Positions 1 through 64,000 of a stretch of 64,000 nt of DNA are shown piece after piece. The translations under genes and the position numbers were made by a program. Origin of the DNA: Rufibacter tibetensis (GTDB taxonomy: Bacteria; Bacteroidota; Bacteroidia; Cytophagales; Hymenobacteraceae); NCBI RefSeq assembly GCF_001310085.1, contig NZ_CP012643.1:5028001-5092000 (forward strand), given 5' to 3'. How positions within the stretch are numbered: the stretch's first letter is position 1; each line of letters begins with the position of its first letter. Below the pieces are notes generated by a model, which did not search any database, had not been told where the DNA came from, and saw only the letters and a program-made list of their open reading frames with translations.

Positions 1-353
1 TCACTGGCTAGCTGAGGCATAAAACTGAGCAGCGCCCAAAATAAAGCGGTAGAAACGAGGAACAACAGGATTTTAGCAAACAGAACATTATTGAAAATCA
101 CGCTTCGGGCTTCCAGGTTGTCCTTGTCCAGGGCTACTGCTCTGGTAGCCGTTAAATCAAACCCGTAGTTGGTCAGCAGCACAAAATAAGAAACTACAAC
201 CGAGGCAAAATTGATAACCCCAAACTTGTCTGGACCAATGATGCGCACAATGATAGGAATGGAAATAATAGGCAACACGTTGTTGGCTACCTGCAGCAAG
301 CTCAAAGAAAAGAAGTTCTTAAATAATTTACTTTGGTTTTTAACTGCGTCCAT
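1..353 (-). CDS. polysaccharide flippase (Wzx-like), N-terminal part only
   Basis: The minus-strand frame starts at ATG 351-353 and runs off the left edge, so only about 117 residues are visible and the rest lies outside. The protein begins MDAVKNQSKLFKNFFSLSLL and shows hydrophobic segments with the IIGPDKFGVINFA pattern typical of the first helices of oligosaccharide/O-antigen flippases (MATE-like, polysaccharide biosynthesis family). Such proteins move lipid-linked sugar repeat units across the inner membrane. It follows the GT4 gene at 109 bp on the same strand, which fits the exopolysaccharide locus upstream. The assignment rests on membrane pattern and context; the truncated length leaves sub-family open. 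Confidence 0.75.
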   Translation of the reverse strand, partial: MDAVKNQSKLFKNFFSLSLLQVANNVLPIISIPIIVRIIGPDKFGVINFASVVVSYFVLLTNYGFDLTATRAVALDKDNLEARSVIFNNVLFAKILLFLVSTALFWALLSFMPQLAS

Positions 354-461
354 TCACCAGATTAATGTGTATGCAAAGTATAAATATGGTCTTCAATTAG
401 TAATTGAGTGAAGGCATAAAGGTTTTAAGAAACTTCTCCCAGCCCATAGAAGCAGTTTACC

Positions 462-1520
462 TCAAGACCGCACCAGCCTGCGATATAAAGAAAACAGCTG
501 CTCGTTTAACCTGGCCAGATTGTATTCTGCATCAATTTTACGTTGGTTATTTTCGGCCATCCTAATCATCTCCTGGGGGTTGGACTTTACAAAAGCAATG
601 TGCTGGCAGAGACTCTCCACATCGCCGGGCGTTATCAGAAAACCATTCACACCTTCGGTAACCAGATCAGGAATACCTCCTACCCGTCCGCTGATGATGA
701 TCTTACCAGCAGCCATGGCCTCCAGAATAGACATAGGCAACCCTTCGTTGTATGAGGGAAGGATCATGGTATCGGCTCTTTTAAGCCATTCCATTTTTTC
801 TTTCTCCCCTATCCAACCCAGTACCTGTACATTGTTTTGCAAGCCTTTTTCCTGCACAATTCTGTGCACCTGCTCTATTTCCCCATCACCGGCAAGGTAA
901 AAAACGAGGTCATGGTGGTGGTGCCTGTTGACCAGGATGTCTGCTGCTTCCAGTAGGTCATAAACACCTTTTCGTTGACCTAGCCGCCCTAGAAACAAGA
1001 ACTTAGAAAGGTTTGCGGGCATGGTATAGCAGGAAGCAAAAAACTGGGTATACACGCCATTATGTAAAACCTCTACATTCTTGTTTGAGATGTTCTTTTC
1101 AAAGAAATGCCTCCAAAACCCAGACAGCACCAGAATGCTGCTACAAAAAGAGAAGATCATCCGGATATACCACTGGGCAATAGACGAAGAGGAGTTGTAA
1201 AAGGAATCAAAATCTGCCCCGTGCACGTGCATGACCACTGGTTTGCCACGTAATTTACTGAGCAGCACAAAGAGGCTTTTCCGGTAGAAACTGGCGCCAG
1301 ATGCCACGTGAATGTGCACCAGATCCATCTTACTGGTTTTCAGAAATTCAAGGATCGCATCAAGATTTCGGGAGATCTTTTCAGAAGCGCTTCCTTCCAC
1401 ATGTGATACAATATGGGTAAACCGAACCTCAGGATTTCGGTTTTGCAACATGTCGTTGATCACCGTAGCCATTCCGCCTTTTGTCCGGGTGATACTAGGA
1501 CCTACAATGACAACCTCCAT
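462..1520 (-). CDS. glycosyltransferase family 4 (GT-B fold)
   Basis: This 352-residue protein has a GT-B architecture. The N-terminal half contains the glycine-rich acceptor-side loop TRTKGGMATVIND. The C-terminal GT4 domain has FLGRLGQRKGVYDLLEA, then AGDGEIEQ, GWIGEKEKMEWLKRAD, and the E-x7-E donor-binding motif EGLPMSILEAMAAG near residues 260-275. It should transfer a sugar from a nucleotide donor to a growing exopolysaccharide unit at the cytoplasmic membrane; donor and acceptor cannot be read from sequence. The frame also opens with TTG at 1529, but ATG at 1520 gives the natural family start MEVVIVGPS. It lies between the Wzc-like gene and the flippase, all on the minus strand. Confidence 0.88.
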   Translation of the reverse strand: MEVVIVGPSITRTKGGMATVINDMLQNRNPEVRFTHIVSHVEGSASEKISRNLDAILEFLKTSKMDLVHIHVASGASFYRKSLFVLLSKLRGKPVVMHVHGADFDSFYNSSSSIAQWYIRMIFSFCSSILVLSGFWRHFFEKNISNKNVEVLHNGVYTQFFASCYTMPANLSKFLFLGRLGQRKGVYDLLEAADILVNRHHHHDLVFYLAGDGEIEQVHRIVQEKGLQNNVQVLGWIGEKEKMEWLKRADTMILPSYNEGLPMSILEAMAAGKIIISGRVGGIPDLVTEGVNGFLITPGDVESLCQHIAFVKSNPQEMIRMAENNQRKIDAEYNLARLNEQLFSLYRRLVRS

Positions 1521-1670
1521 AGACTTCAACAGAAAAGAAATTTAATAAAATTTTAATATTCTGTGCTTCTTAATGGCAATACCTACTTTTCTGACCTTGT
1601 GTTGCAGCTAATACCTTAAGCAGAGTTCCTCAACAGCAGTCCTGTAACACGTTTTTAGCCTGTTCTCAAT

Positions 1671-1718
1671 AAAAAAGGCTGAAATCAGAATCAAATCTGC
1701 CTTCTGAAACAAGCCTTT
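1671..1718 (-). terminator. possible terminator after the Wzc-like gene
   Basis: Read on the minus strand, AAAGGCT pairs with AGCCTTT over a long loop that itself contains CAGAA/TTCTG, and the stem runs into TTTTTTATT. It starts six bases after the stop of the Wzc-like gene. The long loop makes it a weak candidate. Confidence 0.4.
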
Positions 1719-1723
1719 CGTTA

Positions 1724-4039
1724 TTAGCTTCTTACAAAAGCTTTCTTCTTTGCAGGAATATTCTCATACCCGTACCCATACCCGTATCCATAATACCTAC
1801 TCAGGAATCCACGTGGTTTCACATCATTGAAGACGATAGATAAATTAGGAAGCGCCTCCAGGGCAGGATCTCTTTCCAGTTTTTGCAGTTGCGTCTCAGG
1901 AGTTTTTCCTTGCCGTATGACTAATAAGGAGATATCACAGTATTTAGAAATAAGGTAAGCATCTGTGGTTTGCTCTGTGGGGGAGGTGTCTAATATAATA
2001 AAATCATACCGCGGCTCTAAAGAGGCAAAAAGATCCTGCACATCAGGGTGTAACAGAAACTCAGCGGAGTCTTCAGGCATGCTACCCGTTGGCAACACAC
2101 TCAAATTTGGGTACCCAGTTCTGTAAATCACCTGCTCTAAGGTGGCAGTACCCTTAATATAATCAGTAAACCCCTGCTGATCTAACAAGTCATGCAAGGC
2201 AGAAGTATCTGGGGTTAAAAGATCAAAATCAATCACCAAAACGGTCTGCCCAGCCGATGCAAGGCTCATGGCAAGTTGGTTTGCAACAAACGTCTTCCCC
2301 TCCTTCTCAATGCTGGAGGTTACCAAAATCTTTTGCTTTATCTCACCGGTTGAAAATAACCCCATTGCTGCCTGCATTTGCTTGAACTGAGCAGTAAACA
2401 CCGGCATAGGTACAAGGGGCAGGTTAGGAATTTTTCTTCCTTTCACATGAACAATCTCTGCCACCACCGGTATGCTGGTCCCTCGTTCTAAAGCAGACCT
2501 GAACAAGATTTTACTGGTGAGCCCCTCCTTGATCAATATGTAGAGTATTCCTAGCGCAAGGGAGGCAATTAAGGCCCCAATCAATATAAACAGCCTTTTT
2601 GAAGCCACCGGAGTAACACTTGCCTCAGCCCGATCCACCACCCTACTGTCTGCAATGGTAGACGCGGAACTCAGTTCGGCCTCCTCTTTCCGTTGAAGCA
2701 GAAAAGCATATACATCATTCTTGATGGCCTGCTGGCGGCTTATTTCCAAAAGCTCTCTTTCTTTTCGGGGAATGTTTCTGATGAGGGAATTGAACTTGCC
2801 ACTAGTTGCGTTCAAGTTGTTTCTGCTGGCCTGCAAGCGCTGACGTTGGTTACGCACAATGCTTAAGACATTAGGCCTTATTTTCTGAATTTCGCCCTGG
2901 ATCGCCTGGGCAATGGGGTTATTTTCCCCAGTAGTCCTGCGCAGATTGGCGTATTGCAGTTCAAGTTCATTCAGAGTCTGCAGTAAATCGGTTAACACCG
3001 GGTCATTGATCCCCAAGGTGGTAGGAATAATGCCCGTCCGGTTTTCACCTGAGCGAACATGTTGTTCCACCTGGCTTAAAGCCGCCAACTGCATGTCCAG
3101 GTCAGACGCTTTACGGTCGTTTTCTGAAACATTCTGCAAATACAAACGCCCCTGCTCACTTAAGTCTACCACTCCTTCTGCCGACCTGAAGTTCTGTATC
3201 CTGCGGTTAATGGAGTCCAATTCCTGTTCCAGCAGGTTCACTCTTTCGGTGACAAAGGATAGGGTATTGGTAGCCAACTGGTTATTATTCTGAATGGAAG
3301 CGCGGGTATAGGCATCTATCAATGCATTTACAATGTCCTCGCCCCTTTCAGGTACCTCATCTGTGTACTTGATGTTTACCACCGAAGATAACTTGCTAGT
3401 AGCGCCCACCTCCAGGTTGTTTAGCAACCCCACCGTTGTTTTGCGGGGATCAACCAAAGAAAAATACAAACTGCGGTCAGTAGACCTTTTTTGTTCGGGG
3501 TTTTTCACAAACCTGAGGGTACCGTATGGGAACGTAATCCATTGACCTAGTGGGTGCCTTCTCCCCTCCACATGAACTGTATTGGAGGCTTCGTTATACT
3601 CAAAACTAATTTCAGGCTGTTCTTTTACCTTATTTAGATTCTGTACTTCTACCCTTACCGGAGAGGTTAGGTAAGCGGAAGCCGGTTTAATGCGTCCTTT
3701 TTCAAAAACAGGCGCATACAGGTGTAGGTTGGTCACTACATCCCGCATAAGCGTTCGGGACTGCAATACAAGAACTTCGTTTTCTACAATCTTTCCCCCG
3801 GCATAAAGATTAAGTGACTGCAGGGTTTCTGACTCTTCTACCCCTCTTACTTTATCTTTTAATACAAGAGTAGCGGAAATTACATAAGTGGGCGTGATGT
3901 ATTTGGTGAAGACAACTGCAAGGGACAGAAATGTAAGCCCCAGTAACACAAACAAGGGCCAGTAAGGCAAATACCGGAACGACAGGATACTTAAAATACT
4001 ATCTCCGGAGTTATCTGCTACCTTTCTTCTTGGTTTCAT
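1724..4039 (-). CDS. exopolysaccharide chain-length/co-polymerase protein with tyrosine-kinase-like ATPase domain (Wzc family)
   Basis: A 771-residue polysaccharide co-polymerase. An N-terminal Wzz-type domain starts with a membrane helix (about residues 30-50). A long coiled-coil periplasmic region follows, with a GNVR-type end before a second helix (SKRLFILIGALIASLALGIL). The cytoplasmic BY-kinase domain has a Walker-A-like SSIEKEGKTFVANQLA, Walker A' VLVIDFDLLTP and Walker B FIILDTSPT. The C-terminus carries alternating tyrosines (YYGYGYGYGYEN), the usual autophosphorylated tail. It controls polymer length together with the outer-membrane exporter encoded 9 bp upstream. Both membrane and kinase parts sit in one chain, as in Gram-negative Wzc. 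The P-loop has Glu-Lys-Glu-Gly-Lys-Thr instead of a strict GxxxxGK[ST]. Confidence 0.9.
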   Translation of the reverse strand: MKPRRKVADNSGDSILSILSFRYLPYWPLFVLLGLTFLSLAVVFTKYITPTYVISATLVLKDKVRGVEESETLQSLNLYAGGKIVENEVLVLQSRTLMRDVVTNLHLYAPVFEKGRIKPASAYLTSPVRVEVQNLNKVKEQPEISFEYNEASNTVHVEGRRHPLGQWITFPYGTLRFVKNPEQKRSTDRSLYFSLVDPRKTTVGLLNNLEVGATSKLSSVVNIKYTDEVPERGEDIVNALIDAYTRASIQNNNQLATNTLSFVTERVNLLEQELDSINRRIQNFRSAEGVVDLSEQGRLYLQNVSENDRKASDLDMQLAALSQVEQHVRSGENRTGIIPTTLGINDPVLTDLLQTLNELELQYANLRRTTGENNPIAQAIQGEIQKIRPNVLSIVRNQRQRLQASRNNLNATSGKFNSLIRNIPRKERELLEISRQQAIKNDVYAFLLQRKEEAELSSASTIADSRVVDRAEASVTPVASKRLFILIGALIASLALGILYILIKEGLTSKILFRSALERGTSIPVVAEIVHVKGRKIPNLPLVPMPVFTAQFKQMQAAMGLFSTGEIKQKILVTSSIEKEGKTFVANQLAMSLASAGQTVLVIDFDLLTPDTSALHDLLDQQGFTDYIKGTATLEQVIYRTGYPNLSVLPTGSMPEDSAEFLLHPDVQDLFASLEPRYDFIILDTSPTEQTTDAYLISKYCDISLLVIRQGKTPETQLQKLERDPALEALPNLSIVFNDVKPRGFLSRYYGYGYGYGYENIPAKKKAFVRS

Positions 4040-4048
4040 ATTCCCTTT

Positions 4049-4825
4049 CTACTGCGCAAGTCTATCTACCACAATTACCACCACTGAGAGTGCGCTTATC
4101 AAGGCCGGTAATAATTGATTTAAACGGGTAGCCCCAGCCACTCTTGCTTTGTTTGGCTCAATGTAAACTATGTCATTCGACCTTAAATAGTAATAAGGTG
4201 ATGTGAAGATTTCATTTGAGTTCAGGTTCACCCGGGTGGTGATTCTTTTGCCGGCTTCCTCGCGTATCACCAGTACATTATCGCGTTTTCCATAAATAGT
4301 TACATCACCAGCCAAACCAAGCGCTTCCAGTAAACTTATTTTTTCTCCCGGTACGGTAATAACCGTGGGCCGGGTTACTTCTCCCAGAACAGTCACCCTG
4401 AAGTTCAGGAATCTGACTTCAACTACAGGGTCAACTAAAAGTTTACGGGAAAGCAAAGCATTTCTAAGGTTATTCTGCAGTTGGCTTTTGGTTAACCCTT
4501 CTGCTTTCACAGCACCTAGCATCAAAAACCTGATCATCCCGTCTTTGTCTACCAAATACCCCGCAGGTTCCATGACATCACCAGTGGGGGTTGAACTACG
4601 AACTTCAGATTGGTTTGGCAGATTGAAAATTCTGGAAGCCTCAGGGTTCAGGCTACTTACCGTAATGCTCAAAAGATCATTTTGTTGAATGATGGGCTCA
4701 GGAATTTCAATGGTTGCAAAGCTAGCGTTATCTCCTAAATCATTGAAGTACGTAGCCTTTCGGGAATTGACACAAGAAAAAAGAAAGGGCAAAAGCAGAA
4801 TTGCAAGTAGAACTTTACTCCTCAT
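4049..4825 (-). CDS. polysaccharide export outer-membrane lipoprotein (Wza-like, SLBB)
   Basis: This 258-residue protein has a lipoprotein signal (LLAILLLPFLFSCVN, Cys18 region). A Poly_export domain (IIQQNDLLSITVSSLNPEAS) and an SLBB-type domain (VTVLGEVTRPTVITVPGEKI) follow. The C-terminus is a hydrophobic helix (LLPALISALSVVVIVVDRL), common in Bacteroidota versions. It should form the outer-membrane channel for exopolysaccharide. It is the first gene of the minus-strand cluster and is followed after 9 bp by the Wzc-like partner, an arrangement that implies co-transcription. The region upstream to 5558 is AT-rich and probably holds the promoter. Confidence 0.9.
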   Translation of the reverse strand: MRSKVLLAILLLPFLFSCVNSRKATYFNDLGDNASFATIEIPEPIIQQNDLLSITVSSLNPEASRIFNLPNQSEVRSSTPTGDVMEPAGYLVDKDGMIRFLMLGAVKAEGLTKSQLQNNLRNALLSRKLLVDPVVEVRFLNFRVTVLGEVTRPTVITVPGEKISLLEALGLAGDVTIYGKRDNVLVIREEAGKRITTRVNLNSNEIFTSPYYYLRSNDIVYIEPNKARVAGATRLNQLLPALISALSVVVIVVDRLAQ

Positions 4826-5557
4826 ATGGTAGTGATAGCGCCTATTTTAGGTACAAGTTTCCCTTTTATTTTTAGGTGATACAAGCTTTAAAGGCTTTAT
4901 GTTTAGTTAAGTTACTTTGGCTATTGTACTTCTCTCAAAAGTAACTCAAGTTATTGGGGGAATAAACCTGATGATTTAATTTCAATAATACTTTAATCAA
5001 GGTCAAAGAACTGATTCACAACCAATTCTTTGGCAAATTAAGAGGGGAACCGTTACTGTTGTAATAAGTATAGCTTAATTTCAAAAAAGCCATATCCTGC
5101 TTTGCTCTAAAGCACATCTCACTTACTGCATGTCACTTTAATTATGATCTATGACTTAAGTAAGTAGAAAAACAGGTATTGCTATTCTAAAGCTTCAAAG
5201 TTAATTTATTAGGGCACTAGTTCAAGATGATCCCCAAATTTTGTTATGACCAAAACAGGAGGATTTCTTAGTTGTCTGGAAGTAAGTATTATGACCATAT
5301 ACTGGAAATTCTGCTCCCAATTTACGGTTGTAGCATATCAAGTTCTTATTTGGAAAAGTATTAAGTAGGAGTTGGTGTTCTGAGATACCCTACTTCCCTG
5401 TTTTAGAGATTAATAGAACTATCATCATATTCATTTTAGGATGGAAGTGATAAGGTTGAATCCTAAACCATGGCTAAATAATTTACCAAATCCTTTATCT
5501 CGTTTAATTTGATTTGATGAGGAGACCCCAACCCTGCAAATTAGGTTTATTATTAAA
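4826..5557. other. non-coding AT-rich gap upstream of the exopolysaccharide genes
   Basis: No convincing reading frame, RNA gene or large inverted repeat was seen. It should contain the promoter of the Wza-like gene, but no box stands out enough to call. Confidence 0.5.
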
Positions 5558-5594
5558 AACAAGAGGTGAAACCCATAGGCTGTCACCTCTTGTT
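5558..5594 (-). terminator. rho-independent terminator of the acid phosphatase gene
   Basis: Perfect 12-bp arms (AACAAGAGGTGA at 5558-5569, its complement at 5583-5594) enclose a 13-nt loop. On the minus strand the stem runs into TTTTTAATAAT. It lies about 150 bp past the stop of the minus-strand phosphatase gene. Confidence 0.75.
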
Positions 5595-5745
5595 ACTTGT
5601 TTTGTGAACGCAGTAAAAGATATCATCTACAGAAGATAGGCGGAAGTCTCTTTAAGTGGTTACTCATGCGACTAAAGATTTCTTAAAGGCTGGCAGATTG
5701 TTTCAGGTAACTACCAGATTTAGTTTTCCATTCAGCTTTGGCAGC

Positions 5746-6585
5746 TCATAGGTCTGCTTTGAAGGCCTCATTCTGGAAATAAGCGGTAAGCATCTGGTGG
5801 GCAAGAAGGCGGGCAGCCTCATTGTCGCTGGGATAGTGGATGCCCATGATTTCGCGAGATTTTCTGATCTCTTCGGCCAAAGCCAGAAAAGCTTCTCTTT
5901 TCTCCGGAATGATCTCGCTCCAGGTGTAGGCTTGGAGAAACGCCCACAGGGTATGGCCACTGGCAAAAGCTGGGGAAGACATTCTGGCCATGGGTTTCAA
6001 CGCAGGCTCTAAGTGGTACGGGCGAGGCCGCAACTGCTGGTATTTCACAGTGAATTCCATAACGCGCATGTCTAGCATCACCCCTTGCAGCAGTCGGGCT
6101 ATTTGCGGAAGGTTTTCGGCAGTTGCCCAAGGCCCCAGCACTTCTGTTCCTTCAAAGAATAGATGACGTAGGTTCTCCTGATAGCTGGGAAGACCTGGAA
6201 AGAAGTTCATTTGGGGCCAATAACCTATGTTCCCCAGAAATGTTACCCGCTGCTCTTGTTCAGGGGTGCGCTTTTTTTGTAATTGAAGAAGGTAGTCTAG
6301 TTCCTGGCGTGTCTGGTCAGAACTATTGGCCGGTGCCTTTACGCTATGACTTATTTTGTGCAACTGCACACGGGTAAGATAATGGGGTGGCACCAGAAGA
6401 TACGTAACGGAACTACCATACTCGGCGGCCGGATACTGCACCGTATCCAGTAAGGCTCTTTCCGGGTTAGGAGCGGCGTTTACTTGTTGCAGGGCTTTGT
6501 AGTGACCCGATACAGATTCCTGAAGATGTTGAGCAAAGGAAAAAAAGGATAGAAGCAGAAACGGAAGCAGTAGCATCTTTTTCAT
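5746..6585 (-). CDS. secreted PAP2-fold acid phosphatase (class A non-specific type)
   Basis: A 279-residue protein with a clear signal peptide (MKKMLLLPFLLLSFFSFAQ). It carries the three-part PAP2 active-site signature: KYQQLRPRP (K-x6-RP), SPAFASGHT (PSGH-type, here ASGH) and SREIMGIHYPSD (SR-x5-HxPSD with catalytic His). It should hydrolyse phosphomonoesters in the periplasm or outside the cell, like bacterial PhoN/PhoC acid phosphatases. Length and motif order fit class A enzymes. It stands alone, with its own terminator about 150 bp downstream, so it is probably monocistronic. The physiological substrate is not evident. Confidence 0.9.
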   Translation of the reverse strand: MKKMLLLPFLLLSFFSFAQHLQESVSGHYKALQQVNAAPNPERALLDTVQYPAAEYGSSVTYLLVPPHYLTRVQLHKISHSVKAPANSSDQTRQELDYLLQLQKKRTPEQEQRVTFLGNIGYWPQMNFFPGLPSYQENLRHLFFEGTEVLGPWATAENLPQIARLLQGVMLDMRVMEFTVKYQQLRPRPYHLEPALKPMARMSSPAFASGHTLWAFLQAYTWSEIIPEKREAFLALAEEIRKSREIMGIHYPSDNEAARLLAHQMLTAYFQNEAFKADL

Positions 6586-6820
6586 AAGTTGATGTTAGTT
6601 TAAGTTACATTCAACCCGAAGACGCGGTGACCCCGCAAAAGACGCAACATGTCTTTTAAATTTCTTTTATTTAAGTGAATTAGCTTTCAAATCAAGAAAT
6701 GCACCCGCATATAGGTTAGTTAAGCAGCTCATATACTCTTCTCCATTGACTTAACAAAAAGCCCCTGCTACTTATGGTGTACCAAGGGCTAAGTCAAGAA
6801 GAATTATTTAAGGCTTGTCT

Positions 6821-8410
6821 CTAGGTGGGATTATCCCAGATAGACTTTAAAGTATACGCCTTACTGTCCTGTAATTTTGTAGTACCCGTTGACACCAACT
6901 CTACTTTCGTAAATTCTTCTGTTGGGAAGAAGATATCCGTCATAACGGTTCTTCCGTCATTGGCGAAAACTTCAACGGACGCTACGTCTAACAGGAGATG
7001 CAGCCTCAGTTTACCGTTCTCTAAGGATAGGGGTGATGTATGTTTGCCAGAGAAAGTTTCCTTGAAGTCCATTTTCCCGGACTTGGTGCGGTCAATGTAA
7101 AGCACTTCACCAGCCACGGAGTAGCCAACATCCACATGCTCTCCCTTGGTGTTGGAAAATCTAAGGATCACCTCCTGCGCTTGGGAGACATCCAGGTTCA
7201 GGTCCAGTTCCTGGAGTGGGGAGGTAAGTTTGTAGCGGCTGCTCAGATCAAGTAAACTGGTCACTTCCTGGCCTTTGATGGAAGTTGAGCTAGTCCGAAG
7301 CTTCTGCAGCTCTTTGACCGGAACATTCGTCATTCTTACTCCCTCCCTGGTTTGTTGCAGCTTGAGTTCGCGGGGAACGGTCATGGCACTGCGCTAGGAG
7401 GTGGTGGGCACTTCATTTGCGTACAACCAATTGCTCATCCAACCCAGTAACAGGCGGCGTCCGTCTGATTCAGGAACATTGGCCCAGGTGACGCCGGCAT
7501 AGTTATCAGTGCCATGGTCAACCCACAAGGTAGTTTGAGGTGAATTGTCGTTCTTGAACGTTTTTCCGTCAAAGTCTCCAATGAAGTATTGGGTGGCAGA
7601 ACCTTTGTTGGGACCGCCTGGGTTGATACTCACCAACAGCACCCATTTCTCTTGCCCATTCACTTTAAGCGGAAATAAATCTGGGCATTCCCAAACCCCG
7701 CCATGAGCACCGGCAGTTTGCCCAAACTCGCTCAACTTAGTCCACTCCAAAAGATTTTTGGAGCCATAGAACTCAATATGATCCAGAACCGCTAAAGCCA
7801 TGATCCACTGCCCGCCTTTCTCGTTCCAGGAAACCTTGGGATCTCTAAAATCCCGTATTCCTGGATTCTTCAGGACCGGGTTTTTAGGGTACTTCTTCCA
7901 GGTCCTGCCGTTATCTACACTATAGGCAATCCCCTGCGTCTGGTAATCATTTCGTCCGGCTTTTTCCATTTCGGCATTGTGGTAGGTAAAGATGGCCACC
8001 ATAGGTGGGTTCTCTTTGGTACCCAGGCCTGAGGAATTGTTTATATCTACTACTGCGCTCCCAGAGAAAATGGTACCGAACTCATCTGGATAAAGGGCGA
8101 TGGGCAGGTGTTCCCAATACACCATGTCCTTACTGACTGCATGCCCCCAATGCATGGGTCCCCAGGTGGTACCTTCAGGATGATGCTGGTAAAACAAATG
8201 GTACTCCCCGTTATGATACACCATTCCGTTAGGATCATTCATCCACTTGGACGGTGGCGTAAAGTGAAATTGCGGCCGGTGCTGCTCGGTCACCTGACGG
8301 CTCACGGACCCTTGGACAGGTTTGGAAACGGAGTCTTTGCTAAGATTGCAACTCCAGGTGCCGGCCAGCAGAAGGGCACTTAAAAGGTGGAGGGCTTGTG
8401 TTCGTATCAT
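6821..8410 (-). pseudogene. GH32 fructan/sucrose hydrolase lipoprotein interrupted by one in-frame TAG
   Basis: Two pieces in the same frame (7394-8410, 338 residues; 6821-7384 from the next ATG) join into a 529-codon glycoside hydrolase family 32 gene. The only break is a TAG at 7394-7396. The first part has a lipobox (LLLAGTWSC, Cys21), the nucleophile motif WMNDPNG (Asp59), FRDPK (Asp190) and the acid/base motif WECPD (Glu241). The second part is the C-terminal beta-sandwich. The stop falls in EVPTTS-[stop]-RSAMTVPREL, where GH32 enzymes have a conserved Trp in the W-R-x-x-M/T motif, so TGG to TAG is the simplest explanation. An intact enzyme would hydrolyse levan, inulin or sucrose. It may be a recent pseudogene, a read error, or two-chain expression from the internal ATG. 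Confidence 0.88.
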
Positions 8411-8777
8411 ATGTTATTGTTTACTCACTTCTTTGTTTCTTGTTTTTAATTCTTTTTCGGGAAAACAGCCTTAAACCTTGGTAAGACTTCTTTAGTTTTT
8501 CGTGATTATCTAAAATCCTTTGGACTTATTATTTCTCTAGTTTTCAGTCATGGACATCATCTTTTCCTTCCTTCCAGTAGGAATTATAATTTGGTCATCT
8601 CTTCCTTAAGTGGCGAGCATACTGAAAGTATATCCATATTTTCCTAAATCATTTCTAATTCCATGACCCTGCTAAACTCAACCTTTGGTAAGGATGTCTC
8701 TGAATATCTGCTATTTGTCTATGCTTTGGTTATTTTTTATCTTATCTTCAGAATAGATAGTTTCAAGCGGTACTAAA
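8411..8777. other. divergent intergenic region
   Basis: Gap between the minus-strand GH32 gene and the plus-strand phosphatase-superfamily gene; both promoters must lie here. It also holds one copy of a recurrent 17-bp motif (8461-8477, minus strand). No gene seen. Confidence 0.5.
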
Positions 8778-9770
8778 ATGAGGCTAGAAAATTCTTGGGG
8801 TAAAATCAAAAACAGCATCCTACGGTCTTATCACCCGGTTAGATATGCTGCGGTTTTACTTTTGGTTTTAAGCTTTATTTCTGTTTGCAACGCCGCACCT
8901 GAGAAACCGAAAAAGAAGCGCACAAAGAATGTAGTTATATTAGTAATTGACGGCCCCCGGTATACTGAAACCTGGGGTGATCCCTCCCTCCAGTATATAC
9001 CCAATATGGCCAAAACGTTAAGGCCACAGGGTACCTTTTTCTCTCATTTTTACAACGATGGGTACACCTACACCACTTCCGGGCATACTGCTATTACCAC
9101 AGGCGTGCGCCAACCCATAGACAACGACGGATTGGAACTGCCCCTTAATCCTTCCATTTTCCAAGCCTGGCTAAAGAAATCAGGCAAAGCTGCTACAAAG
9201 GCCTGGATCATAGCCAGCAAAGACAAGCTTTCGGTGTTAGCTAATACTACTAACCCTGAGTGGAAAGATACATATCAACCGGAAAGTAACTGTGGTACCG
9301 ATGGCGTTGGCAACGGCTATCGAGCTGATTCCACCACCATTCGGGTAGCGAAACAGATCTTAACAAAACATAAACCTAATCTGGTGCTAATAAATTTGTT
9401 GCAACCAGATGGTGCCGGGCACGCGGCTAATTGGGAGGCTTACCTAAGAGGCATTTCAACTTCAGACCATTACGCTAAGCTTTTGTGGGATTTTATACAA
9501 ATTAATAAAAACTACAAGGATAAAACGGCCCTGCTGATTACCAACGACCATGGCCGCCATTTAGACGGCATTCTGGATGGATATGTATCTCATGGAGATG
9601 ATTGCGAGGGCTGCCGGCACATTAGTTTACTGGCTTTGGGGCCAGATTTCCAAAAAGGCCTAATAATCGAAACGACCTATAACTTAACTGATATAGCAAC
9701 CACCGTTGCCCAATTACTTAAATTCCGGATCCCGACCAGCCAGGGAAAGATTATAAGAGAATTATTATAG
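8778..9770 (+). CDS. secreted alkaline-phosphatase-superfamily (sulfatase/phosphodiesterase-like) protein
   Basis: A 330-residue protein with an N-terminal hydrophobic signal/anchor (YAAVLLLVLSFISVCNAA). NVVILVIDGPRYTETWGD follows, the first metal-binding motif of the alkaline phosphatase superfamily. The likely nucleophile region is YTYTTSGHTAITTG. Further metal ligands are in LLQPDGAGHAANW and LLITNDHGRHLDG, and the histidine in YVSHGDDCEGCRH may be the last ligand. It should act outside the cytoplasm on a phosphate or sulfate ester; the substrate is unknown. It is shorter than typical sulfatases and closer to type I phosphodiesterase-like proteins. ATG at 8778 gives the signal peptide directly. 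Confidence 0.78.
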   Translation: MRLENSWGKIKNSILRSYHPVRYAAVLLLVLSFISVCNAAPEKPKKKRTKNVVILVIDGPRYTETWGDPSLQYIPNMAKTLRPQGTFFSHFYNDGYTYTTSGHTAITTGVRQPIDNDGLELPLNPSIFQAWLKKSGKAATKAWIIASKDKLSVLANTTNPEWKDTYQPESNCGTDGVGNGYRADSTTIRVAKQILTKHKPNLVLINLLQPDGAGHAANWEAYLRGISTSDHYAKLLWDFIQINKNYKDKTALLITNDHGRHLDGILDGYVSHGDDCEGCRHISLLALGPDFQKGLIIETTYNLTDIATTVAQLLKFRIPTSQGKIIRELL

Positions 9771-10016
9771 ATAAGTAAAATAAGTAAAGTCCTTATTCCA
9801 CGCCAATTGATCACCAAACTTAATGGTGTTTTTAAGCTTATTATTATTCCATCAAAACTTTACTACTAATTTGAATTAGCACCCAAAATGCTTAAATTAA
9901 TTTATACCTTTTGATATCATTCCCTCTACCCTGCCGGTAACCTGAGCTATCTACCCGATAAACCTGGTTTTCTCTTATACCCTCCTACTTTTTTGGTATA
10001 AAATAAGCCCTTGGTT

Positions 10017-11168
10017 ATGCCTATTGCGCTTGAGTTTAACAGGATCAAACACCAGTTCGCTATCTTCTATGGGGCTTTAATTTTTGGGCTGTTCCCCTCC
10101 TACCACGTTGGCGCCCAAACAACTAACCTCCTGAGTTTTACTGAAAGTAAAGATTCTACTGCCGCGGCTAAGAAGCGGGACAAGAAAGTAGTCCTATTTT
10201 CAGACGAGGCAATTCTTGAATTTAAGCTGACTGCCAATTTCAGGGAATTGAAAAAAGATCGGGATGAAGACCGAGCGTATCATCCGGCTATTGTTTCGGT
10301 GCTGGATAGTGCAGGGACAGGCGTTGCCATGGATTTAAAAGTAAAAGTGCGGGGCAATAACCGACGCAACCCGGCAGTATGCGACTTCCCACCTATTCTG
10401 CTCAATTTTTCCGCCAGAGGTACCCGGAACACAGTTTTCAGGGGGGTAGATAAACTTAAACTGGTTACCCACTGCCGCTCTGATTTGTATGTAATACGGG
10501 AATACTTGATTTATAAGCTCTATAATATTTTAACCAATCATAGTTACCAGGCCCGGCTTTGCCGAGTCACCTACGAAGATACCTCTACCAAGAAAGTAGT
10601 AGAAACGAAATATGCTTTCCTGATTGAGGATGATGAAGCTATGGCCAAACGAAACAGTGGAAATATCGTGCATAAGGAGCGACTACTTCGCATGGACCAG
10701 ACCAACCCCCAAGCGATGGCTTTGGTGTGTTTTTTTCAATATATGATTGGAAATACAGATTGGTCTGTGCCGTACCGGCATAATATCAGGATTGTTTCGC
10801 AACAGGCACTTGACCCAGGTATACCGGTGGCCTACGATTTTGATTATGCAGGTCTGGTATCGGCTCCCTACGCTAAACCACCAGCCGAACTAGGAATCAC
10901 TTCAGTGCGCCAAAGATTATTCCGGGGCTACCAGTTTGAAGACGAGATTTACACAGAGGTAATCAAAACCTTCAATACACACAAAAAAGAACTATATAAG
11001 GTGTATACGAGTTGTCCGCTCCTTGATAAAACCTACCTGAAACAAACGCTCAGTTACCTAGATGCTTTCTATAAAACCATCAATACGCCTAAAGAATTTG
11101 AACGCAATATTGTGAAAGTGGGTCAGCAGAACCAAAAAAGCATGGTGGTTATTAAAGGACTAAAATAG
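10017..11168 (+). CDS. exported CotH-kinase-like protein of unknown role
   Basis: A 383-residue protein from ATG 10017 (the frame also opens at TTG 10011). It has an N-terminal hydrophobic segment ending GAQ, probably a signal peptide. The middle and C-terminal parts resemble the atypical kinase fold of CotH/HipA-type proteins: VIREYLIYKLYNIL, FLIEDDEAM, a catalytic-loop-like YMIGNTDWSVPYRHNIR and a metal-loop-like VAYDFDYAGLV. CotH proteins phosphorylate secreted proteins in spore formers, and related domains occur in exported bacterial proteins. I see no named substrate, and the match is by motif only. It follows the phosphatase-superfamily gene after 246 bp on the same strand; a functional link is speculative. 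Confidence 0.55.
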   Translation: MPIALEFNRIKHQFAIFYGALIFGLFPSYHVGAQTTNLLSFTESKDSTAAAKKRDKKVVLFSDEAILEFKLTANFRELKKDRDEDRAYHPAIVSVLDSAGTGVAMDLKVKVRGNNRRNPAVCDFPPILLNFSARGTRNTVFRGVDKLKLVTHCRSDLYVIREYLIYKLYNILTNHSYQARLCRVTYEDTSTKKVVETKYAFLIEDDEAMAKRNSGNIVHKERLLRMDQTNPQAMALVCFFQYMIGNTDWSVPYRHNIRIVSQQALDPGIPVAYDFDYAGLVSAPYAKPPAELGITSVRQRLFRGYQFEDEIYTEVIKTFNTHKKELYKVYTSCPLLDKTYLKQTLSYLDAFYKTINTPKEFERNIVKVGQQNQKSMVVIKGLK

Positions 11169-11244
11169 TGGGTGACTCTGGAAAAGGGTCAGTTCATGCT
11201 TAATTTAGACCTTCAAAAAGGTGCTTACACCTACGGTTGTGATA

Positions 11245-12366
11245 CTACCGTGTTATCCACCATTTTGCTGTGGGGGTTATACCCGGTATGACTTTCTTCC
11301 CCATGATGGGTGTCACAAGTTCTATGTTGTTTTGTGAGGCCAATTCAGCTACCATATTGATAGATTCATCCCATGGGTGTAACGCTAAATCAAAAGTTGA
11401 GTAATGAATGGGGAATAGCAGCTTGGCGTCTATATCCTGGCAGGCTTTGATGACCTGCTCCGGGAAAAGGTGGGTGTTCGGCCATCCTTTGCTCCACGCA
11501 TCTATCTCAATAAAAGCAAGGTCAAATGGACCATACTTCCGGCCTATTTCTTTGAAATGCTCACCATAGCCTGTGTCGCCACTCCAGTACAGGTTCTTCT
11601 TTTCTCCCTTGATGACGTAGGAAGCCCACAACGTCTTGTTTCTGTCATTATAACTTCTTCCCGAATAATGTACGGTAGGGCAAGCGGTGATTTTCAAAGA
11701 TCCATGGGTAACGGTTTGATTCCACCCCAATTCGGTAATCTTATCCTTTGGCACACCCCAGCCCTGTAACCTGGCTCCTACGGCTAGCGGAGCGATGAAC
11801 TTTATATTCTTATCCGCTAAAAACTTAATAGTCTCAGCTTCAAGATGGTCATAGTGGTCATGGGTAATGATGACAATGTCAACCTCTGGGAGCTCTTCCC
11901 TCTGCAAGGGAGATACGCTCATTCTTTGGGCAATCATAGGTAGAGGGCCTGCATTCTCAAACACCGGATCCATCAAAACCCGGTAACCGTCAAGTTCAAT
12001 GATAGCCGTAGAATGCCCTAACCAATAAGCAGCATAAGAAGAAGGCACTTCCGGGAAATCCTTTCTTGTGAGTACTTGTTTGGGTAACTCATATTCAGGA
12101 GCATTGGGAGAAGTTTTAAAGAACCTCCAAAACCCAGACTTTCCGCCAGTTACTTGATCAGCATAATAAACGATTTCCTTGGGGCTTATGAATTCGTCTT
12201 TTTCTGGTGAATAGTAGGAGTGTTTGGCATAGTCTCCTTTGCGCTCTTTAGCAGAATCCATTTTGCCAATTTGGTTATTAACATAGCAACCTGTTCCGCC
12301 TAAAGAAAGGAGTATTGTAATCGCTAAAAAGCTTAAACTGTTTTTCTTTCTTAATCTAAAATTCAT
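11245..12366 (-). CDS. metallo-beta-lactamase-fold hydrolase lipoprotein (UlaG/NAPE-PLD-like)
   Basis: A 373-residue protein with a lipoprotein signal (LSLGGTGC, Cys27). It has the metal-binding motif HDHYDH at residues 169-174, preceded by WLGHSTAIIELDGYRVLMDP, the standard first strands of this group. Further ligand regions are CPTVHYSGRSYND, YWSGDTGYG and LLFPIHYSTFDL. The arrangement matches UlaG-like and N-acyl-phosphatidylethanolamine phospholipase D-like hydrolases, so a phosphodiester or lactone substrate is possible. Its lipid anchor puts it in the periplasm or on a membrane surface. It converges on the CotH-like gene (stop to stop about 76 bp) and is transcribed alone. Confidence 0.85.
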   Translation of the reverse strand: MNFRLRKKNSLSFLAITILLSLGGTGCYVNNQIGKMDSAKERKGDYAKHSYYSPEKDEFISPKEIVYYADQVTGGKSGFWRFFKTSPNAPEYELPKQVLTRKDFPEVPSSYAAYWLGHSTAIIELDGYRVLMDPVFENAGPLPMIAQRMSVSPLQREELPEVDIVIITHDHYDHLEAETIKFLADKNIKFIAPLAVGARLQGWGVPKDKITELGWNQTVTHGSLKITACPTVHYSGRSYNDRNKTLWASYVIKGEKKNLYWSGDTGYGEHFKEIGRKYGPFDLAFIEIDAWSKGWPNTHLFPEQVIKACQDIDAKLLFPIHYSTFDLALHPWDESINMVAELASQNNIELVTPIMGKKVIPGITPTAKWWITR

Positions 12367-12822
12367 ATGCTGTCTGTGCTGATGAGGTAGAAGTCGCCCA
12401 GTAAGGTTTGAACGGATTTCTAGGTGTTACAAACGTAAACAATGCTTCATTGGAGAGGCAAAAATCCGCTATTAATGCCGAGGCTGGTACTAGGCGCCTG
12501 TTTTTACTCTTCACTTGTAAGGTACAATGTAAGGCCTGCAAAGGTAAAGGAATGTGGAACATCTAACTTTACCTGGTCAACCTTATTTACTGAGACACCA
12601 GCAAGGAAACAGAAAGACGCAGGCTATCTTTTGCCGCACCAAGCTTGCCTATAGGAAGTAATGTGAGAGATAGCCTTTAAAGGCAAATCGCTCCTGCTGC
12701 CACAAAAGTAAAACATGCAAACACGAGGATAAGGGAAAGAAACAAAAACTAGACGGGCTTACGTGTATATAGAACTGGACTCCGTATGTTTATTCAGGTA
12801 AACGAACTGTATCTTTTTTGTA
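12367..12822. other. divergent intergenic region
   Basis: Gap between the minus-strand MBL-fold gene and the plus-strand peptidase-like gene. Short frames on both strands overlap each other and resemble no family. Promoters for both neighbours are expected; none is clear. Confidence 0.45.
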
Positions 12823-13764
12823 ATGCTATCCCCGTACAGAATCATTAGGAATAAGTCGCTCCTACCCATTTACCTAATCATATTAGGCGGTGGTTTGCTA
12901 TCAATTAATTTTTCCGGCTTACGGGAAAAATCAGCGGCAACTTCATCTCCTCCTAGCCCCTGCTTAGTGCCCGCATCGGAGCCAACCAGCATAACCACCC
13001 AAGTTCCACAAGGCGGTTCGTTGTTTGAAAAGAATCTGCCCCGGGGGTTTACTTTGCCTGAGGCAGGCGACTGGGTGGCGCGCAGAATTCTAAAAGCCCA
13101 TGGGGCGGTTTTCGTGGCTCAGGGCAGCGTTGTTTGCCCACCCTCAATTATATTCACTGATGCCGCTGGCTGCGCCAGTTGGCAGGTACGGGTAAACACC
13201 CGCCGAGAGAATATTAATGGCATTCCAGTAGAGTTGCAGACGGAGGCGATGGAAGCATTGCTCGCGGCCCGCAGCGAAGCCACCCAGAGGAACCTGCGAA
13301 TTACTCCGCGTGGTACCTGGGCAGCCCGGCGAAACTACCGGGACACAGAAAAAATTTGGAGTCGCCGCGTGATTCCGGGCCTAGCCTTCTGGCAGAGGCG
13401 TGGAAAGCTGAGTGCCCGCGACGCGGCCAGGATCCGCGGCCTAGCGCCTGCACAACAGGTGGAGGAGATTTTACGGCTAGAAGCCCAAGGGCTATTCTTC
13501 AGCAAGGATTTCTCCAGGCCGGTGCTGTCCTCGGGTTCGGCTCCCGGGGCTTCGCAGCACATCTCCATGCTGGCCCTTGATATAAACGAGCACAGCCGGG
13601 CGGCGGTGCGCACTATTTTAGCCCGGCACGGCTGGTTCCAAACGGTTGTCTCAGACCTACCCCATTTTACCTACTTGGGCACCCTCCAGGAAAAACTTCC
13701 CGCGCTTGGTTTGAGAAAAACAGTTAAAAACGGGCGGGTTTACTGGACCCCGGCTAAAATGTAG
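12823..13764 (+). CDS. M15-like (D-Ala-D-Ala carboxypeptidase type) exported protein
   Basis: A 313-residue protein with an N-terminal membrane/signal segment (LLPIYLIILGGGLLSINFSG) and a proline/serine-rich linker. The C-terminal part carries an M15-type zinc site: SQHISMLALDINEH supplies the His and Asp of the SxHxxGxAxD motif, and HGWFQTVVSDLPHFTYLG supplies the third His in the usual ...PHF position. M15 enzymes trim peptidoglycan peptides (VanY/DacB-like). The variant lacks the glycine of the canonical SxHxxG motif. It stands alone, so the context adds nothing. Moderate confidence for the family, lower for activity. Confidence 0.6.
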   Translation: MLSPYRIIRNKSLLPIYLIILGGGLLSINFSGLREKSAATSSPPSPCLVPASEPTSITTQVPQGGSLFEKNLPRGFTLPEAGDWVARRILKAHGAVFVAQGSVVCPPSIIFTDAAGCASWQVRVNTRRENINGIPVELQTEAMEALLAARSEATQRNLRITPRGTWAARRNYRDTEKIWSRRVIPGLAFWQRRGKLSARDAARIRGLAPAQQVEEILRLEAQGLFFSKDFSRPVLSSGSAPGASQHISMLALDINEHSRAAVRTILARHGWFQTVVSDLPHFTYLGTLQEKLPALGLRKTVKNGRVYWTPAKM

Positions 13765-14345
13765 ATTTTATTACCCCAAAGTAACCTTTACCATCCCCTC
13801 TTATCCATGTCACTTCTGTTTCATGCATCCTGTGTTCTTAGCCAGATGATTATTTACCCTGAGCCATTGGCATTGTCTTGTTTGCTCATGGTAAAACAAA
13901 GAACACCTAAATAGCCAAGCCCTATACCAGCTATGTAGGTAGGTACCATAGGGATCTCTTCCTCTGTATTCAGACGGAGAGAAAGCCTACCCTTTTCAAG
14001 GCGTATGGTGACAGTGGAGTTAGTCTCCCCTAAGTAGTAATTTCAAGAATATAAAATACAAACTTCATCCGCTAAAAGAGTTGGAATTTACAGGAGCCGT
14101 GAAATTCTGAAGGACTTAACCAAGGTGCGCTTTAATACGGGTTTCGTTCTTTAGCCTAGAGATGTCTTAAATTCTCATTAATACTGTCAGATGTAAATGT
14201 CAAATCAGGTCATGAAAGAAAGTTCATAATCTGCGGACGAGAATGTAGCGGCGGCTCTTTTTAATTCCTTTGATATCATATTTAACCTTTTTGTTATATC
14301 TTTATAGGATTGCAATCGGTTTCATAAGGGATTTTTACAATAAAC
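13765..14345. other. non-coding gap upstream of the GH9-like gene
   Basis: No coding frame or RNA gene was recognised. Near the 3' end, TTTG at 14269 and TATCTTTA at 14297 loosely resemble the Bacteroidota TTTG/TAnnTTTG promoter, with spacing slightly too long to call. Confidence 0.4.
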
Positions 14346-16874
14346 ATGAAAAAACGAAAACTATTATCAGTTGTACTGCTACTAATGGCAGCCTTCAACT
14401 ATGCTGCCAGCCAGGATTTGAAACTCAATGATCGGGAGTATTTCGAGATGCAGGGTGTCAATGTCCTGGTGTACAGTAATCTTTTTACCGGGGGTTTCAA
14501 CGATGAGAAGAACGCCGGTATAGAATTGATTCACCATGGCGTTAGAACAGCACAAGGTGGCGCAGTGAGATTGTCCCACACACCAGAGCAGTGGGATCTT
14601 ATTCCTGAAATACTAAACCGTAAGGTAGACCGTGCGTCAAAGACCATTGAGGCTACCCTACGGTATAAAGATTACAATTTCGACTCACGGGTAGTAGTTA
14701 CAGCAAAGGGAAAAGGCGTTGAAATAGCTGTTTACTTGGATAAACCCCTTCCCAAAGCAATGGAAGGAAGTGCCGGATTTAATCTGGAGTTTCTTCCCTC
14801 CCAGTATTGGAATAAGGCTTATTTAATGGATGGGCGCCCAAATAGATTCCCTCGTTATGTGGTAGGCAACACCATTACAAAACCAAATAGCCTTAAGCCA
14901 AAGCAATACAAAGGGTATGTAACTGCCGACGACAGAGGGACCGGTAAATACATTGATCCGCTTCCGCTTGAAACTGGCCGCACCTTACTAATGGCACCAG
15001 ATGAACCCGAACGTTTGGTAAAAATTACCTCACAGAATGCAGATCTAATGCTTTTTGATGGCCGTATGCTGGCGCAGAACGGCTGGTTTGTGGTTCGCAG
15101 TTTACTTCCGGCTGGAAAAACGGGCAAGGTGTTGACGTGGACCATTGAACCAAATGCCATTAAAGGTTGGGAAAGAGAGCCTAATATAGGTTTCTCTCAA
15201 GTAGGTTACCTCCCTTCGCAACCCAAAGTGGCAGTTATTGAACTTGATAAGAAAGACAAACCGCTGGCAAAATCATCCATCTACAAAGTAGGTAATGACG
15301 GCAAAGCCACCAAAGTATTCACCGGTAATATCAAGTCTTGGGGAGACTATTATAAATACCACTATGTGAAATTCGATTTCTCTTCCGTTAAGACCCCGGG
15401 TATCTACTATATCCAGTACGGCGATATCAAGACCAATAATTTCCTGATTGACAACAGCGTCTATAATAAGATCACCGACGCCACCAGCGACATATGGATC
15501 CCAATACATATGAACCACATGTTCGTGAACGAGGCGTACAGGGTGTGGCATGGCGAACCTTTCAAAGAGGGTTATCGGCAGGCTCCGCCCAACACCGATC
15601 ACTTCGACCTTCACGCCCAGGGACCAACCACCGATACCAAGTATAAAGCCTTGGAATTGATTCCTGGCCTAAACGTAGGCGGGTTTTTCGATGCCGGAGA
15701 TTTTGACATCGAGACCGGATCTAACATTAGCGTGGTGCAGAACTTTGTGAGAACATGGGAGTCTTTCAAACCCATGCGTGATCAGACGTTCATTGACCAG
15801 AAACAGCGTTATGTAGATCTTCACCGCCCAGATGGAAAACCGGATGTATTGCAGTTTATTGAGCACGGCATATTGAACCTGGTAGCGCAGGCCGAGATTA
15901 TCGGCCACATGTCCCAAACGCTCTCTAACGCTGTTCTGGATAATTACCATCACCTCGGTGACGCCGCCTCCCTAACCGACGGTCTTCCTTATAACCCAAA
16001 GCTTGGTCCTTACGAGGTAGCTCCTGACGGCCGATCCAGTGGAGTAAAGGATGATCTATGGGCATTTACCAGCCGCGAGCCTGAACTCGATCTCAGGGCA
16101 GCCACCATGTTTGCGGCAGCAAGCCGGGCCTTGAAAGGCTATAACGATGATCTTTCGGCACGCGCGTTGACACAGTCAAAAAGACTATTGAAAGAGGCAA
16201 CAGCATTACTCGCTAATCAGGCGCAGGATACATCTGGCAGAGGCAATGCCGCCAATATGTCCACCAACCTTCAACTCTACATTGCTACCGGCGAAAAACA
16301 ATATGTAGATAGATTCCAGCAACTTCTATGGCCAGCCCTTGAACGGAACGTGAGTGGCAACCTTTTAACAGCACTGGATGCTATTCCGCACCTGGACGCC
16401 TCTTACAAAGAAAAGCTCCGTCCGTATGTGGTGAAGTACAAAGAATATATCGGGGGCCTTGAAAAAGATAATCCCTACGGAGTTCCTATTGGCCTTACCA
16501 ACTGGGCAGGAAGCGGAGACGTGATGAACTTTGGTACAACCATTTCTTTCGCCAGCAAATACTTTCCGGAGATCATAGAAGACAGCCATGCTTTTAAGGC
16601 CGCGAACTATCTGTTTGGCTGCCATCCGTACCATAATTATTCATTGGTGGCTACGGTGGGTGCTACCCGTCCCAAAGCAGTTTTTTACGGCAACAACCGG
16701 GCTGATTTTTCCTTTATTCCGGGCAATGTTGCCCCAGGTATTTTATTCAGAAAGCCCGACCACTTTGAAAACTACGATGACTGGCCATTTCTTTGGGGAC
16801 AAAATGAAGGAACAATTGGTGGAAATACCAGCTATTTGATTTTTGGATCAGCTTTCAAGAACCTGGTAAAGTAA
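14346..16874 (+). CDS. GH9-type glycoside hydrolase with N-terminal Ig-like domain
   Basis: An 842-residue secreted protein (signal MKKRKLLSVVLLLMAAFNYA). Residues up to about 280 form a beta-rich domain without a clear name. Then SQVGYLPSQPKVAVIEL starts the CelD-type Ig-like domain that precedes many GH9 catalytic domains. The (alpha/alpha)6 catalytic region includes GGFFDAGDFD (the DAGD catalytic-base motif), a His motif in GCHPYHNYS, and a C-terminal NEGTIGGNTSYLIF corresponding to the catalytic acid Glu. GH9 enzymes are mostly endoglucanases and related beta-glucanases or exo-glucosaminidases; the actual glycan is unknown. A strong terminator follows. It is probably monocistronic. Confidence 0.82.
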   Translation: MKKRKLLSVVLLLMAAFNYAASQDLKLNDREYFEMQGVNVLVYSNLFTGGFNDEKNAGIELIHHGVRTAQGGAVRLSHTPEQWDLIPEILNRKVDRASKTIEATLRYKDYNFDSRVVVTAKGKGVEIAVYLDKPLPKAMEGSAGFNLEFLPSQYWNKAYLMDGRPNRFPRYVVGNTITKPNSLKPKQYKGYVTADDRGTGKYIDPLPLETGRTLLMAPDEPERLVKITSQNADLMLFDGRMLAQNGWFVVRSLLPAGKTGKVLTWTIEPNAIKGWEREPNIGFSQVGYLPSQPKVAVIELDKKDKPLAKSSIYKVGNDGKATKVFTGNIKSWGDYYKYHYVKFDFSSVKTPGIYYIQYGDIKTNNFLIDNSVYNKITDATSDIWIPIHMNHMFVNEAYRVWHGEPFKEGYRQAPPNTDHFDLHAQGPTTDTKYKALELIPGLNVGGFFDAGDFDIETGSNISVVQNFVRTWESFKPMRDQTFIDQKQRYVDLHRPDGKPDVLQFIEHGILNLVAQAEIIGHMSQTLSNAVLDNYHHLGDAASLTDGLPYNPKLGPYEVAPDGRSSGVKDDLWAFTSREPELDLRAATMFAAASRALKGYNDDLSARALTQSKRLLKEATALLANQAQDTSGRGNAANMSTNLQLYIATGEKQYVDRFQQLLWPALERNVSGNLLTALDAIPHLDASYKEKLRPYVVKYKEYIGGLEKDNPYGVPIGLTNWAGSGDVMNFGTTISFASKYFPEIIEDSHAFKAANYLFGCHPYHNYSLVATVGATRPKAVFYGNNRADFSFIPGNVAPGILFRKPDHFENYDDWPFLWGQNEGTIGGNTSYLIFGSAFKNLVK

Positions 16875-16924
16875 GTTTAATTGAACGGCCTGGATCTGAT
16901 ACTGATACAAACTGTTCAAATTTT

Positions 16925-16978
16925 AGCGCAAGTAATAAGTCCTTTGAGTTGGTAGCTTATTACTTGCGCTATTTTTTT
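16925..16978 (+). terminator. rho-independent terminator of the GH9-like gene
   Basis: A perfect 15-bp stem (arms 16925-16939 and 16956-16970, AGCGCAAGTAATAAG and its complement) with a 16-nt loop is followed by ATTTTTTT, about 50 bp past the stop codon. Confidence 0.85.
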
Positions 16979-17040
16979 GTGCAAAAAATATGCTGATTAC
17001 TATCTATCGTTTAAATGAAATCAGAAAAGACGTGAGAAAG

Positions 17041-17190
17041 AAGAGAAATTTCTGGAAAAAGTCTTTGACATCTTCAGCAAAAACCATGAGCTGCGTGAAA
17101 TCGATAGCTCGGGTCAGGGATTGCACGTGAAAAGGATTGTGGAGAGTAAGAGTGGAAGAGCCTGGAGGGTAGCGGATGCACCTTCTATTT
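17041..17190 (+). pseudogene. remnant of a histidine-kinase ATPase domain
   Basis: An open stretch without a proper start reads EKVFDIFSKNHELREIDSSG followed by QGLHVKRIVESKSGRAW. This mirrors the F-box/G2-box end of histidine kinases (IFxxFxRLHxxxEYxGTGLGLxIxKxIVExHGGRIW). GTGLGL has become SSGQGL, and the frame then continues without domain features. It looks like a decayed fragment of a sensor kinase. Confidence 0.5.
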
Positions 17191-17471
17191 TACCCTTCCC
17201 CTCGCAACCGTTGGGCCGTAGGCGCCGAACTAGACATGGGGTACCCGAAAGTCATGGGGAGATATAAGCTAGGACCTTGTCCCATTTTCTTGAAAAGCAT
17301 CCATTACACCCTGTGAATTTTGCGGTGTAGGAGGAAAAGTGTTGGTGTCATCGCTAAGGGGGTAGGCTACTTTTACTGGCAGGCCTATTTTCTACAGGCA
17401 GATACATTTAGGCGTAGAGGTCTTCGCCGAACTCCTCTCTAGTGCCGTCTAGTAGGAAACCAACCAGCAAA

Positions 17472-17541
17472 ACACTTGGAGGTAAAGCCCCGCCTTTCTA
17501 AAGACTGGTCTTTAGAAAGGCGGGGCTTTACCTCCAAGTGT
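17472..17541. repeat. perfect inverted repeat, 34-bp arms, 2-nt loop
   Basis: Arms 17472-17505 and 17508-17541 are exact reverse complements separated by only TG. The centre reads AAGAC-TG-GTCTT and the outer ends ACACTTGG/CCAAGTGT. No T-tract follows on either strand, so it is not a typical terminator. Confidence 0.9.
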
Positions 17542-17798
17542 CCAAAGAACATAAGCGGAACTCTGCTTTCCAAGCCTAAGAAGCTGTTTAAATTTCAGTC
17601 TTTGCTTTACCTAGGGTAATCATAAAGCAAGTCATATAATTAGGAAGTGCCCCTCACATCCATTTCTCAAAGGAACCAACATACAAAAAGCTGGAACAGA
17701 ATATCTGATTGGAATCAAAAAAGTTTCTAAGAAGAAGGCTCTGGTATATGTGCTAATTAATTGTCTCAGATATCAGAGTCTCTTTAATTTATGAACTT

Positions 17799-19379
17799 CT
17801 ATTTTATTTTGGTCACTCTCCAGACCATGCCTGTCCCTCTGTCAAATTCCATCGGGAAATGTCCGTCTGCAATGCGCTTCAGGCTGGTGCGGTGTGATCC
17901 GAAATCAACGATGTACATAGCGCCGTCCGGCCCAAACTTTACATCATATGGTCTTTCTATTCCTTCGCCCAGCTGGCCTTGCTGAGAAGCGGGACCTATT
18001 TTCTCGTTTTGAATAAACGCATGCAAGGTGTTTTCACCGCTGCCGCTTGTCTCTACTCGGGCGATACGGTTGCCGGCAAACTTGTCCCGCATTGGGTTCG
18101 TAATCCACTGAAAATCGCCGTATTCAGGCACAAAAAGATGGTCGGCGTACTCTCCCCAGCTTTGAGGCGCTACATCTGGCTTTGAAGGAGAAGAGTTTAC
18201 TTCATGCAGCGCCAGGATCATTGATTTATCTGGCTGTTCCAACCCACTTGCCTCATGGTCAATTAGAAAGTGGAGTTCTTTGGCAACCCTTTCTTTACCT
18301 TTAAAGGTAGGTGGAATAGCCGAACTGCTTGGTTTGAACTTTGCATCAATAACAGGTTCAAAATTGGCCGCAAAATCAGGCCATCCGTACCAGGCACCTT
18401 GTCTCACGCGGTAAGTGCCATCATGATAATCGTTAATTGGTCTGCCGGCAGCATTGTCATAACCATTTACAGCTATGAACATTTCATTTTCCCTGTTCCA
18501 TGCAATACCTATGGCATTACGGAAGCCCCACGCATAAGGCATTACCGTAGCCTCGGCATTTTCCGGGTCAAACACCAGAATTGAACCGCCACACTTATTG
18601 CGGCCCTTAATTACCTGGCCTGGTTCGGTTGCTGTGCCAAAAGGCACAAAGGCACCAGTTAATACGGTCCCCTTGCCCCCTTCCCTAAAATCAGGCAGTT
18701 CAATGTTGTAACCTGTGAGTACAATATCTTTGGCCGTGGTAGGGTGCCCGTCAGGAGCCTTCAGCACAAACGGGATCATGTTTTCATCCATATACCCGGA
18801 GTTGCCGCCTATGCCCACACACACATACATTCTCCCGTCTCTCCCCACCCGTATGTCATTCGGCTGGTGGTCAGACTTGCTGTCAACAATTCCGCCCAGT
18901 ATCTGCGTTACTTCACCATCTAGTGTTACCCTAGACACCGCACCATGAAAATCCATCTCTCTATGTGTTATATAGAAAGCTCCGTTGTGCCAGGTCATGC
19001 CTGATATGGCAGGATAGATTTTGCCATCAAGATTGACTACTTCCCTGAACATGCCGTCGGCTTCCAGGCGCAGAATCCTTGCCGAGGCATCTTCCTCATC
19101 CAGGAAGGTTCCTCCAGCCTCGGCTATGTACATATTGCCCTGGTCATCCCAGGTAACTGAAGTGGGGTAGGTAAGGCCTCCAGCTATTCTTTCTATTTCA
19201 TACCCCTCTGGTAAACGAATCATTGGAAAGTTGGCCGAAGCCTTCAGCTTTTTACTATCAGCATCATGGCTTAACTCAGTGAATTTTTCCTTCATCATGT
19301 TAATGCCAACACTTACAGCCCCCGCTGCTGCAGAGGCCATAGTGCCGCGTCTGGTTTCTTGCTCTTCGTTCTGGTCCAT
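17799..19379 (-). CDS. sorbosone dehydrogenase/soluble glucose dehydrogenase-like beta-propeller protein
   Basis: A 526-residue protein with a weak N-terminal hydrophobic stretch (ASAAAGAVSVGINM) after ETRRG. This is vaguely twin-arginine-like, but export is unsure. From residue about 50 on it is a six-bladed propeller of the L-sorbosone dehydrogenase/GDH family: LPEGYEIERIAGGLTYPTSV, YIAEAGG, PNDIRVGRDGRMYVCVGIGG, YAWGFRNAIGIAWN, PEYGDFQWI and GERPYDVKFGPDGAMYIVDFG. Family members oxidise sugars with PQQ, but many homologues have unproven activity. It is transcribed alone and converges on the GH9-like gene. Confidence 0.75.
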   Translation of the reverse strand: MDQNEEQETRRGTMASAAAGAVSVGINMMKEKFTELSHDADSKKLKASANFPMIRLPEGYEIERIAGGLTYPTSVTWDDQGNMYIAEAGGTFLDEEDASARILRLEADGMFREVVNLDGKIYPAISGMTWHNGAFYITHREMDFHGAVSRVTLDGEVTQILGGIVDSKSDHQPNDIRVGRDGRMYVCVGIGGNSGYMDENMIPFVLKAPDGHPTTAKDIVLTGYNIELPDFREGGKGTVLTGAFVPFGTATEPGQVIKGRNKCGGSILVFDPENAEATVMPYAWGFRNAIGIAWNRENEMFIAVNGYDNAAGRPINDYHDGTYRVRQGAWYGWPDFAANFEPVIDAKFKPSSSAIPPTFKGKERVAKELHFLIDHEASGLEQPDKSMILALHEVNSSPSKPDVAPQSWGEYADHLFVPEYGDFQWITNPMRDKFAGNRIARVETSGSGENTLHAFIQNEKIGPASQQGQLGEGIERPYDVKFGPDGAMYIVDFGSHRTSLKRIADGHFPMEFDRGTGMVWRVTKIK

Positions 19380-20515
19380 AGTTTATATATCTTTAAGGTG
19401 AAAAGGTTATCAGGTATAAAAGGAGGAAGTTAATTGGACAGTTATTGCTGATTCACTACCAAGAAGAAACCCAAATTTATCTGAATGCCAAGGAATTACC
19501 TTTTAACTGATGAAATGCAAAAAGCAGGGAGTCTCTTTTTTACAAAACGACTGTTTTACTTTTTGGTTTTGAAATAGACGTTGCCCTAAAGCTTGTTAGA
19601 ATTATAATAAACCAAGTAAGAAGAGGCAGATTAAAGTTTTGCCTACTGATTTATTGCGTAGCATTAGAAATGAATGGAGAGAAAGAAGTACGGGGACTGT
19701 TTCTAGTACTACTGATTTGCAGCGCGGAAGGCTGGTTTCATCATTCTCTTAATTTATGTAGGACTGTTTTTTCGTACTTGTAGACAGGAAGCATTTTTTA
19801 TCCTGAAACGATACCGAAACCATGATGGCTCCTTTTATTTCCTGGGCAGTCTGCTCAGCCATTGTCTGGGCTTTTGACTTGTCATACTGTAACTGAAAAA
19901 TAAAGGAAAAGCGCCAATCCAATCTTCAAAAAAACTTATGATAATTTTTGTGAATTTATGTACTGATTGAGTTGCCTCTAAGCCAATATTGTCCATTATA
20001 CAACCAACGGGTGTATCAAAACAGCAGCTCTCCAACACCTGCACAATTTGTGAAAGGCGCCATTTACATGTTAGTTGCTCTGCATAGGCCAAGGAGCATA
20101 GGTTGATTTTCAAAAGTTCATGGTATATTATGAGCAGTTGCAGCATTAATTCTTCCTTGCTGGAAAATAATGGTATATACTTCCTTGTATATAATTCCTT
20201 TAAGCCAGCTACATGCTTTCCCTAAGTCAACCATGGAGGCTTTATGATACCCATTTCCCCTAAAAATCAGCTAGGTTTTGCCTATGATTGGCTCTTTGCT
20301 ACCCTTCATTCTAGCCATGGGTAAGAACACCTTTGATGAATGTTGACGATTATTTTTATTAGGTTTTAGAAGGAGGTGTGCTTAGGATAGGGCATGCACT
20401 GCTATATAAATCTCCATCAGCCAACCGACCTGCAGGGTGCCCGTAGAAACGGGTAACAAAGCAGTGCTATAGCATCATAGGTTTATCCTTTTAAATCTTT
20501 ACATACCAGTTGGTC
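19380..20515. other. 1.1-kb non-coding gap upstream of the ebo region
   Basis: The longest frame (19835-20146, minus, 103 codons) is cysteine-rich and low-complexity in appearance and matches no family I know. No tRNA or large repeat was seen; a short hairpin CCCGT-AGAA-ACGGG lies at 20440-20453. The promoter for the isochorismatase-type gene, and perhaps for the ebo genes, is expected here. Confidence 0.45.
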
Positions 20516-21559
20516 ATGAAACAAACATCCTCCCAAAGCTTCCATTTCAAGGCTACTTATTTGCCAAAGGCCGAAGACACGATTCCTTTTCCGCTGGACA
20601 AAACTGCTTTGTTAGTCATAGACCCTGTAAATGATTTTCTTTCGGAGGGTGGAGCGGTATATGAACTGACCAAAAACTCGCTTAAGCTTCAGGATACGAT
20701 AACGCATCTTAAGCAGGCAATTGAAGGGGCGCGCGCAAGTGGGATACCGGTGCTTTACGGACCAATGGCTTACACAGAAGATGATTACATTAATGAGAAG
20801 TTGCAAAAACGAAGCGGCATTAACCGCATCATGTTTGAAAAGAAGATGTTTCTGGCGGATAGCTGGGGGGCAGACTTTCACCCCGACTTGCAGCCGCAGC
20901 AGGGAGATATAATTTTGCTGCCACATAAAACCTGCAATGTTTTCAGAAGCGACCTGCCCGACCATCTGCAACGGTTGGGTATCACGCACCTGGTAATTGC
21001 GGGCATGGCTGCAAATCTATGCTGTGAGTCTACGGCCCGCCATGCCATAGAAGACGGCTATGATGTAACTATGCTAAAAGATGCCATGGGCGCAACCAGC
21101 ATTCCTGAATACGAAGCTGCAGTACATTTGAATTTGCCGTTAGTCTCCAATGCTGTGATTACAACAGAAGAGTTCCTGAGGGCCCTAAACACCATCACTG
21201 CTGCTCCTGAGCAAACCCTAAATGTACAGGAAGGAGATACCGTTAAAGGATCTGACAACGGCGATATAGGCACTGTGGAAAAGGTGGTGAAAGCCAGCGG
21301 TGGCACAGGGGGCTATATCCTGGTGCCACGGGGGCTGATCTTCAAGACAGACACCTATATACCAGTAGATGCTATTACCAAAAGAAGCGGTAATGCAGTG
21401 TTTATCAATGTACCTAAGATACTAGTGGGTGAAATGCCTTGGAAAGAGGCCCCTACACGAAAGGACTGGGAAGCCAAACAAGGACCTTCTGCCAAGGATG
21501 TGAAAAAGCTGTACCATTCCAGAACGGCGTCAGCCTTGGAGTTAAAGCCATTACCTTAG
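20516..21559 (+). CDS. isochorismatase-family cysteine hydrolase fused to a PRC-barrel-like domain
   Basis: A 347-residue protein from ATG 20516 (TTG 20510 is also in frame). Residues about 25-225 form an isochorismatase-like hydrolase with the Asp-Lys-Cys triad: LLVIDPVND (Asp36), LLPHKTCN (Lys138) and AANLCCESTARHA (Cys169). A C-terminal segment of about 120 residues (VQEGDTVKGSDNGDIGTVEK, GGYILVPRGLIFKTDTYIPV, then SAKDVKKLYHSR) looks like a PRC-barrel/DUF2171 module. The hydrolase fold cleaves vinyl ethers or C-N amide bonds; the substrate is not readable. The gene lies 112 bp upstream of eboA on the same strand, so a link to the ebo pathway is possible but unproven. Confidence 0.8.
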   Translation: MKQTSSQSFHFKATYLPKAEDTIPFPLDKTALLVIDPVNDFLSEGGAVYELTKNSLKLQDTITHLKQAIEGARASGIPVLYGPMAYTEDDYINEKLQKRSGINRIMFEKKMFLADSWGADFHPDLQPQQGDIILLPHKTCNVFRSDLPDHLQRLGITHLVIAGMAANLCCESTARHAIEDGYDVTMLKDAMGATSIPEYEAAVHLNLPLVSNAVITTEEFLRALNTITAAPEQTLNVQEGDTVKGSDNGDIGTVEKVVKASGGTGGYILVPRGLIFKTDTYIPVDAITKRSGNAVFINVPKILVGEMPWKEAPTRKDWEAKQGPSAKDVKKLYHSRTASALELKPLP

Positions 21560-21671
21560 TTTACTGGCAAAAAGGCAAACAGCTATGGTTAGGGCAGTTC
21601 AATAACTTGGAAAATTAACAGCCGTACTACCTCAAATGTACACGAAAAGTCAACCCCTACCTTAATTCCTT

Positions 21672-22571
21672 ATGCAAGTGTTTCAAGCTGATGTAGAAAA
21701 GTCCCGTGACTTTCTTTATGAATTATTCAAAAGAAACACTTCTGATGAAGCTACAGATTGGCTAAATGATAAGTTAGAAAAAGTTAAAGGTGCCAACAGT
21801 GCCAGAGAACTATACTGGGCCTTTAGCGCGGCTCCGCGTTTCGTAGGGAAAACTGTGTTACAGCTGCAAGAGAGCGAACTTAGTAAGGCTGACGTCCTGC
21901 GGCCAGGATTTAACCCTTCTAAATGGACCACCGACCAAACAGCCCGCACGCTTCTTCTACTTTCTATTCCGCACCAAGACCAGAACGAGTTCTTACATAA
22001 GCTAAACCAGCTCTTCAGCACGGCAGAGATGGGTGAGTTGGTGGCCTTGTATGCCAGCTTGCCACTACTTCCTTATCCTGGAGATTTTAAACTCAGAGCG
22101 GCTGAAGGCATCAGAACCAACATGGGTACGGTGTTTGAGGCTATTGCCCTGGACAACCCCTACCCCGCCGATTACCTGGACGAAGGGGCTTGGAACCAGC
22201 TGGTGTTGAAGACAGTGTTTGTAGGGAAGCCACTCTATCGCATTTACGGCCTGGAAATACGCAGCAATCCAACGCTTGCCCGCATCCTTTCGGATTACGC
22301 CCATGAACGCTGGGCAGCAGGGCGCACCGTAACCCCTGAACTTTGGCGGCCGGTGGGGCCATTCCTAAATGCGTTCCTGATGGAAGATATCAAGAGGGTA
22401 TTCGCGCACCCGGAACAGATTCAGCAGGAAGCTGCCGCTTTGGCCTGCTCCCAAAGCAACTTCATTCCAGCTAAAGAGCTGCTGGAAGCACACCCAGTCC
22501 TGAAAAACAAAATAGAAACCGGAGAGCTTAACTGGAATTACATCGGCCGCAAATCTCTGCCGGCAAACTAA
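21672..22571 (+). CDS. eboA: EboA family protein
   Basis: A 299-residue mostly helical protein with no signal peptide and no known catalytic motif. It starts MQVFQADVEKSRDFLYELFK and contains FSAAPRFVGK, NEFLHKLNQLFSTAEMGELV, LYASLPLLPYP and SNFIPAKELLEAHPVL, which I recognise as the EboA pattern. It is the first gene of an ebo cluster in the usual A-B-C order, and its stop lies 16 bp before eboB. Ebo proteins are linked to metabolite handling or export (scytonemin monomer in cyanobacteria); the exact role of EboA is unknown. Confidence comes mainly from position next to unmistakable B, C, D, E and F partners. Confidence 0.88.
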   Translation: MQVFQADVEKSRDFLYELFKRNTSDEATDWLNDKLEKVKGANSARELYWAFSAAPRFVGKTVLQLQESELSKADVLRPGFNPSKWTTDQTARTLLLLSIPHQDQNEFLHKLNQLFSTAEMGELVALYASLPLLPYPGDFKLRAAEGIRTNMGTVFEAIALDNPYPADYLDEGAWNQLVLKTVFVGKPLYRIYGLEIRSNPTLARILSDYAHERWAAGRTVTPELWRPVGPFLNAFLMEDIKRVFAHPEQIQQEAAALACSQSNFIPAKELLEAHPVLKNKIETGELNWNYIGRKSLPAN

Positions 22572-22587
22572 CCTAATCCTTTTCACC

Positions 22588-23529
22588 ATGGCACCAGAAA
22601 AAATGATGTTTATTGACCCGCATATTCACATGACTTCCCGGACAACAGACGACTACGCCCGGATGCAGGAAGCCGGCATTGTTGCCATTATTGAACCCTC
22701 TTTCTGGTTAGGGCAGCCGCGTACTGAAATTGGTTCCTTTAAAGACTACTTCAGCAGTTTGCTGGGCTGGGAACGGTTTCGGGCAAGTCAGTTCGGGATC
22801 AAACATTACTGCACCATAGGCCTTAATTCAAAAGAAGCCAACAACGAGGCCCTGGCCGAGCAGGTAATGGAGCTTTTGCCGCTTTTCGTCCTCAAAGAGG
22901 GCGTAGTGGGGGTTGGCGAAATTGGCTACGATGACCAGACAGCCGCCGAAGACAAATATTACCGGCTACAACTTGACCTGGCCAAAGAGGTAGGACTGCC
23001 GGTGCAGATTCATACCCCGCATCGCGATAAAAAGGCGGGCACCATCCGGAGCATGAAGGTTGCCATGGAACATGGAATCAAGCCCCATATGGTGATTGTA
23101 GACCATAATAACGAAGAAACCGTGAAAGACACCCTGGATGGAGGTTTCTGGGCCGCTTTCACCATTTACCCTAACTCTAAAATGGGTAACGAGCGCATGG
23201 TAGAGATTGTGAAGCAGTACGGCACAGAGCGGATTATTGTGAACAGCTCGGCAGACTGGGGGGTAAGTGACCCATTATCGGTTCCTAAGACAGCTTCGCT
23301 AATGCTGGAGCGAGGTATACCGGCAGAAGATGTCCGTATGGTATGCTACCAAAACGCCCTAGATGCATTCGGGCAGAGTGGCCAGATGAACGAATCTGAT
23401 TGGCTACAGCCGGCAAACGTTGACCAACGCGATAAATTCCAGGATAACTCAGTTCTTAGAGGGGGGCAGACTCCTGTAGTGGGAGAGTTTAAAACTAGAA
23501 ACGAACTGAAAGAAAACATTGTAAAGTAA
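22588..23529 (+). CDS. eboB: EboB, TatD-family metal-dependent hydrolase
   Basis: A 313-residue amidohydrolase-fold protein. MFIDPHIHMTSRTTDDYARM gives the HxH metal motif near residue 10. VVGVGEIGYDD supplies the Glu ligand, LPVQIHTPHRDK a His ligand, VIVDHNNEETV another His, and VNSSADWGVSDPLSVP the final Asp region. This is the TatD pattern, with a broad phosphoesterase/hydrolase capability, but the substrate in ebo systems is not known. Its TAA overlaps the ATG of eboC by one base (TAATG), which implies translational coupling. Confidence 0.9.
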   Translation: MAPEKMMFIDPHIHMTSRTTDDYARMQEAGIVAIIEPSFWLGQPRTEIGSFKDYFSSLLGWERFRASQFGIKHYCTIGLNSKEANNEALAEQVMELLPLFVLKEGVVGVGEIGYDDQTAAEDKYYRLQLDLAKEVGLPVQIHTPHRDKKAGTIRSMKVAMEHGIKPHMVIVDHNNEETVKDTLDGGFWAAFTIYPNSKMGNERMVEIVKQYGTERIIVNSSADWGVSDPLSVPKTASLMLERGIPAEDVRMVCYQNALDAFGQSGQMNESDWLQPANVDQRDKFQDNSVLRGGQTPVVGEFKTRNELKENIVK

Positions 23530-24437
23530 TGGAGATAGGTGCCTATATCAGATTGATGCGACCAGCTAATATTGTGACTGCCATAGCAGATATTCTGATG
23601 GGTTTTGCGGCTTCAGGTGCCTTTCTCTCTCTAACGGTTGGTGGATACAGCTCTTTCTCTTTTACAAGCCTGCTGCCACTCTTATGGCTGGTACTTTCTA
23701 CTATTGGCCTATATGGCGGCGGTGTGGTTTTTAATGATGTCTTTGATGCAGACCTGGACAGGCAGGAGCGGCCTGAAAGACCAATTCCCAGCGGCCAAGC
23801 CACTGTTTCAGGTGCCGCCGTTCTTGGGGCTTCTCTTTTAGCCGTAGGTATACTGGCAGCCTGGCAAGTGTCAGAACTTAGTGCCTTCATAGCCATTGCA
23901 ATTGCCGCCTGTGCCCTGCTGTACGACTGGAAAGGCAAGCACCATGCTCTACTTGGCCCTGTGAATATGGGAGCCTGCAGAGGGGGTAACTTGCTTTTAG
24001 GTATCAGTGCCATTCCAGCTGCCGTAGAGCAGTTCTGGTACTTGGCGTTAATTCCCATTGTGTATATAGCAGCTATAACCATGGTCAGCCGCGGCGAAGT
24101 ACATGGGGGCAGCAGCTCGGCTTTAAAGGGAGCTGTTTTACTGTATACCATGGTAATAGGCGGTATTATCAGCTTAACCCTATTACCACAATTTAACGTA
24201 TGGTATAGCCTGCCTTTCCTGCTGCTGTTTGCTTTCCTTATTTTTCCGCCACTTTTTAAAGCCATGCCAACCAAAGAACCTGCCTCTATTATGCGGGCAG
24301 TGAAAGCAGGCGTATTGGCCTTGATTGTGATGAATGCAAGCATGGCGGCAGGATTTGCCGGTTGGCAGTATGGGCTTCTGGTGCTTTTGCTCCTGCCTGT
24401 GTCACGCTACATTGCCAAGAACTTTGCCGTTACGTAA
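23529..24437 (+). CDS. eboC: EboC, UbiA-like prenyltransferase-family membrane protein
   Basis: A 302-residue polytopic membrane protein with about eight or nine hydrophobic helices. The UbiA first Asp-rich motif is present as NDVFDADLDRQERPERPIPSG (NDxxDxxxD, residues 69-77); the second is weaker, LLYDWKGKHH. UbiA enzymes attach prenyl chains to aromatic acceptors at the membrane, and EboC is the ebo branch. Here the prenyl donor and acceptor are unknown. Start is fixed by the 1-bp overlap with eboB. The following eboD is 695 bp away, unlike the tight spacing of A-B-C. Confidence 0.92.
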   Translation: MEIGAYIRLMRPANIVTAIADILMGFAASGAFLSLTVGGYSSFSFTSLLPLLWLVLSTIGLYGGGVVFNDVFDADLDRQERPERPIPSGQATVSGAAVLGASLLAVGILAAWQVSELSAFIAIAIAACALLYDWKGKHHALLGPVNMGACRGGNLLLGISAIPAAVEQFWYLALIPIVYIAAITMVSRGEVHGGSSSALKGAVLLYTMVIGGIISLTLLPQFNVWYSLPFLLLFAFLIFPPLFKAMPTKEPASIMRAVKAGVLALIVMNASMAAGFAGWQYGLLVLLLLPVSRYIAKNFAVT

Positions 24438-25132
24438 GTTCTAAAAAGCGACTTGTATATGGAAGCTGTTTAGAGCTTTTTAAAACTTGGGTTTATAAGC
24501 GACAAAAGTGTTTCGGCAGATTTTTGCTATGGCCATTTGCAGCAAAATGCTAAATTTAAACGTGCTCAAAACTCAACTTTAGTATTTTAGATATCGCACG
24601 CATTTCGTCCCCCTTTGAAGGCAGTGCCGTTAAGTTCTAAAATTTTCACTGGTTCAAGTTTTCAACTTGGACCTATAATGACTTGAAGTTTATAACTTCA
24701 GTGAGGCGCGAGCCCCAAAATATGTAACATTTACAAGGCAACCTTGACAAAAGCAGGCCATTGATGCAGAACTTAACAGCCCTGCCTTTAAAGGGGGATG
24801 AACGGGAATACCATGCAGGGCCAGGCAACTTCTTGGTACATTTACTTTTGAATGTCACCCTGAACTCAGGATATGTAAAAAAATTAAGAAGGCTTTATTT
24901 AAGCACTAAAAGCTCTTTTTTCTAGTTATAAAAAAGCTAAAGCCGAACTTAGAGAATTTAATTTTTTGCAGGCGGAATCTCCCGCTTTTGCACTCGTCTG
25001 CAATAAGGCTTCTGTTTTCAGGCTGTTTTCTAATAGTAGCCTGAAAACGCAAAACCAAGCGGAAACTTACGCCAGGTATGCCACTTGAAAATAGGATGTA
25101 AAAACCCCTAACAGGTTCATCAACGTATTTCT
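24438..25132. other. gap between eboC and eboD
   Basis: Besides the inverted-repeat element, this gap has a perfect 11-bp inverted repeat (arms 25014-25024 and 25038-25048, GTTTTCAGGCT) with no T-tract. It overlaps a recurrent 17-bp motif and lies 85 bp before eboD. No gene was seen; a separate promoter for eboD-E-F may lie here. Confidence 0.5.
24604..24802. mobile_element. 199-bp imperfect inverted-repeat (MITE-like or structured) element
   Basis: Arms 24604-24640 and 24766-24802 (37 bp, six mismatches by eye) are inverted copies starting TTC[GA]TCCCCCTTT. Inside are more small inverted repeats: 24651-24660/24664-24673 (one mismatch), TGAAGTT-TAT-AACTTCA at 24684-24700, TGTAA-CAT-TTACA and CAAGG-CAA-CCTTG. 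There is no transposase gene and no clear target duplication. It sits in the only wide gap of the ebo genes. Confidence 0.65.
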
Positions 25133-26323
25133 ATGAAACCAATCATACAAGAATTCAAAGTACCCTTTACCTACGGCGTCTATTTTACAGAAGGCATTTT
25201 CAAGAAGGAGAATAACCTTCTGGCCGATATCGTAAAATTAAAAGATAGCAGTGCTGCACCGACTAAGGTGCTTTTTGTATTGGATGAAGGGGTAGCAAAA
25301 GCACACCCAAAAATAGCTAATGATATAGCTGCTTATTCCGCCTATCATTCTGATACCCTAACTGCAGTTGCCGCTCCTGTGCTGATACCTGGCGGAGAAG
25401 AGGCTAAGAACAATCCGGCTTTGTTGAACCAAGTGCTGGAGGCTATCAACGATTTAGGGGTGTGCAGGCACTCTTACCTGGTGGCCATTGGTGGTGGTGC
25501 CGTGTTGGACATGGTAGGTTTTGCCGGCGCAACGGCACATAGGGGCATTCGCCTTATACGAATTCCAACCACTGTGCTTTCTCAGAACGATTCTGGCGTA
25601 GGCGTGAAGAACAGTATGAATGCCTTTGGTAAAAAGAACTTCCTGGGCACGTTTGCACCGCCTTTCGCTGTACTTAACGATAGCAATTTTCTGCTCACTT
25701 TAGAAGACCGCGACTGGCGCGGCGGCATAGCGGAGGCCGTGAAAGTGGCCCTGATTAAAGATGCCGCTTTTTATGAACAGATAAAGCAAGATGCACAAAA
25801 CTTGGCCGCCCGGAAAATGGCACCCATGCAGGAACTGATTTTCCGTTGTGCCGAGATGCACATGGAGCACATTGGCGGCGGCGATCCCTTTGAGTTTGGT
25901 TCATCAAGACCCCTGGACTTTGGGCACTGGGCGGCGCATAAGTTGGAGCAGATAACCAATTATGAGCTACGCCACGGAGAGGCTGTTGCCATTGGCCTTG
26001 CCTTGGACGTCACGTATTCTAAACTGGCCGGCATGTTGAGCGAAAAAGAGTGCGAAGATATTTTAAATCTTCTATCAGACCTGGGCTTTGACCTATATGT
26101 GCCGGAGCTGTCAAAAGGGTTAGAAACACCAGCCCAAAAGCTACACATTTTGCAGGGGTTGCAGGAGTTCAGGGAGCATCTGGGAGGAGAATTGACCATC
26201 ATGCTGCTTCAGAAAATAGGCGTTGGCGTGGAAGTGCACCACCTGGATGAGGCTTTGATTTTAGAAGCTGTGAACCAGTTGCAGCAATGGCAGACTGTCA
26301 AATTACTTGCCCCTACCGCGTAA
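25133..26323 (+). CDS. eboD: EboD, 3-dehydroquinate-synthase-like (sugar phosphate cyclase) enzyme
   Basis: A 396-residue NAD- and metal-dependent cyclase of the dehydroquinate synthase superfamily. Recognisable parts are the NAD-binding LVAIGGGAVLDMVGFAGATA, RIPTTVLSQNDSGVGVKNSM, FLGTFAPPFAVLND and the metal site in RGGIAEAVKVALIKD (Glu), RPLDFGHWAAHKLE (His) and LRHGEAVAIGLA (His). Homologues act on sedoheptulose 7-phosphate or other sugar phosphates. EboD forms its own branch and its substrate is unknown. A separate dehydroquinate synthase for the shikimate pathway is expected elsewhere, so a special role is likely. It is followed closely by eboE. Confidence 0.92.
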   Translation: MKPIIQEFKVPFTYGVYFTEGIFKKENNLLADIVKLKDSSAAPTKVLFVLDEGVAKAHPKIANDIAAYSAYHSDTLTAVAAPVLIPGGEEAKNNPALLNQVLEAINDLGVCRHSYLVAIGGGAVLDMVGFAGATAHRGIRLIRIPTTVLSQNDSGVGVKNSMNAFGKKNFLGTFAPPFAVLNDSNFLLTLEDRDWRGGIAEAVKVALIKDAAFYEQIKQDAQNLAARKMAPMQELIFRCAEMHMEHIGGGDPFEFGSSRPLDFGHWAAHKLEQITNYELRHGEAVAIGLALDVTYSKLAGMLSEKECEDILNLLSDLGFDLYVPELSKGLETPAQKLHILQGLQEFREHLGGELTIMLLQKIGVGVEVHHLDEALILEAVNQLQQWQTVKLLAPTA

Positions 26324-26351
26324 AGCCTTTACTACACTTATAATTTTGAAA

Positions 26352-27626
26352 ATGCGCGTAAACGACCACCTACATTTGTCTTATTGCACCAACATTCACC
26401 CTGGTGAAACCTGGGAAGATGTCTTTAGTAATTTACGAGAGTATTTGCCAACCCTTAAAAATAACCTGTCTCCTGACAAACCATTCGGTATTGGGCTGCG
26501 CCTTTCAGATCTGGCAAGCAGAGAATTAGCCCAACAACACATACTTGCAGACTTTCAGGAATGGCTGGAAAAGCATGGACTGTATGTGTACACCATGAAT
26601 GGTTTCCCGTACGGAGGATTTCATAACCAGGTAGTAAAAGACGGGGTACACAAACCAGACTGGACCACTAACGCCCGGTTGGAGTATACCAAACGGCTGG
26701 CTCATATCCTGGCAACGCTTCTGCCCGAAGGTTTGGAGGGCGGCATCTCCACCTCGCCGCTATCTTACAAACCCTGGCACCCTAGCCAAGCCGAAACGGA
26801 TACGGTTTTCGCCAGCGCCACCGCGAACCTACTGGAGCTGGTAGATTCCTTGCTTCATATCAGGAAACAGACCGGAAAGACTATCCACATAGACCTGGAG
26901 CCAGAGCCGGACGGATTGCTTGAGAACAGCGAAGAGATAATTAGATATTTCCAGAATTGGCTACTTCCGAAAGGAATTAAAAGGCTAAGTGAGGACCACA
27001 GCTATAGCCCAACCATGGCTAAGGAAACCATACTAAACCATATGCAGGTTTGTTATGATGTTTGCCACTTTGCGCTTGCCTTTGAACAGCCAGAAGAAGC
27101 ATTTGCGAAGCTTACTTCCGCAGGCATTAAAATTGGCAAAATACAGCTAAGCGCGGCCTTGAAAGTAAGATTGCCTTCTGATGCCACGGGTAGAGCAGCC
27201 CTAAAAGAAACGCTTTCCCCTTTCGCTGAGTCAACCTACCTGCACCAAGTGGTGGCAAAGAACCATGATGGTACCCTTACCCACTACACCGACCTTGATT
27301 TGGCTTTAGATGCCATACAGGAAACTAATGCCCAAGAGTGGAGAACGCACTTTCATGTGCCGCTTTTCACAGATACATATAACGGCTTGCAATCAACCCA
27401 AGAAGATATACAACAGGTTCTGGCGCTCCTGAACAAACAGCACATCACCCATCACCTGGAAGTGGAGACCTATACCTGGGAGGTTTTACCTGAAGGATTA
27501 AAAACAGATTTAGCCCACTCCATTCAGCGGGAGTTGGAGTGGGTCATTGAAACTATAACCGAAAACCAACATGCAAAAAACGGTGGTCATCAACGTGGTG
27601 GGGCTCACCCAATCGCTCATAGGTAA
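26352..27626 (+). CDS. eboE: EboE, xylose-isomerase-like TIM-barrel protein
   Basis: A 424-residue protein starting at ATG 26352 (28 bp after eboD; an in-frame TTG at 26307 would overlap eboD). It begins MRVNDHLHLSYCTNIHPGET and contains YTMNGFPYGGFHN, HIDLEPEPDGLLENSEEI, VCYDVCHFALAFEQPEEA and KIGKIQLSAALKV, the metal-ligand layout of xylose-isomerase-type TIM barrels (Glu, Asp/His, Gln). This is the metabolite traffic protein EboE family. The last 56 bases overlap the start of eboF in another frame, so the short C-terminal tail after EWVIETI may be dispensable. Confidence 0.92.
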   Translation: MRVNDHLHLSYCTNIHPGETWEDVFSNLREYLPTLKNNLSPDKPFGIGLRLSDLASRELAQQHILADFQEWLEKHGLYVYTMNGFPYGGFHNQVVKDGVHKPDWTTNARLEYTKRLAHILATLLPEGLEGGISTSPLSYKPWHPSQAETDTVFASATANLLELVDSLLHIRKQTGKTIHIDLEPEPDGLLENSEEIIRYFQNWLLPKGIKRLSEDHSYSPTMAKETILNHMQVCYDVCHFALAFEQPEEAFAKLTSAGIKIGKIQLSAALKVRLPSDATGRAALKETLSPFAESTYLHQVVAKNHDGTLTHYTDLDLALDAIQETNAQEWRTHFHVPLFTDTYNGLQSTQEDIQQVLALLNKQHITHHLEVETYTWEVLPEGLKTDLAHSIQRELEWVIETITENQHAKNGGHQRGGAHPIAHR

Positions 27627-28998
27627 GCATACACCCTTTTTAGCGGAGTGGTCTGCGCAAAAAGCAAAGGGGGCAGCTATCCGTCCGGTATTTCCTGCTG
27701 TGACCTGTACTGCCCAGGCTACTTATCTCACAGGTAAAACCCCGCAGGAGCATGGTATTGTAGGCAATGGCTGGTATTTTCATGAAGAGTGCGAAATAAA
27801 GTTCTGGAGACAGTCAAACAAACTGGTTCAGGCTGAAAAAGTGTGGGAAACCGCTAAAAAGCTTGACCCTTCTTTTACCTGCGCCAATATGTGCTGGTGG
27901 TACAACATGTACTCTTCCGCTGATTACTACCTTACCCCAAGACCACAGTATCTGGCCGATGGGCGTAAGCTACCCGACTGTTACACCCACCCCGCCAGTT
28001 TGCGCGATACGCTGCAGCAAAAATTAGGAACCTTTCCGCTGTTCCATTACTGGGGGCCTAAAACCTCTATCAAGTCAAGCAAGTGGATTGCCGATGCGTC
28101 TAAAATAACAGATGACCTGTATGACCCGACGCTTACGCTCATCTACCTGCCGCACCTGGATTACAACCTGCAACGCATGGGCTCAAGCGATACCCGCATT
28201 GCCACCGACCTGCAAGAAATTGATGCCGTATGTGCAGACCTGATTACCTACTATGAAGCCAGAGGTGCCAATATAATTGTACTGTCAGAATATGGTATTT
28301 CAGCAGTAAACCAACCTGTGCACCTGAACAGAGTGCTACGCCAGCATGGCTTTATTGCCTTAAGGGAAGAAAGAGGTTTGGAGCTTTTAGATGCAGGTGC
28401 CAGCGAAGCCTTTGCCGTGGCAGACCATCAGGTAGCCCATATCTATGTAAAGGACAGGAGCCGGGTGGAAGAAGTAAAAAGGATTATCGGACAGGTACCG
28501 GGTGTGGAAGAAGTATTGGCCGGCAACGAACGAAACAAATATAGCTTGGGCCATGACCGCTGCGGAGAACTGGTAGCAGTAGCCCGCAAAAACGCCTGGT
28601 TCACTTACTACTATTGGCTTGATGATAAAAAGGCCCCGGACTTTGCGCGAACGGTAGAGATACATAAAAAGCCTGGATATGACCCGGTAGAAATGTTCGC
28701 AGACCCCAAAATAAAGTTTCTATTGCCCTTGGTTGCCACTAAACTCCTCAAGAAGAAGCTAGGGTTCAGAACGTTGATGGATATCATTCCGCTAGACGCC
28801 ACGCTTGTGAAAGGTTCGCATGGGCGCATTCCTGATACGAAAGACGAATGGCCTGTCTTCATCACCAACAAGAGCGAATTGGCTCCTTCAGCAGATATTC
28901 CGGCCACGGAGGTCTACCAACTTATTCTCCACCACTTGGGGGCAAAGCAGCAGCAACATACGTTTGATATGCCTCAGATTAATCCTGTCCTGAACTAA
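27571..28998 (+). CDS. eboF: EboF, nucleotide pyrophosphatase/alkaline phosphatase superfamily enzyme
   Basis: A 475-residue protein with no signal peptide. VVINVVGLTQSLIG opens the alkaline phosphatase superfamily fold. The nucleophile lies in PVFPAVTCTAQATYLTGKTP. Metal-site motifs include LIYLPHLDYNLQRMG, VLSEYGISAVNQPVHLNRVL and VKGSHGRIPDTKDEWPVF. This matches type I phosphodiesterase/nucleotide pyrophosphatase-like proteins and is the sixth ebo gene. ATG 27571 lies inside eboE (56-bp overlap), a strong hint of coupled translation. The substrate is not known. Confidence 0.92.
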   Translation: MQKTVVINVVGLTQSLIGKHTPFLAEWSAQKAKGAAIRPVFPAVTCTAQATYLTGKTPQEHGIVGNGWYFHEECEIKFWRQSNKLVQAEKVWETAKKLDPSFTCANMCWWYNMYSSADYYLTPRPQYLADGRKLPDCYTHPASLRDTLQQKLGTFPLFHYWGPKTSIKSSKWIADASKITDDLYDPTLTLIYLPHLDYNLQRMGSSDTRIATDLQEIDAVCADLITYYEARGANIIVLSEYGISAVNQPVHLNRVLRQHGFIALREERGLELLDAGASEAFAVADHQVAHIYVKDRSRVEEVKRIIGQVPGVEEVLAGNERNKYSLGHDRCGELVAVARKNAWFTYYYWLDDKKAPDFARTVEIHKKPGYDPVEMFADPKIKFLLPLVATKLLKKKLGFRTLMDIIPLDATLVKGSHGRIPDTKDEWPVFITNKSELAPSADIPATEVYQLILHHLGAKQQQHTFDMPQINPVLN

Positions 28999-29041
28999 GA
29001 TTTAGCGAACTACAGCAAATTTTCATTTAAATGTTGATTAT

Positions 29042-29539
29042 ATGCCTTCTACTTCTTCTGCCATTCTAGCCACCCTTCAGCACCATGCATCAGCAATTAA
29101 TTGGCAACAGCTTCTTTCTGAGATAATTTCGTCTTTTGACTGCACTACTGGCACCATCCATTTCCTTGATAAGGATTCTGGAATGTTAAAATTGAAAGCA
29201 CAACAGGGTATACCCGAGTTCCTAGTGCCTAAATTATCAGAAATTCCAATTGGAAAAGGAATGGCGGGTATTGCTGCTGAACGGAAGGAGCCGGTCGAGA
29301 TGTGCAATTTACAGACGGACAATTCAGGTGTGGCCCGGCCCGCAGCAAAGGAAACGAAAGTGGAAGGCTCCATTGCAGTTCCAATGCTACTTAAGGGAAA
29401 TCTTTATGGCACGCTTGGAATTGCAAAGCCTGTTCCTTATGATTTTACGAAAGAAGAGCAAAACTCTTTGATGCAGATTGGGGAAGAAATGAGCCGCTAC
29501 ATCCAGGAACATGCTACGGCAGGTAGTAGTAGTGTCTGA
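29042..29539 (+). CDS. GAF-domain protein
   Basis: A 165-residue single-domain GAF protein: FDCTTGTIHFLDKDSGMLKL, IPIGKGMAGIAAERKEPVEM and VEGSIAVPMLLKGNLYGTLGIAKP are the conserved GAF strands. GAF domains bind small ligands (nucleotides, aromatics, haem) or sense redox state. There is no output domain, so it may act as a ligand carrier or a partner protein. It follows eboF after 43 bp on the same strand and may be part of that operon. No lipid or membrane anchor. Confidence 0.85.
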   Translation: MPSTSSAILATLQHHASAINWQQLLSEIISSFDCTTGTIHFLDKDSGMLKLKAQQGIPEFLVPKLSEIPIGKGMAGIAAERKEPVEMCNLQTDNSGVARPAAKETKVEGSIAVPMLLKGNLYGTLGIAKPVPYDFTKEEQNSLMQIGEEMSRYIQEHATAGSSSV

Positions 29540-29942
29540 AGCGCATATCATTTAATACTTATTTTCTTTTATGGTATAATAAGTATCAGGTTATTTACGG
29601 ATAATTTTATGGTCATAATCATGTGTTATCGGTTGGAGTACATAAAACTTAACAGTTTTATGTACTCCAAGGGACTTTATTTTCTTCTATGAAGGATGGC
29701 GCTGTTCCCATACGTAGACTTACCCTCCATTTGTGAAAACAGTGTAGTGAAAGGGGAGTTTCCCTATATGTTGCTTTGTTTTCCTCTAAATTTGTCATGG
29801 AATTGAAATAGCCGATTCCATCCAATCCTGCTTTTCGTATGCTGCTGGTTTTCTCCCACTTGGCATCTATAAAATCATACCTGCAATCATAAGAGCTAGG
29901 CACCGACCTACTTTCCAATATCAATGTACTTACAGGCCTGAA
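29540..29942. other. convergent intergenic gap
   Basis: It holds the 17-bp-arm hairpin. A minus frame of 88 codons (29658-29924) resembles no family I know and overlaps the hairpin, so it is not called as a gene. Confidence 0.45.
29633..29670. terminator. perfect 17-bp inverted repeat between converging genes
   Basis: Arms 29633-29649 and 29654-29670 (TTGGAGTACATAAAACT and complement) enclose a 4-nt loop. It lies about 95 bp after the GAF gene and before the end of the minus-strand redox operon. A bidirectional terminator is likely, although T-tracts are weak. Confidence 0.6.
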
Positions 29943-31331
29943 TCATTCCTCTTTCTCCAGTTTCATGAAAAGGGTATTCAGCGATTCGGCATAGAGCGGA
30001 TGCGCAAACACCATGTCTTTTATTTGCCGCCAGGTAACATTCCCCACCATGGCCATTTGCAGCACCGACATGACTTCACCGCCCTCCTGCCCCACGATAG
30101 CCACTCCAAGTATCTTGCCGGTACCGGCATCTACAATTGCTTTCATCATGCCCCGGGTGTCGCCGATTTCTATGGCCCGGGCTACATGAGCCATCGGTAG
30201 GGTAGCAACTTTTATATTCAGGTTACTTTTCCGGGCTTCCTGTTCGGTTATACCTACCCTGCCTAACTGCGGATCGGTAAACATGGTATAGGGCACCATC
30301 CGGTTTTGGATGGAATCGTTTTTTCCCTCCACCAGGTTTTCATAAAGTATCAGGTAATCGTTGTAGGATATGTGGGTGAAGGCCGGTCCGCCCTTAACAT
30401 CACCGATGGCATAGATACCCGGCGCTGAGGTTTCCAGTCTATCATTTGCTTTTATGTAGCCGCGCTTATCCAGCTCCACCCCGGCGGCCGGTAAATTCAA
30501 GGTATCAGTATTGGGCGTACGGCCGGCTGAGACCAGGATATGGGAACCCGTAATTATTCTTTCTTCGTCACCTATTTTCAGGGTAACGTTAAGGTATTTC
30601 CCCTCCTTTTGCACCTTGGTGGTTTGCGCCCCGGTGATTACCTGAATACCTTCTGCCTCCAGAAATTTTAGTACTTCGGCGGCAATGTCTTCATCCTCCC
30701 GGGGTAGCAACCTTTGGTTATGGTCCAGTATCGTTACCTGGCTGCCAAAGCGGCGGTACATCTGGCCGAATTCCAGACCAATGTAGCCGCCCCCCAGAAT
30801 AATCAAACGTTCGGGTACTTCCTCCAGCTCTAGGAGGGTGGTAGAGGTAAGGTAATCTGTCTCTCTTAAACCTGCTACATCGGGAAGGGCAGCCCGGGTA
30901 CCAACGTCAATAAATATTTTATTGGCGGACAGGGTTTCTTCTCCACCATCTTTTAAAGTAACCCGCAAGGTTTTTCTATCTATAAAAGAGGCTTCACCTC
31001 TGATAAAGCACAGGTTTTCAGTTTCTTCCATTCCCTTTTCTGAACCTTGGCGAAAACTCTCCACTACTTTTCTTTTGCGCTCCAGTACGGCCGGCAGGTG
31101 TAATTTAAAATCGTTGACTTCTACTCCCCATTTACCTGCCTGAGCTACGGTATAAGCCACTTTGGCCGAAGCAATCATTGTTTTGGTGGGGGTGCAGCCC
31201 ACATTTACGCAGGTGCCGCCGGCATATTGCTTTTCTACCAGCGCAACGTTCCAGCCCTGCTGGGCTAATTTCATAGCCAGCGGCGTACCACCCTGTCCTG
31301 AACCGATAATAATGGCTTCATATTGTTTCAT
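29943..31331 (-). CDS. FAD-dependent pyridine nucleotide-disulfide oxidoreductase (mercuric-reductase-like)
   Basis: A 462-residue class I flavoprotein disulfide reductase. It has the FAD-binding IIIGSGQGGTPLA, the redox pair GGTCVNVGCTPTK (Cys41, Cys46), the NAD(P)-binding LIILGGGYIGLEFGQ, a second FAD motif PGIYAIGDVKGGPAF and the C-terminal dimer His in FAHPLYAESLN. The C-terminal vicinal Cys pair of true mercuric reductase is absent (ends MKLEKEE), so a general thiol/quinone/dehydrolipoyl-like reductase is more likely. It is last in a three-gene minus operon, 10 bp after the DUF427 gene. Confidence 0.88.
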   Translation of the reverse strand: MKQYEAIIIGSGQGGTPLAMKLAQQGWNVALVEKQYAGGTCVNVGCTPTKTMIASAKVAYTVAQAGKWGVEVNDFKLHLPAVLERKRKVVESFRQGSEKGMEETENLCFIRGEASFIDRKTLRVTLKDGGEETLSANKIFIDVGTRAALPDVAGLRETDYLTSTTLLELEEVPERLIILGGGYIGLEFGQMYRRFGSQVTILDHNQRLLPREDEDIAAEVLKFLEAEGIQVITGAQTTKVQKEGKYLNVTLKIGDEERIITGSHILVSAGRTPNTDTLNLPAAGVELDKRGYIKANDRLETSAPGIYAIGDVKGGPAFTHISYNDYLILYENLVEGKNDSIQNRMVPYTMFTDPQLGRVGITEQEARKSNLNIKVATLPMAHVARAIEIGDTRGMMKAIVDAGTGKILGVAIVGQEGGEVMSVLQMAMVGNVTWRQIKDMVFAHPLYAESLNTLFMKLEKEE

Positions 31332-31341
31332 CTGAATTATT

Positions 31342-31623
31342 TTACTGTATTACCTCTACGCCTTTCCAGAAGGCCACCCTGTTTTTAATTTGTTTTACGG
31401 CATCCTTTGGTTCGGGGTAATACCAGGCAGCATCCTTATTTCTTTCGCCATTTACTTGCAGCGTGTAATAAGATGCCAGTCCCTTCCAGGGGCAGGTGGT
31501 ATGGGTATCGGAGGGTTGGAGGAAGTCTTTTTTTACTGCTTCTAGGGGGAAGTATTGGTTGCCTTCCACCACAACGGTATCATTGCTTTCGGCAATTACC
31601 TGATTATTCCAAATAGCTTTCAT
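31342..31623 (-). CDS. DUF427 family protein
   Basis: A 93-residue protein: MKAIWNNQVIAESNDTVVVE, YFPLEAVKKDFL, THTTCPWKGLASYYTL and AAWYYPEPKDAVKQIKNRVAF are the DUF427 core, a small beta-fold family of unknown function. TTCPWKG is the most conserved part. It lies 23 bp downstream of the OsmC-hydrolase gene and 10 bp before the flavoprotein gene, so it is co-transcribed with redox genes. Confidence 0.92.
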   Translation of the reverse strand: MKAIWNNQVIAESNDTVVVEGNQYFPLEAVKKDFLQPSDTHTTCPWKGLASYYTLQVNGERNKDAAWYYPEPKDAVKQIKNRVAFWKGVEVIQ

Positions 31624-31646
31624 GAATTTATTCTGTTAGGTTTAGT

Positions 31647-32882
31647 TTAATCAGGAGTGCCTGAATTTTTAGGGTCAGGCAAAAGAGTGGTACTTATTTT
31701 TACGGGTTTGTGCAGCGTTTTGTGCACGGGGCACCTTTCCGCTATTTCCAGAAGCCGCTGCCGCTGCTCCTTAGTCAGGTTGCCTTCCAGCTCTATTTCC
31801 CGCCATATATGGTCCAGGAAAGATTTCTTTTCGGGGCTTTCGGAATCTACCTCATGCACCTTTTCGTGGTGCAGGTGCACGAGAACATTTTGCAGGGGCC
31901 ACTTTTTGCGGTCAGCATACAGGCGCAGGGTCATGGCCGTGCAGGCGCCCAGCCCGGCAGTCAGCAGGTCATAGGGCGTTGGCCCCAGGTTAAGTCCCCC
32001 TACCGATTCCGGCTCATCGGCCATAAAGGAATGTCCGCCCGCCATTACCTCAGTGGTCAGGGCATCCGGGCCAATGCGGACCGCCACGCGTTTGCGGGCG
32101 TTAATGGGTTCCGCTTCGGGCAGCTGCAGGTAGCGTTTTACCCAGGAGCCAATGACCTCCCCCGTGTAGAAAGAGTCTTCAGGGTTACTGAGCAAATGGT
32201 CTGCCCCATCTAACGAGATGAAACTTTTAGGGTGTCGGGCCGCTTGGTAGATGTCTGCGGCATTGTCAATGGAAACCACAACATCCTGGGGAGCGTGCAG
32301 CACCAGCAAAGCCTTACCCAAGGTGTTTATGGCCAGTTTTGGGTTAAACTCGCTTAAATCATCCAGAAATTCTTTTTTTATGGGAAAAGGCCTTCCTCCT
32401 ATGTTTACCATGGCCACTCCTTCCCGTTCAATGGTTTCCAGGTCATCATGCAACAGATGGCGGACGTGGGCCGGGTGGCAGGGCGCCCCTATGGTGACCA
32501 GGGCCTTTACCGTGGGTAATGAATTGGCTGCCATGAGCACAGCCGCCCCGCCCAAGGAGTGGCCAATGGCCAGGACGGGGGCTTTGTAATGCTGTTCCAG
32601 AAAATGGGCGGCACTGACCAAATCGGACACATCAGAAGAAAACCCAGCCTGTTCAAAATTTCCATCACTCTGCCCCAGCCCGGTAAAATCAAACCGGAGC
32701 ACCGCAATACCCTGCAAACTCAAAGCCCTGGAAATATTACGGATAGCGGTGAGGTTTTTAGAGCAGGTAAAGCAATGCGCGAACAAGGCGATAGAATGGG
32801 GACGGCCATCAACCGGCATTTCCACCCTGCCAGCTAACATTTGGCCTTTTGAGTTGGGAAACGTAACAGGTATGCTTTTCAT
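31647..32882 (-). CDS. bifunctional alpha/beta hydrolase-OsmC protein
   Basis: A 411-residue fusion. Residues 1-255 are an alpha/beta hydrolase with nucleophile elbow GHSLGG (Ser109), probable Asp200 (LHAPQDVV) and His229 (DGADHLL). Residues 265-411 are an OsmC/Ohr-type domain with Cys314 (GLGACTAMTLRLYADRK) and a second Cys in AERCPVHKTL, the pair that reduces organic peroxides. Such fusions are common in Bacteroidota and proteobacteria. The natural ester or peroxide is unknown. It is first in the minus operon with DUF427 and a disulfide reductase, which could supply reducing power. Confidence 0.92.
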   Translation of the reverse strand: MKSIPVTFPNSKGQMLAGRVEMPVDGRPHSIALFAHCFTCSKNLTAIRNISRALSLQGIAVLRFDFTGLGQSDGNFEQAGFSSDVSDLVSAAHFLEQHYKAPVLAIGHSLGGAAVLMAANSLPTVKALVTIGAPCHPAHVRHLLHDDLETIEREGVAMVNIGGRPFPIKKEFLDDLSEFNPKLAINTLGKALLVLHAPQDVVVSIDNAADIYQAARHPKSFISLDGADHLLSNPEDSFYTGEVIGSWVKRYLQLPEAEPINARKRVAVRIGPDALTTEVMAGGHSFMADEPESVGGLNLGPTPYDLLTAGLGACTAMTLRLYADRKKWPLQNVLVHLHHEKVHEVDSESPEKKSFLDHIWREIELEGNLTKEQRQRLLEIAERCPVHKTLHKPVKISTTLLPDPKNSGTPD

Positions 32883-33209
32883 AGATTAAGTAGGTTTTTA
32901 GCAACCACCTTCTACTCACCTGCATAAAATCACGGCCAGAAGTTGAAGGCTTCAATAATCTATTAACGGTAACCGTCCACGTAAAGCTGACCAAACTAGC
33001 AATTTGTCGGCTGACGGACTTGTGTAAAGTTCATCCTACAAGAAATAATTTGACCATACAACACAGTACCTCTATGGGAATGTTTTAGGCCCTTTGATTT
33101 CCTTTTGGAAAGTGCTTAGGTATAATAGATAGTACTTCCAAAACAACAACTGGCCCCTTTGCCCCCACAGTAAGCTGATAGTCAGATTTTTTTTTGGCCG
33201 TATGTATTA
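32883..33209. other. non-coding gap
   Basis: Upstream of the redox operon and downstream of the decayed minus-strand gene. No feature was recognised beyond the presumed promoter. Confidence 0.4.
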
Positions 33210-33793
33210 CTAACTTACCTCACATTTTCCGTCTTTGACAATGAAGTACTCAACCCAATGAATTCCCATATAACAGGAATACTCCTTTTGGTTGAGGACA
33301 CATTGGCAAAGGTTGCTGGAGTAAAATATACCTTTCCATAAACCAATTTCCTTGGCTGCCTCATAGCATGTGCTCACGATTTGCCAATACTTATCGCAGG
33401 GTTTAGGCACATCAGTGTTTGCCACGAAGAAGATATCTGGTCTTTTGGGTATGACCGTATTTCCATCGATGTTACTCACCTGCCTTTATCATCTTTGTAG
33501 TGCCCGTGCACTTCCACAATGTAGGGGTTAACCCTCGGCCATTGGGGTACCTGAAGATGAGAGACAATCAGCAGTGCGGGGAATAGTTGCCTAGCTGATA
33601 GCGCTCTCTTATGCTTTCCCTCATACCTTCCGCCCTTGCAGATTACAGGATTTCAAGCTAGCTCGCAGGTAATAGGCCTAACTGGGTTTTTATAATCATA
33701 TTTTATTTTGATATATTCGCCAAGCGCATTCTTCTTGTACAATTCTTTGTCAGTGTAGCCGGCAAGTGCAGGGAGAGGGGATTCATTTGTCAT
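33210..33793 (-). pseudogene. decayed gene of unknown family (one stop, one frameshift)
   Basis: A minus-strand gene can be followed from ATG 33793 (MTNESPLPALAGYTDKELYK) through an in-frame TGA at 33653-33655. The same frame continues as NPVICKGGRYEGKHKRALSA to NPYIVEVHGHYKDDKGR and stops at 33476-33478. A one-base shift near 33480 continues it as QVSNIDGNTVIPKRPDIF to the end KDGKCEVS at 33210. The total span is 584 bases, not a multiple of three, as expected. The product would be about 194 residues. I do not recognise the family. The last 89 codons alone open with GTG, but that start lacks support. Confidence 0.6.
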
Positions 33794-33820
33794 TTATCTA
33801 TGGAAAATTATTAGGTGTGC

Positions 33821-34375
33821 ATGATATTATCTTTACTTCGGAAGGCATATAATTCAATATTTGGCACTGACGCCTCCTCTTTCCTGAGGGCGCAGAAGGT
33901 ACCCATAGATTGCCGCGCCGGTATCCACCTAAAGCGAATACCGGAGGTTGACTCCAGGAGAATACCCACCTACCCTAGGTTCACGGTTTATGACCTGGAC
34001 ATAAGCGAGGGGGAGGACCAGCTCATATTCGACTCCAGCGACTTCGACGTCGTCAACGCCAGGCTGGGCGGCACGATCCAGAAGGGCGGCTTCCTGCAGC
34101 TTGGGCCCAAGAGGTACCTGGTGGCCGATGTGCAGGTCGAGCTGATGGGGTGCTTCGATGACTACTCGCTGGACCAGTACTGCCACTCGGGCGGGATCCA
34201 CCGGCACTCCAAGGTATACCAGGGAAGGCCCGTGCCCTATAACGTCCTGATGGTGACGAAGGTGCGGCGGGCAGTGCCGGCCACCACTTTGCCGGGCACC
34301 TCCTGGGAACACCTTTTAGGCAGGGCGACGGCCAGCCCGCTTGCCGAACCGCTTCTTGCCGTACATCAGGGATAA
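33821..34375 (+). CDS. uncharacterised protein, duplicated downstream
   Basis: A 184-residue protein from ATG 33821 (GTG 33815 also in frame). The first third is ordinary in base use, while from about 33900 the sequence is strongly G+C-rich in third positions, unlike the chromosomal genes to the left. No motif was recognised. Conserved-looking parts are IPTYPRFTVYDLDISEGEDQ, GGTIQKGGFLQLGPKRYLVA and CFDDYSLDQYCHSGGIHRHS. A broken second copy of residues about 68-156 lies at 36845-37115. No signal peptide. It is probably an accessory-island gene. Confidence 0.6.
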   Translation: MILSLLRKAYNSIFGTDASSFLRAQKVPIDCRAGIHLKRIPEVDSRRIPTYPRFTVYDLDISEGEDQLIFDSSDFDVVNARLGGTIQKGGFLQLGPKRYLVADVQVELMGCFDDYSLDQYCHSGGIHRHSKVYQGRPVPYNVLMVTKVRRAVPATTLPGTSWEHLLGRATASPLAEPLLAVHQG

Positions 34376-34384
34376 ACAACAGGG

Positions 34385-34708
34385 ATGCCGTACAGGGAAA
34401 AAAGCAATGGGGAATTGGCCCGGATACTGGCCGAGGTCGAGGGGCTGGGGGACGCGCACGGCAACAACGGCCATGCGCTTGCCGACCAGATGGGGAAGGC
34501 GCAGCTGGTTTTCGGCGGCCTGGCCAACCACGGGTTCACCGAGGACCACTTGGACCACATCATCAACTACTGCCGATCGCGGGTGGAGTACGTGCTGCAC
34601 CAGGTGGAGCGCGGGGAGCGGGAGGATGCCTACCAGTTGGCCAAGCTGACCTTGGGCTACTACCTCAGGAACAGCCATATGGATACCGGCAGCGAGCTGG
34701 AACTCTGA
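34385..34708 (+). CDS. uncharacterised small protein
   Basis: A 107-residue soluble, mostly helical protein (MPYREKSNGELARILAEVEG ... HGFTEDHLDHIINYCRSRVE ... LTLGYYLRNSHMDTGSELEL). It starts 9 bp after the preceding gene and shares its G+C-rich codon choice, so the two are probably one operon. Other frames across this stretch on both strands are open only because stops are rare in G+C-rich DNA. This frame was chosen for its balanced composition and spacing. Function unknown. Confidence 0.55.
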   Translation: MPYREKSNGELARILAEVEGLGDAHGNNGHALADQMGKAQLVFGGLANHGFTEDHLDHIINYCRSRVEYVLHQVERGEREDAYQLAKLTLGYYLRNSHMDTGSELEL

Positions 34709-35355
34709 CGGGGCAAAACAAGGTTCCCCTGGGGACGACACTTATGGGAGCGTCGGACCGGTAACCACTTCCTGTTGCTGGGCTTACTGTTCGATAGGGC
34801 TCCAGGAACACAGGTAAATCCTTCGCACTCATTAGAAGTTAGTAGAGTCTCCCCTCTTCCGCTTCCTGTCCCTTCCCTGATGCCAAGTTTGACTAGGCTT
34901 CCTTTGTGCCTTGCCCACTTACTACCGCCAGCTGCCTCTCGGCAATTTCCGGGACCGGGACCTTCAACCATCCAAGCGGGGCAGGGTCTTTGGTGGAGGG
35001 TTGCTTTCATGGACCTACCTGCCAGTGTGTCCCATGCTTCCCTGCAGCATGGGACCGCTTCGATGGTTTCCCTTGCCTTAAGCAGGTTGGCGAGCACGGC
35101 CGCCTCCAACAGAGCCACCTGCGCCGCAACCTGTTCAGGCTGTTCCCGCATGGCTCTCTCAAGGAGCCACAATTCACTCTGTGCCGTCCTTATGAGCCGT
35201 ATGACGTGGGCTTGGGGCTCTCTCAGTATGATCATGGTACTTTCTGGATTTGCGCTCTACTTTGTCTCCTCACTTCTATAAGAAAGCTTTGTAAGCAATC
35301 GGGCGCAAAGCTTTCTTAAGTTTCTTTTACTAATATTACACCTTTAAAAACTATC
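34709..35355. other. island gap with a possible small minus-strand gene and an inverted repeat
   Basis: A minus frame 34660-35235 opens MIILREPQAHVIRLIRTAQS and reads like a helical protein for about 70 residues. It then turns into improbable sequence, so it may be a degraded gene. Perfect 13-bp arms at 35279-35291 and 35305-35317 (TAAGAAAGCTTTG) precede the DUF2911 gene and are followed by TTTCTTTT, possibly a terminator. Confidence 0.4.
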
Positions 35356-35967
35356 ATGAAAAATAATTTCGCCGCTCTCGCACTCATGGCTTCTATGGCC
35401 GTCTTCATGAGTGCCTGTACTTCCTCTACTCAAGAAACCCCGCCGGAGCAGGCAGCTCCTGTAGTGCAGGAAGACACGCCTGGCAATACGGCGGCTCAAC
35501 AGGACACCATCAAGAAGAGTATTCCATCCCAAGCACAGGGTGCCATCGGTGGAACAAGTATTAAAATTAGTTACCATGCACCGGGTGTGAGAGGCCGCGT
35601 GATCTGGGGTGGCTTGGTAGCCTTGGACCAAGTATGGGTCACGGGGGCGCATAAAGCAACGGCTGTCACCTTTGATAAGGAAGTAATAATAGACGGGAAG
35701 GAAGTGGCAGCGGGTACTTACGCCTTTTTCACTATACCAGGGAAAGAGGAGTGGACCATCATTTTAAACAAAGATCATGAACAACACCTGGCAGATAACT
35801 ATGACCAGGAAAAAGACATTCTGAGGGTAAAAGTAAGTCCAGAAATACTAGGACAGCATCAGGAAAGGTTGAAGTTTGAGATTACTTCCACTACTCCCAC
35901 CAAAGGTGCAATCACCGTTGCCTGGGACAAAGTCCGGGTCTACTTGCCAGTAAGCACTGACGCGTAA
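35356..35967 (+). CDS. DUF2911 lipoprotein
   Basis: A 203-residue lipoprotein (signal MKNNFAALALMASMAVFMSA, then Cys-Thr-Ser-Ser) with a DUF2911 domain: KISYHAPGVRGRVIWGGLVA, VWVTGAHKATAVTFDKEVII, YAFFTIPGKEEWTIILNKD and GAITVAWDKVRVYLPV. DUF2911 proteins are abundant in Bacteroidota; function is unknown. Base composition resembles the normal chromosome rather than the G+C-rich island genes around it. It is followed after 61 bp by the DUF6122 gene. Confidence 0.92.
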   Translation: MKNNFAALALMASMAVFMSACTSSTQETPPEQAAPVVQEDTPGNTAAQQDTIKKSIPSQAQGAIGGTSIKISYHAPGVRGRVIWGGLVALDQVWVTGAHKATAVTFDKEVIIDGKEVAAGTYAFFTIPGKEEWTIILNKDHEQHLADNYDQEKDILRVKVSPEILGQHQERLKFEITSTTPTKGAITVAWDKVRVYLPVSTDA

Positions 35968-36028
35968 TAAACCCTATGGCAAGGGCAAACAATTATTTTT
36001 CTTCTCCTAGATATGCAGCAATATTAGC

Positions 36029-36334
36029 ATGAGTAGCGCTTTCCTTTTACATATGGTGTTGCACGTGGTTGTTCCGGTGGCTATTGCCTGGGTTTTCTAT
36101 CGGTCAATATTCAAGCGGGCTTCCTTGTTGCTGTTGGCAGGGATCCTGATTGACCTTGACCACCTGCTGGCCAACCCAATCGTTGATCCAAACCGGTGCA
36201 GCGTAGGGTATCACTTGCTCCACCAATACTGGCTCATCCCAGTGTATGGACTACTAGTTATTTTCCCTAGAACCCGGCTGGTAGGCATTGGGCTTGGGAT
36301 ACATATAGTTCTTGATTACATAGATTGCCTCTAA
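36029..36334 (+). CDS. DUF6122 small membrane protein
   Basis: A 101-residue membrane protein with three or four hydrophobic helices and conserved LLHMVLHVVVPVAIAW, ILIDLDHLLANPIVDPNRCS, GYHLLHQYWLIPVYG and GLGIHIVLDYIDCL. The His/Asp clusters (IDLDHLLA, HIVLDYID) mirror the metal-dependent hydrolase-like pattern of DUF6122 and related YdjM-type proteins. Function unknown. It probably shares a transcript with the DUF2911 gene. Confidence 0.85.
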   Translation: MSSAFLLHMVLHVVVPVAIAWVFYRSIFKRASLLLLAGILIDLDHLLANPIVDPNRCSVGYHLLHQYWLIPVYGLLVIFPRTRLVGIGLGIHIVLDYIDCL

Positions 36335-36844
36335 CGGGCATTAACAACGCCATTGCATTGAAATCAAATCATGGAAACAATACAAGACCCAGGGCTCGTT
36401 GAAGCTCCTGCCTCTCCCCTATTGACTTGCAGAAGCCGGATATCTTCTCGGAGAACACCTTCACGACCTCATAGACTGTTTCTTTCAAGTCCTTCACCTG
36501 CCGGTCGGTGGTCTGCCCGCTTGTGGAGACCCGGGTGTAGATGACGGCTTTGGTAGGCGCTTCTTTCACTTGCCTATTACTTCAATTTTGACATTTGCTA
36601 GAAGTGAAACGAAAGTAAGAGACACAACCTGCTTAAACTGGAGCAAATAAGTAATTTGAAGCAGGGATTAATTTGAAATAATCTTCCCTTAGGAAGCATA
36701 TTCATTATAGCTGGTTCAAAGTATGTTTTTCCTCCCGCACATAGGCAACCCAGCTGTATAAACTTGGCCCCCGCTTAAACGAAGTTGTATATCAGCCAGG
36801 GGCAGTCAATACGATCAATCTTCGGATGTTCTCGGGTGACCTAT
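36335..36844. other. island gap around the recombinase remnant
   Basis: AT-rich DNA surrounds the recombinase fragment. No other gene, tRNA-like sequence or clear terminal repeat was seen. Confidence 0.4.
36369..36569 (-). pseudogene. truncated serine recombinase (resolvase/invertase)
   Basis: Only 66 codons. AVIYTRVSTSGQTTDRQVKD is the N-terminal catalytic motif of serine recombinases (Ser in YTRVS), and VVKVFSEKISGFCKSIGERQ followed by ELQRAL matches the next part. Compared with family members, the stretch between DLKE and YEVVKVF is short and everything after QRAL is missing, including the second catalytic region and the DNA-binding domain. It is a remnant of a mobile element. Confidence 0.85.
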
Positions 36845-37115
36845 CTCATATTTCGACTCCAGCGACTTCGACGTCATCAACTCAAGGTTGGGCGGCACGA
36901 TCCAGAAGGGCGGCTTCCTGCAGCTTGGGTCCAGGAAGTACCTGGTGGCCGATGTGCAGGTAGAGTTGATGGGGTGCTTCGATGACTACTCGCCGGACCA
37001 GTACTGCCACTCGGGCGGGATCCACCGGCACTCCAAGGTATACCAGGGAAGGCCCGTGCCCTATAATGTCCGGATGGTGGTGAAGGTGCGGCAGGTTGCC
37101 CCGGCCACTACTTAG
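36845..37115 (+). pseudogene. broken second copy of the uncharacterised gene at 33821
   Basis: The stretch aligns nearly base for base with 34022-34288 (shared IQKGGFLQLG, YLVADVQVELMGCFDDYS, QYCHSGGIHRHSKVYQGRPV). One extra T in CTCATATTTCGAC shifts the frame at the start, the first 68 or so codons of the other copy are absent, and a TAG ends it at 37113-37115. It is a duplicated fragment, not a working gene. Confidence 0.8.
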
Positions 37116-37432
37116 TTACCGTGAACACCCCTCAACGGAGTTTATAACCGAGCAGAGAAAGTTTTCCTGCACTATGTTGGTTGTTTAAGCCAAGACCTTT
37201 TACAGTACAGATGGAGGCGAGGCAGGGCCTACCCTTTTGCCAGAGCGAAAACACAGTAGAAAGGACCAGAACAAAGGGAAGGCACAGTAGCCCCTGTGCA
37301 TCCATCCGATCAGCCAGCTTTCAGGCAATCCCAAGGCCAATCCCGAGCATTTATTACCCTGCTATGCAGCGAGACCGAAGGGAAAGCCCTGTTTATCTAG
37401 GAGAGGGCTTTCCGTTTCAATGACCCAGGAGG
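37116..37432. other. island gap
   Basis: No gene was seen. A 10-bp inverted repeat (GGAAAGCCCT at 37381-37390, complement at 37404-37413) lies just past the stop of the minus-strand lipoprotein gene and could be its terminator, though no T-tract follows. Confidence 0.4.
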
Positions 37433-37798
37433 TCACTGAATTTGGTGCTCTGCCTTCACCTCGAACTTGCCCTCCGAATCCTTCGTCTGGTCGACCTGCT
37501 TGGCCACCTCAACATCGTTCAGGAAGATCGTGCCCGCCAGGCTGGCAGAGGTGCTGCCCTTTGCCTTGGCCTGAAGCTGGAGTTTCTGTTTTGAGGGGTG
37601 GGTGAAGGTGGTGTCCCACCCGTTGGCGAAACTCTTCTTAACACTATAGTTGATATTGTTAATGTTATATTTTATCTCCTCAACTCCATCCCCATCCACA
37701 ACATACCTGACCTTGTAGGCCTCTGCCCCATCTTCATCCGAGCAAGAGAAAAACCCCAGGCCTAAGGCCAGAAACAGAATTTTGCACACTTTTTCCAT
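37433..37798 (-). CDS. small lipoprotein, MmpS-like fold
   Basis: A 121-residue lipoprotein. ATG 37798 was chosen because it gives the signal MEKVCKILFLALGLGFFSCS; the frame is open further upstream without a plausible start. The mature part (KVRYVVDGDGVEEIKYNINN, NGWDTTFTHPSKQKLQLQAK, SLAGTIFLNDVEVAKQ) resembles the small beta-sandwich of MmpS-type proteins in pattern. The similarity is by eye only and the role is unknown. Codon use is G+C-rich in the second half. Confidence 0.6.
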   Translation of the reverse strand: MEKVCKILFLALGLGFFSCSDEDGAEAYKVRYVVDGDGVEEIKYNINNINYSVKKSFANGWDTTFTHPSKQKLQLQAKAKGSTSASLAGTIFLNDVEVAKQVDQTKDSEGKFEVKAEHQIQ

Positions 37799-38011
37799 CA
37801 GTTCTTTTTTTCTCAAAGAAAGGCGATGTATTCGGCATTCGCAAACGCGATTTTTTTCATGTATGTGCTTAATACAATTCTTTGTTGCAGGCAAGAGGCT
37901 TGGGGAAAGGATTTGACACCGGTTACCTTTTCCCATTCGGCGTACGCTATCATATTCTTGCAACAAGCTCCGCCACCCAGTGGGGGGATCGGTTTATCGC
38001 ATAATGCCAAA

Positions 38012-38035
38012 ACCACTGCCATTCCTGGCAGTGGT
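38012..38035 (-). terminator. terminator of the acidic lipoprotein gene
   Basis: Perfect 9-bp stem (ACCACTGCC at 38012-38020, complement at 38027-38035) with a 6-nt loop. On the minus strand the stem is followed by TTTGG. It lies 37 bp past the stop at 38072. Confidence 0.6.
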
Positions 38036-38071
38036 CTCGGTGAAAGGGGGCAAGCCTGGTTAAGGGCAGTG

Positions 38072-38782
38072 CTATTGCACGGGGGAATAGGCTGTGGGCA
38101 CCTCGTAGAACCTCAGCTGCAGTACCTTCAGGCCGCTGTTGTCGTAGTCCCAGTAGTACCCCTCCAGCTCATCGCTGAACAACGGGTAGCGCACCGGGTT
38201 GTCTATCCCGTCATCCGTGATGTCGGCCACTATGCTGAGCAGCTGGTCGGAGACATTCTGGAACTTGGAGCCGCCTTTCTCCCGCATGGTCACCAGTGAC
38301 TCCAGGCTGCAGACGTCCTCGCCGGTGGCCACGTCGGTGGCGCAGGTGGTGACTACCACGCCCCCGCCCGGCTTGCCAAGGGCCCGGGCATAGACGGAGT
38401 ACGAGGTGAGCCCGTCCCCATCGGCGTCAGGGCTGGGCAGCTGGAAGGTCGCGCCGTCCCCGTCAGTCCCGTTGGCGTCCAGCACCCTGAACGCGCCGTC
38501 GGTCAGGTCCGCGTTCGCCAGGTTGATCTTGGTCTTGCCCTCCAGGTTGACGAAAATACGTTGGCCACTGTTGCTGTCCATGGGAGCCGACTTCCCTTTC
38601 GGGACGCCGATGATGTTGAGGTTGTAATGAGCGCCGCTGGGGGCACCGTTGCCGGTCAGGGAGGCCGAGGACTCTACTCTAAGCGCATCGGGGGCGATGC
38701 CCTCTTCTTCCGAGCAGCTGGACAAAAACAAGGCCGGGACCAGCATGGCCCCCATCAGTTTGGATAGGTTGGGTTTGAACAT
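38072..38782 (-). CDS. acidic lipoprotein of unknown function
   Basis: A 236-residue lipoprotein (MLVPALFLSSCSEEEG, Cys23 region) with Asp- and Gly-rich mature sequence: GAHYNLNIIGVPKGKSA, RIFVNLEGKTKINL, DGDGATFQLPSPDADGDGLT and GGGVVVTTCATDVATGEDVC. The two Cys in TTCATDVATGEDVC may form a disulfide. The DxDGDG runs suggest calcium binding, but this is inference. I do not recognise the family. Strong third-position G+C. It lies upstream of the MmpS-like gene on the same strand, separated by a terminator. Confidence 0.6.
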   Translation of the reverse strand: MFKPNLSKLMGAMLVPALFLSSCSEEEGIAPDALRVESSASLTGNGAPSGAHYNLNIIGVPKGKSAPMDSNSGQRIFVNLEGKTKINLANADLTDGAFRVLDANGTDGDGATFQLPSPDADGDGLTSYSVYARALGKPGGGVVVTTCATDVATGEDVCSLESLVTMREKGGSKFQNVSDQLLSIVADITDDGIDNPVRYPLFSDELEGYYWDYDNSGLKVLQLRFYEVPTAYSPVQ

Positions 38783-39860
38783 AGAGTGTAGGTTAAGTGA
38801 TTAAAATAATAATGCAATTATTAATTTTAATGTTTATAATTAAATATTCATTATCACAAATCCAAACTCCTTTATATTAATTTTTTATAATATTTGAAAA
38901 TACTATTTAGAAGAAACTTTATATATAAAATCTTTAATACTCACATTGATTGTATGAAAAATTCTTAACGACTTTCATTGAACTAAACTGTTTACTATCC
39001 CATGCCTTGCACCGCAAGGAATAAAGGCATGGGATAGATAGATTCATGTTGAAGGGCATACACAGGGTCCATAGCCCTAATGCCTATCGCCAAAACTTTC
39101 CAATTGCCCAAGCCTGGCGGTATGCGAAGAGCTCCTGGCTGGATATCGAATAGCCTTATAGCGGCATACCTCTACCAAGGCTTTTTCAAAGATACGAACC
39201 AATGGAAAGCGGTGACAAGGGAAACTTTGCGGTAAAGCTATGTTTTACCCTCTTTTGAACTTTCAAACTACAGGATATTCTACTCTATCAATCTATATGA
39301 CACTGCACTGTATTACACTGATGATTAGTTATAGGTAAGGCTTAGATAGTTTCACTCAATTGATAACCAAAATTGTGTAAACCTATGAGACTTTGTCAAT
39401 CACCATAGCTTAAATGTTTGAGGGACATAAGAGTCGCCTTATATTTAAAAGCGGATGATAGCCAGGACGTTTAAAGCGCTTTGCGCCAGACTGGGCGTGT
39501 CTACTTACTCGTTGTGGCATTTTTTCCTACACAAACAGGTAAGGCCCTGCCATGGAAGTTTTCCGTGGAAAAAGCAACCGTAACCCTACCCATATTGTTT
39601 GGCAGAGGCGGATGAGGCAAAGTTTAGTCAATCAGTTACTCAGTCAGGCTAGTAAGGTGCTTGGTGGCACTATCTGCACTTATAGCGCTATGAGCATGCT
39701 TAGCCTTCTAAATAGTTCCGGGAGACAGGGAGGGTAAAATATTTTGTCAGCCTCAGGCCTAGCAGCCTGCCTTGGCTGCGTATAAGCCAAGTGCCGGCTC
39801 AGCCTAAAAGCCGAAGTAAGTACGCCAACCTATCCTATCAACCCTCCAGCTATAGTGACT
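38783..39860. other. 1.08-kb gap in the island
   Basis: AT-rich start, then sequence without a convincing frame (a 61-codon frame at 39552 is not supported). A perfect 13-bp inverted repeat (TATCCCATGCCTT at 38996-39008, complement at 39024-39036) lies in it without a T-tract. Possibly decayed mobile DNA; no transposase recognised. Confidence 0.45.
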
Positions 39861-41201
39861 ATGCCTTCTTCACCTAAAAGAACCCGTGCAATCACCCCAA
39901 CCCACAAACAAACACAAACCAGGCGGGCCAAATCCCAAGTCGGCAAAAAACCCCGTACCCGGTTAGGCAGGAGAAGGATAAGCGCCAGGTCCGCTGTGAA
40001 GGGGGCGGAAAACAGGCTCAAGAACTTCAGGCAGGCGTCCATGCTCGCGGTGGCCATCACCGGCTTCATCATGCTTTTGGTCACCCCTGGGGAGGCGGGG
40101 TTGGCCCGGCAGGATCCTTTGGTGGAAGATAGCGCAGCCTCTGCCGAAGACCTCGGCGCGGGAACTCCCGAAGACACTGCCTTCGCGGACAGTGTGCAGG
40201 CCTTGTCTGGCAAGGAAGCGACGGACGAAGCCCTGGGGGCCATACAGACCCTATGGGACAGCTTCCACTACAACCTCCCCAAGTTCCTGATCGCCTTGGG
40301 GACCCTGCTCCTGGCTTGGGCCGTAACCTGGCTCCTCAGGAAAGCGCTGCAGAGGCTGATCGGGAACTACCATACCTCCGGGGCCGTCATCTCGCTGGCC
40401 TCCATCTCGGTCTGGCTTCTGGGGATCGGGATAGCGTTTAGCGTGGTCGCGGGCGACATACGGGCGCTGGTGGGTTCCCTAGGGTTGATCGGCCTGGCCC
40501 TCTCCTGGTCCCTGCAGACGCCGATAGAGAGCTTCACTGGGTGGCTGCTGAACTCCTTCAAGGGGTATTACCGGGTCGGGGACAGGATCAGGGTGGGCGA
40601 GGTATTCGGCGACGTGTACCGGATCGACTTCCTGGCCACCACCGTGTGGGAGATCGGCTCGCCTTTCCAGGCTGGCTTCGTGCATGCCGAGCAGCCCACC
40701 GGCAGGATGGTCACCTTCCCCAACAACGAGATCCTCACCGGCACGGTGACGAACCTGACGGGGGACTTCCCCTTCCTGTGGGACGAGCTGTCCATCGCGG
40801 TGGCGAACGAGTCCGACATCCCACTATCGGTGAAGGTGCTGGGGGACGTCGCCTCCAAGCTGCTGGGGGGCTACATGGAGGAGCCCGCTAGGCAGTATGC
40901 CCAGATATTAGGGAGGGCAAGGCTGCAGTCCGACGTACCCGGCAAGCCCCAGGTGTATATCTCCCTGGAGGACTCGTGGACGAGCCTGACCATCCGCTAC
41001 CTGGTCGGGGCCAGGGAGCGCAGGAAATGGAAAAGCGAGCTTACCCTGCGCGTGATTCAGGAGTCCGCCAGACCGGAGTACGCGGGCAGGATCATACCCG
41101 TCTACCCACGCCAGCAGGTGCAAGTCATTGGGCCATCCGGGCTCCCCATGGATGCCGGGCCTTTCGGGGGCAGCCCCGGAGAGGACAGGGAAGGTGTATA
41201 G
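39861..41201 (+). CDS. MscS-family mechanosensitive ion channel
   Basis: A 446-residue protein from ATG 39861 (GTG 39855 also in frame). An unusually basic N-terminal stretch of about 60 residues precedes a hydrophobic segment (MLAVAITGFIMLLVTPG), so translation may start later, near 40041. The channel core follows: two or three helices, then the pore helix and beta domain (GSLGLIGLALSWSLQTPIES, GYYRVGDRIRVGEVFGDVYR, VTFPNNEILTGTVTNLTGDF), as in MscS. It opens on membrane tension to release osmolytes. Very G+C-rich, matching the island. Confidence 0.88.
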   Translation: MPSSPKRTRAITPTHKQTQTRRAKSQVGKKPRTRLGRRRISARSAVKGAENRLKNFRQASMLAVAITGFIMLLVTPGEAGLARQDPLVEDSAASAEDLGAGTPEDTAFADSVQALSGKEATDEALGAIQTLWDSFHYNLPKFLIALGTLLLAWAVTWLLRKALQRLIGNYHTSGAVISLASISVWLLGIGIAFSVVAGDIRALVGSLGLIGLALSWSLQTPIESFTGWLLNSFKGYYRVGDRIRVGEVFGDVYRIDFLATTVWEIGSPFQAGFVHAEQPTGRMVTFPNNEILTGTVTNLTGDFPFLWDELSIAVANESDIPLSVKVLGDVASKLLGGYMEEPARQYAQILGRARLQSDVPGKPQVYISLEDSWTSLTIRYLVGARERRKWKSELTLRVIQESARPEYAGRIIPVYPRQQVQVIGPSGLPMDAGPFGGSPGEDREGV

Positions 41202-41270
41202 GCATCCTCCCCGCTGCCAGCCGGCCCTTCTATGGCAAACGGCTGAAAAGCCCGGCTAGGGTCGGAGCCG

Positions 41271-41510
41271 CTACAGCCCTTCCCCGCCCGTGCCAAGCAC
41301 CCGTAGGACCTCTATCTCGAACCCTGCCTTCCGAACGGCGTCTTCTATGGCCTGCGGGTTCGGGTTCTCCCCCGAGACGCTCAGGATATTCCCCTCGCTC
41401 CCCGGGTCAACGGCCCACCTGCTGATGGCCCCTTCATTGTTCAGGAACCCGGAGACCCTGCCGATCTCCTCCTCTCCCTCGATGTTGGTTTTGAACTTCA
41501 GTAACTTCAT
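41271..41510 (-). CDS. small HMA-fold-like protein without a CxxC pair
   Basis: A 79-residue protein (MKLLKFKTNIEGEEEIGRVS ... EGNILSVSGENPNPQAIEDA ... GFEIEVLRVLGTGGEGL). The beta-alpha-beta layout and LSVSGENPNPQAIEDAVRKAGFE resemble the end of heavy-metal-associated (HMA) domains, but the metal-binding CxxC in the first loop is missing; the protein has no Cys at all. It may be a degenerate or regulatory relative. It lies on the opposite strand between the MscS channel and the copper-protein gene. Confidence 0.6.
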   Translation of the reverse strand: MKLLKFKTNIEGEEEIGRVSGFLNNEGAISRWAVDPGSEGNILSVSGENPNPQAIEDAVRKAGFEIEVLRVLGTGGEGL

Positions 41511-41905
41511 CTCAGAGTTGTTGCTTCAGCTTTGGTATACCCCCAGGGCCGAAACTTTGTTCCGTCCCAAGGGCCAACCATACCCTGACCGTCTTGTGAC
41601 AGGCCTGGCCTCACCGCATGGCACCCGTCTTCTGTTCGCCTTTCAAAGGATTCAGTTTCATAAGGCCCGGGGGCCCCGCCCAAGGCGCTAAGGGGAAGGG
41701 TACCACCGCATGGCGGCGAAACACTGGCGGGGGGGGATGTCTGCCGCGGGTGAGCCTTGCAAAGCATCCCTGCGCTGAGGTGGCGTCAGGGTTTTCCCCA
41801 AACCCTTTACCTTAAGCCTCGTTTTTATAAAATCATGCATGGGCGACAGCGCTACTGAAGGCTGGGAGACAACGGATTTAAAGGAACGAGCTAACCCAAA
41901 AAACT

Positions 41906-42237
41906 ATGAATTACCAACAGTTCGAGAAATGCATCATTGCCTGTTACAGATGTGCCACCGAATGCGGCAACTGCGCCACCTCCTGCCTGAAGGAGCCGGA
42001 CGTGAAGATGATGGAGCGGTGCATTGAGCTGGACCTGCTCTGTGCCGCCTGGCGGCCATGGCCATGGCGCGGGCCGATGAGCACACCCTGGATTACGTGA
42101 GGCAGATATGCGGCCTGTGCGCCACCATCTGCGAGGCCTGCGGCGCGGAGTGCGCCCAGCACGAGTCCGAGCACTGCCAGCGTTGCGCCAGCGCCTGCAT
42201 GCAGTGCGCCGAAGAATGCAGAAGCATGGCTGCCTAA
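41906..42237 (+). pseudogene. four-helix-bundle copper-binding protein, frameshifted
   Basis: The first frame from ATG 41906 reads MNYQQFEKCIIACYRCATEC, then ATSCLKEPDVKMMERCIELD and LLCAAWR before going out of frame. The second frame reads LAAMAMARADEHTLDYVRQI, CGLCATICEACGAECAQHES and HCQRCASACMQCAEECRSMA to TAA 42235-42237. Together they make a Cys-rich four-helix-bundle protein (DUF326/Csp-like, dense CxxxC motifs) that binds copper ions. The shift falls near 42045-42055. Family members have another short segment there, so a small deletion between GCCGCC-like repeats is likely. Total 332 bases. Confidence 0.82.
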
Positions 42238-42276
42238 TCAAGGGTTGCCCTGGAGGAAGGGTGCAGCCATCGTAAA

Positions 42277-42311
42277 CCAGGGAAAGCGGGGCAAACTCGC
42301 GATTTCCCTGG
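42277..42311 (+). terminator. possible terminator after the copper-protein gene
   Basis: Arms CCAGGGAAA at 42277-42285 and TTTCCCTGG at 42303-42311 with a 17-nt loop are followed by CTTTCTTA, 40 bp past the stop. Confidence 0.5.
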
Positions 42312-42534
42312 CTTTCTTATGCAGGCGACTTTTGAAGGCACTTGGCCCCAGGGAAAGCTCTCCCTTCTTCTTGCTGCGGCGAGAAAGCCCCTCCCCCCGG
42401 CAACCGCCGCAGCCATGGTCGGGATAGGGCACTGAATATTTTGAAAGGGATAAATAGTAAAGTTCCCTACTATTCCCTACTATAAGACAGGCCCATTCAG
42501 ACCATGATATCATTATAACCAGCAACTAACAAGC

Positions 42535-42987
42535 ATGGAAAACAACAACTACCTAAAGTTCGCCCTCATGTTAGCCGTCTCGTTTCTGATCATGTACGCC
42601 GTGATGTTTGTGAACGTGGACAGGCTTGAGCACATCTACCTGAGCACCACCAGGCTTTACATGACCTTGTTGATGGTCTCGCCCATGGCCGTGGTGATGC
42701 TGCTGCTGATGCGGGGTATGTACAAGAACACCTCCTTGAACCTGGTGATCATCGCGACGAGCTGTGCTGTGTTTGCAGGGGCCTTCCTCCTGCTGAGGAA
42801 CCAGGTACCCATAGGTGACGGGCAGTACATCAAAGCCATGATCCCTCACCACTCGTCCGCGATCCTGGTCAGCCAGGAGGCAGACATCAAAGACCCTGAA
42901 TTGAAAAAACTGGCCGAGGGGATCATTGCCTCACAGGAGAGGGAGATTGCCGAGATGAAGGCGATACTGAACAGGGTGGAGGACTGA
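42535..42987 (+). CDS. DUF305 membrane protein
   Basis: A 150-residue protein with three hydrophobic helices (residues about 8-27, 42-60, 67-86) and a C-terminal DUF305 helical part: YIKAMIPHHSSAILVSQEAD, PELKKLAEGIIASQEREIAE and MKAILNRVED. The His-His in MIPHHSSAI is the conserved metal-ligand candidate. DUF305 genes often sit with copper-resistance genes, as here, beside the Cys-rich copper protein. A short A+T-rich leader precedes ATG 42535. Confidence 0.85.
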   Translation: MENNNYLKFALMLAVSFLIMYAVMFVNVDRLEHIYLSTTRLYMTLLMVSPMAVVMLLLMRGMYKNTSLNLVIIATSCAVFAGAFLLLRNQVPIGDGQYIKAMIPHHSSAILVSQEADIKDPELKKLAEGIIASQEREIAEMKAILNRVED

Positions 42988-43500
42988 GGATCCTTTGCCT
43001 GCCCACGGCGCTCAACAGTAAAATAAACTCCTTTGGTATTTTTAAGAAACGCTTTCTGCTTTTGAGGTTTTCTCTGGAACATACACGACAACCTAAAGAG
43101 AGCGTATATGTACCCAAAATGAGTTGCGTAACGATCTAGAACCAAAATTTATGTAATACTTAGGGAAGACTCACTTTGCTTAAATGGCTCATACTTTTAG
43201 TAAGGGACTTTAAAAACAATGAATGATTTAATAAGAAATGATAAATAAATAATACCATCTTATTCAATCAGATGTAGCCTAAAGGAAAAACAAAAGACAA
43301 CATTGTAGTTAAGACATCTAAGTTCACTTTGAATCATGATCTCTCCTGGAATCAGCCAACAGATATATACTGTTGACAATCACAGTTAGATGCTCTTCCT
43401 TAAGATAACAAAGTAACAGTATTCATGAGATGAAAGTCATGGTAAAGAGTCAAAGCCGTATTGCTTCATTTACCAAATTTGTAGTAAATGTTTGCAAATA
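42988..43500. other. gap between the island and the tRNA cluster
   Basis: AT-rich and without a plausible gene. It is the right-hand boundary zone of the island, next to the 3' end of tRNA-Arg. I searched by eye for a repeat of that tRNA end and found none in the window. Confidence 0.4.
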
Positions 43501-43504
43501 AAAA

Positions 43505-43536
43505 AGCCACTCACAAGTCTGACCTTATAAGTGGCT
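43505..43536 (-). terminator. terminator of the tRNA transcript
   Basis: Minus-strand stem AGCCACT (43530-43536) with AGTGGCT (43505-43511) is followed by TTTTTTATT. It lies 10 bp past the 3' end of tRNA-Arg. Confidence 0.75.
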
Positions 43537-43546
43537 GATTTTTAAG

Positions 43547-43620
43547 TGATCCCGTTTGGATTCGAACCAAAGACCTACTGCTTAGAAGGCAGTTGCTCTA
43601 TCCAGCTGAGCTACGAGACC
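43547..43620 (-). tRNA. tRNA-Arg (anticodon UCU)
   Basis: A 74-nt cloverleaf on the minus strand. The acceptor GGTCTCG pairs with CGGGATC, the D-arm is AGCTCAGCTGGATAGAGC, the anticodon arm ACTGC-CTTCTAA-GCAGT gives TCT, and the T-loop is GGTTCGAATCC. No CCA is encoded. It is the last in a minus-strand tRNA cluster and borders the accessory island. Confidence 0.93.
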
Positions 43621-43681
43621 ATCGAAACAAAAATGAGTAATGGAGAATGTCTTTACATCCAACATTACTCATCTTTTTTCG

Positions 43682-43755
43682 TCGGGGTGGCAGGATTCGA
43701 ACCTACGACCTCCACATCCCAAATGTGGCGCGATACCGGGCTACGCTACACCCCG
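43682..43755 (-). tRNA. tRNA-Pro (anticodon UGG)
   Basis: A 74-nt cloverleaf. The acceptor CGGGGTG pairs with CACCCCG, the D-arm is TAGCGTAGCCCGGTATCGCG, the anticodon arm CCACA-TTTGGGA-TGTGG gives TGG, and the T-loop is GGTTCGAATCC. CCA is not encoded. Confidence 0.93.
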
Positions 43756-43865
43756 AGTCTTGCAATTACAAAGTTTCCAACTTCTCAAACTTTCGTTCTC
43801 CGTAATCGCGGTGCAAAGATATGAAATGAAATCTTCTTTCAAAATTTAATTTTCAAGAATATTTC

Positions 43866-43954
<89 letters not shown>

Positions 43955-44240
43955 GGGTAGCTCTTTCGGTTAAAGAGTGTGCAAATATAGCCTAACTAAA
44001 ATGAGATTACCAAAGCTAAAGGCAAAATAATTTATGCCCCTTGTGCGCTTACGGCACCATTGTATTCTCTACCAACTGCTTAGGAAAGAAGAAAATTTTA
44101 AAATTAATCTACTACCCTGTCGTTTTAAAAAGGTCTATACCCACTTTTGTTTCATCTCTGCATTCCAAAGCCGGTGAACGCATTTGTTTCTTTCTTTTTA
44201 ACTTGCCTCCGCATAGTAACTGCACAACCCGTTTTCTTTT

Positions 44241-45209
44241 ATGACCTGGTATCTACCTTTCACTTCCATGGAGTTCTTTTTCCTGCTTCTGTTTGGGGTG
44301 CTTTATGGCGGATACCTTTACAGAATAAAGCTTCTGGCCAGGCAGTTTTCCCAAAAAGCGAACTCCATCTGGATCAAAGCCATCATTAGAAGTGTTTACA
44401 TGGCCCTGCTTGTGGTAGCTTTGTTAGGGCCCTCTTTTGGGGCTATGACCAAAGAGATCAGGACAAACGGCAAAGACGTATTTTTAGCGGTTGATCTTTC
44501 CCAATCCATGAAAGCAGTAGACGTCTCCCCTTCCAGGCTGGAGAAGGTGAAGCTGGAACTTCATGATTTTATTTATAACACCAATGCTGACCGGGTAGGA
44601 TTGATTGGTTTCTCCTCAGAAGCTTTTGTGTTGAGCCCACTCACCTATGACCAAAGTGCTTTAGAGCTCTTTGTACAGTCTATGAACACAAACCTGGCTC
44701 CACCAGAAGCAGCACAGGTAACCCCGGTGTTGCAATTAGCCCAACAGAAATTCCAAGACAGTGAAACAAGCCGGGAGCTGGAACGATCTAAAATCCTGAT
44801 CATCTTTTCAGACGGCGAAACCTTTGGCGAAAACACTCAAGCAGCAGCCAAGGCCCTCCTCAACCAAGGGGTGCGGGTATATTGTGTAGGTATAGGCACG
44901 TATACGGGAGGAAAGATTCCTGTAGGGCGCACGTTTAAAAAAGATGCTGACGGTCAGACGGTCCTCACCAAACTGGAGCCTGAGGTTCTTAAACGGGTTG
45001 CTCAGAGTACAGAAGGAAACTACTTTGAAATAAACCAAACCATAAGTGAAATGCCCCGGTTACTTAGTGCCGTGAATGCGGTTAAAAGTGAGTTGCGGCA
45101 AACCAAAGTGGTGGAAGTAGCGGCAAACAAATATTTATACCCGCTTTTAGCCGCCCTTCTTTTAATTGCCTTAGATGTGTTATGGACCTTACAGGTGCTT
45201 CGGATATGA
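44241..45209 (+). CDS. VWA-domain membrane protein (BatA/BatB-like)
   Basis: A 322-residue protein with two N-terminal membrane helices (EFFFLLLFGVLYGGYLYRIK and ALLVVALLGPSFG). A von Willebrand A domain has the MIDAS motif VDLSQSM (Asp85, Ser87, Ser89), and a C-terminal helix (YLYPLLAALLLIALDVLW) follows. This topology defines Bat proteins, named for Bacteroides aerotolerance and thought to act in the envelope with MoxR ATPases. The downstream TPR gene overlaps by four bases (ATGA), as batB-batC pairs often do. No batA, batD, batE or moxR is visible nearby. Confidence 0.88.
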   Translation: MTWYLPFTSMEFFFLLLFGVLYGGYLYRIKLLARQFSQKANSIWIKAIIRSVYMALLVVALLGPSFGAMTKEIRTNGKDVFLAVDLSQSMKAVDVSPSRLEKVKLELHDFIYNTNADRVGLIGFSSEAFVLSPLTYDQSALELFVQSMNTNLAPPEAAQVTPVLQLAQQKFQDSETSRELERSKILIIFSDGETFGENTQAAAKALLNQGVRVYCVGIGTYTGGKIPVGRTFKKDADGQTVLTKLEPEVLKRVAQSTEGNYFEINQTISEMPRLLSAVNAVKSELRQTKVVEVAANKYLYPLLAALLLIALDVLWTLQVLRI

Positions 45210-46117
45210 GGATGTGGTGGGTCTTACTTTTCCTGGCTTTTTCTCCTTTTGACGGACTTCAGCGCATTGCGCTCAGAAATCAGTATGCTGTGCAAGCTGA
45301 AGCAGCTTATAAAAAGAAAGAGTACCAAAAAGCTGCCTATCTATATGAGCGGGTTCGGCAAAACGAAGGTGGAAAGCCACACTCCTCTATTATATTGAAT
45401 TTGGCTCACTCCTATTTCCACCTGCACGAATACTCCCGGGCATCCCCTTTGTACCGTACCCTCCTGAACTCAAAAGACCCTCAAATGCTTTCCTCAGTGG
45501 CTACCCAGCTTTCTTTCATAGAAACGGAAGAGGGAAATCTCACCAAGGCCATAGGGTACTGCAAGCAGGCTTTGAAAGCAGATGAAACAAACCAAGCTGC
45601 CCGGTACAATTTTGAGCTGCTACAGAAATACCTGTTGCTCCACCCTGAGAAACCCAAAAGCCCACCCCCACCCCAAAGGCGCGATCGTAAAAATGGAGCA
45701 GGAGGCAGCAGGCAACAAAATACCGCAGGTACACCCACTATGGGCGGGACTGGAACGGCTTCCAATAGCGGGACAGCCCCTTCTTCCATTAATAACAGAG
45801 AAACCAATCCACCCGGGGGAACCTCCAATGCAACCCGACAGGAGAACTTCGGCAATAGCCCAGGCTCAAAACAAGGGTTAAGCAACCAGAGCTCTCAAAA
45901 TAGTAATGCCATGGGTAAAAGCAATGGCAGCAACCAAGCAGGTCAGGAAGGCGATGCCTTGCTGCAAACCCGTTTTGAACGCCTGAAGAAGTTACAACTA
46001 ACCCCTGAGAAGGCTCGCCAGCTTCTGGATGTCATGCGCCAGGAGGAAGCCCAATATTTGCAACAGGTACCGCGCAAAAGAACTAAGCAATCGGATAAAA
46101 ATACCCCTGATTGGTAA
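45206..46117 (+). CDS. TPR protein (BatC-like)
   Basis: A 303-residue protein from ATG 45206, which overlaps the previous stop as ATGA; an in-frame ATG at 45182 is less likely. A hydrophobic N-terminus (MWWVLLFLAFSPFDG) is followed by TPR-like helices (YKKKEYQKAAYLYERVRQNE, HLHEYSRASPLYRTLLNSKD, NLTKAIGYCKQALKADETNQ). A long Asn/Gly/Ser-rich low-complexity linker comes next, and the end is ERLKKLQLTPEKARQLLDVM, common to BatC. It should bind partner Bat proteins in the periplasm. Confidence 0.85.
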   Translation: MRMWWVLLFLAFSPFDGLQRIALRNQYAVQAEAAYKKKEYQKAAYLYERVRQNEGGKPHSSIILNLAHSYFHLHEYSRASPLYRTLLNSKDPQMLSSVATQLSFIETEEGNLTKAIGYCKQALKADETNQAARYNFELLQKYLLLHPEKPKSPPPPQRRDRKNGAGGSRQQNTAGTPTMGGTGTASNSGTAPSSINNRETNPPGGTSNATRQENFGNSPGSKQGLSNQSSQNSNAMGKSNGSNQAGQEGDALLQTRFERLKKLQLTPEKARQLLDVMRQEEAQYLQQVPRKRTKQSDKNTPDW

Positions 46118-46494
46118 AGAGTATCCTGCTTTGAAGCCCCTTTCAGAAAAGTGGCTTTAAAACAGCACACAGAGCAGGGTTCTATTACCTTTTCAGAAGC
46201 GGATCAACCACAACTGTTTTTAGGCGTTTTTGCTTAACAATGGTTGAAAGAGCATGCTAAAACTCTAGCCTGCTTTAGGTAAAAGTAAATTTCTATAGTA
46301 AAAGCCCTCTTCAACATTTATTTTATTACCTAAGAACCCATTCTACCTAACAAGCGTTTGGTTATTTAGAACAGAAAAAGTAATTTTAAATCAACAACCA
46401 GAAAACACTCCTGCTTTATCAAATTTAGTAAAGTGTATATGGTTACTGATTGGCCTATTTTGATTTTCATTATACCATAAAGCCTTGCTACCCA
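46118..46494. other. gap upstream of the thiolase gene
   Basis: No gene. It contains one copy of the recurrent 17-bp motif (46216-46232) and AT-rich leader DNA, where the thiolase promoter is expected. Confidence 0.45.
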
Positions 46495-47694
46495 ATGGAA
46501 AGCACAAGTAATAGAATAAAGGAAGTTTATGTAATCTCGGCTGTCAGGACCCCTATCGGGAGTTTCGGCGGAGCTTTGGCTAGTTTGACTGCTCCTCAAC
46601 TGGGGGCCATTGCCATAAAAGGCGCTTTAGAAAAAGCCGGGATTGACAAAAACCTGGTACAGGAAGTAATTATGGGCAATGTGTTGTCTGCCAACGTAGG
46701 GCAGGCACCGGCTCGTCAGGCAGCTATTGGCGCCGGATTAGGATATGAAGTGGAATGTACCACGATCAATAAAGTATGCGCTTCTGGTTCTAAAGCCATT
46801 ATGTTCGCCTCGCAAGCCATTATGCTGGGCCACAAAGACATTATTGTTGCCGGCGGAATGGAGAGCATGTCTAACGTACCGTATTACCTGGACAAAGCCC
46901 GCTTCGGCGCGAAGATGGGCCACGGGCAGATGATTGACGGCTTGGTGAAAGACGGCCTTTGGGATGTGTACAATGACTACCACATGGGTAGTGCCGCTGA
47001 AAACACAGCCCGTGAATTGGGAATCACCCGCGAGATGCAGGATGAGTACGCCATCAGCTCGTACCGCAAATCGGCGGAGGCTGCCAAAGCTGGTTTCCTG
47101 AAAGACGAAATCATTCCAGTAGAAATCCCACAGCGCGGCAAAGACCCTATCTTCATCACCGAAGACGAAGAATACAGCAAAGTGAACTTCGAAAAAATTC
47201 CGGGTTTACGCCCTGTGTTTGACAAAGAAGGTACCGTAACCGCTGCCAACGCTTCAACCTTAAATGACGGAGCCGCTGCCCTTCTGCTCATGAGCAAAGA
47301 AAAAGCAGAAGAACTTGGCGTTACTCCTATTGCCAGAATCCTTGGTTTCGCGGATGCGGAACAGGAGCCGAAATGGTTTACCACCACCCCAGCGTTGGCT
47401 ATTCCTAAAGCTTTGAAAGTGTCTGGCGTAGATCCTTCAGAAGTTGACTTCTACGAGATTAATGAAGCATTCTCTGTGGTTTCTTTGGCCAACAACCAAA
47501 AGCTGGGCTTAGAAGGCGGGAACGTAAACGTGTACGGTGGAGCCGTTTCTTTAGGACACCCATTAGGAGCTTCCGGTGCGCGTATTGTGACTACGTTGAT
47601 CAACGTGCTGCACAAAAAGAACGGCAAAATTGGCGTAACTGGCATCTGCAACGGCGGTGGCGGAGCATCGGCTATTGTGCTGGAGCGCATGTAG
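46495..47694 (+). CDS. acetyl-CoA C-acyltransferase (thiolase II family)
   Basis: A 399-residue thiolase from ATG 46495; the frame opens earlier at a TTG (46450) but the family start is KEVYVISAVRTPIGSFGGAL. Active-site residues are Cys95 (INKVCASGSKA), His355 (SLGHPLGASGAR) and Cys385 (GICNGGGGAS). It carries out acetyl-CoA condensation or beta-ketoacyl-CoA cleavage. It stands alone with a strong terminator, so a fatty-acid or acetoacetyl-CoA role cannot be resolved. Confidence 0.94.
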   Translation: MESTSNRIKEVYVISAVRTPIGSFGGALASLTAPQLGAIAIKGALEKAGIDKNLVQEVIMGNVLSANVGQAPARQAAIGAGLGYEVECTTINKVCASGSKAIMFASQAIMLGHKDIIVAGGMESMSNVPYYLDKARFGAKMGHGQMIDGLVKDGLWDVYNDYHMGSAAENTARELGITREMQDEYAISSYRKSAEAAKAGFLKDEIIPVEIPQRGKDPIFITEDEEYSKVNFEKIPGLRPVFDKEGTVTAANASTLNDGAAALLLMSKEKAEELGVTPIARILGFADAEQEPKWFTTTPALAIPKALKVSGVDPSEVDFYEINEAFSVVSLANNQKLGLEGGNVNVYGGAVSLGHPLGASGARIVTTLINVLHKKNGKIGVTGICNGGGGASAIVLERM

Positions 47695-47719
47695 GACCAA
47701 GTTGAATTATACTAATTGT

Positions 47720-47752
47720 AAAAAGCCTTACGTTACATGTAAGGCTTTTTTT
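47720..47752 (+). terminator. rho-independent terminator of the thiolase gene
   Basis: Stem AAAAAGCCTTAC (47720-47731) with GTAAGGCTTTTT (from 47739), a 7-nt loop and a T-tract. It starts 26 bp past the stop. Confidence 0.88.
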
Positions 47753-47766
47753 GTTGTTTTGTATCC

Positions 47767-49092
47767 ATGAAAAGGATTCTGTTTCTCTTTGGGTTTTTGT
47801 TTATTTCCTTAGGATTCCAGCTGGAATCCCAAGCACAGGTTAGGGTGGTCACCTACCATGATTCCCTGCAATCGGCTATCAAGGAGGTGTACTTCATAAA
47901 ATCCACCACAGATTCTGTCATGCACGGCTACTACCGCAAATACTACCCTACCGGTCAACTGGAAGCAATGGTAAAAGTAGTGGAAGACAAACGCGACAGC
48001 CTCTATACCGAGTTCTTTCCTAACGGTACTCCCAAACTTACCGTACCTTACAAGGAAGGCAAAAAGAACGGACCTTTTTCAGCCATCTACCCCAACGGGA
48101 AGAAGCTGCAGGAGGGCCAATACGTGAACGACCTGCAATCTGGTCCTTTCAGAAGCTACCATGAGAATGGCCAATTAAAACAAGAGACTACGTTTGTGGA
48201 GGGTTTTCCTGAAGGTTCGGTAAAAGAGTATTTCCCAGACGGGAAACTGAAATCGGAGATCACGTACACCCGCAAAGTACAAAGCGGCGTAGCCAGAACC
48301 TTCCACCCTAATGGCGAGAAAGAATCTGAAGCCAAATACCGCAACGGCATGATAGAGGGCGGATACCGCACCTTCTATGACAATGGCCAACTGGAGACTG
48401 AAACCATCAGCCTGGGCCCAACCAAACCTGCTACTTTTAAGACCTACTACAAATCGGGCAAACTCATGACCGAAGGAAGTGTGTTGGCGGGCAAGCCCGA
48501 GGGACCTTCCGTGGCCTATTACGAGAACGGACAACGCCGCGCCACCCTCACCTATAGCAAAGGGGTGCGGGTTGGTTTAGCCCAATCTTTTGACGAGAAT
48601 GGCAAGCTGCAGCAGGAAATAAAGTACAGCAACAACGAGCGCGACCGCAAGATCACCCGCTACTATCCTACTGGCGTTATTGCGGCCCAAGAGGAGTACA
48701 AGGACAACAAGCGCGTGGGCACCTGGCAGGAATTCCATGAAAACAAACAGGTTAAAACCACAGAGCCGTACAAAAATGGTAAGATCAATGGCGAACGCCT
48801 CACCTTCCATGACAACAGTCAGCCAGAATCTAAAGCAACGTACCTGAACGGAAAAATCATCAGTACGCTGGTCACCTATTTCCCTTCTGGCAAAGTGAAG
48901 TCAGAGACCTTCTACAAAGACGGGCTTCGCTTCGGCACCTTCAAGCAACTCTACGAGAACGGCAAAACCGAAATGGCCGGCACCTTCCGTAACAACCGCG
49001 AGACCGGCACCTGGACTTACTTTGACGAAACAGGCAAGCCCACCAAAAAAGTGGAATACCGTAACGGCCAAGTTATTGCTGATAAAAAGTAG
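47767..49092 (+). CDS. secreted MORN/YwqK-type repeat protein
   Basis: A 441-residue secreted protein (signal MKRILFLFGFLFISLGFQLE) built almost entirely of short repeats of about 23 residues with the pattern [YF]xxGxxxxExxYxxGxxxGxxxxYxxNGxL (e.g. YYPTGQLEAMVKVVEDKRDS, YHENGQLKQETTFVEGFPEG, YYENGQRRATLTYSKGVRVG). These are MORN-like/YwqK repeats that form an extended beta-sheet. In Bacteroidota, such proteins are often annotated as antitoxin-like, a label that says little here. The role is probably structural or binding; no catalytic site is visible. Confidence 0.85.
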   Translation: MKRILFLFGFLFISLGFQLESQAQVRVVTYHDSLQSAIKEVYFIKSTTDSVMHGYYRKYYPTGQLEAMVKVVEDKRDSLYTEFFPNGTPKLTVPYKEGKKNGPFSAIYPNGKKLQEGQYVNDLQSGPFRSYHENGQLKQETTFVEGFPEGSVKEYFPDGKLKSEITYTRKVQSGVARTFHPNGEKESEAKYRNGMIEGGYRTFYDNGQLETETISLGPTKPATFKTYYKSGKLMTEGSVLAGKPEGPSVAYYENGQRRATLTYSKGVRVGLAQSFDENGKLQQEIKYSNNERDRKITRYYPTGVIAAQEEYKDNKRVGTWQEFHENKQVKTTEPYKNGKINGERLTFHDNSQPESKATYLNGKIISTLVTYFPSGKVKSETFYKDGLRFGTFKQLYENGKTEMAGTFRNNRETGTWTYFDETGKPTKKVEYRNGQVIADKK

Positions 49093-49422
49093 TTGCTTAT
49101 TGTTGAATTGATTTTCAACCCATATTCAGAAAACTAGACAAAAAGGCGAAGCTTGTGCAGGAATTAAATCTTACACCGGTCTCACCCTTTTCATGGGAAG
49201 CGGAGGTGTCATAGTAAGCCTATGGATTTGTTTTAGGAAATAATCCACCTAAAAAATTCCATCCATCAACCACTAGCAACTAACAACCACCTCTCCCCTT
49301 TTAGTCTGATTTTCAGAAAACAACCTAAAAACAGCCTAACGAGGGTTAGGTTCTAAGGTAAAAAATTTCGCCTATTCCTTTTTCCGCCGTACTTTAGGCG
49401 TCTAAACCAGACTTTTCAGACT
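49093..49422. other. promoter region of the biotin operon
   Basis: No gene. It contains a recurrent 17-bp motif (49316-49332, minus), a short inverted repeat CCTAAC-GAGG-GTTAGG (49335-49350) and a promoter-like pair (listed separately). Confidence 0.45.
49366..49397 (+). promoter_or_regulatory. candidate Bacteroidota-type promoter for bioB
   Basis: TTTCG at 49366-49370 and TACTTTAG at 49390-49397 resemble the TTTG and TAnnTTTG boxes of the Bacteroidota primary sigma factor, separated by about 20 bp and 25 bp before ATG 49423. The inverted repeat at 49335-49350 just upstream could be an operator; this is inference. Confidence 0.4.
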
Positions 49423-50460
49423 ATGACGGATGCCCTGAACACTGCTCCACTTCGCACAGATTGGACCATGGATGAAATTCGCGCCATCTACTATAAACCT
49501 GTGTTGGAACTCATTGTAGAAGCTTCACAGGTACACAAACAATTTCAGGCTACCGGTGAGGTGCAGGTATGTACTTTACTCTCGGTGAAAACCGGAGGCT
49601 GTCCCGAAGACTGTGCCTATTGCCCGCAGGCGGCCCGCTACCATACAGAGGTAAAGGCCCATAAACTGCTGAGCAACGAGGTAGTATTAGATGCTGCCCG
49701 CAAAGCCAAAGAAGGTGGTTCTACCCGTTTCTGCATGGGTGCCGCCTGGCGCGAAGTTCGCGACAACCGCGACTTTGACCGGGTGCTGGAAATGGTGGAA
49801 GGCGTAAACGAAATGGGTCTGGAAGTGTGCTGTACCTTAGGCATGGTGAATGAGTACCAGGCTGAACGTTTAAAGCAAGCCGGCCTTTACGCCTACAACC
49901 ACAACCTGGACACCTCAGAAGAAAACTATAGCAACATCATCACCACCCGTACCTACGGTGACCGCTTGGGCACTATTGAAAATGTACGCAAAGCGGGTAT
50001 CTCTGTATGTAGCGGTGGCATCATAGGCCTTGGCGAAACAGACGATGACCGCATTGCTATGCTGCACGTGCTCAGCAACCTGCCGCAGCACCCAGAATCT
50101 GTGCCGGTGAACGCATTAGTTCCAGTAGAAGGTACCCCGTTGGCCGAACAGCCTCGCGTAAGTGTCTGGGAAATGGTGCGCATGATTGCTACTGCCCGTA
50201 TCTTAATGCCGAAGACCATGGTACGCTTATCGGCGGGCCGTCAGGAAATGCCGGTAAGTGAGCAGGCACTTTGCTTTTTAGCGGGAGCTAACTCCATCTT
50301 CTCCGGTGATAAACTGTTAACCACCCCTAACCCTGGCTTCGCAGACGATAAAGCGATGTTTGAGTTGCTGGGTCTAAACCCACGCAAATCCTTCAAGGCA
50401 GAAACCTCTTGCGGCGGCACGGTAGATGTATCTGCGGAAGCTGCGCTTGCTGCTGAATAA
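49423..50460 (+). CDS. bioB: biotin synthase
   Basis: A 345-residue radical SAM enzyme with [13 protein letters not shown] (Cys60, Cys64, Cys67 for the 4Fe-4S cluster), [29 protein letters not shown] and RLSAGRQEM (Arg of the 2Fe-2S site). It inserts sulfur into dethiobiotin, the last step of biotin synthesis. First gene of the plus-strand bioB-F-D-A operon; bioF starts 9 bp later. Confidence 0.97.
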
Positions 50461-50469
50461 ACAATACGA

Positions 50470-51627
50470 ATGGTTCCGGAACGTCTGCTACGCCAGTTAG
50501 AGGCAAGAGCCCAGAAAGGTACGCTACGGAAATTAACGGTTCCTGCCTCAGGTTTGATAGACTTCAGCTCCAATGATTATTTGGGGCTGAAGTCTTCAGA
50601 AGTTCTGGCCCAGGCTATTGCAGCTGAGTTAGGTTCTACCCCAGCCCACGGTGCGGCAGGATCTCGGTTACTAAGTGGCAATACAACTTACGCAGAAGAA
50701 CTGGAAGAGGAACTGGCTGCCTTTCACGGGGCAGAAGCAGCCCTCCTGTTTAACTCGGGGTATGCGGCTAATGTAGGTTTCTTCTCGGCAGTACCTCAGC
50801 GGGGCGACACTATCTTCTATGACGAGGCAAGCCATGCTTCTATCAAAGAAGGGATTAGGTTAAGTTTTGCGCAGAGTTTCCCATTTCGGCACAATGACCT
50901 GGAAGACCTGCAGCAGAAACTGAAGCGCGCGCAGGGAGATGTGTACGTGGCCGTAGAATCTCTGTATTCAATGGATGGTGACTTTGCACCGTTACCAGAA
51001 TTGGTGACTCTTTGCCAGGAGAAGGGATTGTATCTGGTGGTAGATGAGGCGCATTCAAATGGGCTTTACGGCTCTAAAGGAGAAGGCCTAGTTTCTGCAT
51101 TGCACCTGGAAGAAAAAGTGTTTGCCCGCATCATGACCTTCGGGAAAGCAGTGGGTACGCACGGGGCTGCTGTGGTAGGACCTAAAGTGCTCCAGCAATT
51201 TCTCCTGAACTTCAGCCGGCCTTTCATTTACACGACTGCCCTGCCCCTGGCTTCCCTGGTTTCCATAAGACAAGCGTACCGGCTGCTTCCTGGGCTAACC
51301 GAAGAAAGAACGATAGTTCATCAACTGGTAGAAACGTACCAAACCAGCCTCCAGACAAAAGGTATTTTCCTGCCCCTTTCAGAAAAACAGCCTTATAACA
51401 GCCCCATTCAAGCCTGGCCGTTGGCTGATCCGGTGGCTCTTCGGGCTTTGTCAAATCAATTACAAACCAGTGGCTTTGATGTTCGTCCGGTTTTCAGCCC
51501 TACCGTACCAGTTGGCAAAGAGCGGTTGCGGCTGGTGCTGCACGCTTTCAACACTTCAGCCCAAGTAGAAGAATTATGCACCCTGCTTACCCAGCATTCC
51601 CCAAAAGATATTTCGTTACTGGCATAG
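50470..51627 (+). CDS. bioF: 8-amino-7-oxononanoate synthase
   Basis: A 385-residue PLP enzyme of the alpha-oxoamine synthase family. IDFSSNDYLGLKSSEVLAQA, the Gly-rich AAGSRLLSGNTTYAEELE, VVDEAHSNGLYG and the PLP lysine motif IMTFGKAVGTHGAA (Lys226) are present. It condenses pimeloyl-thioester with alanine. The last 52 bases overlap the start of bioD in another frame, typical of coupled translation. Confidence 0.95.
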   Translation: MVPERLLRQLEARAQKGTLRKLTVPASGLIDFSSNDYLGLKSSEVLAQAIAAELGSTPAHGAAGSRLLSGNTTYAEELEEELAAFHGAEAALLFNSGYAANVGFFSAVPQRGDTIFYDEASHASIKEGIRLSFAQSFPFRHNDLEDLQQKLKRAQGDVYVAVESLYSMDGDFAPLPELVTLCQEKGLYLVVDEAHSNGLYGSKGEGLVSALHLEEKVFARIMTFGKAVGTHGAAVVGPKVLQQFLLNFSRPFIYTTALPLASLVSIRQAYRLLPGLTEERTIVHQLVETYQTSLQTKGIFLPLSEKQPYNSPIQAWPLADPVALRALSNQLQTSGFDVRPVFSPTVPVGKERLRLVLHAFNTSAQVEELCTLLTQHSPKDISLLA

Positions 51628-52226
51628 GCACTGACGTGGGTAAAACCATAGCCGCCGCCGTGCTCACAGAAGCCTTGCAGGCAGATTATTGGAAGCCTGT
51701 GCAGGCAGGAAATCTTGAGTTCACTGACACCCATACTGTTCAAAGTCTGCTTTCTAATTCCCGCTCTGTTTTCCACCCGGAGGCCTATAGACTCCAGATG
51801 CCGGCTTCTCCGCATACTGCCGCTGCCGCCGAGAACAGGGAACTAAGGTTGGAAGAAATTGTGCTGCCAGAAACAAGAAACCACCTGATTGTGGAAGGTG
51901 CGGGAGGTGTAATGGTGCCCTTAAACAACAGAGAACTGGTACTGGACCTTATCCAGAAGCTACAATTGGAAGTGGTGCTTGTTTCCAGAAATTATCTGGG
52001 AAGTATAAACCATACCCTGATGACAGTGGAAGTTCTAAGGAGCCGGAACATCTCCATTGCGGGTATCCTTTTCAACGGGGCACCTACTCCCTCGTCAGAA
52101 AAGCTTATTCTGAACTACACCCAGCTATCCGCTTTCCCGCGGCTATTAGAGGAATTTAATTTTGATAAAGCAATGGTGGTTCGCTACGCCCAAACCTTTC
52201 AGGAATATTTCAAAAACCATGCATAA
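51576..52226 (+). CDS. bioD: dethiobiotin synthetase
   Basis: A 216-residue ATP-dependent carboxylase-like enzyme with P-loop FVTGIGTDVGKTIAA (Lys23, Thr24), the substrate-binding YWKPVQAG and VEGAGGVMVPL. It closes the ureido ring of dethiobiotin. It overlaps bioF at its start, and bioA starts inside its last codons (ATGCATAA). Confidence 0.95.
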   Translation: MHPAYPAFPKRYFVTGIGTDVGKTIAAAVLTEALQADYWKPVQAGNLEFTDTHTVQSLLSNSRSVFHPEAYRLQMPASPHTAAAAENRELRLEEIVLPETRNHLIVEGAGGVMVPLNNRELVLDLIQKLQLEVVLVSRNYLGSINHTLMTVEVLRSRNISIAGILFNGAPTPSSEKLILNYTQLSAFPRLLEEFNFDKAMVVRYAQTFQEYFKNHA

Positions 52227-53505
52227 CAGCCTTTCTGAACGTGACCAGCAGGTAAACTGGCATCCGTATACCCAGATGCAAACGGCTCCCCCACCCATAG
52301 GCATTGTGCGCGGGGAAGGGGCCGTCTTGTATTCTGAAGACGGAAAAGAATACATAGACGCGGTTTCATCCTGGTGGGTAAACATTCACGGGCACGCTCA
52401 TCCGCACATAGCGGAGCGGGTAAGCCAACAGTTGCACACCTTAGAGCACGTTATTTTTGCTGGTTTCACCCACGCCCCAGCTGTAGAACTCTCAGAACGG
52501 CTCTTGAAGCTTCTTCCCGCTAACCAATCGCGGGTCTTCTATACCGACAATGGGTCAACTGCCGTAGAAGTAGCCCTGAAGATGGCCTTGCAGTTCTGGT
52601 TTAACCAAGGCATCAATAAAACCAAAATTATTGCCTTTGAAGGAAGCTACCACGGTGACACCTTCGGGGCTATGTCCGTAAGCGAGCGTTCGGTTTTCAC
52701 CCGTCCTTTTCAGCAATATTTGTTTGATGTGGCGTTTTTACCCGTGCCAGTTCCGGACCAGGAAGAAGCCGTGCTTGCCCAACTGGAAAAATTGCTCGCG
52801 CAGGAAGACATTGCTGCCTTTGTCTTTGAACCCCTGGTCTTGGGAACAGCCGGTATGGTCATGTACTCCCCTGAGATTATGGATAAATTGCTGGCGCTAT
52901 GCCGAGAAAGAAATGTCGTTATCATAGCCGATGAAGTGATGACGGGATTTGGAAGAACGGGTAAACGATTCGCCTGTGACTATCTAAATCAAGAGCCAGA
53001 CCTGATGTGCTTTTCTAAAGGCATCACTGGCGGAACCATGGCGTTGGGTGTTACCACCTGTTCGCACCAGATTTATGCTTCCTTCTTAAGCGAAGACAAA
53101 ACAAAAGCGCTTTTCCATGGGCATTCCTACACCGCCAACCCGATAGCCTGTGCCGCAGCCCTTGCAAGTCTTGACCTGGTGGAAGCAGCTGAGTTTCAGG
53201 AAAACTTAACGTGTATCTCCTCCTCTCATTCCGCTTTTGTCAAATCACTAGTAGGAAAGCCTGGCATCAAAGAGATTCGGCAGACCGGAACCATTCTGGC
53301 GGTGGAATTTGAGGTGGATCAGACGTCCTACTTCCATACTTTACGTGATGACTTGTACAATTTAGCCCTAGATAACGGAGTACTACTGCGCCCCTTAGGT
53401 AATATTGTGTACGTTTTACCGCCATATTGCATTACGTCTGCCCAGCTAAACCAAGTATATGGGGTTATAGAAAAAATGCGTCTCTTTGTAGCCGAGTCAT
53501 TTTAG
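52219..53505 (+). CDS. bioA: adenosylmethionine-8-amino-7-oxononanoate aminotransferase
   Basis: A 428-residue PLP aminotransferase from ATG 52219, which overlaps the bioD stop by eight bases; an in-frame upstream start would lie deep in bioD. Motifs are WHPYTQMQTAPPPIGIVRGE, SSWWVNIHGHAHPHI, GSYHGDTFGAMSV, IADEVMTGFGRTG and the PLP lysine region CFSKGITGG. It makes 7,8-diaminononanoate. Part of the bio operon. Confidence 0.95.
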   Translation: MHNSLSERDQQVNWHPYTQMQTAPPPIGIVRGEGAVLYSEDGKEYIDAVSSWWVNIHGHAHPHIAERVSQQLHTLEHVIFAGFTHAPAVELSERLLKLLPANQSRVFYTDNGSTAVEVALKMALQFWFNQGINKTKIIAFEGSYHGDTFGAMSVSERSVFTRPFQQYLFDVAFLPVPVPDQEEAVLAQLEKLLAQEDIAAFVFEPLVLGTAGMVMYSPEIMDKLLALCRERNVVIIADEVMTGFGRTGKRFACDYLNQEPDLMCFSKGITGGTMALGVTTCSHQIYASFLSEDKTKALFHGHSYTANPIACAAALASLDLVEAAEFQENLTCISSSHSAFVKSLVGKPGIKEIRQTGTILAVEFEVDQTSYFHTLRDDLYNLALDNGVLLRPLGNIVYVLPPYCITSAQLNQVYGVIEKMRLFVAESF

Positions 53506-53536
53506 CACCATTTTCAGAAAATCACCAGTAAAACAA

Positions 53537-54769
53537 ATGGACAGAGGAAGGGACCAGGAATGGATTGTCATACGAGGAGTAGGTTCTGTCTCTGGCTTAG
53601 GGGGAACTCCTGAGGAGGTGCAAGCTTCATACGCCAGCGGTAAGACAGCCTTTACGTCACTCCCTTCTTTAGGAAATGACACTCCAGTATCCCCAATTTC
53701 ACCTGCGGCTGAGCACCTGCTTCAATCCCTATTGCTGGAAAATACCACTTATACTTCCTTAGACCGCACTGTTCAGCTAGCTATTTTAGCTGCCAGGCAA
53801 GCTGTGGCCCAAGCAGGTTGGCAGAAGGAAGAAAGTGCCGCCTCTATCGGGATAAACATTGGTTCGTCCAGGGGCGCTACCGGGATGTTTGAGCAGTTTC
53901 ATGCAGATTTTCTGAAAGAGCCAGGTAAACGGCTTTCTCCCAGTGTTTCCCCTAGCACCACTTTGGGTAACGTGGCCAGTTGGGTAGCCCATGACTTGCA
54001 GGCTAGTGGTCCGCTCATCAGTCACTCGGTGACTTGCAGTACTGCCTTACAAGCTTTCGCCAATGGGGTAGCCTGGCTTAAGGCGGGTATGGCCAAACGG
54101 TTTCTGGTGGGAGGCACTGAAGCTCCGCTCACCCCGTTCACCATTGCTCAAATGAAGTCCATCGGGATCTACTCTAAATATAAAGCGGAAGAAAAGCCCT
54201 GCCGACCTTTAAACAGAGACACCAACACATTTGTACTGGGTGAAGGAGCCGCGGTGTTTGCGCTGGAAAGAATGACCTTGGGTGAAATGCAAAGTCTTGG
54301 TTTAACAGAAGCTGTTGTTTTGTTGGCAGTTGGAATGGGATATGAGCGTAGCCCCTCTAAAACAGGCCTTTCTGCAGAAGGATTTCATTTCCAGGCGGCC
54401 ATGCGTGATGCTTTGAAACAGGCTTCATTGGCACCTTCTGCTATTGACGCCCTAGTCTTACATGCTCCTGGAACAAAAGCAGGCGATTCAGCAGAGTTAC
54501 AAGCTGTAGAATCTGTGTTAGGTCCTGAGGCACCTCTTTTTTTTACAAATAAAAACCAGATTGGTCACTCACTAGGTGCTTCCGGAGCTTTGTCCGCTGA
54601 GTTAGCTATGGCTTTAGTGTCAGGCAAGGTTTCTCCTTTAAGGCAGCTTTCTACTATGCCCTTTTCTAGTTATACTGCCATTTCTTTTGTGATGGTGAAT
54701 GCTGCGGGTTTCGGAGGAAATGCAGCGAGTTTATTGCTGCATAGACTATCTCTAGATCAACAATCCTAG
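53537..54769 (+). CDS. beta-ketoacyl synthase (KAS I/II-like) in the biotin operon
   Basis: A 410-residue condensing enzyme with nucleophile Cys167 (SHSVTCSTALQAF), GGTEAPLTPF, a first His in VLHAPGTKAGD and a second in KNQIGHSLGASGAL, so the Cys-His-His triad is intact. KAS enzymes extend acyl-ACP chains with malonyl-ACP. It starts 31 bp after bioA, so it is likely co-transcribed and may serve the pimeloyl precursor. bioC and bioH are not in the operon. It is not a FabH/BioZ-type enzyme by its motifs. It could also be a general FabF paralogue. Confidence 0.85.
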   Translation: MDRGRDQEWIVIRGVGSVSGLGGTPEEVQASYASGKTAFTSLPSLGNDTPVSPISPAAEHLLQSLLLENTTYTSLDRTVQLAILAARQAVAQAGWQKEESAASIGINIGSSRGATGMFEQFHADFLKEPGKRLSPSVSPSTTLGNVASWVAHDLQASGPLISHSVTCSTALQAFANGVAWLKAGMAKRFLVGGTEAPLTPFTIAQMKSIGIYSKYKAEEKPCRPLNRDTNTFVLGEGAAVFALERMTLGEMQSLGLTEAVVLLAVGMGYERSPSKTGLSAEGFHFQAAMRDALKQASLAPSAIDALVLHAPGTKAGDSAELQAVESVLGPEAPLFFTNKNQIGHSLGASGALSAELAMALVSGKVSPLRQLSTMPFSSYTAISFVMVNAAGFGGNAASLLLHRLSLDQQS

Positions 54770-55101
54770 CCGTTTTCTTTTATAGATTACTTTCATTAAA
54801 CCGGCTATAAATCCCGTTCATCGAAATTATAGCCTAATTATCCCTCTTTTAAATGTTGTCGCCTGTAAAAAATAGATTGTTAAGATAATCCTAAATATTA
54901 AAAGATCCTTATTATTTTTAATTATTAGCTTTTCTTAATATTAAGAATTTCTATTAATTTAACTAGACACTTCTATAAAATAAATTTCAGTATTTAATTA
55001 TACTGCTATCCTTTTCATCGGAATTAGCTTACCTCCTAGTTTTACAGAGACTACTTTTGATAAACCTCAATGGTACTATCTCTTACTATTGTTATCAAAA
55101 A
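54770..55101. other. AT-rich gap upstream of the T9SS cargo gene
   Basis: No gene. Very AT-rich; the promoter for the large surface protein should be here, but no single box stands out. Confidence 0.45.
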
Positions 55102-58100
55102 ATGCAAGCCAAAACTTTTTCTCCCCAAGCTAAACAACGTTGCCTCTTTACCCCAATTATTTTCCTTTTCTTCCTGCTTTTTACTTCCAGCGTGGGGGCC
55201 CAAACCCCAGGTTTGATTTTTCAACCAGCATCAGAACCAGGTAGAATTGTCCTGGACCCAAACCGTGACAATTATGTTTCTAAGTCCAGCACGGGCTATG
55301 TAGGAACTGCTGATATTGGAGCTGCTGCTAATGAAATTCCTTATCGGTTGCTACCTCAAATAGGGGCTGAGCCGCTGAACGACCTTGTAACAGGGTCTGG
55401 AGGTGGCCACACTGATTTGGCTGCAAACCCACTTTACATGGCTTTCAATGGTAGAGAAGTCCTGTTCAGAGTTAGATTAGGTGGTAATTCATCAGCATCT
55501 AAAGGATATAGTTTTTTGATTGACTCTGATGGCGTCTTCAACAAACAACGTCTAGCAAATGGAACCTTGGTAGACTATACTACTCCTTCCAAAGTTAAAA
55601 ACCTTGGTTTTGAGTATGAAGTAGTGCTAGCCTTAAACTTTGACGTGGTGGTATACCGCCACAGAGGAAGTGGAGACGACAATGACCCATTCACCAGTAA
55701 TGTGATATGGCGTGGAAGTACCAACGGAGGGTACAGCCAATTTCTTCAAAAAGCAATTGCCGCTTCAATGGAAGGTAGTAACGCTGACTACTTTTTTGAT
55801 TTCTACGTACCACTTTCTGCTTTCAGCGGAGATGGTGGTACCGGCATCAGCCCCAATACTCCGCTGCGAATTACCGGGTCTTCCGTTACTAGTGCGCAAA
55901 CCGGACTTGAAGGTACTATTTCAGATGTTGGAGGATTAGATGACCGGTTATACGGTAATGATAGATATGCGATCTGGAGACAATTGATTCCAGCTTTTCC
56001 TCCAACTTCATTGAATCAAATTCAATCCGGAGAGTTTTGCCAATCAGCAGCAGCTGCTGCCCCTTCTATTACTACTTCTCCTATCACTACTTCTACCACC
56101 ATAATCAACGGAAACTCTTCTGAGAATGAAGGAACTGTTTCGCTCTTTAGGAATGGAGTACAAATTGCTACCAATACAGTAGTAACTGTTTCTAATGGAA
56201 CATTCTCATTCCCCTTACCTAGCGGTACCACTTTAACTGCTGGCGATGTAATTACGGCAAGGGTAACAAGAGCAGCCAGTGGTAATTGTACTGCCTCTAC
56301 ATCTGTTTCCTCTAATTCAGTAACTGTAACAAACGTGGTGAAAGGCCAGTGCGCCACAGTTGCCCCATCAAATATCAGGACTGGTAGTGGCTCTAAAACC
56401 TTAACCATATTTCATCCTTCTAATGCATTAAATTCAACTACATTAAAAGTATACCGAGATGGAGATTTACTACCTGGTACAGTATCTACACCTGTAGCAG
56501 CCACTTTCAATGGAGTCAATGGTTTTGATTACACATTTACTACAAGTATAAATTCAACATGTTCTCAATTTAACTTTGGTTATGCTTGTTCTAATGCTGG
56601 AAGCTATGCGACCTTATCTGCCACTGCCACTCTAAATGGATGTGAATCTGCCAGATCTACACAAGTTTATTTGAACGGTAACACAGTAAGTACAACTTCA
56701 ACAACAAGTACTTCTGCTACACCTACTATTTCTAACACCTCCTTATGTTCTTCATCTAATGTATTATCAGGTACCTCAGAGGCAAATTCTTTAATTTATT
56801 TGTATATAGATAATGAGCCTGCATTAACCGGATCTGATGGGAGTATCATTGCGTCTGCAACTGCTAATGCTAGCGGTGCCTGGAGCTTTGGCCTGAATAA
56901 CTTTTTGATTGCTGCAGGCGAAGTTGTCACAGTCAAAGTTAAGGCACCTGCTACATCATCTCAAGAAGGTGGTACTCACAAGGGTCTTTCTCCTGCATCT
57001 AACGGCATCACTTTTGGATCGAACTGTACGACTTCCGCTCCTACAATAAGCTCAGTTACTCCATGTCCTTCTGTAACTACAATCTCGGGTACTTCACCTG
57101 AAGTAGATGGAACATTTGTTATAGTTTATAGGAGAAGAAGTGGAGTAACAGATTTAAGAGTCACTGAAGCTGGCACGGTTACTAGAGCAACTTCTACAGC
57201 TACTACCGGAAATTGGACAGCTCAGATTAGACCTGAAATTAAACTACAAGGAGGTGATGTTTTATATGCCATTGCCACAGCACCAGGGGGTAAGACGGCA
57301 AGCACCTTTCCAAGTCCAACACCAAACCCGTTACCTACTTCTGCTACCACAGTAAGATCAGCTGAAATCGCATCTTCTTATGGCTTAACTTTAACTGAAC
57401 CTATCAAAGAAAGAGCAACAATCATTACTGGTACCAGTTCTACCGATGGAATCGTAAACTTGTACATCGAAGGCCTGCGTATTGCAGGCACAGCTATTGT
57501 TTCCGGTGCTTCTGCTACAACACCCGTGTCCTGGTCAATTGCAATCTCACAGACAAACCAGCAAAACCTTTCTGCAAGCACATCTGTCACTGCATCCATT
57601 TCACCTACAGGAGATGTATGTGAAAGCCAGCAGACCGCAGCCGTTAAAGTAAGCTGTGTAGCACCTTCTACTACCCCAACGTTGGCAACTGCTGCTCAAA
57701 CTGTTTGCTATAATAATGCAGCAGTACTTACTGTTAACAATACAGAAAATGGTATAATTTACCAGGTTTATAATGGTGATGTCGCCAGCGGACCTTCAAT
57801 GGTAGGCAATGGCGGAACTATTACGATTTCTTCAGGAAACCTAACATCTGCAACTGTCTTAACGGTGAGAGCTTTCCAGGTAGGCGCTCCAGATTGTCAG
57901 GCTTCTTTAACCGGAAACACTTCAATCACAATTGCTCCAGTACCTACTGTTTATGCAGTCTCCCCTTCATCTTCCTCGGTTTGTAACGGGGCAGCTGCAT
58001 CTGTAACAGTAGCAAACTCAGAAGAAGGTGTATCTTACCAGATTCAGGTATTAATTTCAGCAACCGGAGCTTACTCCAATACTGGAAATGCAGGAGCTGG

Positions 58101-60441
58101 AACGGGGAAATCTCTTACTTTGTCCACGGGTACTCTTACATCAAGTGGCACCTTCAGAGTAGTAGGAGTACGTAATGGATGTACTACAGAGATGGGCAAC
58201 ACATTTGCAGTTATGGTTCCGTCTAATGCCTTGACCATAGTACCTTCAGTACAATCTGTATGTGCTGGAAGTACCGCTACTGTGACAATCCAGAATTCAG
58301 ACAACGGTGTTATCTATCAATTGCAAAGACTTGAAGGTTCCAACTATGTCAATACCGGACAATCAGTAACTAGTACAGGTGGCAACATCTCACTTACCAC
58401 CGCTGTTCTTTCTGTAACCGGAGCAAATACCTTTAGAGTATTGGCCAGTTCAGGTCAATGCACTCCATTTGCTTTAACGCAACAAATTACGGTAAATGTG
58501 TCATCAGGAACACCACTTACCTATAATGTTACACCAACTACACTTTCTATCTGTAGCGGACAGGCTGCTTCTTTAACTCTTTCTGGTTCACAATTGGGGA
58601 TACACTACCAAATCTACTCAGGTACAACTCCTATAGGTAACATAGTGGAAGGAACCGGCAATGCTATAACTCTATCCTCTGGTGCTATTACTTCGGGCGG
58701 AACTTTCACCGTCAGAGCTTCAAATAGCTGTGGAAACTCTGTTACTATGGGAAACACTACCGTTACAGTAAACCCTACCCCAACAGCTTTTGCCTTTACT
58801 CCAACTTCTCAGGCCGTCTGCAACAATGCTACAGCATCCGTTTCTTTGGCAGGTTCACAGCTTAATGTTAATTACCAAATTCAGGTATATAATCCTGGCA
58901 CAGGTACATATAACAACACAGGTGCAATTGTTGCTGGCACAGGGGGGGCCATCACGTTAATCACTGGTGCATTAACAAGCAGTGCCAACCTGAAAGTAGT
59001 AGCGACAAATTCCAATGGTTGTTCATTAGACATGAGCAACAGGGCTTTTGTGGCTGTTCCCTCCAACAATCTAACTGTATCTACAGTTACTCCAACAGTT
59101 TGTACCGGTAGCACTGGACAGGTAAGAGTAGTTGCTTCTGAAACGGAGGTATTCTACCAGCTTTATGTTGGCACTACAGCGGTAGGAACGGCTATGGAAG
59201 GAACGGGAGGGGACATCATTCTGGTTTCTAACGCCATCACTGCCAATACCACCTTTACAGTAAGAGCCACAGCTTCAAGCCCAGCAGGCTGTACTTTCCA
59301 GGTGGGTAGTTCGGTCACTGTGAATGTATCAGCGCCGGTTAACCAGACTACGACCCTCGCAACTACTTCTAGTATTTGTAGGGGTTCTAACGGCAGCATA
59401 ACGTTAGCTTCTTCCCAGCAAGGAGTAACCTACCAGATGTACAATGGAACAACTCCTACTGGTACTGGGGTAGCCGGAACAGGCGGGGCAATCACGTTAA
59501 CGTCAGACCCCTTAACTTCAAATGCTAGCCTACAAGTGTTTGCCATCAGTTCTGGTTGTTCCAATACAGCTATTGGCTCCAGTTATTCTATTACAGTTAA
59601 TTCACCTCCTACCCAATATTCTTTTGAAAGCACACAAAAAATTATTAGATCAGGAGATAATGTTTCCATTGAATTACCAATCACACAAAATGGAGTAGAA
59701 TACCAGATCTATAACGGAAGTACACCAACCGGCAACCGCGTAATGGAGACTGGCGGTGGTATTGTCTTGACATCAGGGCCAATTTCTTCATCAACCACTC
59801 TCACAGTACAAGCAATTGGCACCGGAGGCTGTGGTAATGTGACCATGAAAGGATTCACCTCCGTTAGCATTGATTCTGCTCCTCTCCCGGTTACCCTCAC
59901 CTCTTTCTCTGTTAAGGCTACTGCTAACAGCATCCAACTACGCTGGTCCACCGCCACAGAGAAAGACAACGACTTCTTCCAGGTAGAGCGTAGTATTGGC
60001 GGGAGAACCTTTACCAGCATTGGGCAGGTAAAAGGAAACGGAACTACTAATGTAGTGCAGACCTATACTTTCATAGATGCCTCTGCCCCTGAAGGAAATG
60101 TGTACTACCGCTTGAAGCAAGTAGACTTTGATGGTAAGTATGAATACACCAAAGTGGTTTCAGTGAAAAGCTTTGGAAACAAAGTACTTTCAAAAGTTTC
60201 TGTAACTCCTAACCCTTTTGCCCAACAGGTATCTATTTCCATCAGCAATGCAGAAGAAAATACGGTACAGGTAGAACTGTATGATATAAACCAGAAGTTG
60301 ATGTATGCTGAATCAGCAGAAGTTACTTCAGGCAAAGTGCTGTTAAAGAAAGATCTTTCCAGACTTTCCAATGGTGTTTACCTGCTGCGCCTGACAACTA
60401 AATCTTTGTCTGAAGTCATCAGAATAGTTAAAAAGGACTAA
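55102..60441 (+). CDS. large T9SS-exported surface protein with eight ~93-residue repeats
   Basis: A 1779-residue protein from ATG 55102 (TTG 55057 is also in frame). The signal (TPIIFLFFLLFTSSVGAQT) is followed by an N-terminal domain without clear family, then Cys-containing Ig-like modules (SAPTISSVTPCPSVTTISGT type). Eight tandem repeats run from about residue 860 to 1590, starting near 57690, 57970, 58254, 58543, 58809, 59091, 59370 and 59630. Each begins with [VI]CxGxxASVTVxNSExGVxY. Then comes a fibronectin-like segment (VKATANSIQLRWSTATEKDN) and a type A T9SS sorting domain (TPNPFAQQVSISISNAEE to the end). It is probably a cell-surface or released adhesin. A terminator follows. Confidence 0.92.
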   Translation: MQAKTFSPQAKQRCLFTPIIFLFFLLFTSSVGAQTPGLIFQPASEPGRIVLDPNRDNYVSKSSTGYVGTADIGAAANEIPYRLLPQIGAEPLNDLVTGSGGGHTDLAANPLYMAFNGREVLFRVRLGGNSSASKGYSFLIDSDGVFNKQRLANGTLVDYTTPSKVKNLGFEYEVVLALNFDVVVYRHRGSGDDNDPFTSNVIWRGSTNGGYSQFLQKAIAASMEGSNADYFFDFYVPLSAFSGDGGTGISPNTPLRITGSSVTSAQTGLEGTISDVGGLDDRLYGNDRYAIWRQLIPAFPPTSLNQIQSGEFCQSAAAAAPSITTSPITTSTTIINGNSSENEGTVSLFRNGVQIATNTVVTVSNGTFSFPLPSGTTLTAGDVITARVTRAASGNCTASTSVSSNSVTVTNVVKGQCATVAPSNIRTGSGSKTLTIFHPSNALNSTTLKVYRDGDLLPGTVSTPVAATFNGVNGFDYTFTTSINSTCSQFNFGYACSNAGSYATLSATATLNGCESARSTQVYLNGNTVSTTSTTSTSATPTISNTSLCSSSNVLSGTSEANSLIYLYIDNEPALTGSDGSIIASATANASGAWSFGLNNFLIAAGEVVTVKVKAPATSSQEGGTHKGLSPASNGITFGSNCTTSAPTISSVTPCPSVTTISGTSPEVDGTFVIVYRRRSGVTDLRVTEAGTVTRATSTATTGNWTAQIRPEIKLQGGDVLYAIATAPGGKTASTFPSPTPNPLPTSATTVRSAEIASSYGLTLTEPIKERATIITGTSSTDGIVNLYIEGLRIAGTAIVSGASATTPVSWSIAISQTNQQNLSASTSVTASISPTGDVCESQQTAAVKVSCVAPSTTPTLATAAQTVCYNNAAVLTVNNTENGIIYQVYNGDVASGPSMVGNGGTITISSGNLTSATVLTVRAFQVGAPDCQASLTGNTSITIAPVPTVYAVSPSSSSVCNGAAASVTVANSEEGVSYQIQVLISATGAYSNTGNAGAGTGKSLTLSTGTLTSSGTFRVVGVRNGCTTEMGNTFAVMVPSNALTIVPSVQSVCAGSTATVTIQNSDNGVIYQLQRLEGSNYVNTGQSVTSTGGNISLTTAVLSVTGANTFRVLASSGQCTPFALTQQITVNVSSGTPLTYNVTPTTLSICSGQAASLTLSGSQLGIHYQIYSGTTPIGNIVEGTGNAITLSSGAITSGGTFTVRASNSCGNSVTMGNTTVTVNPTPTAFAFTPTSQAVCNNATASVSLAGSQLNVNYQIQVYNPGTGTYNNTGAIVAGTGGAITLITGALTSSANLKVVATNSNGCSLDMSNRAFVAVPSNNLTVSTVTPTVCTGSTGQVRVVASETEVFYQLYVGTTAVGTAMEGTGGDIILVSNAITANTTFTVRATASSPAGCTFQVGSSVTVNVSAPVNQTTTLATTSSICRGSNGSITLASSQQGVTYQMYNGTTPTGTGVAGTGGAITLTSDPLTSNASLQVFAISSGCSNTAIGSSYSITVNSPPTQYSFESTQKIIRSGDNVSIELPITQNGVEYQIYNGSTPTGNRVMETGGGIVLTSGPISSSTTLTVQAIGTGGCGNVTMKGFTSVSIDSAPLPVTLTSFSVKATANSIQLRWSTATEKDNDFFQVERSIGGRTFTSIGQVKGNGTTNVVQTYTFIDASAPEGNVYYRLKQVDFDGKYEYTKVVSVKSFGNKVLSKVSVTPNPFAQQVSISISNAEENTVQVELYDINQKLMYAESAEVTSGKVLLKKDLSRLSNGVYLLRLTTKSLSEVIRIVKKD

Positions 60442-60463
60442 CAGGATAAGTTCTTCTGAAAAA

Positions 60464-60506
60464 CCCCACTACTTGCTTTGTAAAAAAATGCAGGTGGTGG
60501 GGTTTT
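60464..60506 (+). terminator. rho-independent terminator of the T9SS cargo gene
   Basis: Stem CCCCACTACTTGC (60464-60476) with GCAGGTGGTGGGG (60490-60502) closed with two G-T pairs, then TTTTCATTT. It starts 22 bp past the stop. Confidence 0.8.
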
Positions 60507-60560
60507 CATTTATTATTCCCCGTTTCATTTAGTAAATTCGCAGGTTTTATTTTATTTTAT

Positions 60561-61895
60561 ATGAAAATCATGAAATTTGGGGGCACCTCCGTTGGTTCTG
60601 CGGAACGCATGGGTGCCGTCTCACAACTGCTCCCTACACAGGAACCAGTGATTGTGGTGCTTTCAGCTATGTCTGGCACAACTAATCATCTGGTGCAGAT
60701 TGGGCAGCAACTGGCACAGGGCAATGTAGCCCAGGCCGAATCTCTCACAAACCAACTGGAGCAACACTATAAACAGGTTGTTACCGACTTATATAAACAG
60801 GAAGCTTCTAAGGACAAGGGGAATCAGGTGGTACAAACCGTATTCGCTGACATACGCGCCTGCTTTGAACGTACCTTCTCTCCAGCATCAGAAAAAATCA
60901 TTTTAGCACAGGGCGAATTACTTTCTACCCAGCTCTTCCAGATTTTCCAGCATGAGAATGGCATTCCTTCAGTGTTGCTTCCAGCGTTAGAGTTCATGAA
61001 GATCACGCCAGATGAGGAACCTGACCAGGTGTTCATTAGGGAGAACCTGAGAAAGCAACTGGAGAAGTACCCAGATGCTCAGTTGTTCATTACCCAAGGC
61101 TACATCTGCCGCAACGCGAAAAACGAGATTGATAACCTGAAACGTGGGGGAAGTGACTACACTGCTTCTATTGTTGGGGCCGCGGTAAAGGCTTCTGAAA
61201 TCCAGATCTGGACCGATATTGACGGAATGCACAACAACGATCCGCGCATCGTGAAGAACACCTACCCTATTGCGGAGCTGTCTTTTGACGAGGCGGCAGA
61301 GTTGGCGTATTTCGGGGCGAAAATTCTGCACCCGTCCAGTATTTTACCTGCTCAGCAGCACAACATTCCAGTGCGCTTGCTGAACACCATGCAACCTGAA
61401 GCACAGGGTACTACTATCTCTTCTAAGAGAACCGGAAACAAAATCAAAGCGGTCGCAGCCAAAGACGGCATCATTGCCATCAAGATCAAGTCAAGCCGTA
61501 TGTTGCTGGCCTACGGTTTTCTGCGCAGCGTTTTTGAGGTGTTTGAGCGATTCAAAACCCCAATTGACATGATCACCACGTCTGAGGTGGCGGTGTCTTT
61601 GACCATAGACAACGGAACGTACCTGCCAGAAATCACTGAGGCCCTGCAGCGCTTTGGTACGGTAGAGATTGACTCTGACCTGACCATTGTGTGTGTGGTA
61701 GGCGACTTCATGGAAGACCGTCCGGGTGCGGCTTTGAAGGTAGTGCAGTCTTTGCGTCACATCCCGTTGCGCATGATTTCTTACGGCGGAAGCAAAAACA
61801 ACATCAGCTTCCTGGTGAACACCAGCTATAAAGAAGATGCCTTAATATCCATCAATGAAGGTGTTTTCCAGGAAAAGGAGGAAACCAATGCTTAA
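60561..61895 (+). CDS. lysC: aspartate kinase
   Basis: A 444-residue aspartokinase: MKIMKFGGTSVGSAERM (kinase signature), GELLSTQLFQI, TQGYICRNAKNEIDNLKRGG, GAAVKASEIQIWTDIDGMHN and HPSSILPAQQHNIPVRL. The C-terminus has two ACT domains (KIKAVAAKDGIIAIKIKSSR, DLTIVCVVGDFMEDRPG), so feedback by lysine or threonine is likely. No homoserine dehydrogenase is fused. It phosphorylates aspartate, the first step to lysine, threonine and methionine. lysA starts inside its last codons. Confidence 0.95.
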   Translation: MKIMKFGGTSVGSAERMGAVSQLLPTQEPVIVVLSAMSGTTNHLVQIGQQLAQGNVAQAESLTNQLEQHYKQVVTDLYKQEASKDKGNQVVQTVFADIRACFERTFSPASEKIILAQGELLSTQLFQIFQHENGIPSVLLPALEFMKITPDEEPDQVFIRENLRKQLEKYPDAQLFITQGYICRNAKNEIDNLKRGGSDYTASIVGAAVKASEIQIWTDIDGMHNNDPRIVKNTYPIAELSFDEAAELAYFGAKILHPSSILPAQQHNIPVRLLNTMQPEAQGTTISSKRTGNKIKAVAAKDGIIAIKIKSSRMLLAYGFLRSVFEVFERFKTPIDMITTSEVAVSLTIDNGTYLPEITEALQRFGTVEIDSDLTIVCVVGDFMEDRPGAALKVVQSLRHIPLRMISYGGSKNNISFLVNTSYKEDALISINEGVFQEKEETNA

Positions 61896-63033
61896 AGAAC
61901 ACCTTCACACGTTCTCTCAGCAACCGACTCCTTTTTACGTGTATGACCTGCCTCTCCTTCGTCAGACGTTAGACGTGGCGAAAGCTGAAGCGGCTAAGTA
62001 CGACTTTCACATTCACTATGCCCTGAAGGCAAATGCCAACGCTCCTATTTTGGCCGAAGTGCTGGAAAGAGGCTTTGGGGCAGACTGCGTGAGCGGGAAC
62101 GAAGTGCGCAGAGCGCTGGAAGCAGGTTTCGCCCCAGACCAGATTGTTTTTGCAGGTGTGGGTAAGTCTGATGCCGAAATCAACTTTGCATTGGATTCTA
62201 ACATCTTTTGCTTCAACTCTGAGTCTGTACAGGAGCTGGAGGTCATTCAGGAGCTGGCAGCAGCCAAAGGGAAAACCGCTCAGGTGGCGCTGCGAATTAA
62301 TCCGAACGTGGATGCTTACACGCACAAGCACATTACGACTGGGCTGGAGGAAAACAAATTTGGGATTAACGTCTGGGAGTTGGAAGAGCTGGTACCTAGA
62401 TTTTCTCAGTGGCCAAATTTGAAACTCATTGGCTTACACTTCCACATTGGATCTCAGATAACCGACCTTAGGGCGTTTGAAAACCTATGTGTAAGAGTGA
62501 ATGAGTTGCAACAATGGTTTGAAGAAAAAGGCTTGGTGTTCCCACACCTGAATGTAGGTGGCGGACTTGGCGTAGACTACCGTACACCGGAGGAAAACCC
62601 CATTGCAGACTTTGCGGCGTATTTCGCCATTTTCAACAAACTGCTGGAAAAACGTCCGGGCCAGGTAATTCACTTTGAATTAGGTAGGGCGTTGGTTGCA
62701 CCAAGCGGAAACCTTGTTTCAAAGGTACTTTACCTAAAACACGGCCAAAAGACAAACTTCGTGATTTTGGATGCAGGTATGACGGAACTGATGCGCCCGG
62801 CTCTTTACCAGGCTTACCATAAAATTGAGAACCTCACCAGCGAGTTGCCGCCTATGACCTATGACATTGTAGGCCCCATTTGCGAATCAACTGACTGTTT
62901 CTCTAAAGCCACTGAACTGCCAGAAACAAAACGCGGTGATCTGGTTGCCATCAGAACAGCCGGAGCCTATGGTGAAGTGATGGTCTCTGAATACAACCTT
63001 CGGGACAGAGTTCAGGCTATTTACTTAACCTAG
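61888..63033 (+). CDS. lysA: diaminopimelate decarboxylase
   Basis: A 381-residue PLP enzyme from ATG 61888, eight bases inside lysC (ATGCTTAA), with a strong ribosome-binding site AAAAGGAGG just upstream; the ATG at 61855 is less likely. The PLP lysine is Lys47 (IHYALKANANAPIL). It has GADCVSGNEV, HFHIGSQITD, NVGGGLGVDY, ELGRALVAPSG, ICESTDCF and AGAYGEVM. It makes lysine from meso-diaminopimelate. Coupled to lysC, it forms a short lysine operon. Confidence 0.95.
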   Translation: MLKEHLHTFSQQPTPFYVYDLPLLRQTLDVAKAEAAKYDFHIHYALKANANAPILAEVLERGFGADCVSGNEVRRALEAGFAPDQIVFAGVGKSDAEINFALDSNIFCFNSESVQELEVIQELAAAKGKTAQVALRINPNVDAYTHKHITTGLEENKFGINVWELEELVPRFSQWPNLKLIGLHFHIGSQITDLRAFENLCVRVNELQQWFEEKGLVFPHLNVGGGLGVDYRTPEENPIADFAAYFAIFNKLLEKRPGQVIHFELGRALVAPSGNLVSKVLYLKHGQKTNFVILDAGMTELMRPALYQAYHKIENLTSELPPMTYDIVGPICESTDCFSKATELPETKRGDLVAIRTAGAYGEVMVSEYNLRDRVQAIYLT

Positions 63034-63067
63034 TTTCCTGCAGCGCGAGGACTGACTTTTATTTTTA

Positions 63068-63126
63068 GAGCCTCCTGTTTAGGAGCAGTTTTAGTAAAAC
63101 TGCTCCTAAACAGGAGGCTCTTTTTT
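63068..63126 (+). terminator. strong rho-independent terminator of lysC-lysA
   Basis: Perfect 25-bp arms (GAGCCTCCTGTTTAGGAGCA... at 63068-63092 and complement at 63096-63120) with a 3-nt loop, followed by TTTTTT. It starts 35 bp after the lysA stop. Confidence 0.92.
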
Positions 63127-63403
63127 GATCAGGTGGAATTGGCCTATTTGGCGATACCACTCTAATTCCGATTATCTAAGCTAGTCTATTTGTCAAGTAC
63201 AATTGGTCATTAAAACCGCTCTATAGATAAAGAGCTAAAAAACAGAGTACATCTTCAATTCTGAAAATGGCCTTAAAACGAAAACACCCGCCATTATTGC
63301 CGGGTGCCTGCGAGGGTAAAACGAACTAAATAAAACAAGCTACTTTCTATGGGGAGCTCACCCCTTTATATCTGGCAGAGTAAACTTCTATTCAACTTTG
63401 AGA
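63127..63403. other. convergent gap between lysA and hom
   Basis: It holds the minus-strand terminator and a copy of the recurrent 17-bp motif (63263-63279). No gene was seen. Confidence 0.45.
63285..63306 (-). terminator. terminator of the homoserine dehydrogenase gene
   Basis: On the minus strand CACCCG (63301-63306) pairs with CGGGTG (63285-63290), followed by TTTTCGTTTT. It lies about 98 bp past the stop at 63404. Confidence 0.6.
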
Positions 63404-64000
63404 TTAAGATACCTGCACTCTTTCTTTGGATCGCTTCACATGAGCTCCTACAAAGTCAGAAGACAAAGCCATGATGTACGCTCCAGCTTTTCTGATTTGC
63501 TCCTGCTCTCTTATCAGATTACCCAAGGAAACGGTACCAATCACGCTGAAAGAATCATTTTCCCGCTGAACATTTTGGAGGTTCGTTAATCCTAAAGACA
63601 CAATCAGGTCTGGCTCGCTGCTGCGGAGGTAAACCTCAAACTCAAAATCAAGGGCAAGTGCTGGCGCGTTGGTAGTTTTGTGTAACTTTTTGTATCCGTA
63701 AGAATACCCGCTGTTGATAGAAACTATATCTGACAACACGGCGGCTCCGGTGGGGTGACCACCTGCACCACGTCCTTTGAACAGCTGAGCACCTGAGTAG
63801 GCGCCTTGCACCACTACTCCGTTGAACTCCTGCTCTACCACAAATAAATCATCTGAGGCATCAACCAGACTTGGCAACACTACCGGTACAAGTTCGCCGT
63901 CTGAGGTTAGATGCGCAGAGGCTACCATCTTTATAACAGAGCCGTTCTTTTTGGCAAAGTCACAATCTTCGCCCGATAAATAATCAATACCAAAGAATGC
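63404..64000 (-). CDS. hom: homoserine dehydrogenase, C-terminal part
   Basis: The frame runs in from the right edge (GIDYLSGEDCDFAKKNGSVI, then KMVASAHLTSDGELV) and ends at TAA 63404-63406, so about 198 residues are visible. LFKGRGAGGHPTGAAVLSDI is the conserved homoserine dehydrogenase motif near the C-terminal side of the catalytic domain. The rest is its substrate/ACT-like end. The enzyme reduces aspartate semialdehyde to homoserine. It converges on lysC-lysA, so the aspartate pathway is grouped here. The N-terminal NAD-binding part is outside the window. Confidence 0.9.
   Translation of the reverse strand, partial: AFFGIDYLSGEDCDFAKKNGSVIKMVASAHLTSDGELVPVVLPSLVDASDDLFVVEQEFNGVVVQGAYSGAQLFKGRGAGGHPTGAAVLSDIVSINSGYSYGYKKLHKTTNAPALALDFEFEVYLRSSEPDLIVSLGLTNLQNVQRENDSFSVIGTVSLGNLIREQEQIRKAGAYIMALSSDFVGAHVKRSKERVQVS

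Follow-up and report, generated by a model that had tools for sequence, protein, structure and literature searches.

An ABCDEF-type ebo operon in Rufibacter tibetensis, its lineage-limited GAF neighbour and a candidate TMEM220-family partner

Introduction

The ebo cluster is widespread yet without a known product. An ABCDEF arrangement of its genes was described by Yurchenko et al. (2016, PMC5133447) as typical of Bacteroidota and Cyanobacteria. In Nostoc punctiforme, ebo genes are needed for export of the scytonemin monomer, and every ebo mutant tested, eboD not being among them, accumulates the monomer in the cytoplasm (Klicki et al., 2018, PMC6282210). The same authors put forward a carrier model involving periplasmic metabolite traffic, which stands as a proposal because they report having found no lipid-linked scytonemin intermediate. 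A second line of work concerns the prenyltransferase UbiA-297: EboC homologues of the Bacteroidota Maribacter, Zobellia and Algoriphagus were described to farnesylate quinolines in vitro, namely 8-hydroxyquinoline-2-carboxylic acid (Amiri Moghaddam et al., 2022, PMC9235831). The acceptors in this assay were chosen by the authors, so that prenylation of a secondary metabolite may be all that EboC does.

Telling true partners of the cluster from chance neighbours shows experimenters which genes to delete. We analyzed the ebo locus of Rufibacter tibetensis within a stretch of 64,000 nucleotides (contig NZ_CP012643.1, positions 5,028,001 to 5,092,000), referred to as the window. The literature search turned up neither metabolite nor expression nor mutant data on any Bacteroidota ebo, and the statement of an initial annotation of this DNA that the product in a Bacteroidota host is unknown holds.

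Results and Discussion

Gene content of the ebo locus

The gene calls of the window place eboA to eboF consecutively on the forward strand (Table 1). The initial annotation had read the set as complete, ordered and confined to one strand, which gene calls and family matches confirm, and the ebo identity of the cluster holds on the family scores; the gaps given there, 112 bp between the upstream hydrolase gene and eboA and 43 bp between eboF and the GAF gene, are correct as well. EboC and EboE both pass the cut-offs of curated equivalog models, EboA exceeds its domain model (NF035938) and narrowly misses the stricter subfamily model (NF035937), and for EboB, EboD and EboF the support comes from the respective parent families in Pfam. 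The ebo motifs are unbroken over 136 to 147 alignment rows: the candidate metal-binding His/Asp/Glu residues of EboB are invariant across 147 rows and the NDxxDxxxD motif of EboC is present in 136 of 136. The AlphaFold model of EboA is all-alpha (pLDDT 95), and a fold search with it against the PDB returned nothing at E ≤ 0.001 (best E 0.14). The genes eboE and eboF overlap by 56 bp, as they do in many relatives.

Table 1. Features in and around the ebo locus of Rufibacter tibetensis (coordinates within the window)
Feature	Coordinates	Strand	Basis
Beta-propeller-type protein	17799..19379	-	DUF7133; weak match to the ScyD/ScyE family, below cut-off
Decayed TetR-type regulator, pieces in three frames	19755..20318	-	tblastn with longer relatives
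Isochorismatase-like hydrolase with DUF2171/PRC-like C-terminal part	20516..21559	+	PF00857, 114 bits
eboA	21672..22571	+	NF035938, 182 bits (cut-off 50); NF035937, 303 bits (cut-off 320)
eboB, TatD-like hydrolase	22588..23529	+	PF01026, 63 bits
eboC, UbiA-type intramembrane prenyltransferase	23529..24437	+	NF035940, 415 bits (cut-off 250)
eboC-eboD spacer	24438..25132		35-bp inverted-repeat arms around ~75-bp dispersed repeat
eboD, sugar phosphate cyclase family	25133..26323	+	220 bits, below AroB cut-off (305)
eboE, TIM-barrel protein	26352..27626	+	NF035939, 516 bits (cut-off 250)
eboF, type I phosphodiesterase/pyrophosphatase family	27571..28998	+	PF01663, 214 bits
GAF-domain protein	29042..29539	+	PF13185, 47 bits

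The AroB model that EboD fails to reach is TIGR01357, and the host has its own AroB elsewhere in the genome (334 bits). EboD matches NF004852, an NCBIfam model named 3-dehydroquinate synthase, over its cut-off, and carries the motif RPLDFGHW..H, distinct from AroB, in 137 of 137 rows. By the TIGR01357 score, the separate AroB and the motif, we class EboD as a putative sugar phosphate cyclase distinct from DHQ synthase and from the host AroB.

Taken by gene order and family scores, the Rufibacter cluster is a canonical ABCDEF-type ebo operon. It shares with the type of Yurchenko et al. the six genes, their order and their common strand; it differs in that a repeat splits C from D, that a GAF gene stands directly behind F and that this copy was probably placed horizontally. 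With the Nostoc locus described by Klicki et al. it has homologous ebo genes in common; in contrast to that locus, no scy biosynthetic genes were recognized among the ORFs scanned in the window, and the ScyD/ScyE-like neighbour scores below the family cut-off, is encoded on the opposite strand and has no signal peptide obvious by eye. The domain scan covered 29 of the 46 ORFs of at least 150 aa plus one shorter ORF, and within this scope it agrees with the earlier statement that no aromatic or indole biosynthetic genes are visible. A further close counterpart among described systems is UbiA-297, by way of the farnesylating EboC homologues named above, whose activity the Rufibacter EboC may share.

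Origin of the operon

Only 2 of 16 Rufibacter genomes contain ebo, and on the ebo tree both nest among Pontibacter; an arrangement with Pontibacter as one clade is rejected (AU p 0.0004). The gyrB tree in contrast separates Rufibacter and Pontibacter with support 100/100. Because of this sparse occurrence and the conflict between the two trees, the operon probably reached Rufibacter horizontally.

The gap between eboC and eboD, which does not figure in the initial annotation, measures 695 bp and holds an inserted repeat, whereas in other loci of the family with both genes called it ranges from -83 to 271 bp. The inverted-repeat arms (24604-24638 and 24768-24802) flank a dispersed repeat with at least 36 more copies elsewhere in the host genome.

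The GAF gene and the accessory neighbours

The GAF gene lies 43-53 bp behind eboF in G000, G057, G082 and G066, and in G041 it follows eboF with one gene between. Among the 76 other loci of a first set of relatives it is found near ebo in 4, from three genera; in a second set of 80 loci it is near ebo in 1, which belongs to the same genome as one of the four. Within a sample of 150 family genomes, GAF carriers number 22, all of them among the 48 genomes with ebo, so that no ebo-less genome of the sample carries the gene. Physical linkage is the exception, 17 of the 22 copies being unlinked to ebo. G102 and G126 lack GAF although their ebo genes are closely related, and a tree that unites the four GAF-linked rows of the main ebo clade is rejected (AU p 0.0005). 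The distribution marks GAF, as far as these genomes indicate, as a lineage-limited ebo accessory and not a general ebo gene.

The same data can be read as hitch-hiking, with GAF, the TetR-type regulator, the beta-propeller protein and the hydrolase being unrelated accessories that share mobile regions, and we give this reading a real, if minority, chance of being correct. GAF copies occupy many contexts, and TetR relatives (the one in L086 belongs to PF00440) elsewhere adjoin the beta-propeller gene or follow GAF. Close orthologues of the beta-propeller protein (at least 85% identical) occur in 6 of the 150 genomes, the host included and the fragments in G013 counted, and all six carry both ebo and GAF, as a shared accessory set would give. 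Much of the GAF presence also follows clades of the gyrB tree; tests on independent pairs gave median p values of 0.06 and 0.13, with several of the informative pairs involving copies physically linked to ebo. The co-occurrence of GAF and ebo is weakened as functional proof, since inheritance within clades or physical linkage accounts for much of it, and shared ancestry accounts for part of the association. Against hitch-hiking stand the absence of any GAF-bearing ebo-less genome among the 150 and the linkage of GAF in two distinct regions of the ebo tree. G041 is placed far from the other linked rows, and its GAF protein branches apart from the remaining linked copies (weak support). As opposed to repeated attachment of GAF to ebo, ancestral linkage with many losses may explain this pattern.

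The gene between eboF and GAF in G041 is an orthologue of the beta-propeller gene (85% identical), and besides the host only this genome has it adjoining ebo. We rejected the beta-propeller protein as a counterpart of ScyE, as it stays under the curated ScyD/ScyE cut-off (63.7 against 80 bits), is encoded on the opposite strand and occurs beside ebo in only one other genome.

TMEM220 as a candidate partner

A screen of ebo neighbours identified a small membrane protein of the TMEM220 family (PF15071), whose gene lies no more than about 300 bp from ebo in 37 of 157 loci. The adjacency takes five arrangements, with TMEM220 at the head of the operon in Pedobacter, for example, and mapping it on the ebo tree requires 11 changes or more. 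TMEM220 is present in 24 of 31 Bacteroidota genomes with ebo, thus missing from 7, as against 26 of 364 without (p 1e-18, unadjusted for relatedness), and was near ebo in none of nine cyanobacterial loci. Apart from TMEM220, neighbour families within 5 kb of ebo each reached at most 12 of the 110 loci compared. Going by the list of loci, the other recurrent neighbours appeared to reflect gene order common to one group, such as the Flavobacteriaceae or the cyanobacteria. Although TMEM220 is a recurrent ebo neighbour in Bacteroidota, the host gene lies outside the window, unlinked to ebo. There it adjoins a beta-propeller gene, a pairing common to the host and ebo-less Rufibacter, four of which contain TMEM220.

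This recurrence makes the TMEM220-family protein a strong candidate for a missing membrane component of Bacteroidota Ebo. Together with EboC it might carry a prenylated carrier, or the cargo of that carrier, over the inner membrane, with GAF as a dedicated product sensor in the Rufibacter/Pontibacter variant; as a whole, we consider this extension improbable. Human TMEM220 is described as Golgi-resident, its knock-down perturbing the Golgi and secretion (PMC6979480), and we found no paper on the function of bacterial TMEM220. If the extension is true, Ebo would offer a bacterial model in which to study what the human protein, whose loss perturbs glycoprotein secretion, does at the molecular level. 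With this third gene linked to ebo in several Bacteroidota families, the way in which Ebo would move metabolites over the membrane can be tested directly in strains that are in culture.

Proposed mechanism

We lean slightly towards a reading in which the ABCDEF operon of Rufibacter, most likely obtained horizontally, makes a small prenylated carrier or cofactor for periplasmic metabolite traffic, in line with the model of Klicki et al. EboD would form a cyclitol-like ring from a sugar phosphate. Intermediates would be trimmed or dephosphorylated by EboB, EboE and EboF, and EboC would attach a prenyl chain in the membrane, with EboA as a putative helical scaffold. The resulting small prenylated compound would act as carrier or cofactor in moving another metabolite to the periplasm. 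In one lineage, the GAF protein may serve the pathway as a cytosolic small-molecule sensor.

Alternatively, the output of the operon might be a secondary metabolite in finished form, either an isoprenoid-cyclitol or a prenylated aromatic; the failure of export in Nostoc would then be indirect. Yurchenko et al. argue for an isoprenoid-cyclitol product, and the quinoline farnesylation by EboC homologues fits a prenylated aromatic. We nevertheless regard this as rather unlikely, given that it is the same scytonemin monomer that accumulates in the Nostoc mutants reported by Klicki et al. and that TMEM220 alone among neighbour families exceeds the frequency given above.

The upstream hydrolase

None of 156 other loci has the hydrolase adjoining ebo (0 of 76 and 0 of 80 in the two sets of relatives, which have three genomes in common), and the hydrolase occurs in three genomes without ebo; on these grounds it was rejected as an ebo gene and looks like a chance neighbour, which would have no role in the ebo pathway. 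That hydrolase and GAF protein are both general ebo members, as the initial annotation suggested, is extremely unlikely, for against the shared strand, the short gaps and the GAF gene near ebo in four other genomes stand these hydrolase counts and the few GAF carriers and linked loci. The comparison of neighbourhoods in relatives, set beforehand, thus upheld the GAF gene in part, as a lineage-limited neighbour (4 of 76), and went against the hydrolase.

Asp36, Lys138 and Cys170 of the hydrolase, which we take to be catalytic, are invariant in eight homologues. Assignment as RutB or biuret hydrolase was rejected, the scores lying under the curated cut-offs (71 against 378 and 62.5 against 370 bits). 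The PRC half of the fusion proposed earlier is weakly supported: the C-terminal part gave DUF2171 at E 0.005 in the window protein and PRC at E 0.034 in one of two relatives, both below the Pfam cut-off. AlphaFold modelled the hydrolase poorly (mean pLDDT 59), with a quality too low for a fold search; the C-terminal part is predicted to be rich in beta-strands.

Regulatory signals

Scans of the window for sigma-70 promoters and terminators gave matches at chance level. A pattern that we assumed to represent Bacteroidota-type promoters matched 6 times in the 64 kb, with 2.4 matches expected, and none of these lies between the hydrolase gene and eboA. The sole match inside the ebo locus overlaps the start of eboE. 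The ATG start of eboE itself falls within a longer TTG frame that begins at 26307.

The locus is a further example of the known ebo operon

The eight same-strand genes of the initial annotation were all recovered at their reported positions in the window sequence (see table). Curated models name EboA (by a domain model), EboC and EboE in the window, and EboB, EboD and EboF fit their parent families; EboA falls 17 bits short of the stricter subfamily cut-off. In motif alignments that include the window row and count three genomes twice, the NDxxDxxxD motif of EboC is kept in 136 of 136 rows, the His/Asp/Glu residues of EboB in 147 of 147, the T of the first and the SEY of the second EboF motif in 143 of 143, and the RPLDFGHW..H segment of EboD in all 137. 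We conclude that the locus is a further example of the known ebo operon.

At the place of the EboD segment, 3-dehydroquinate (DHQ) synthases carry LN.GHT.GHA instead. EboD matches the NCBIfam model NF004852, named 3-dehydroquinate synthase, over its cut-off; however, because EboD has an invariant motif of its own and the host encodes a separate AroB over the cut-off (334 bits against a cut-off of 305; EboD, 220 bits), it is unlikely to be the housekeeping enzyme. Yurchenko et al. (PMC5133447) reached the same conclusion for the EboD family and inferred sedoheptulose 7-phosphate as its substrate. EboA is predicted with high confidence (pLDDT 95) to be all-helical and has many invariant charged residues. 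No solved relative was found by sequence at E <= 1, nor a solved fold relative at E <= 0.001 in a predicted-structure search.

In Nostoc, scytonemin monomer stays in the cytoplasm of those ebo mutants that were tested (PMC6282210), and EboC homologues of Maribacter, Zobellia and Algoriphagus farnesylate 8-hydroxyquinoline-2-carboxylic acid (PMC9235831). The ebo product would be a prenylated carrier or cofactor in metabolite traffic, a reading to which we give slightly better than even chances and which we prefer over the operon making a finished metabolite, itself rather doubtful.

Features of the window and of the host TMEM220 locus
Feature	Coordinates	Strand	Remark
Family 32 glycoside hydrolase, C-terminal part	6821-7384	-
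Family 32 glycoside hydrolase, N-terminal part	7394-8410	-	9 bp from the C-terminal ORF
Beta-propeller gene	17799-19379	-	DUF7133
TetR regulator	19755-20318	-	decayed
Isochorismatase-like hydrolase	20516-21559	+	DUF2171/PRC-like C-terminal part
eboA-eboF	21672-28998	+	eboA, 21672-22571
Inverted-repeat element	24604-24802		around the ~75-bp repeat, between eboC and eboD
GAF gene	29042-29539	+
Pyridine-nucleotide-disulphide oxidoreductase	29943-31331
DUF427 gene and alpha/beta-hydrolase fused to OsmC	31342-32882	-	adjoining genes
Host TMEM220	G000:C1:3320585-3320866		3.32 Mb, unlinked to ebo
Host TMEM220 and DUF7133-like beta-propeller pair (L410)	G000:C1:3320585-3322475		such pairs also at compared loci L197, L204, L205, L206, L207, L097; five of these genomes without ebo

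TMEM220 recurs beside ebo

Clustering of the neighbours of 110 ebo loci placed a membrane protein of about 125 residues first, at 35 loci within 2.5 kb; the runner-up family reached 12 loci within 5 kb. All eight members scanned belong to PF15071 (TMEM220), scoring 73-91 bits where the cut-off is 27. A profile built from this cluster detects TMEM220 in 47 of 157 loci (L244, L243, L230, L128 and L211 among them), and not in the window. By distances taken from stop-to-stop frames and BLAST edges, it is no more than about 300 bp from the nearest ebo gene in 37 loci and further off in 10. The gene stands upstream of eboA on the same (17 loci) or the opposite strand (2), behind eboF on the same (11) or the opposite strand (6), or before eboE (1). 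On a tree of 144 loci, no fewer than 11 gains and losses in total are needed to account for the adjacency, against 34-37 in 20 shuffles; none of nine cyanobacterial loci has TMEM220 near ebo.

Presence of the two was compared by hand between lists seemingly from one draw of 395 Bacteroidota genomes. With relatedness ignored throughout, TMEM220 occurs in 24 of 31 ebo-positive genomes, being absent from seven, versus 26 of 364 ebo-negative ones (p 1e-18; one of these 26 matches falls under the Pfam cut-off), by genus in 16 of 19 versus 15 of 152 (p 2e-11), and after removal of six genomes with linked copies in 18 of 25 versus 26 of 364 (p 7e-14).

The host TMEM220 adjoins a beta-propeller paralogue with 32-35% identity. 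Five more of 30 beta-propeller loci compared carry TMEM220, all in ebo-less genomes of the same family, four of them Rufibacter. Because the host copy is unlinked and TMEM220 stands beside the beta-propeller gene in ebo-less relatives, it appears to have no special tie to ebo within this host.

A search of the main texts of three ebo papers (PMC5133447, PMC6282210, PMC6092422) found no mention of TMEM220, and a literature search on TMEM220 and its family names found no paper on bacteria among the matches listed. Human TMEM220 resides in the Golgi, and knocking it down disturbs the Golgi and glycoprotein secretion (PMC6979480). By association only, TMEM220 may be a membrane partner of ebo, and the link is a point worth following.

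The upstream hydrolase and the GAF gene fare differently

Both flanking genes had been put forward as possible new ebo members. The hydrolase is a member of the isochorismatase superfamily whose Asp36, Lys138 and Cys170 are invariant; an assignment as RutB is ruled out by the curated cut-off. In stretches of up to about 20 kb it is beside ebo in none of 76 other unnamed and none of 80 named loci, sets that have three genomes in common. Seven of 150 family genomes, including the host, which has two copies, encode full-length relatives (at least 60% identical), and three of the seven (G100, G129 and G131) lack ebo; in G041, pieces of the hydrolase lie about 50 kb from its own ebo. Membership is thus not borne out, and on these genome comparisons we consider the lead closed.

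For the GAF gene the proposal holds in part. It lies 43-53 bp behind eboF in the host, the second ebo-bearing Rufibacter (G057) and Pontibacter G066 and G082, and in G041 behind eboF with one inserted beta-propeller gene between. Orthologues (E <= 1e-20) occur in 22 of the 150 genomes, and every one of these is also among the 48 that carry ebo: in Pontibacter 19 of 34 ebo-positive versus 0 of 16 ebo-negative genomes, in Rufibacter 2 of 2 versus 0 of 14. Against a tie, 17 of these 22 orthologues lie apart from ebo, the gene is missing from G102 and G126, close ebo relatives, and an AU test rejects the four GAF-linked rows of the main ebo clade as one group (p 0.0005). Of eight independent pairs on the gyrB tree, several involving copies physically linked to ebo, about five change the same way and none the opposite (median p 0.06; pairs chosen on GAF, 0.13). 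The lead is narrowed, as far as gene distribution indicates.

Probable horizontal transfer of the operon

Scored by EboE, ebo is present in 48 of the 150 family genomes sampled and, host included, in 2 of 16 Rufibacter. A gyrB tree, which includes every one of the 50 Pontibacter and 10 Rufibacter out of 16, separates the genera at 100/100, with G102 inside a Pontibacter clade otherwise without ebo. The concatenated Ebo tree (41 rows) has a six-row clade of both Rufibacter with Pontibacter G066, G082, G102 and G126. In AU tests, with groups chosen after viewing the first tree and a simpler protein model applied, 40 rows reject Pontibacter as one group (p 0.0004) and the two Rufibacter as one group (p 0.006). 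Horizontal transfer of ebo is the simplest reading.

The ebo of G041 groups with its own genus, distant from the other GAF-linked rows, and its GAF gene groups, with weak support, with unlinked Pontibacter copies. An ancestral linkage followed by many losses is a viable account; the simplest reading is that GAF became attached to ebo twice, on separate occasions.

The host eboC-eboD gap measures 695 bp, against -83 to 271 bp at those further loci of the family where both genes were called, and contains inverted-repeat arms and a dispersed repeat of about 75 bp with at least 36 further copies across the host genome.

Other features of the window

A full-length relative of the decayed TetR regulator stands directly behind ebo-GAF in locus L086 and another precedes the beta-propeller gene in L314; L313 has a shorter TetR-family ORF at the latter place. 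The two family 32 glycoside hydrolase ORFs are possibly one split gene. The oxidoreductase gene lies close to the DUF427 and OsmC-fusion genes.
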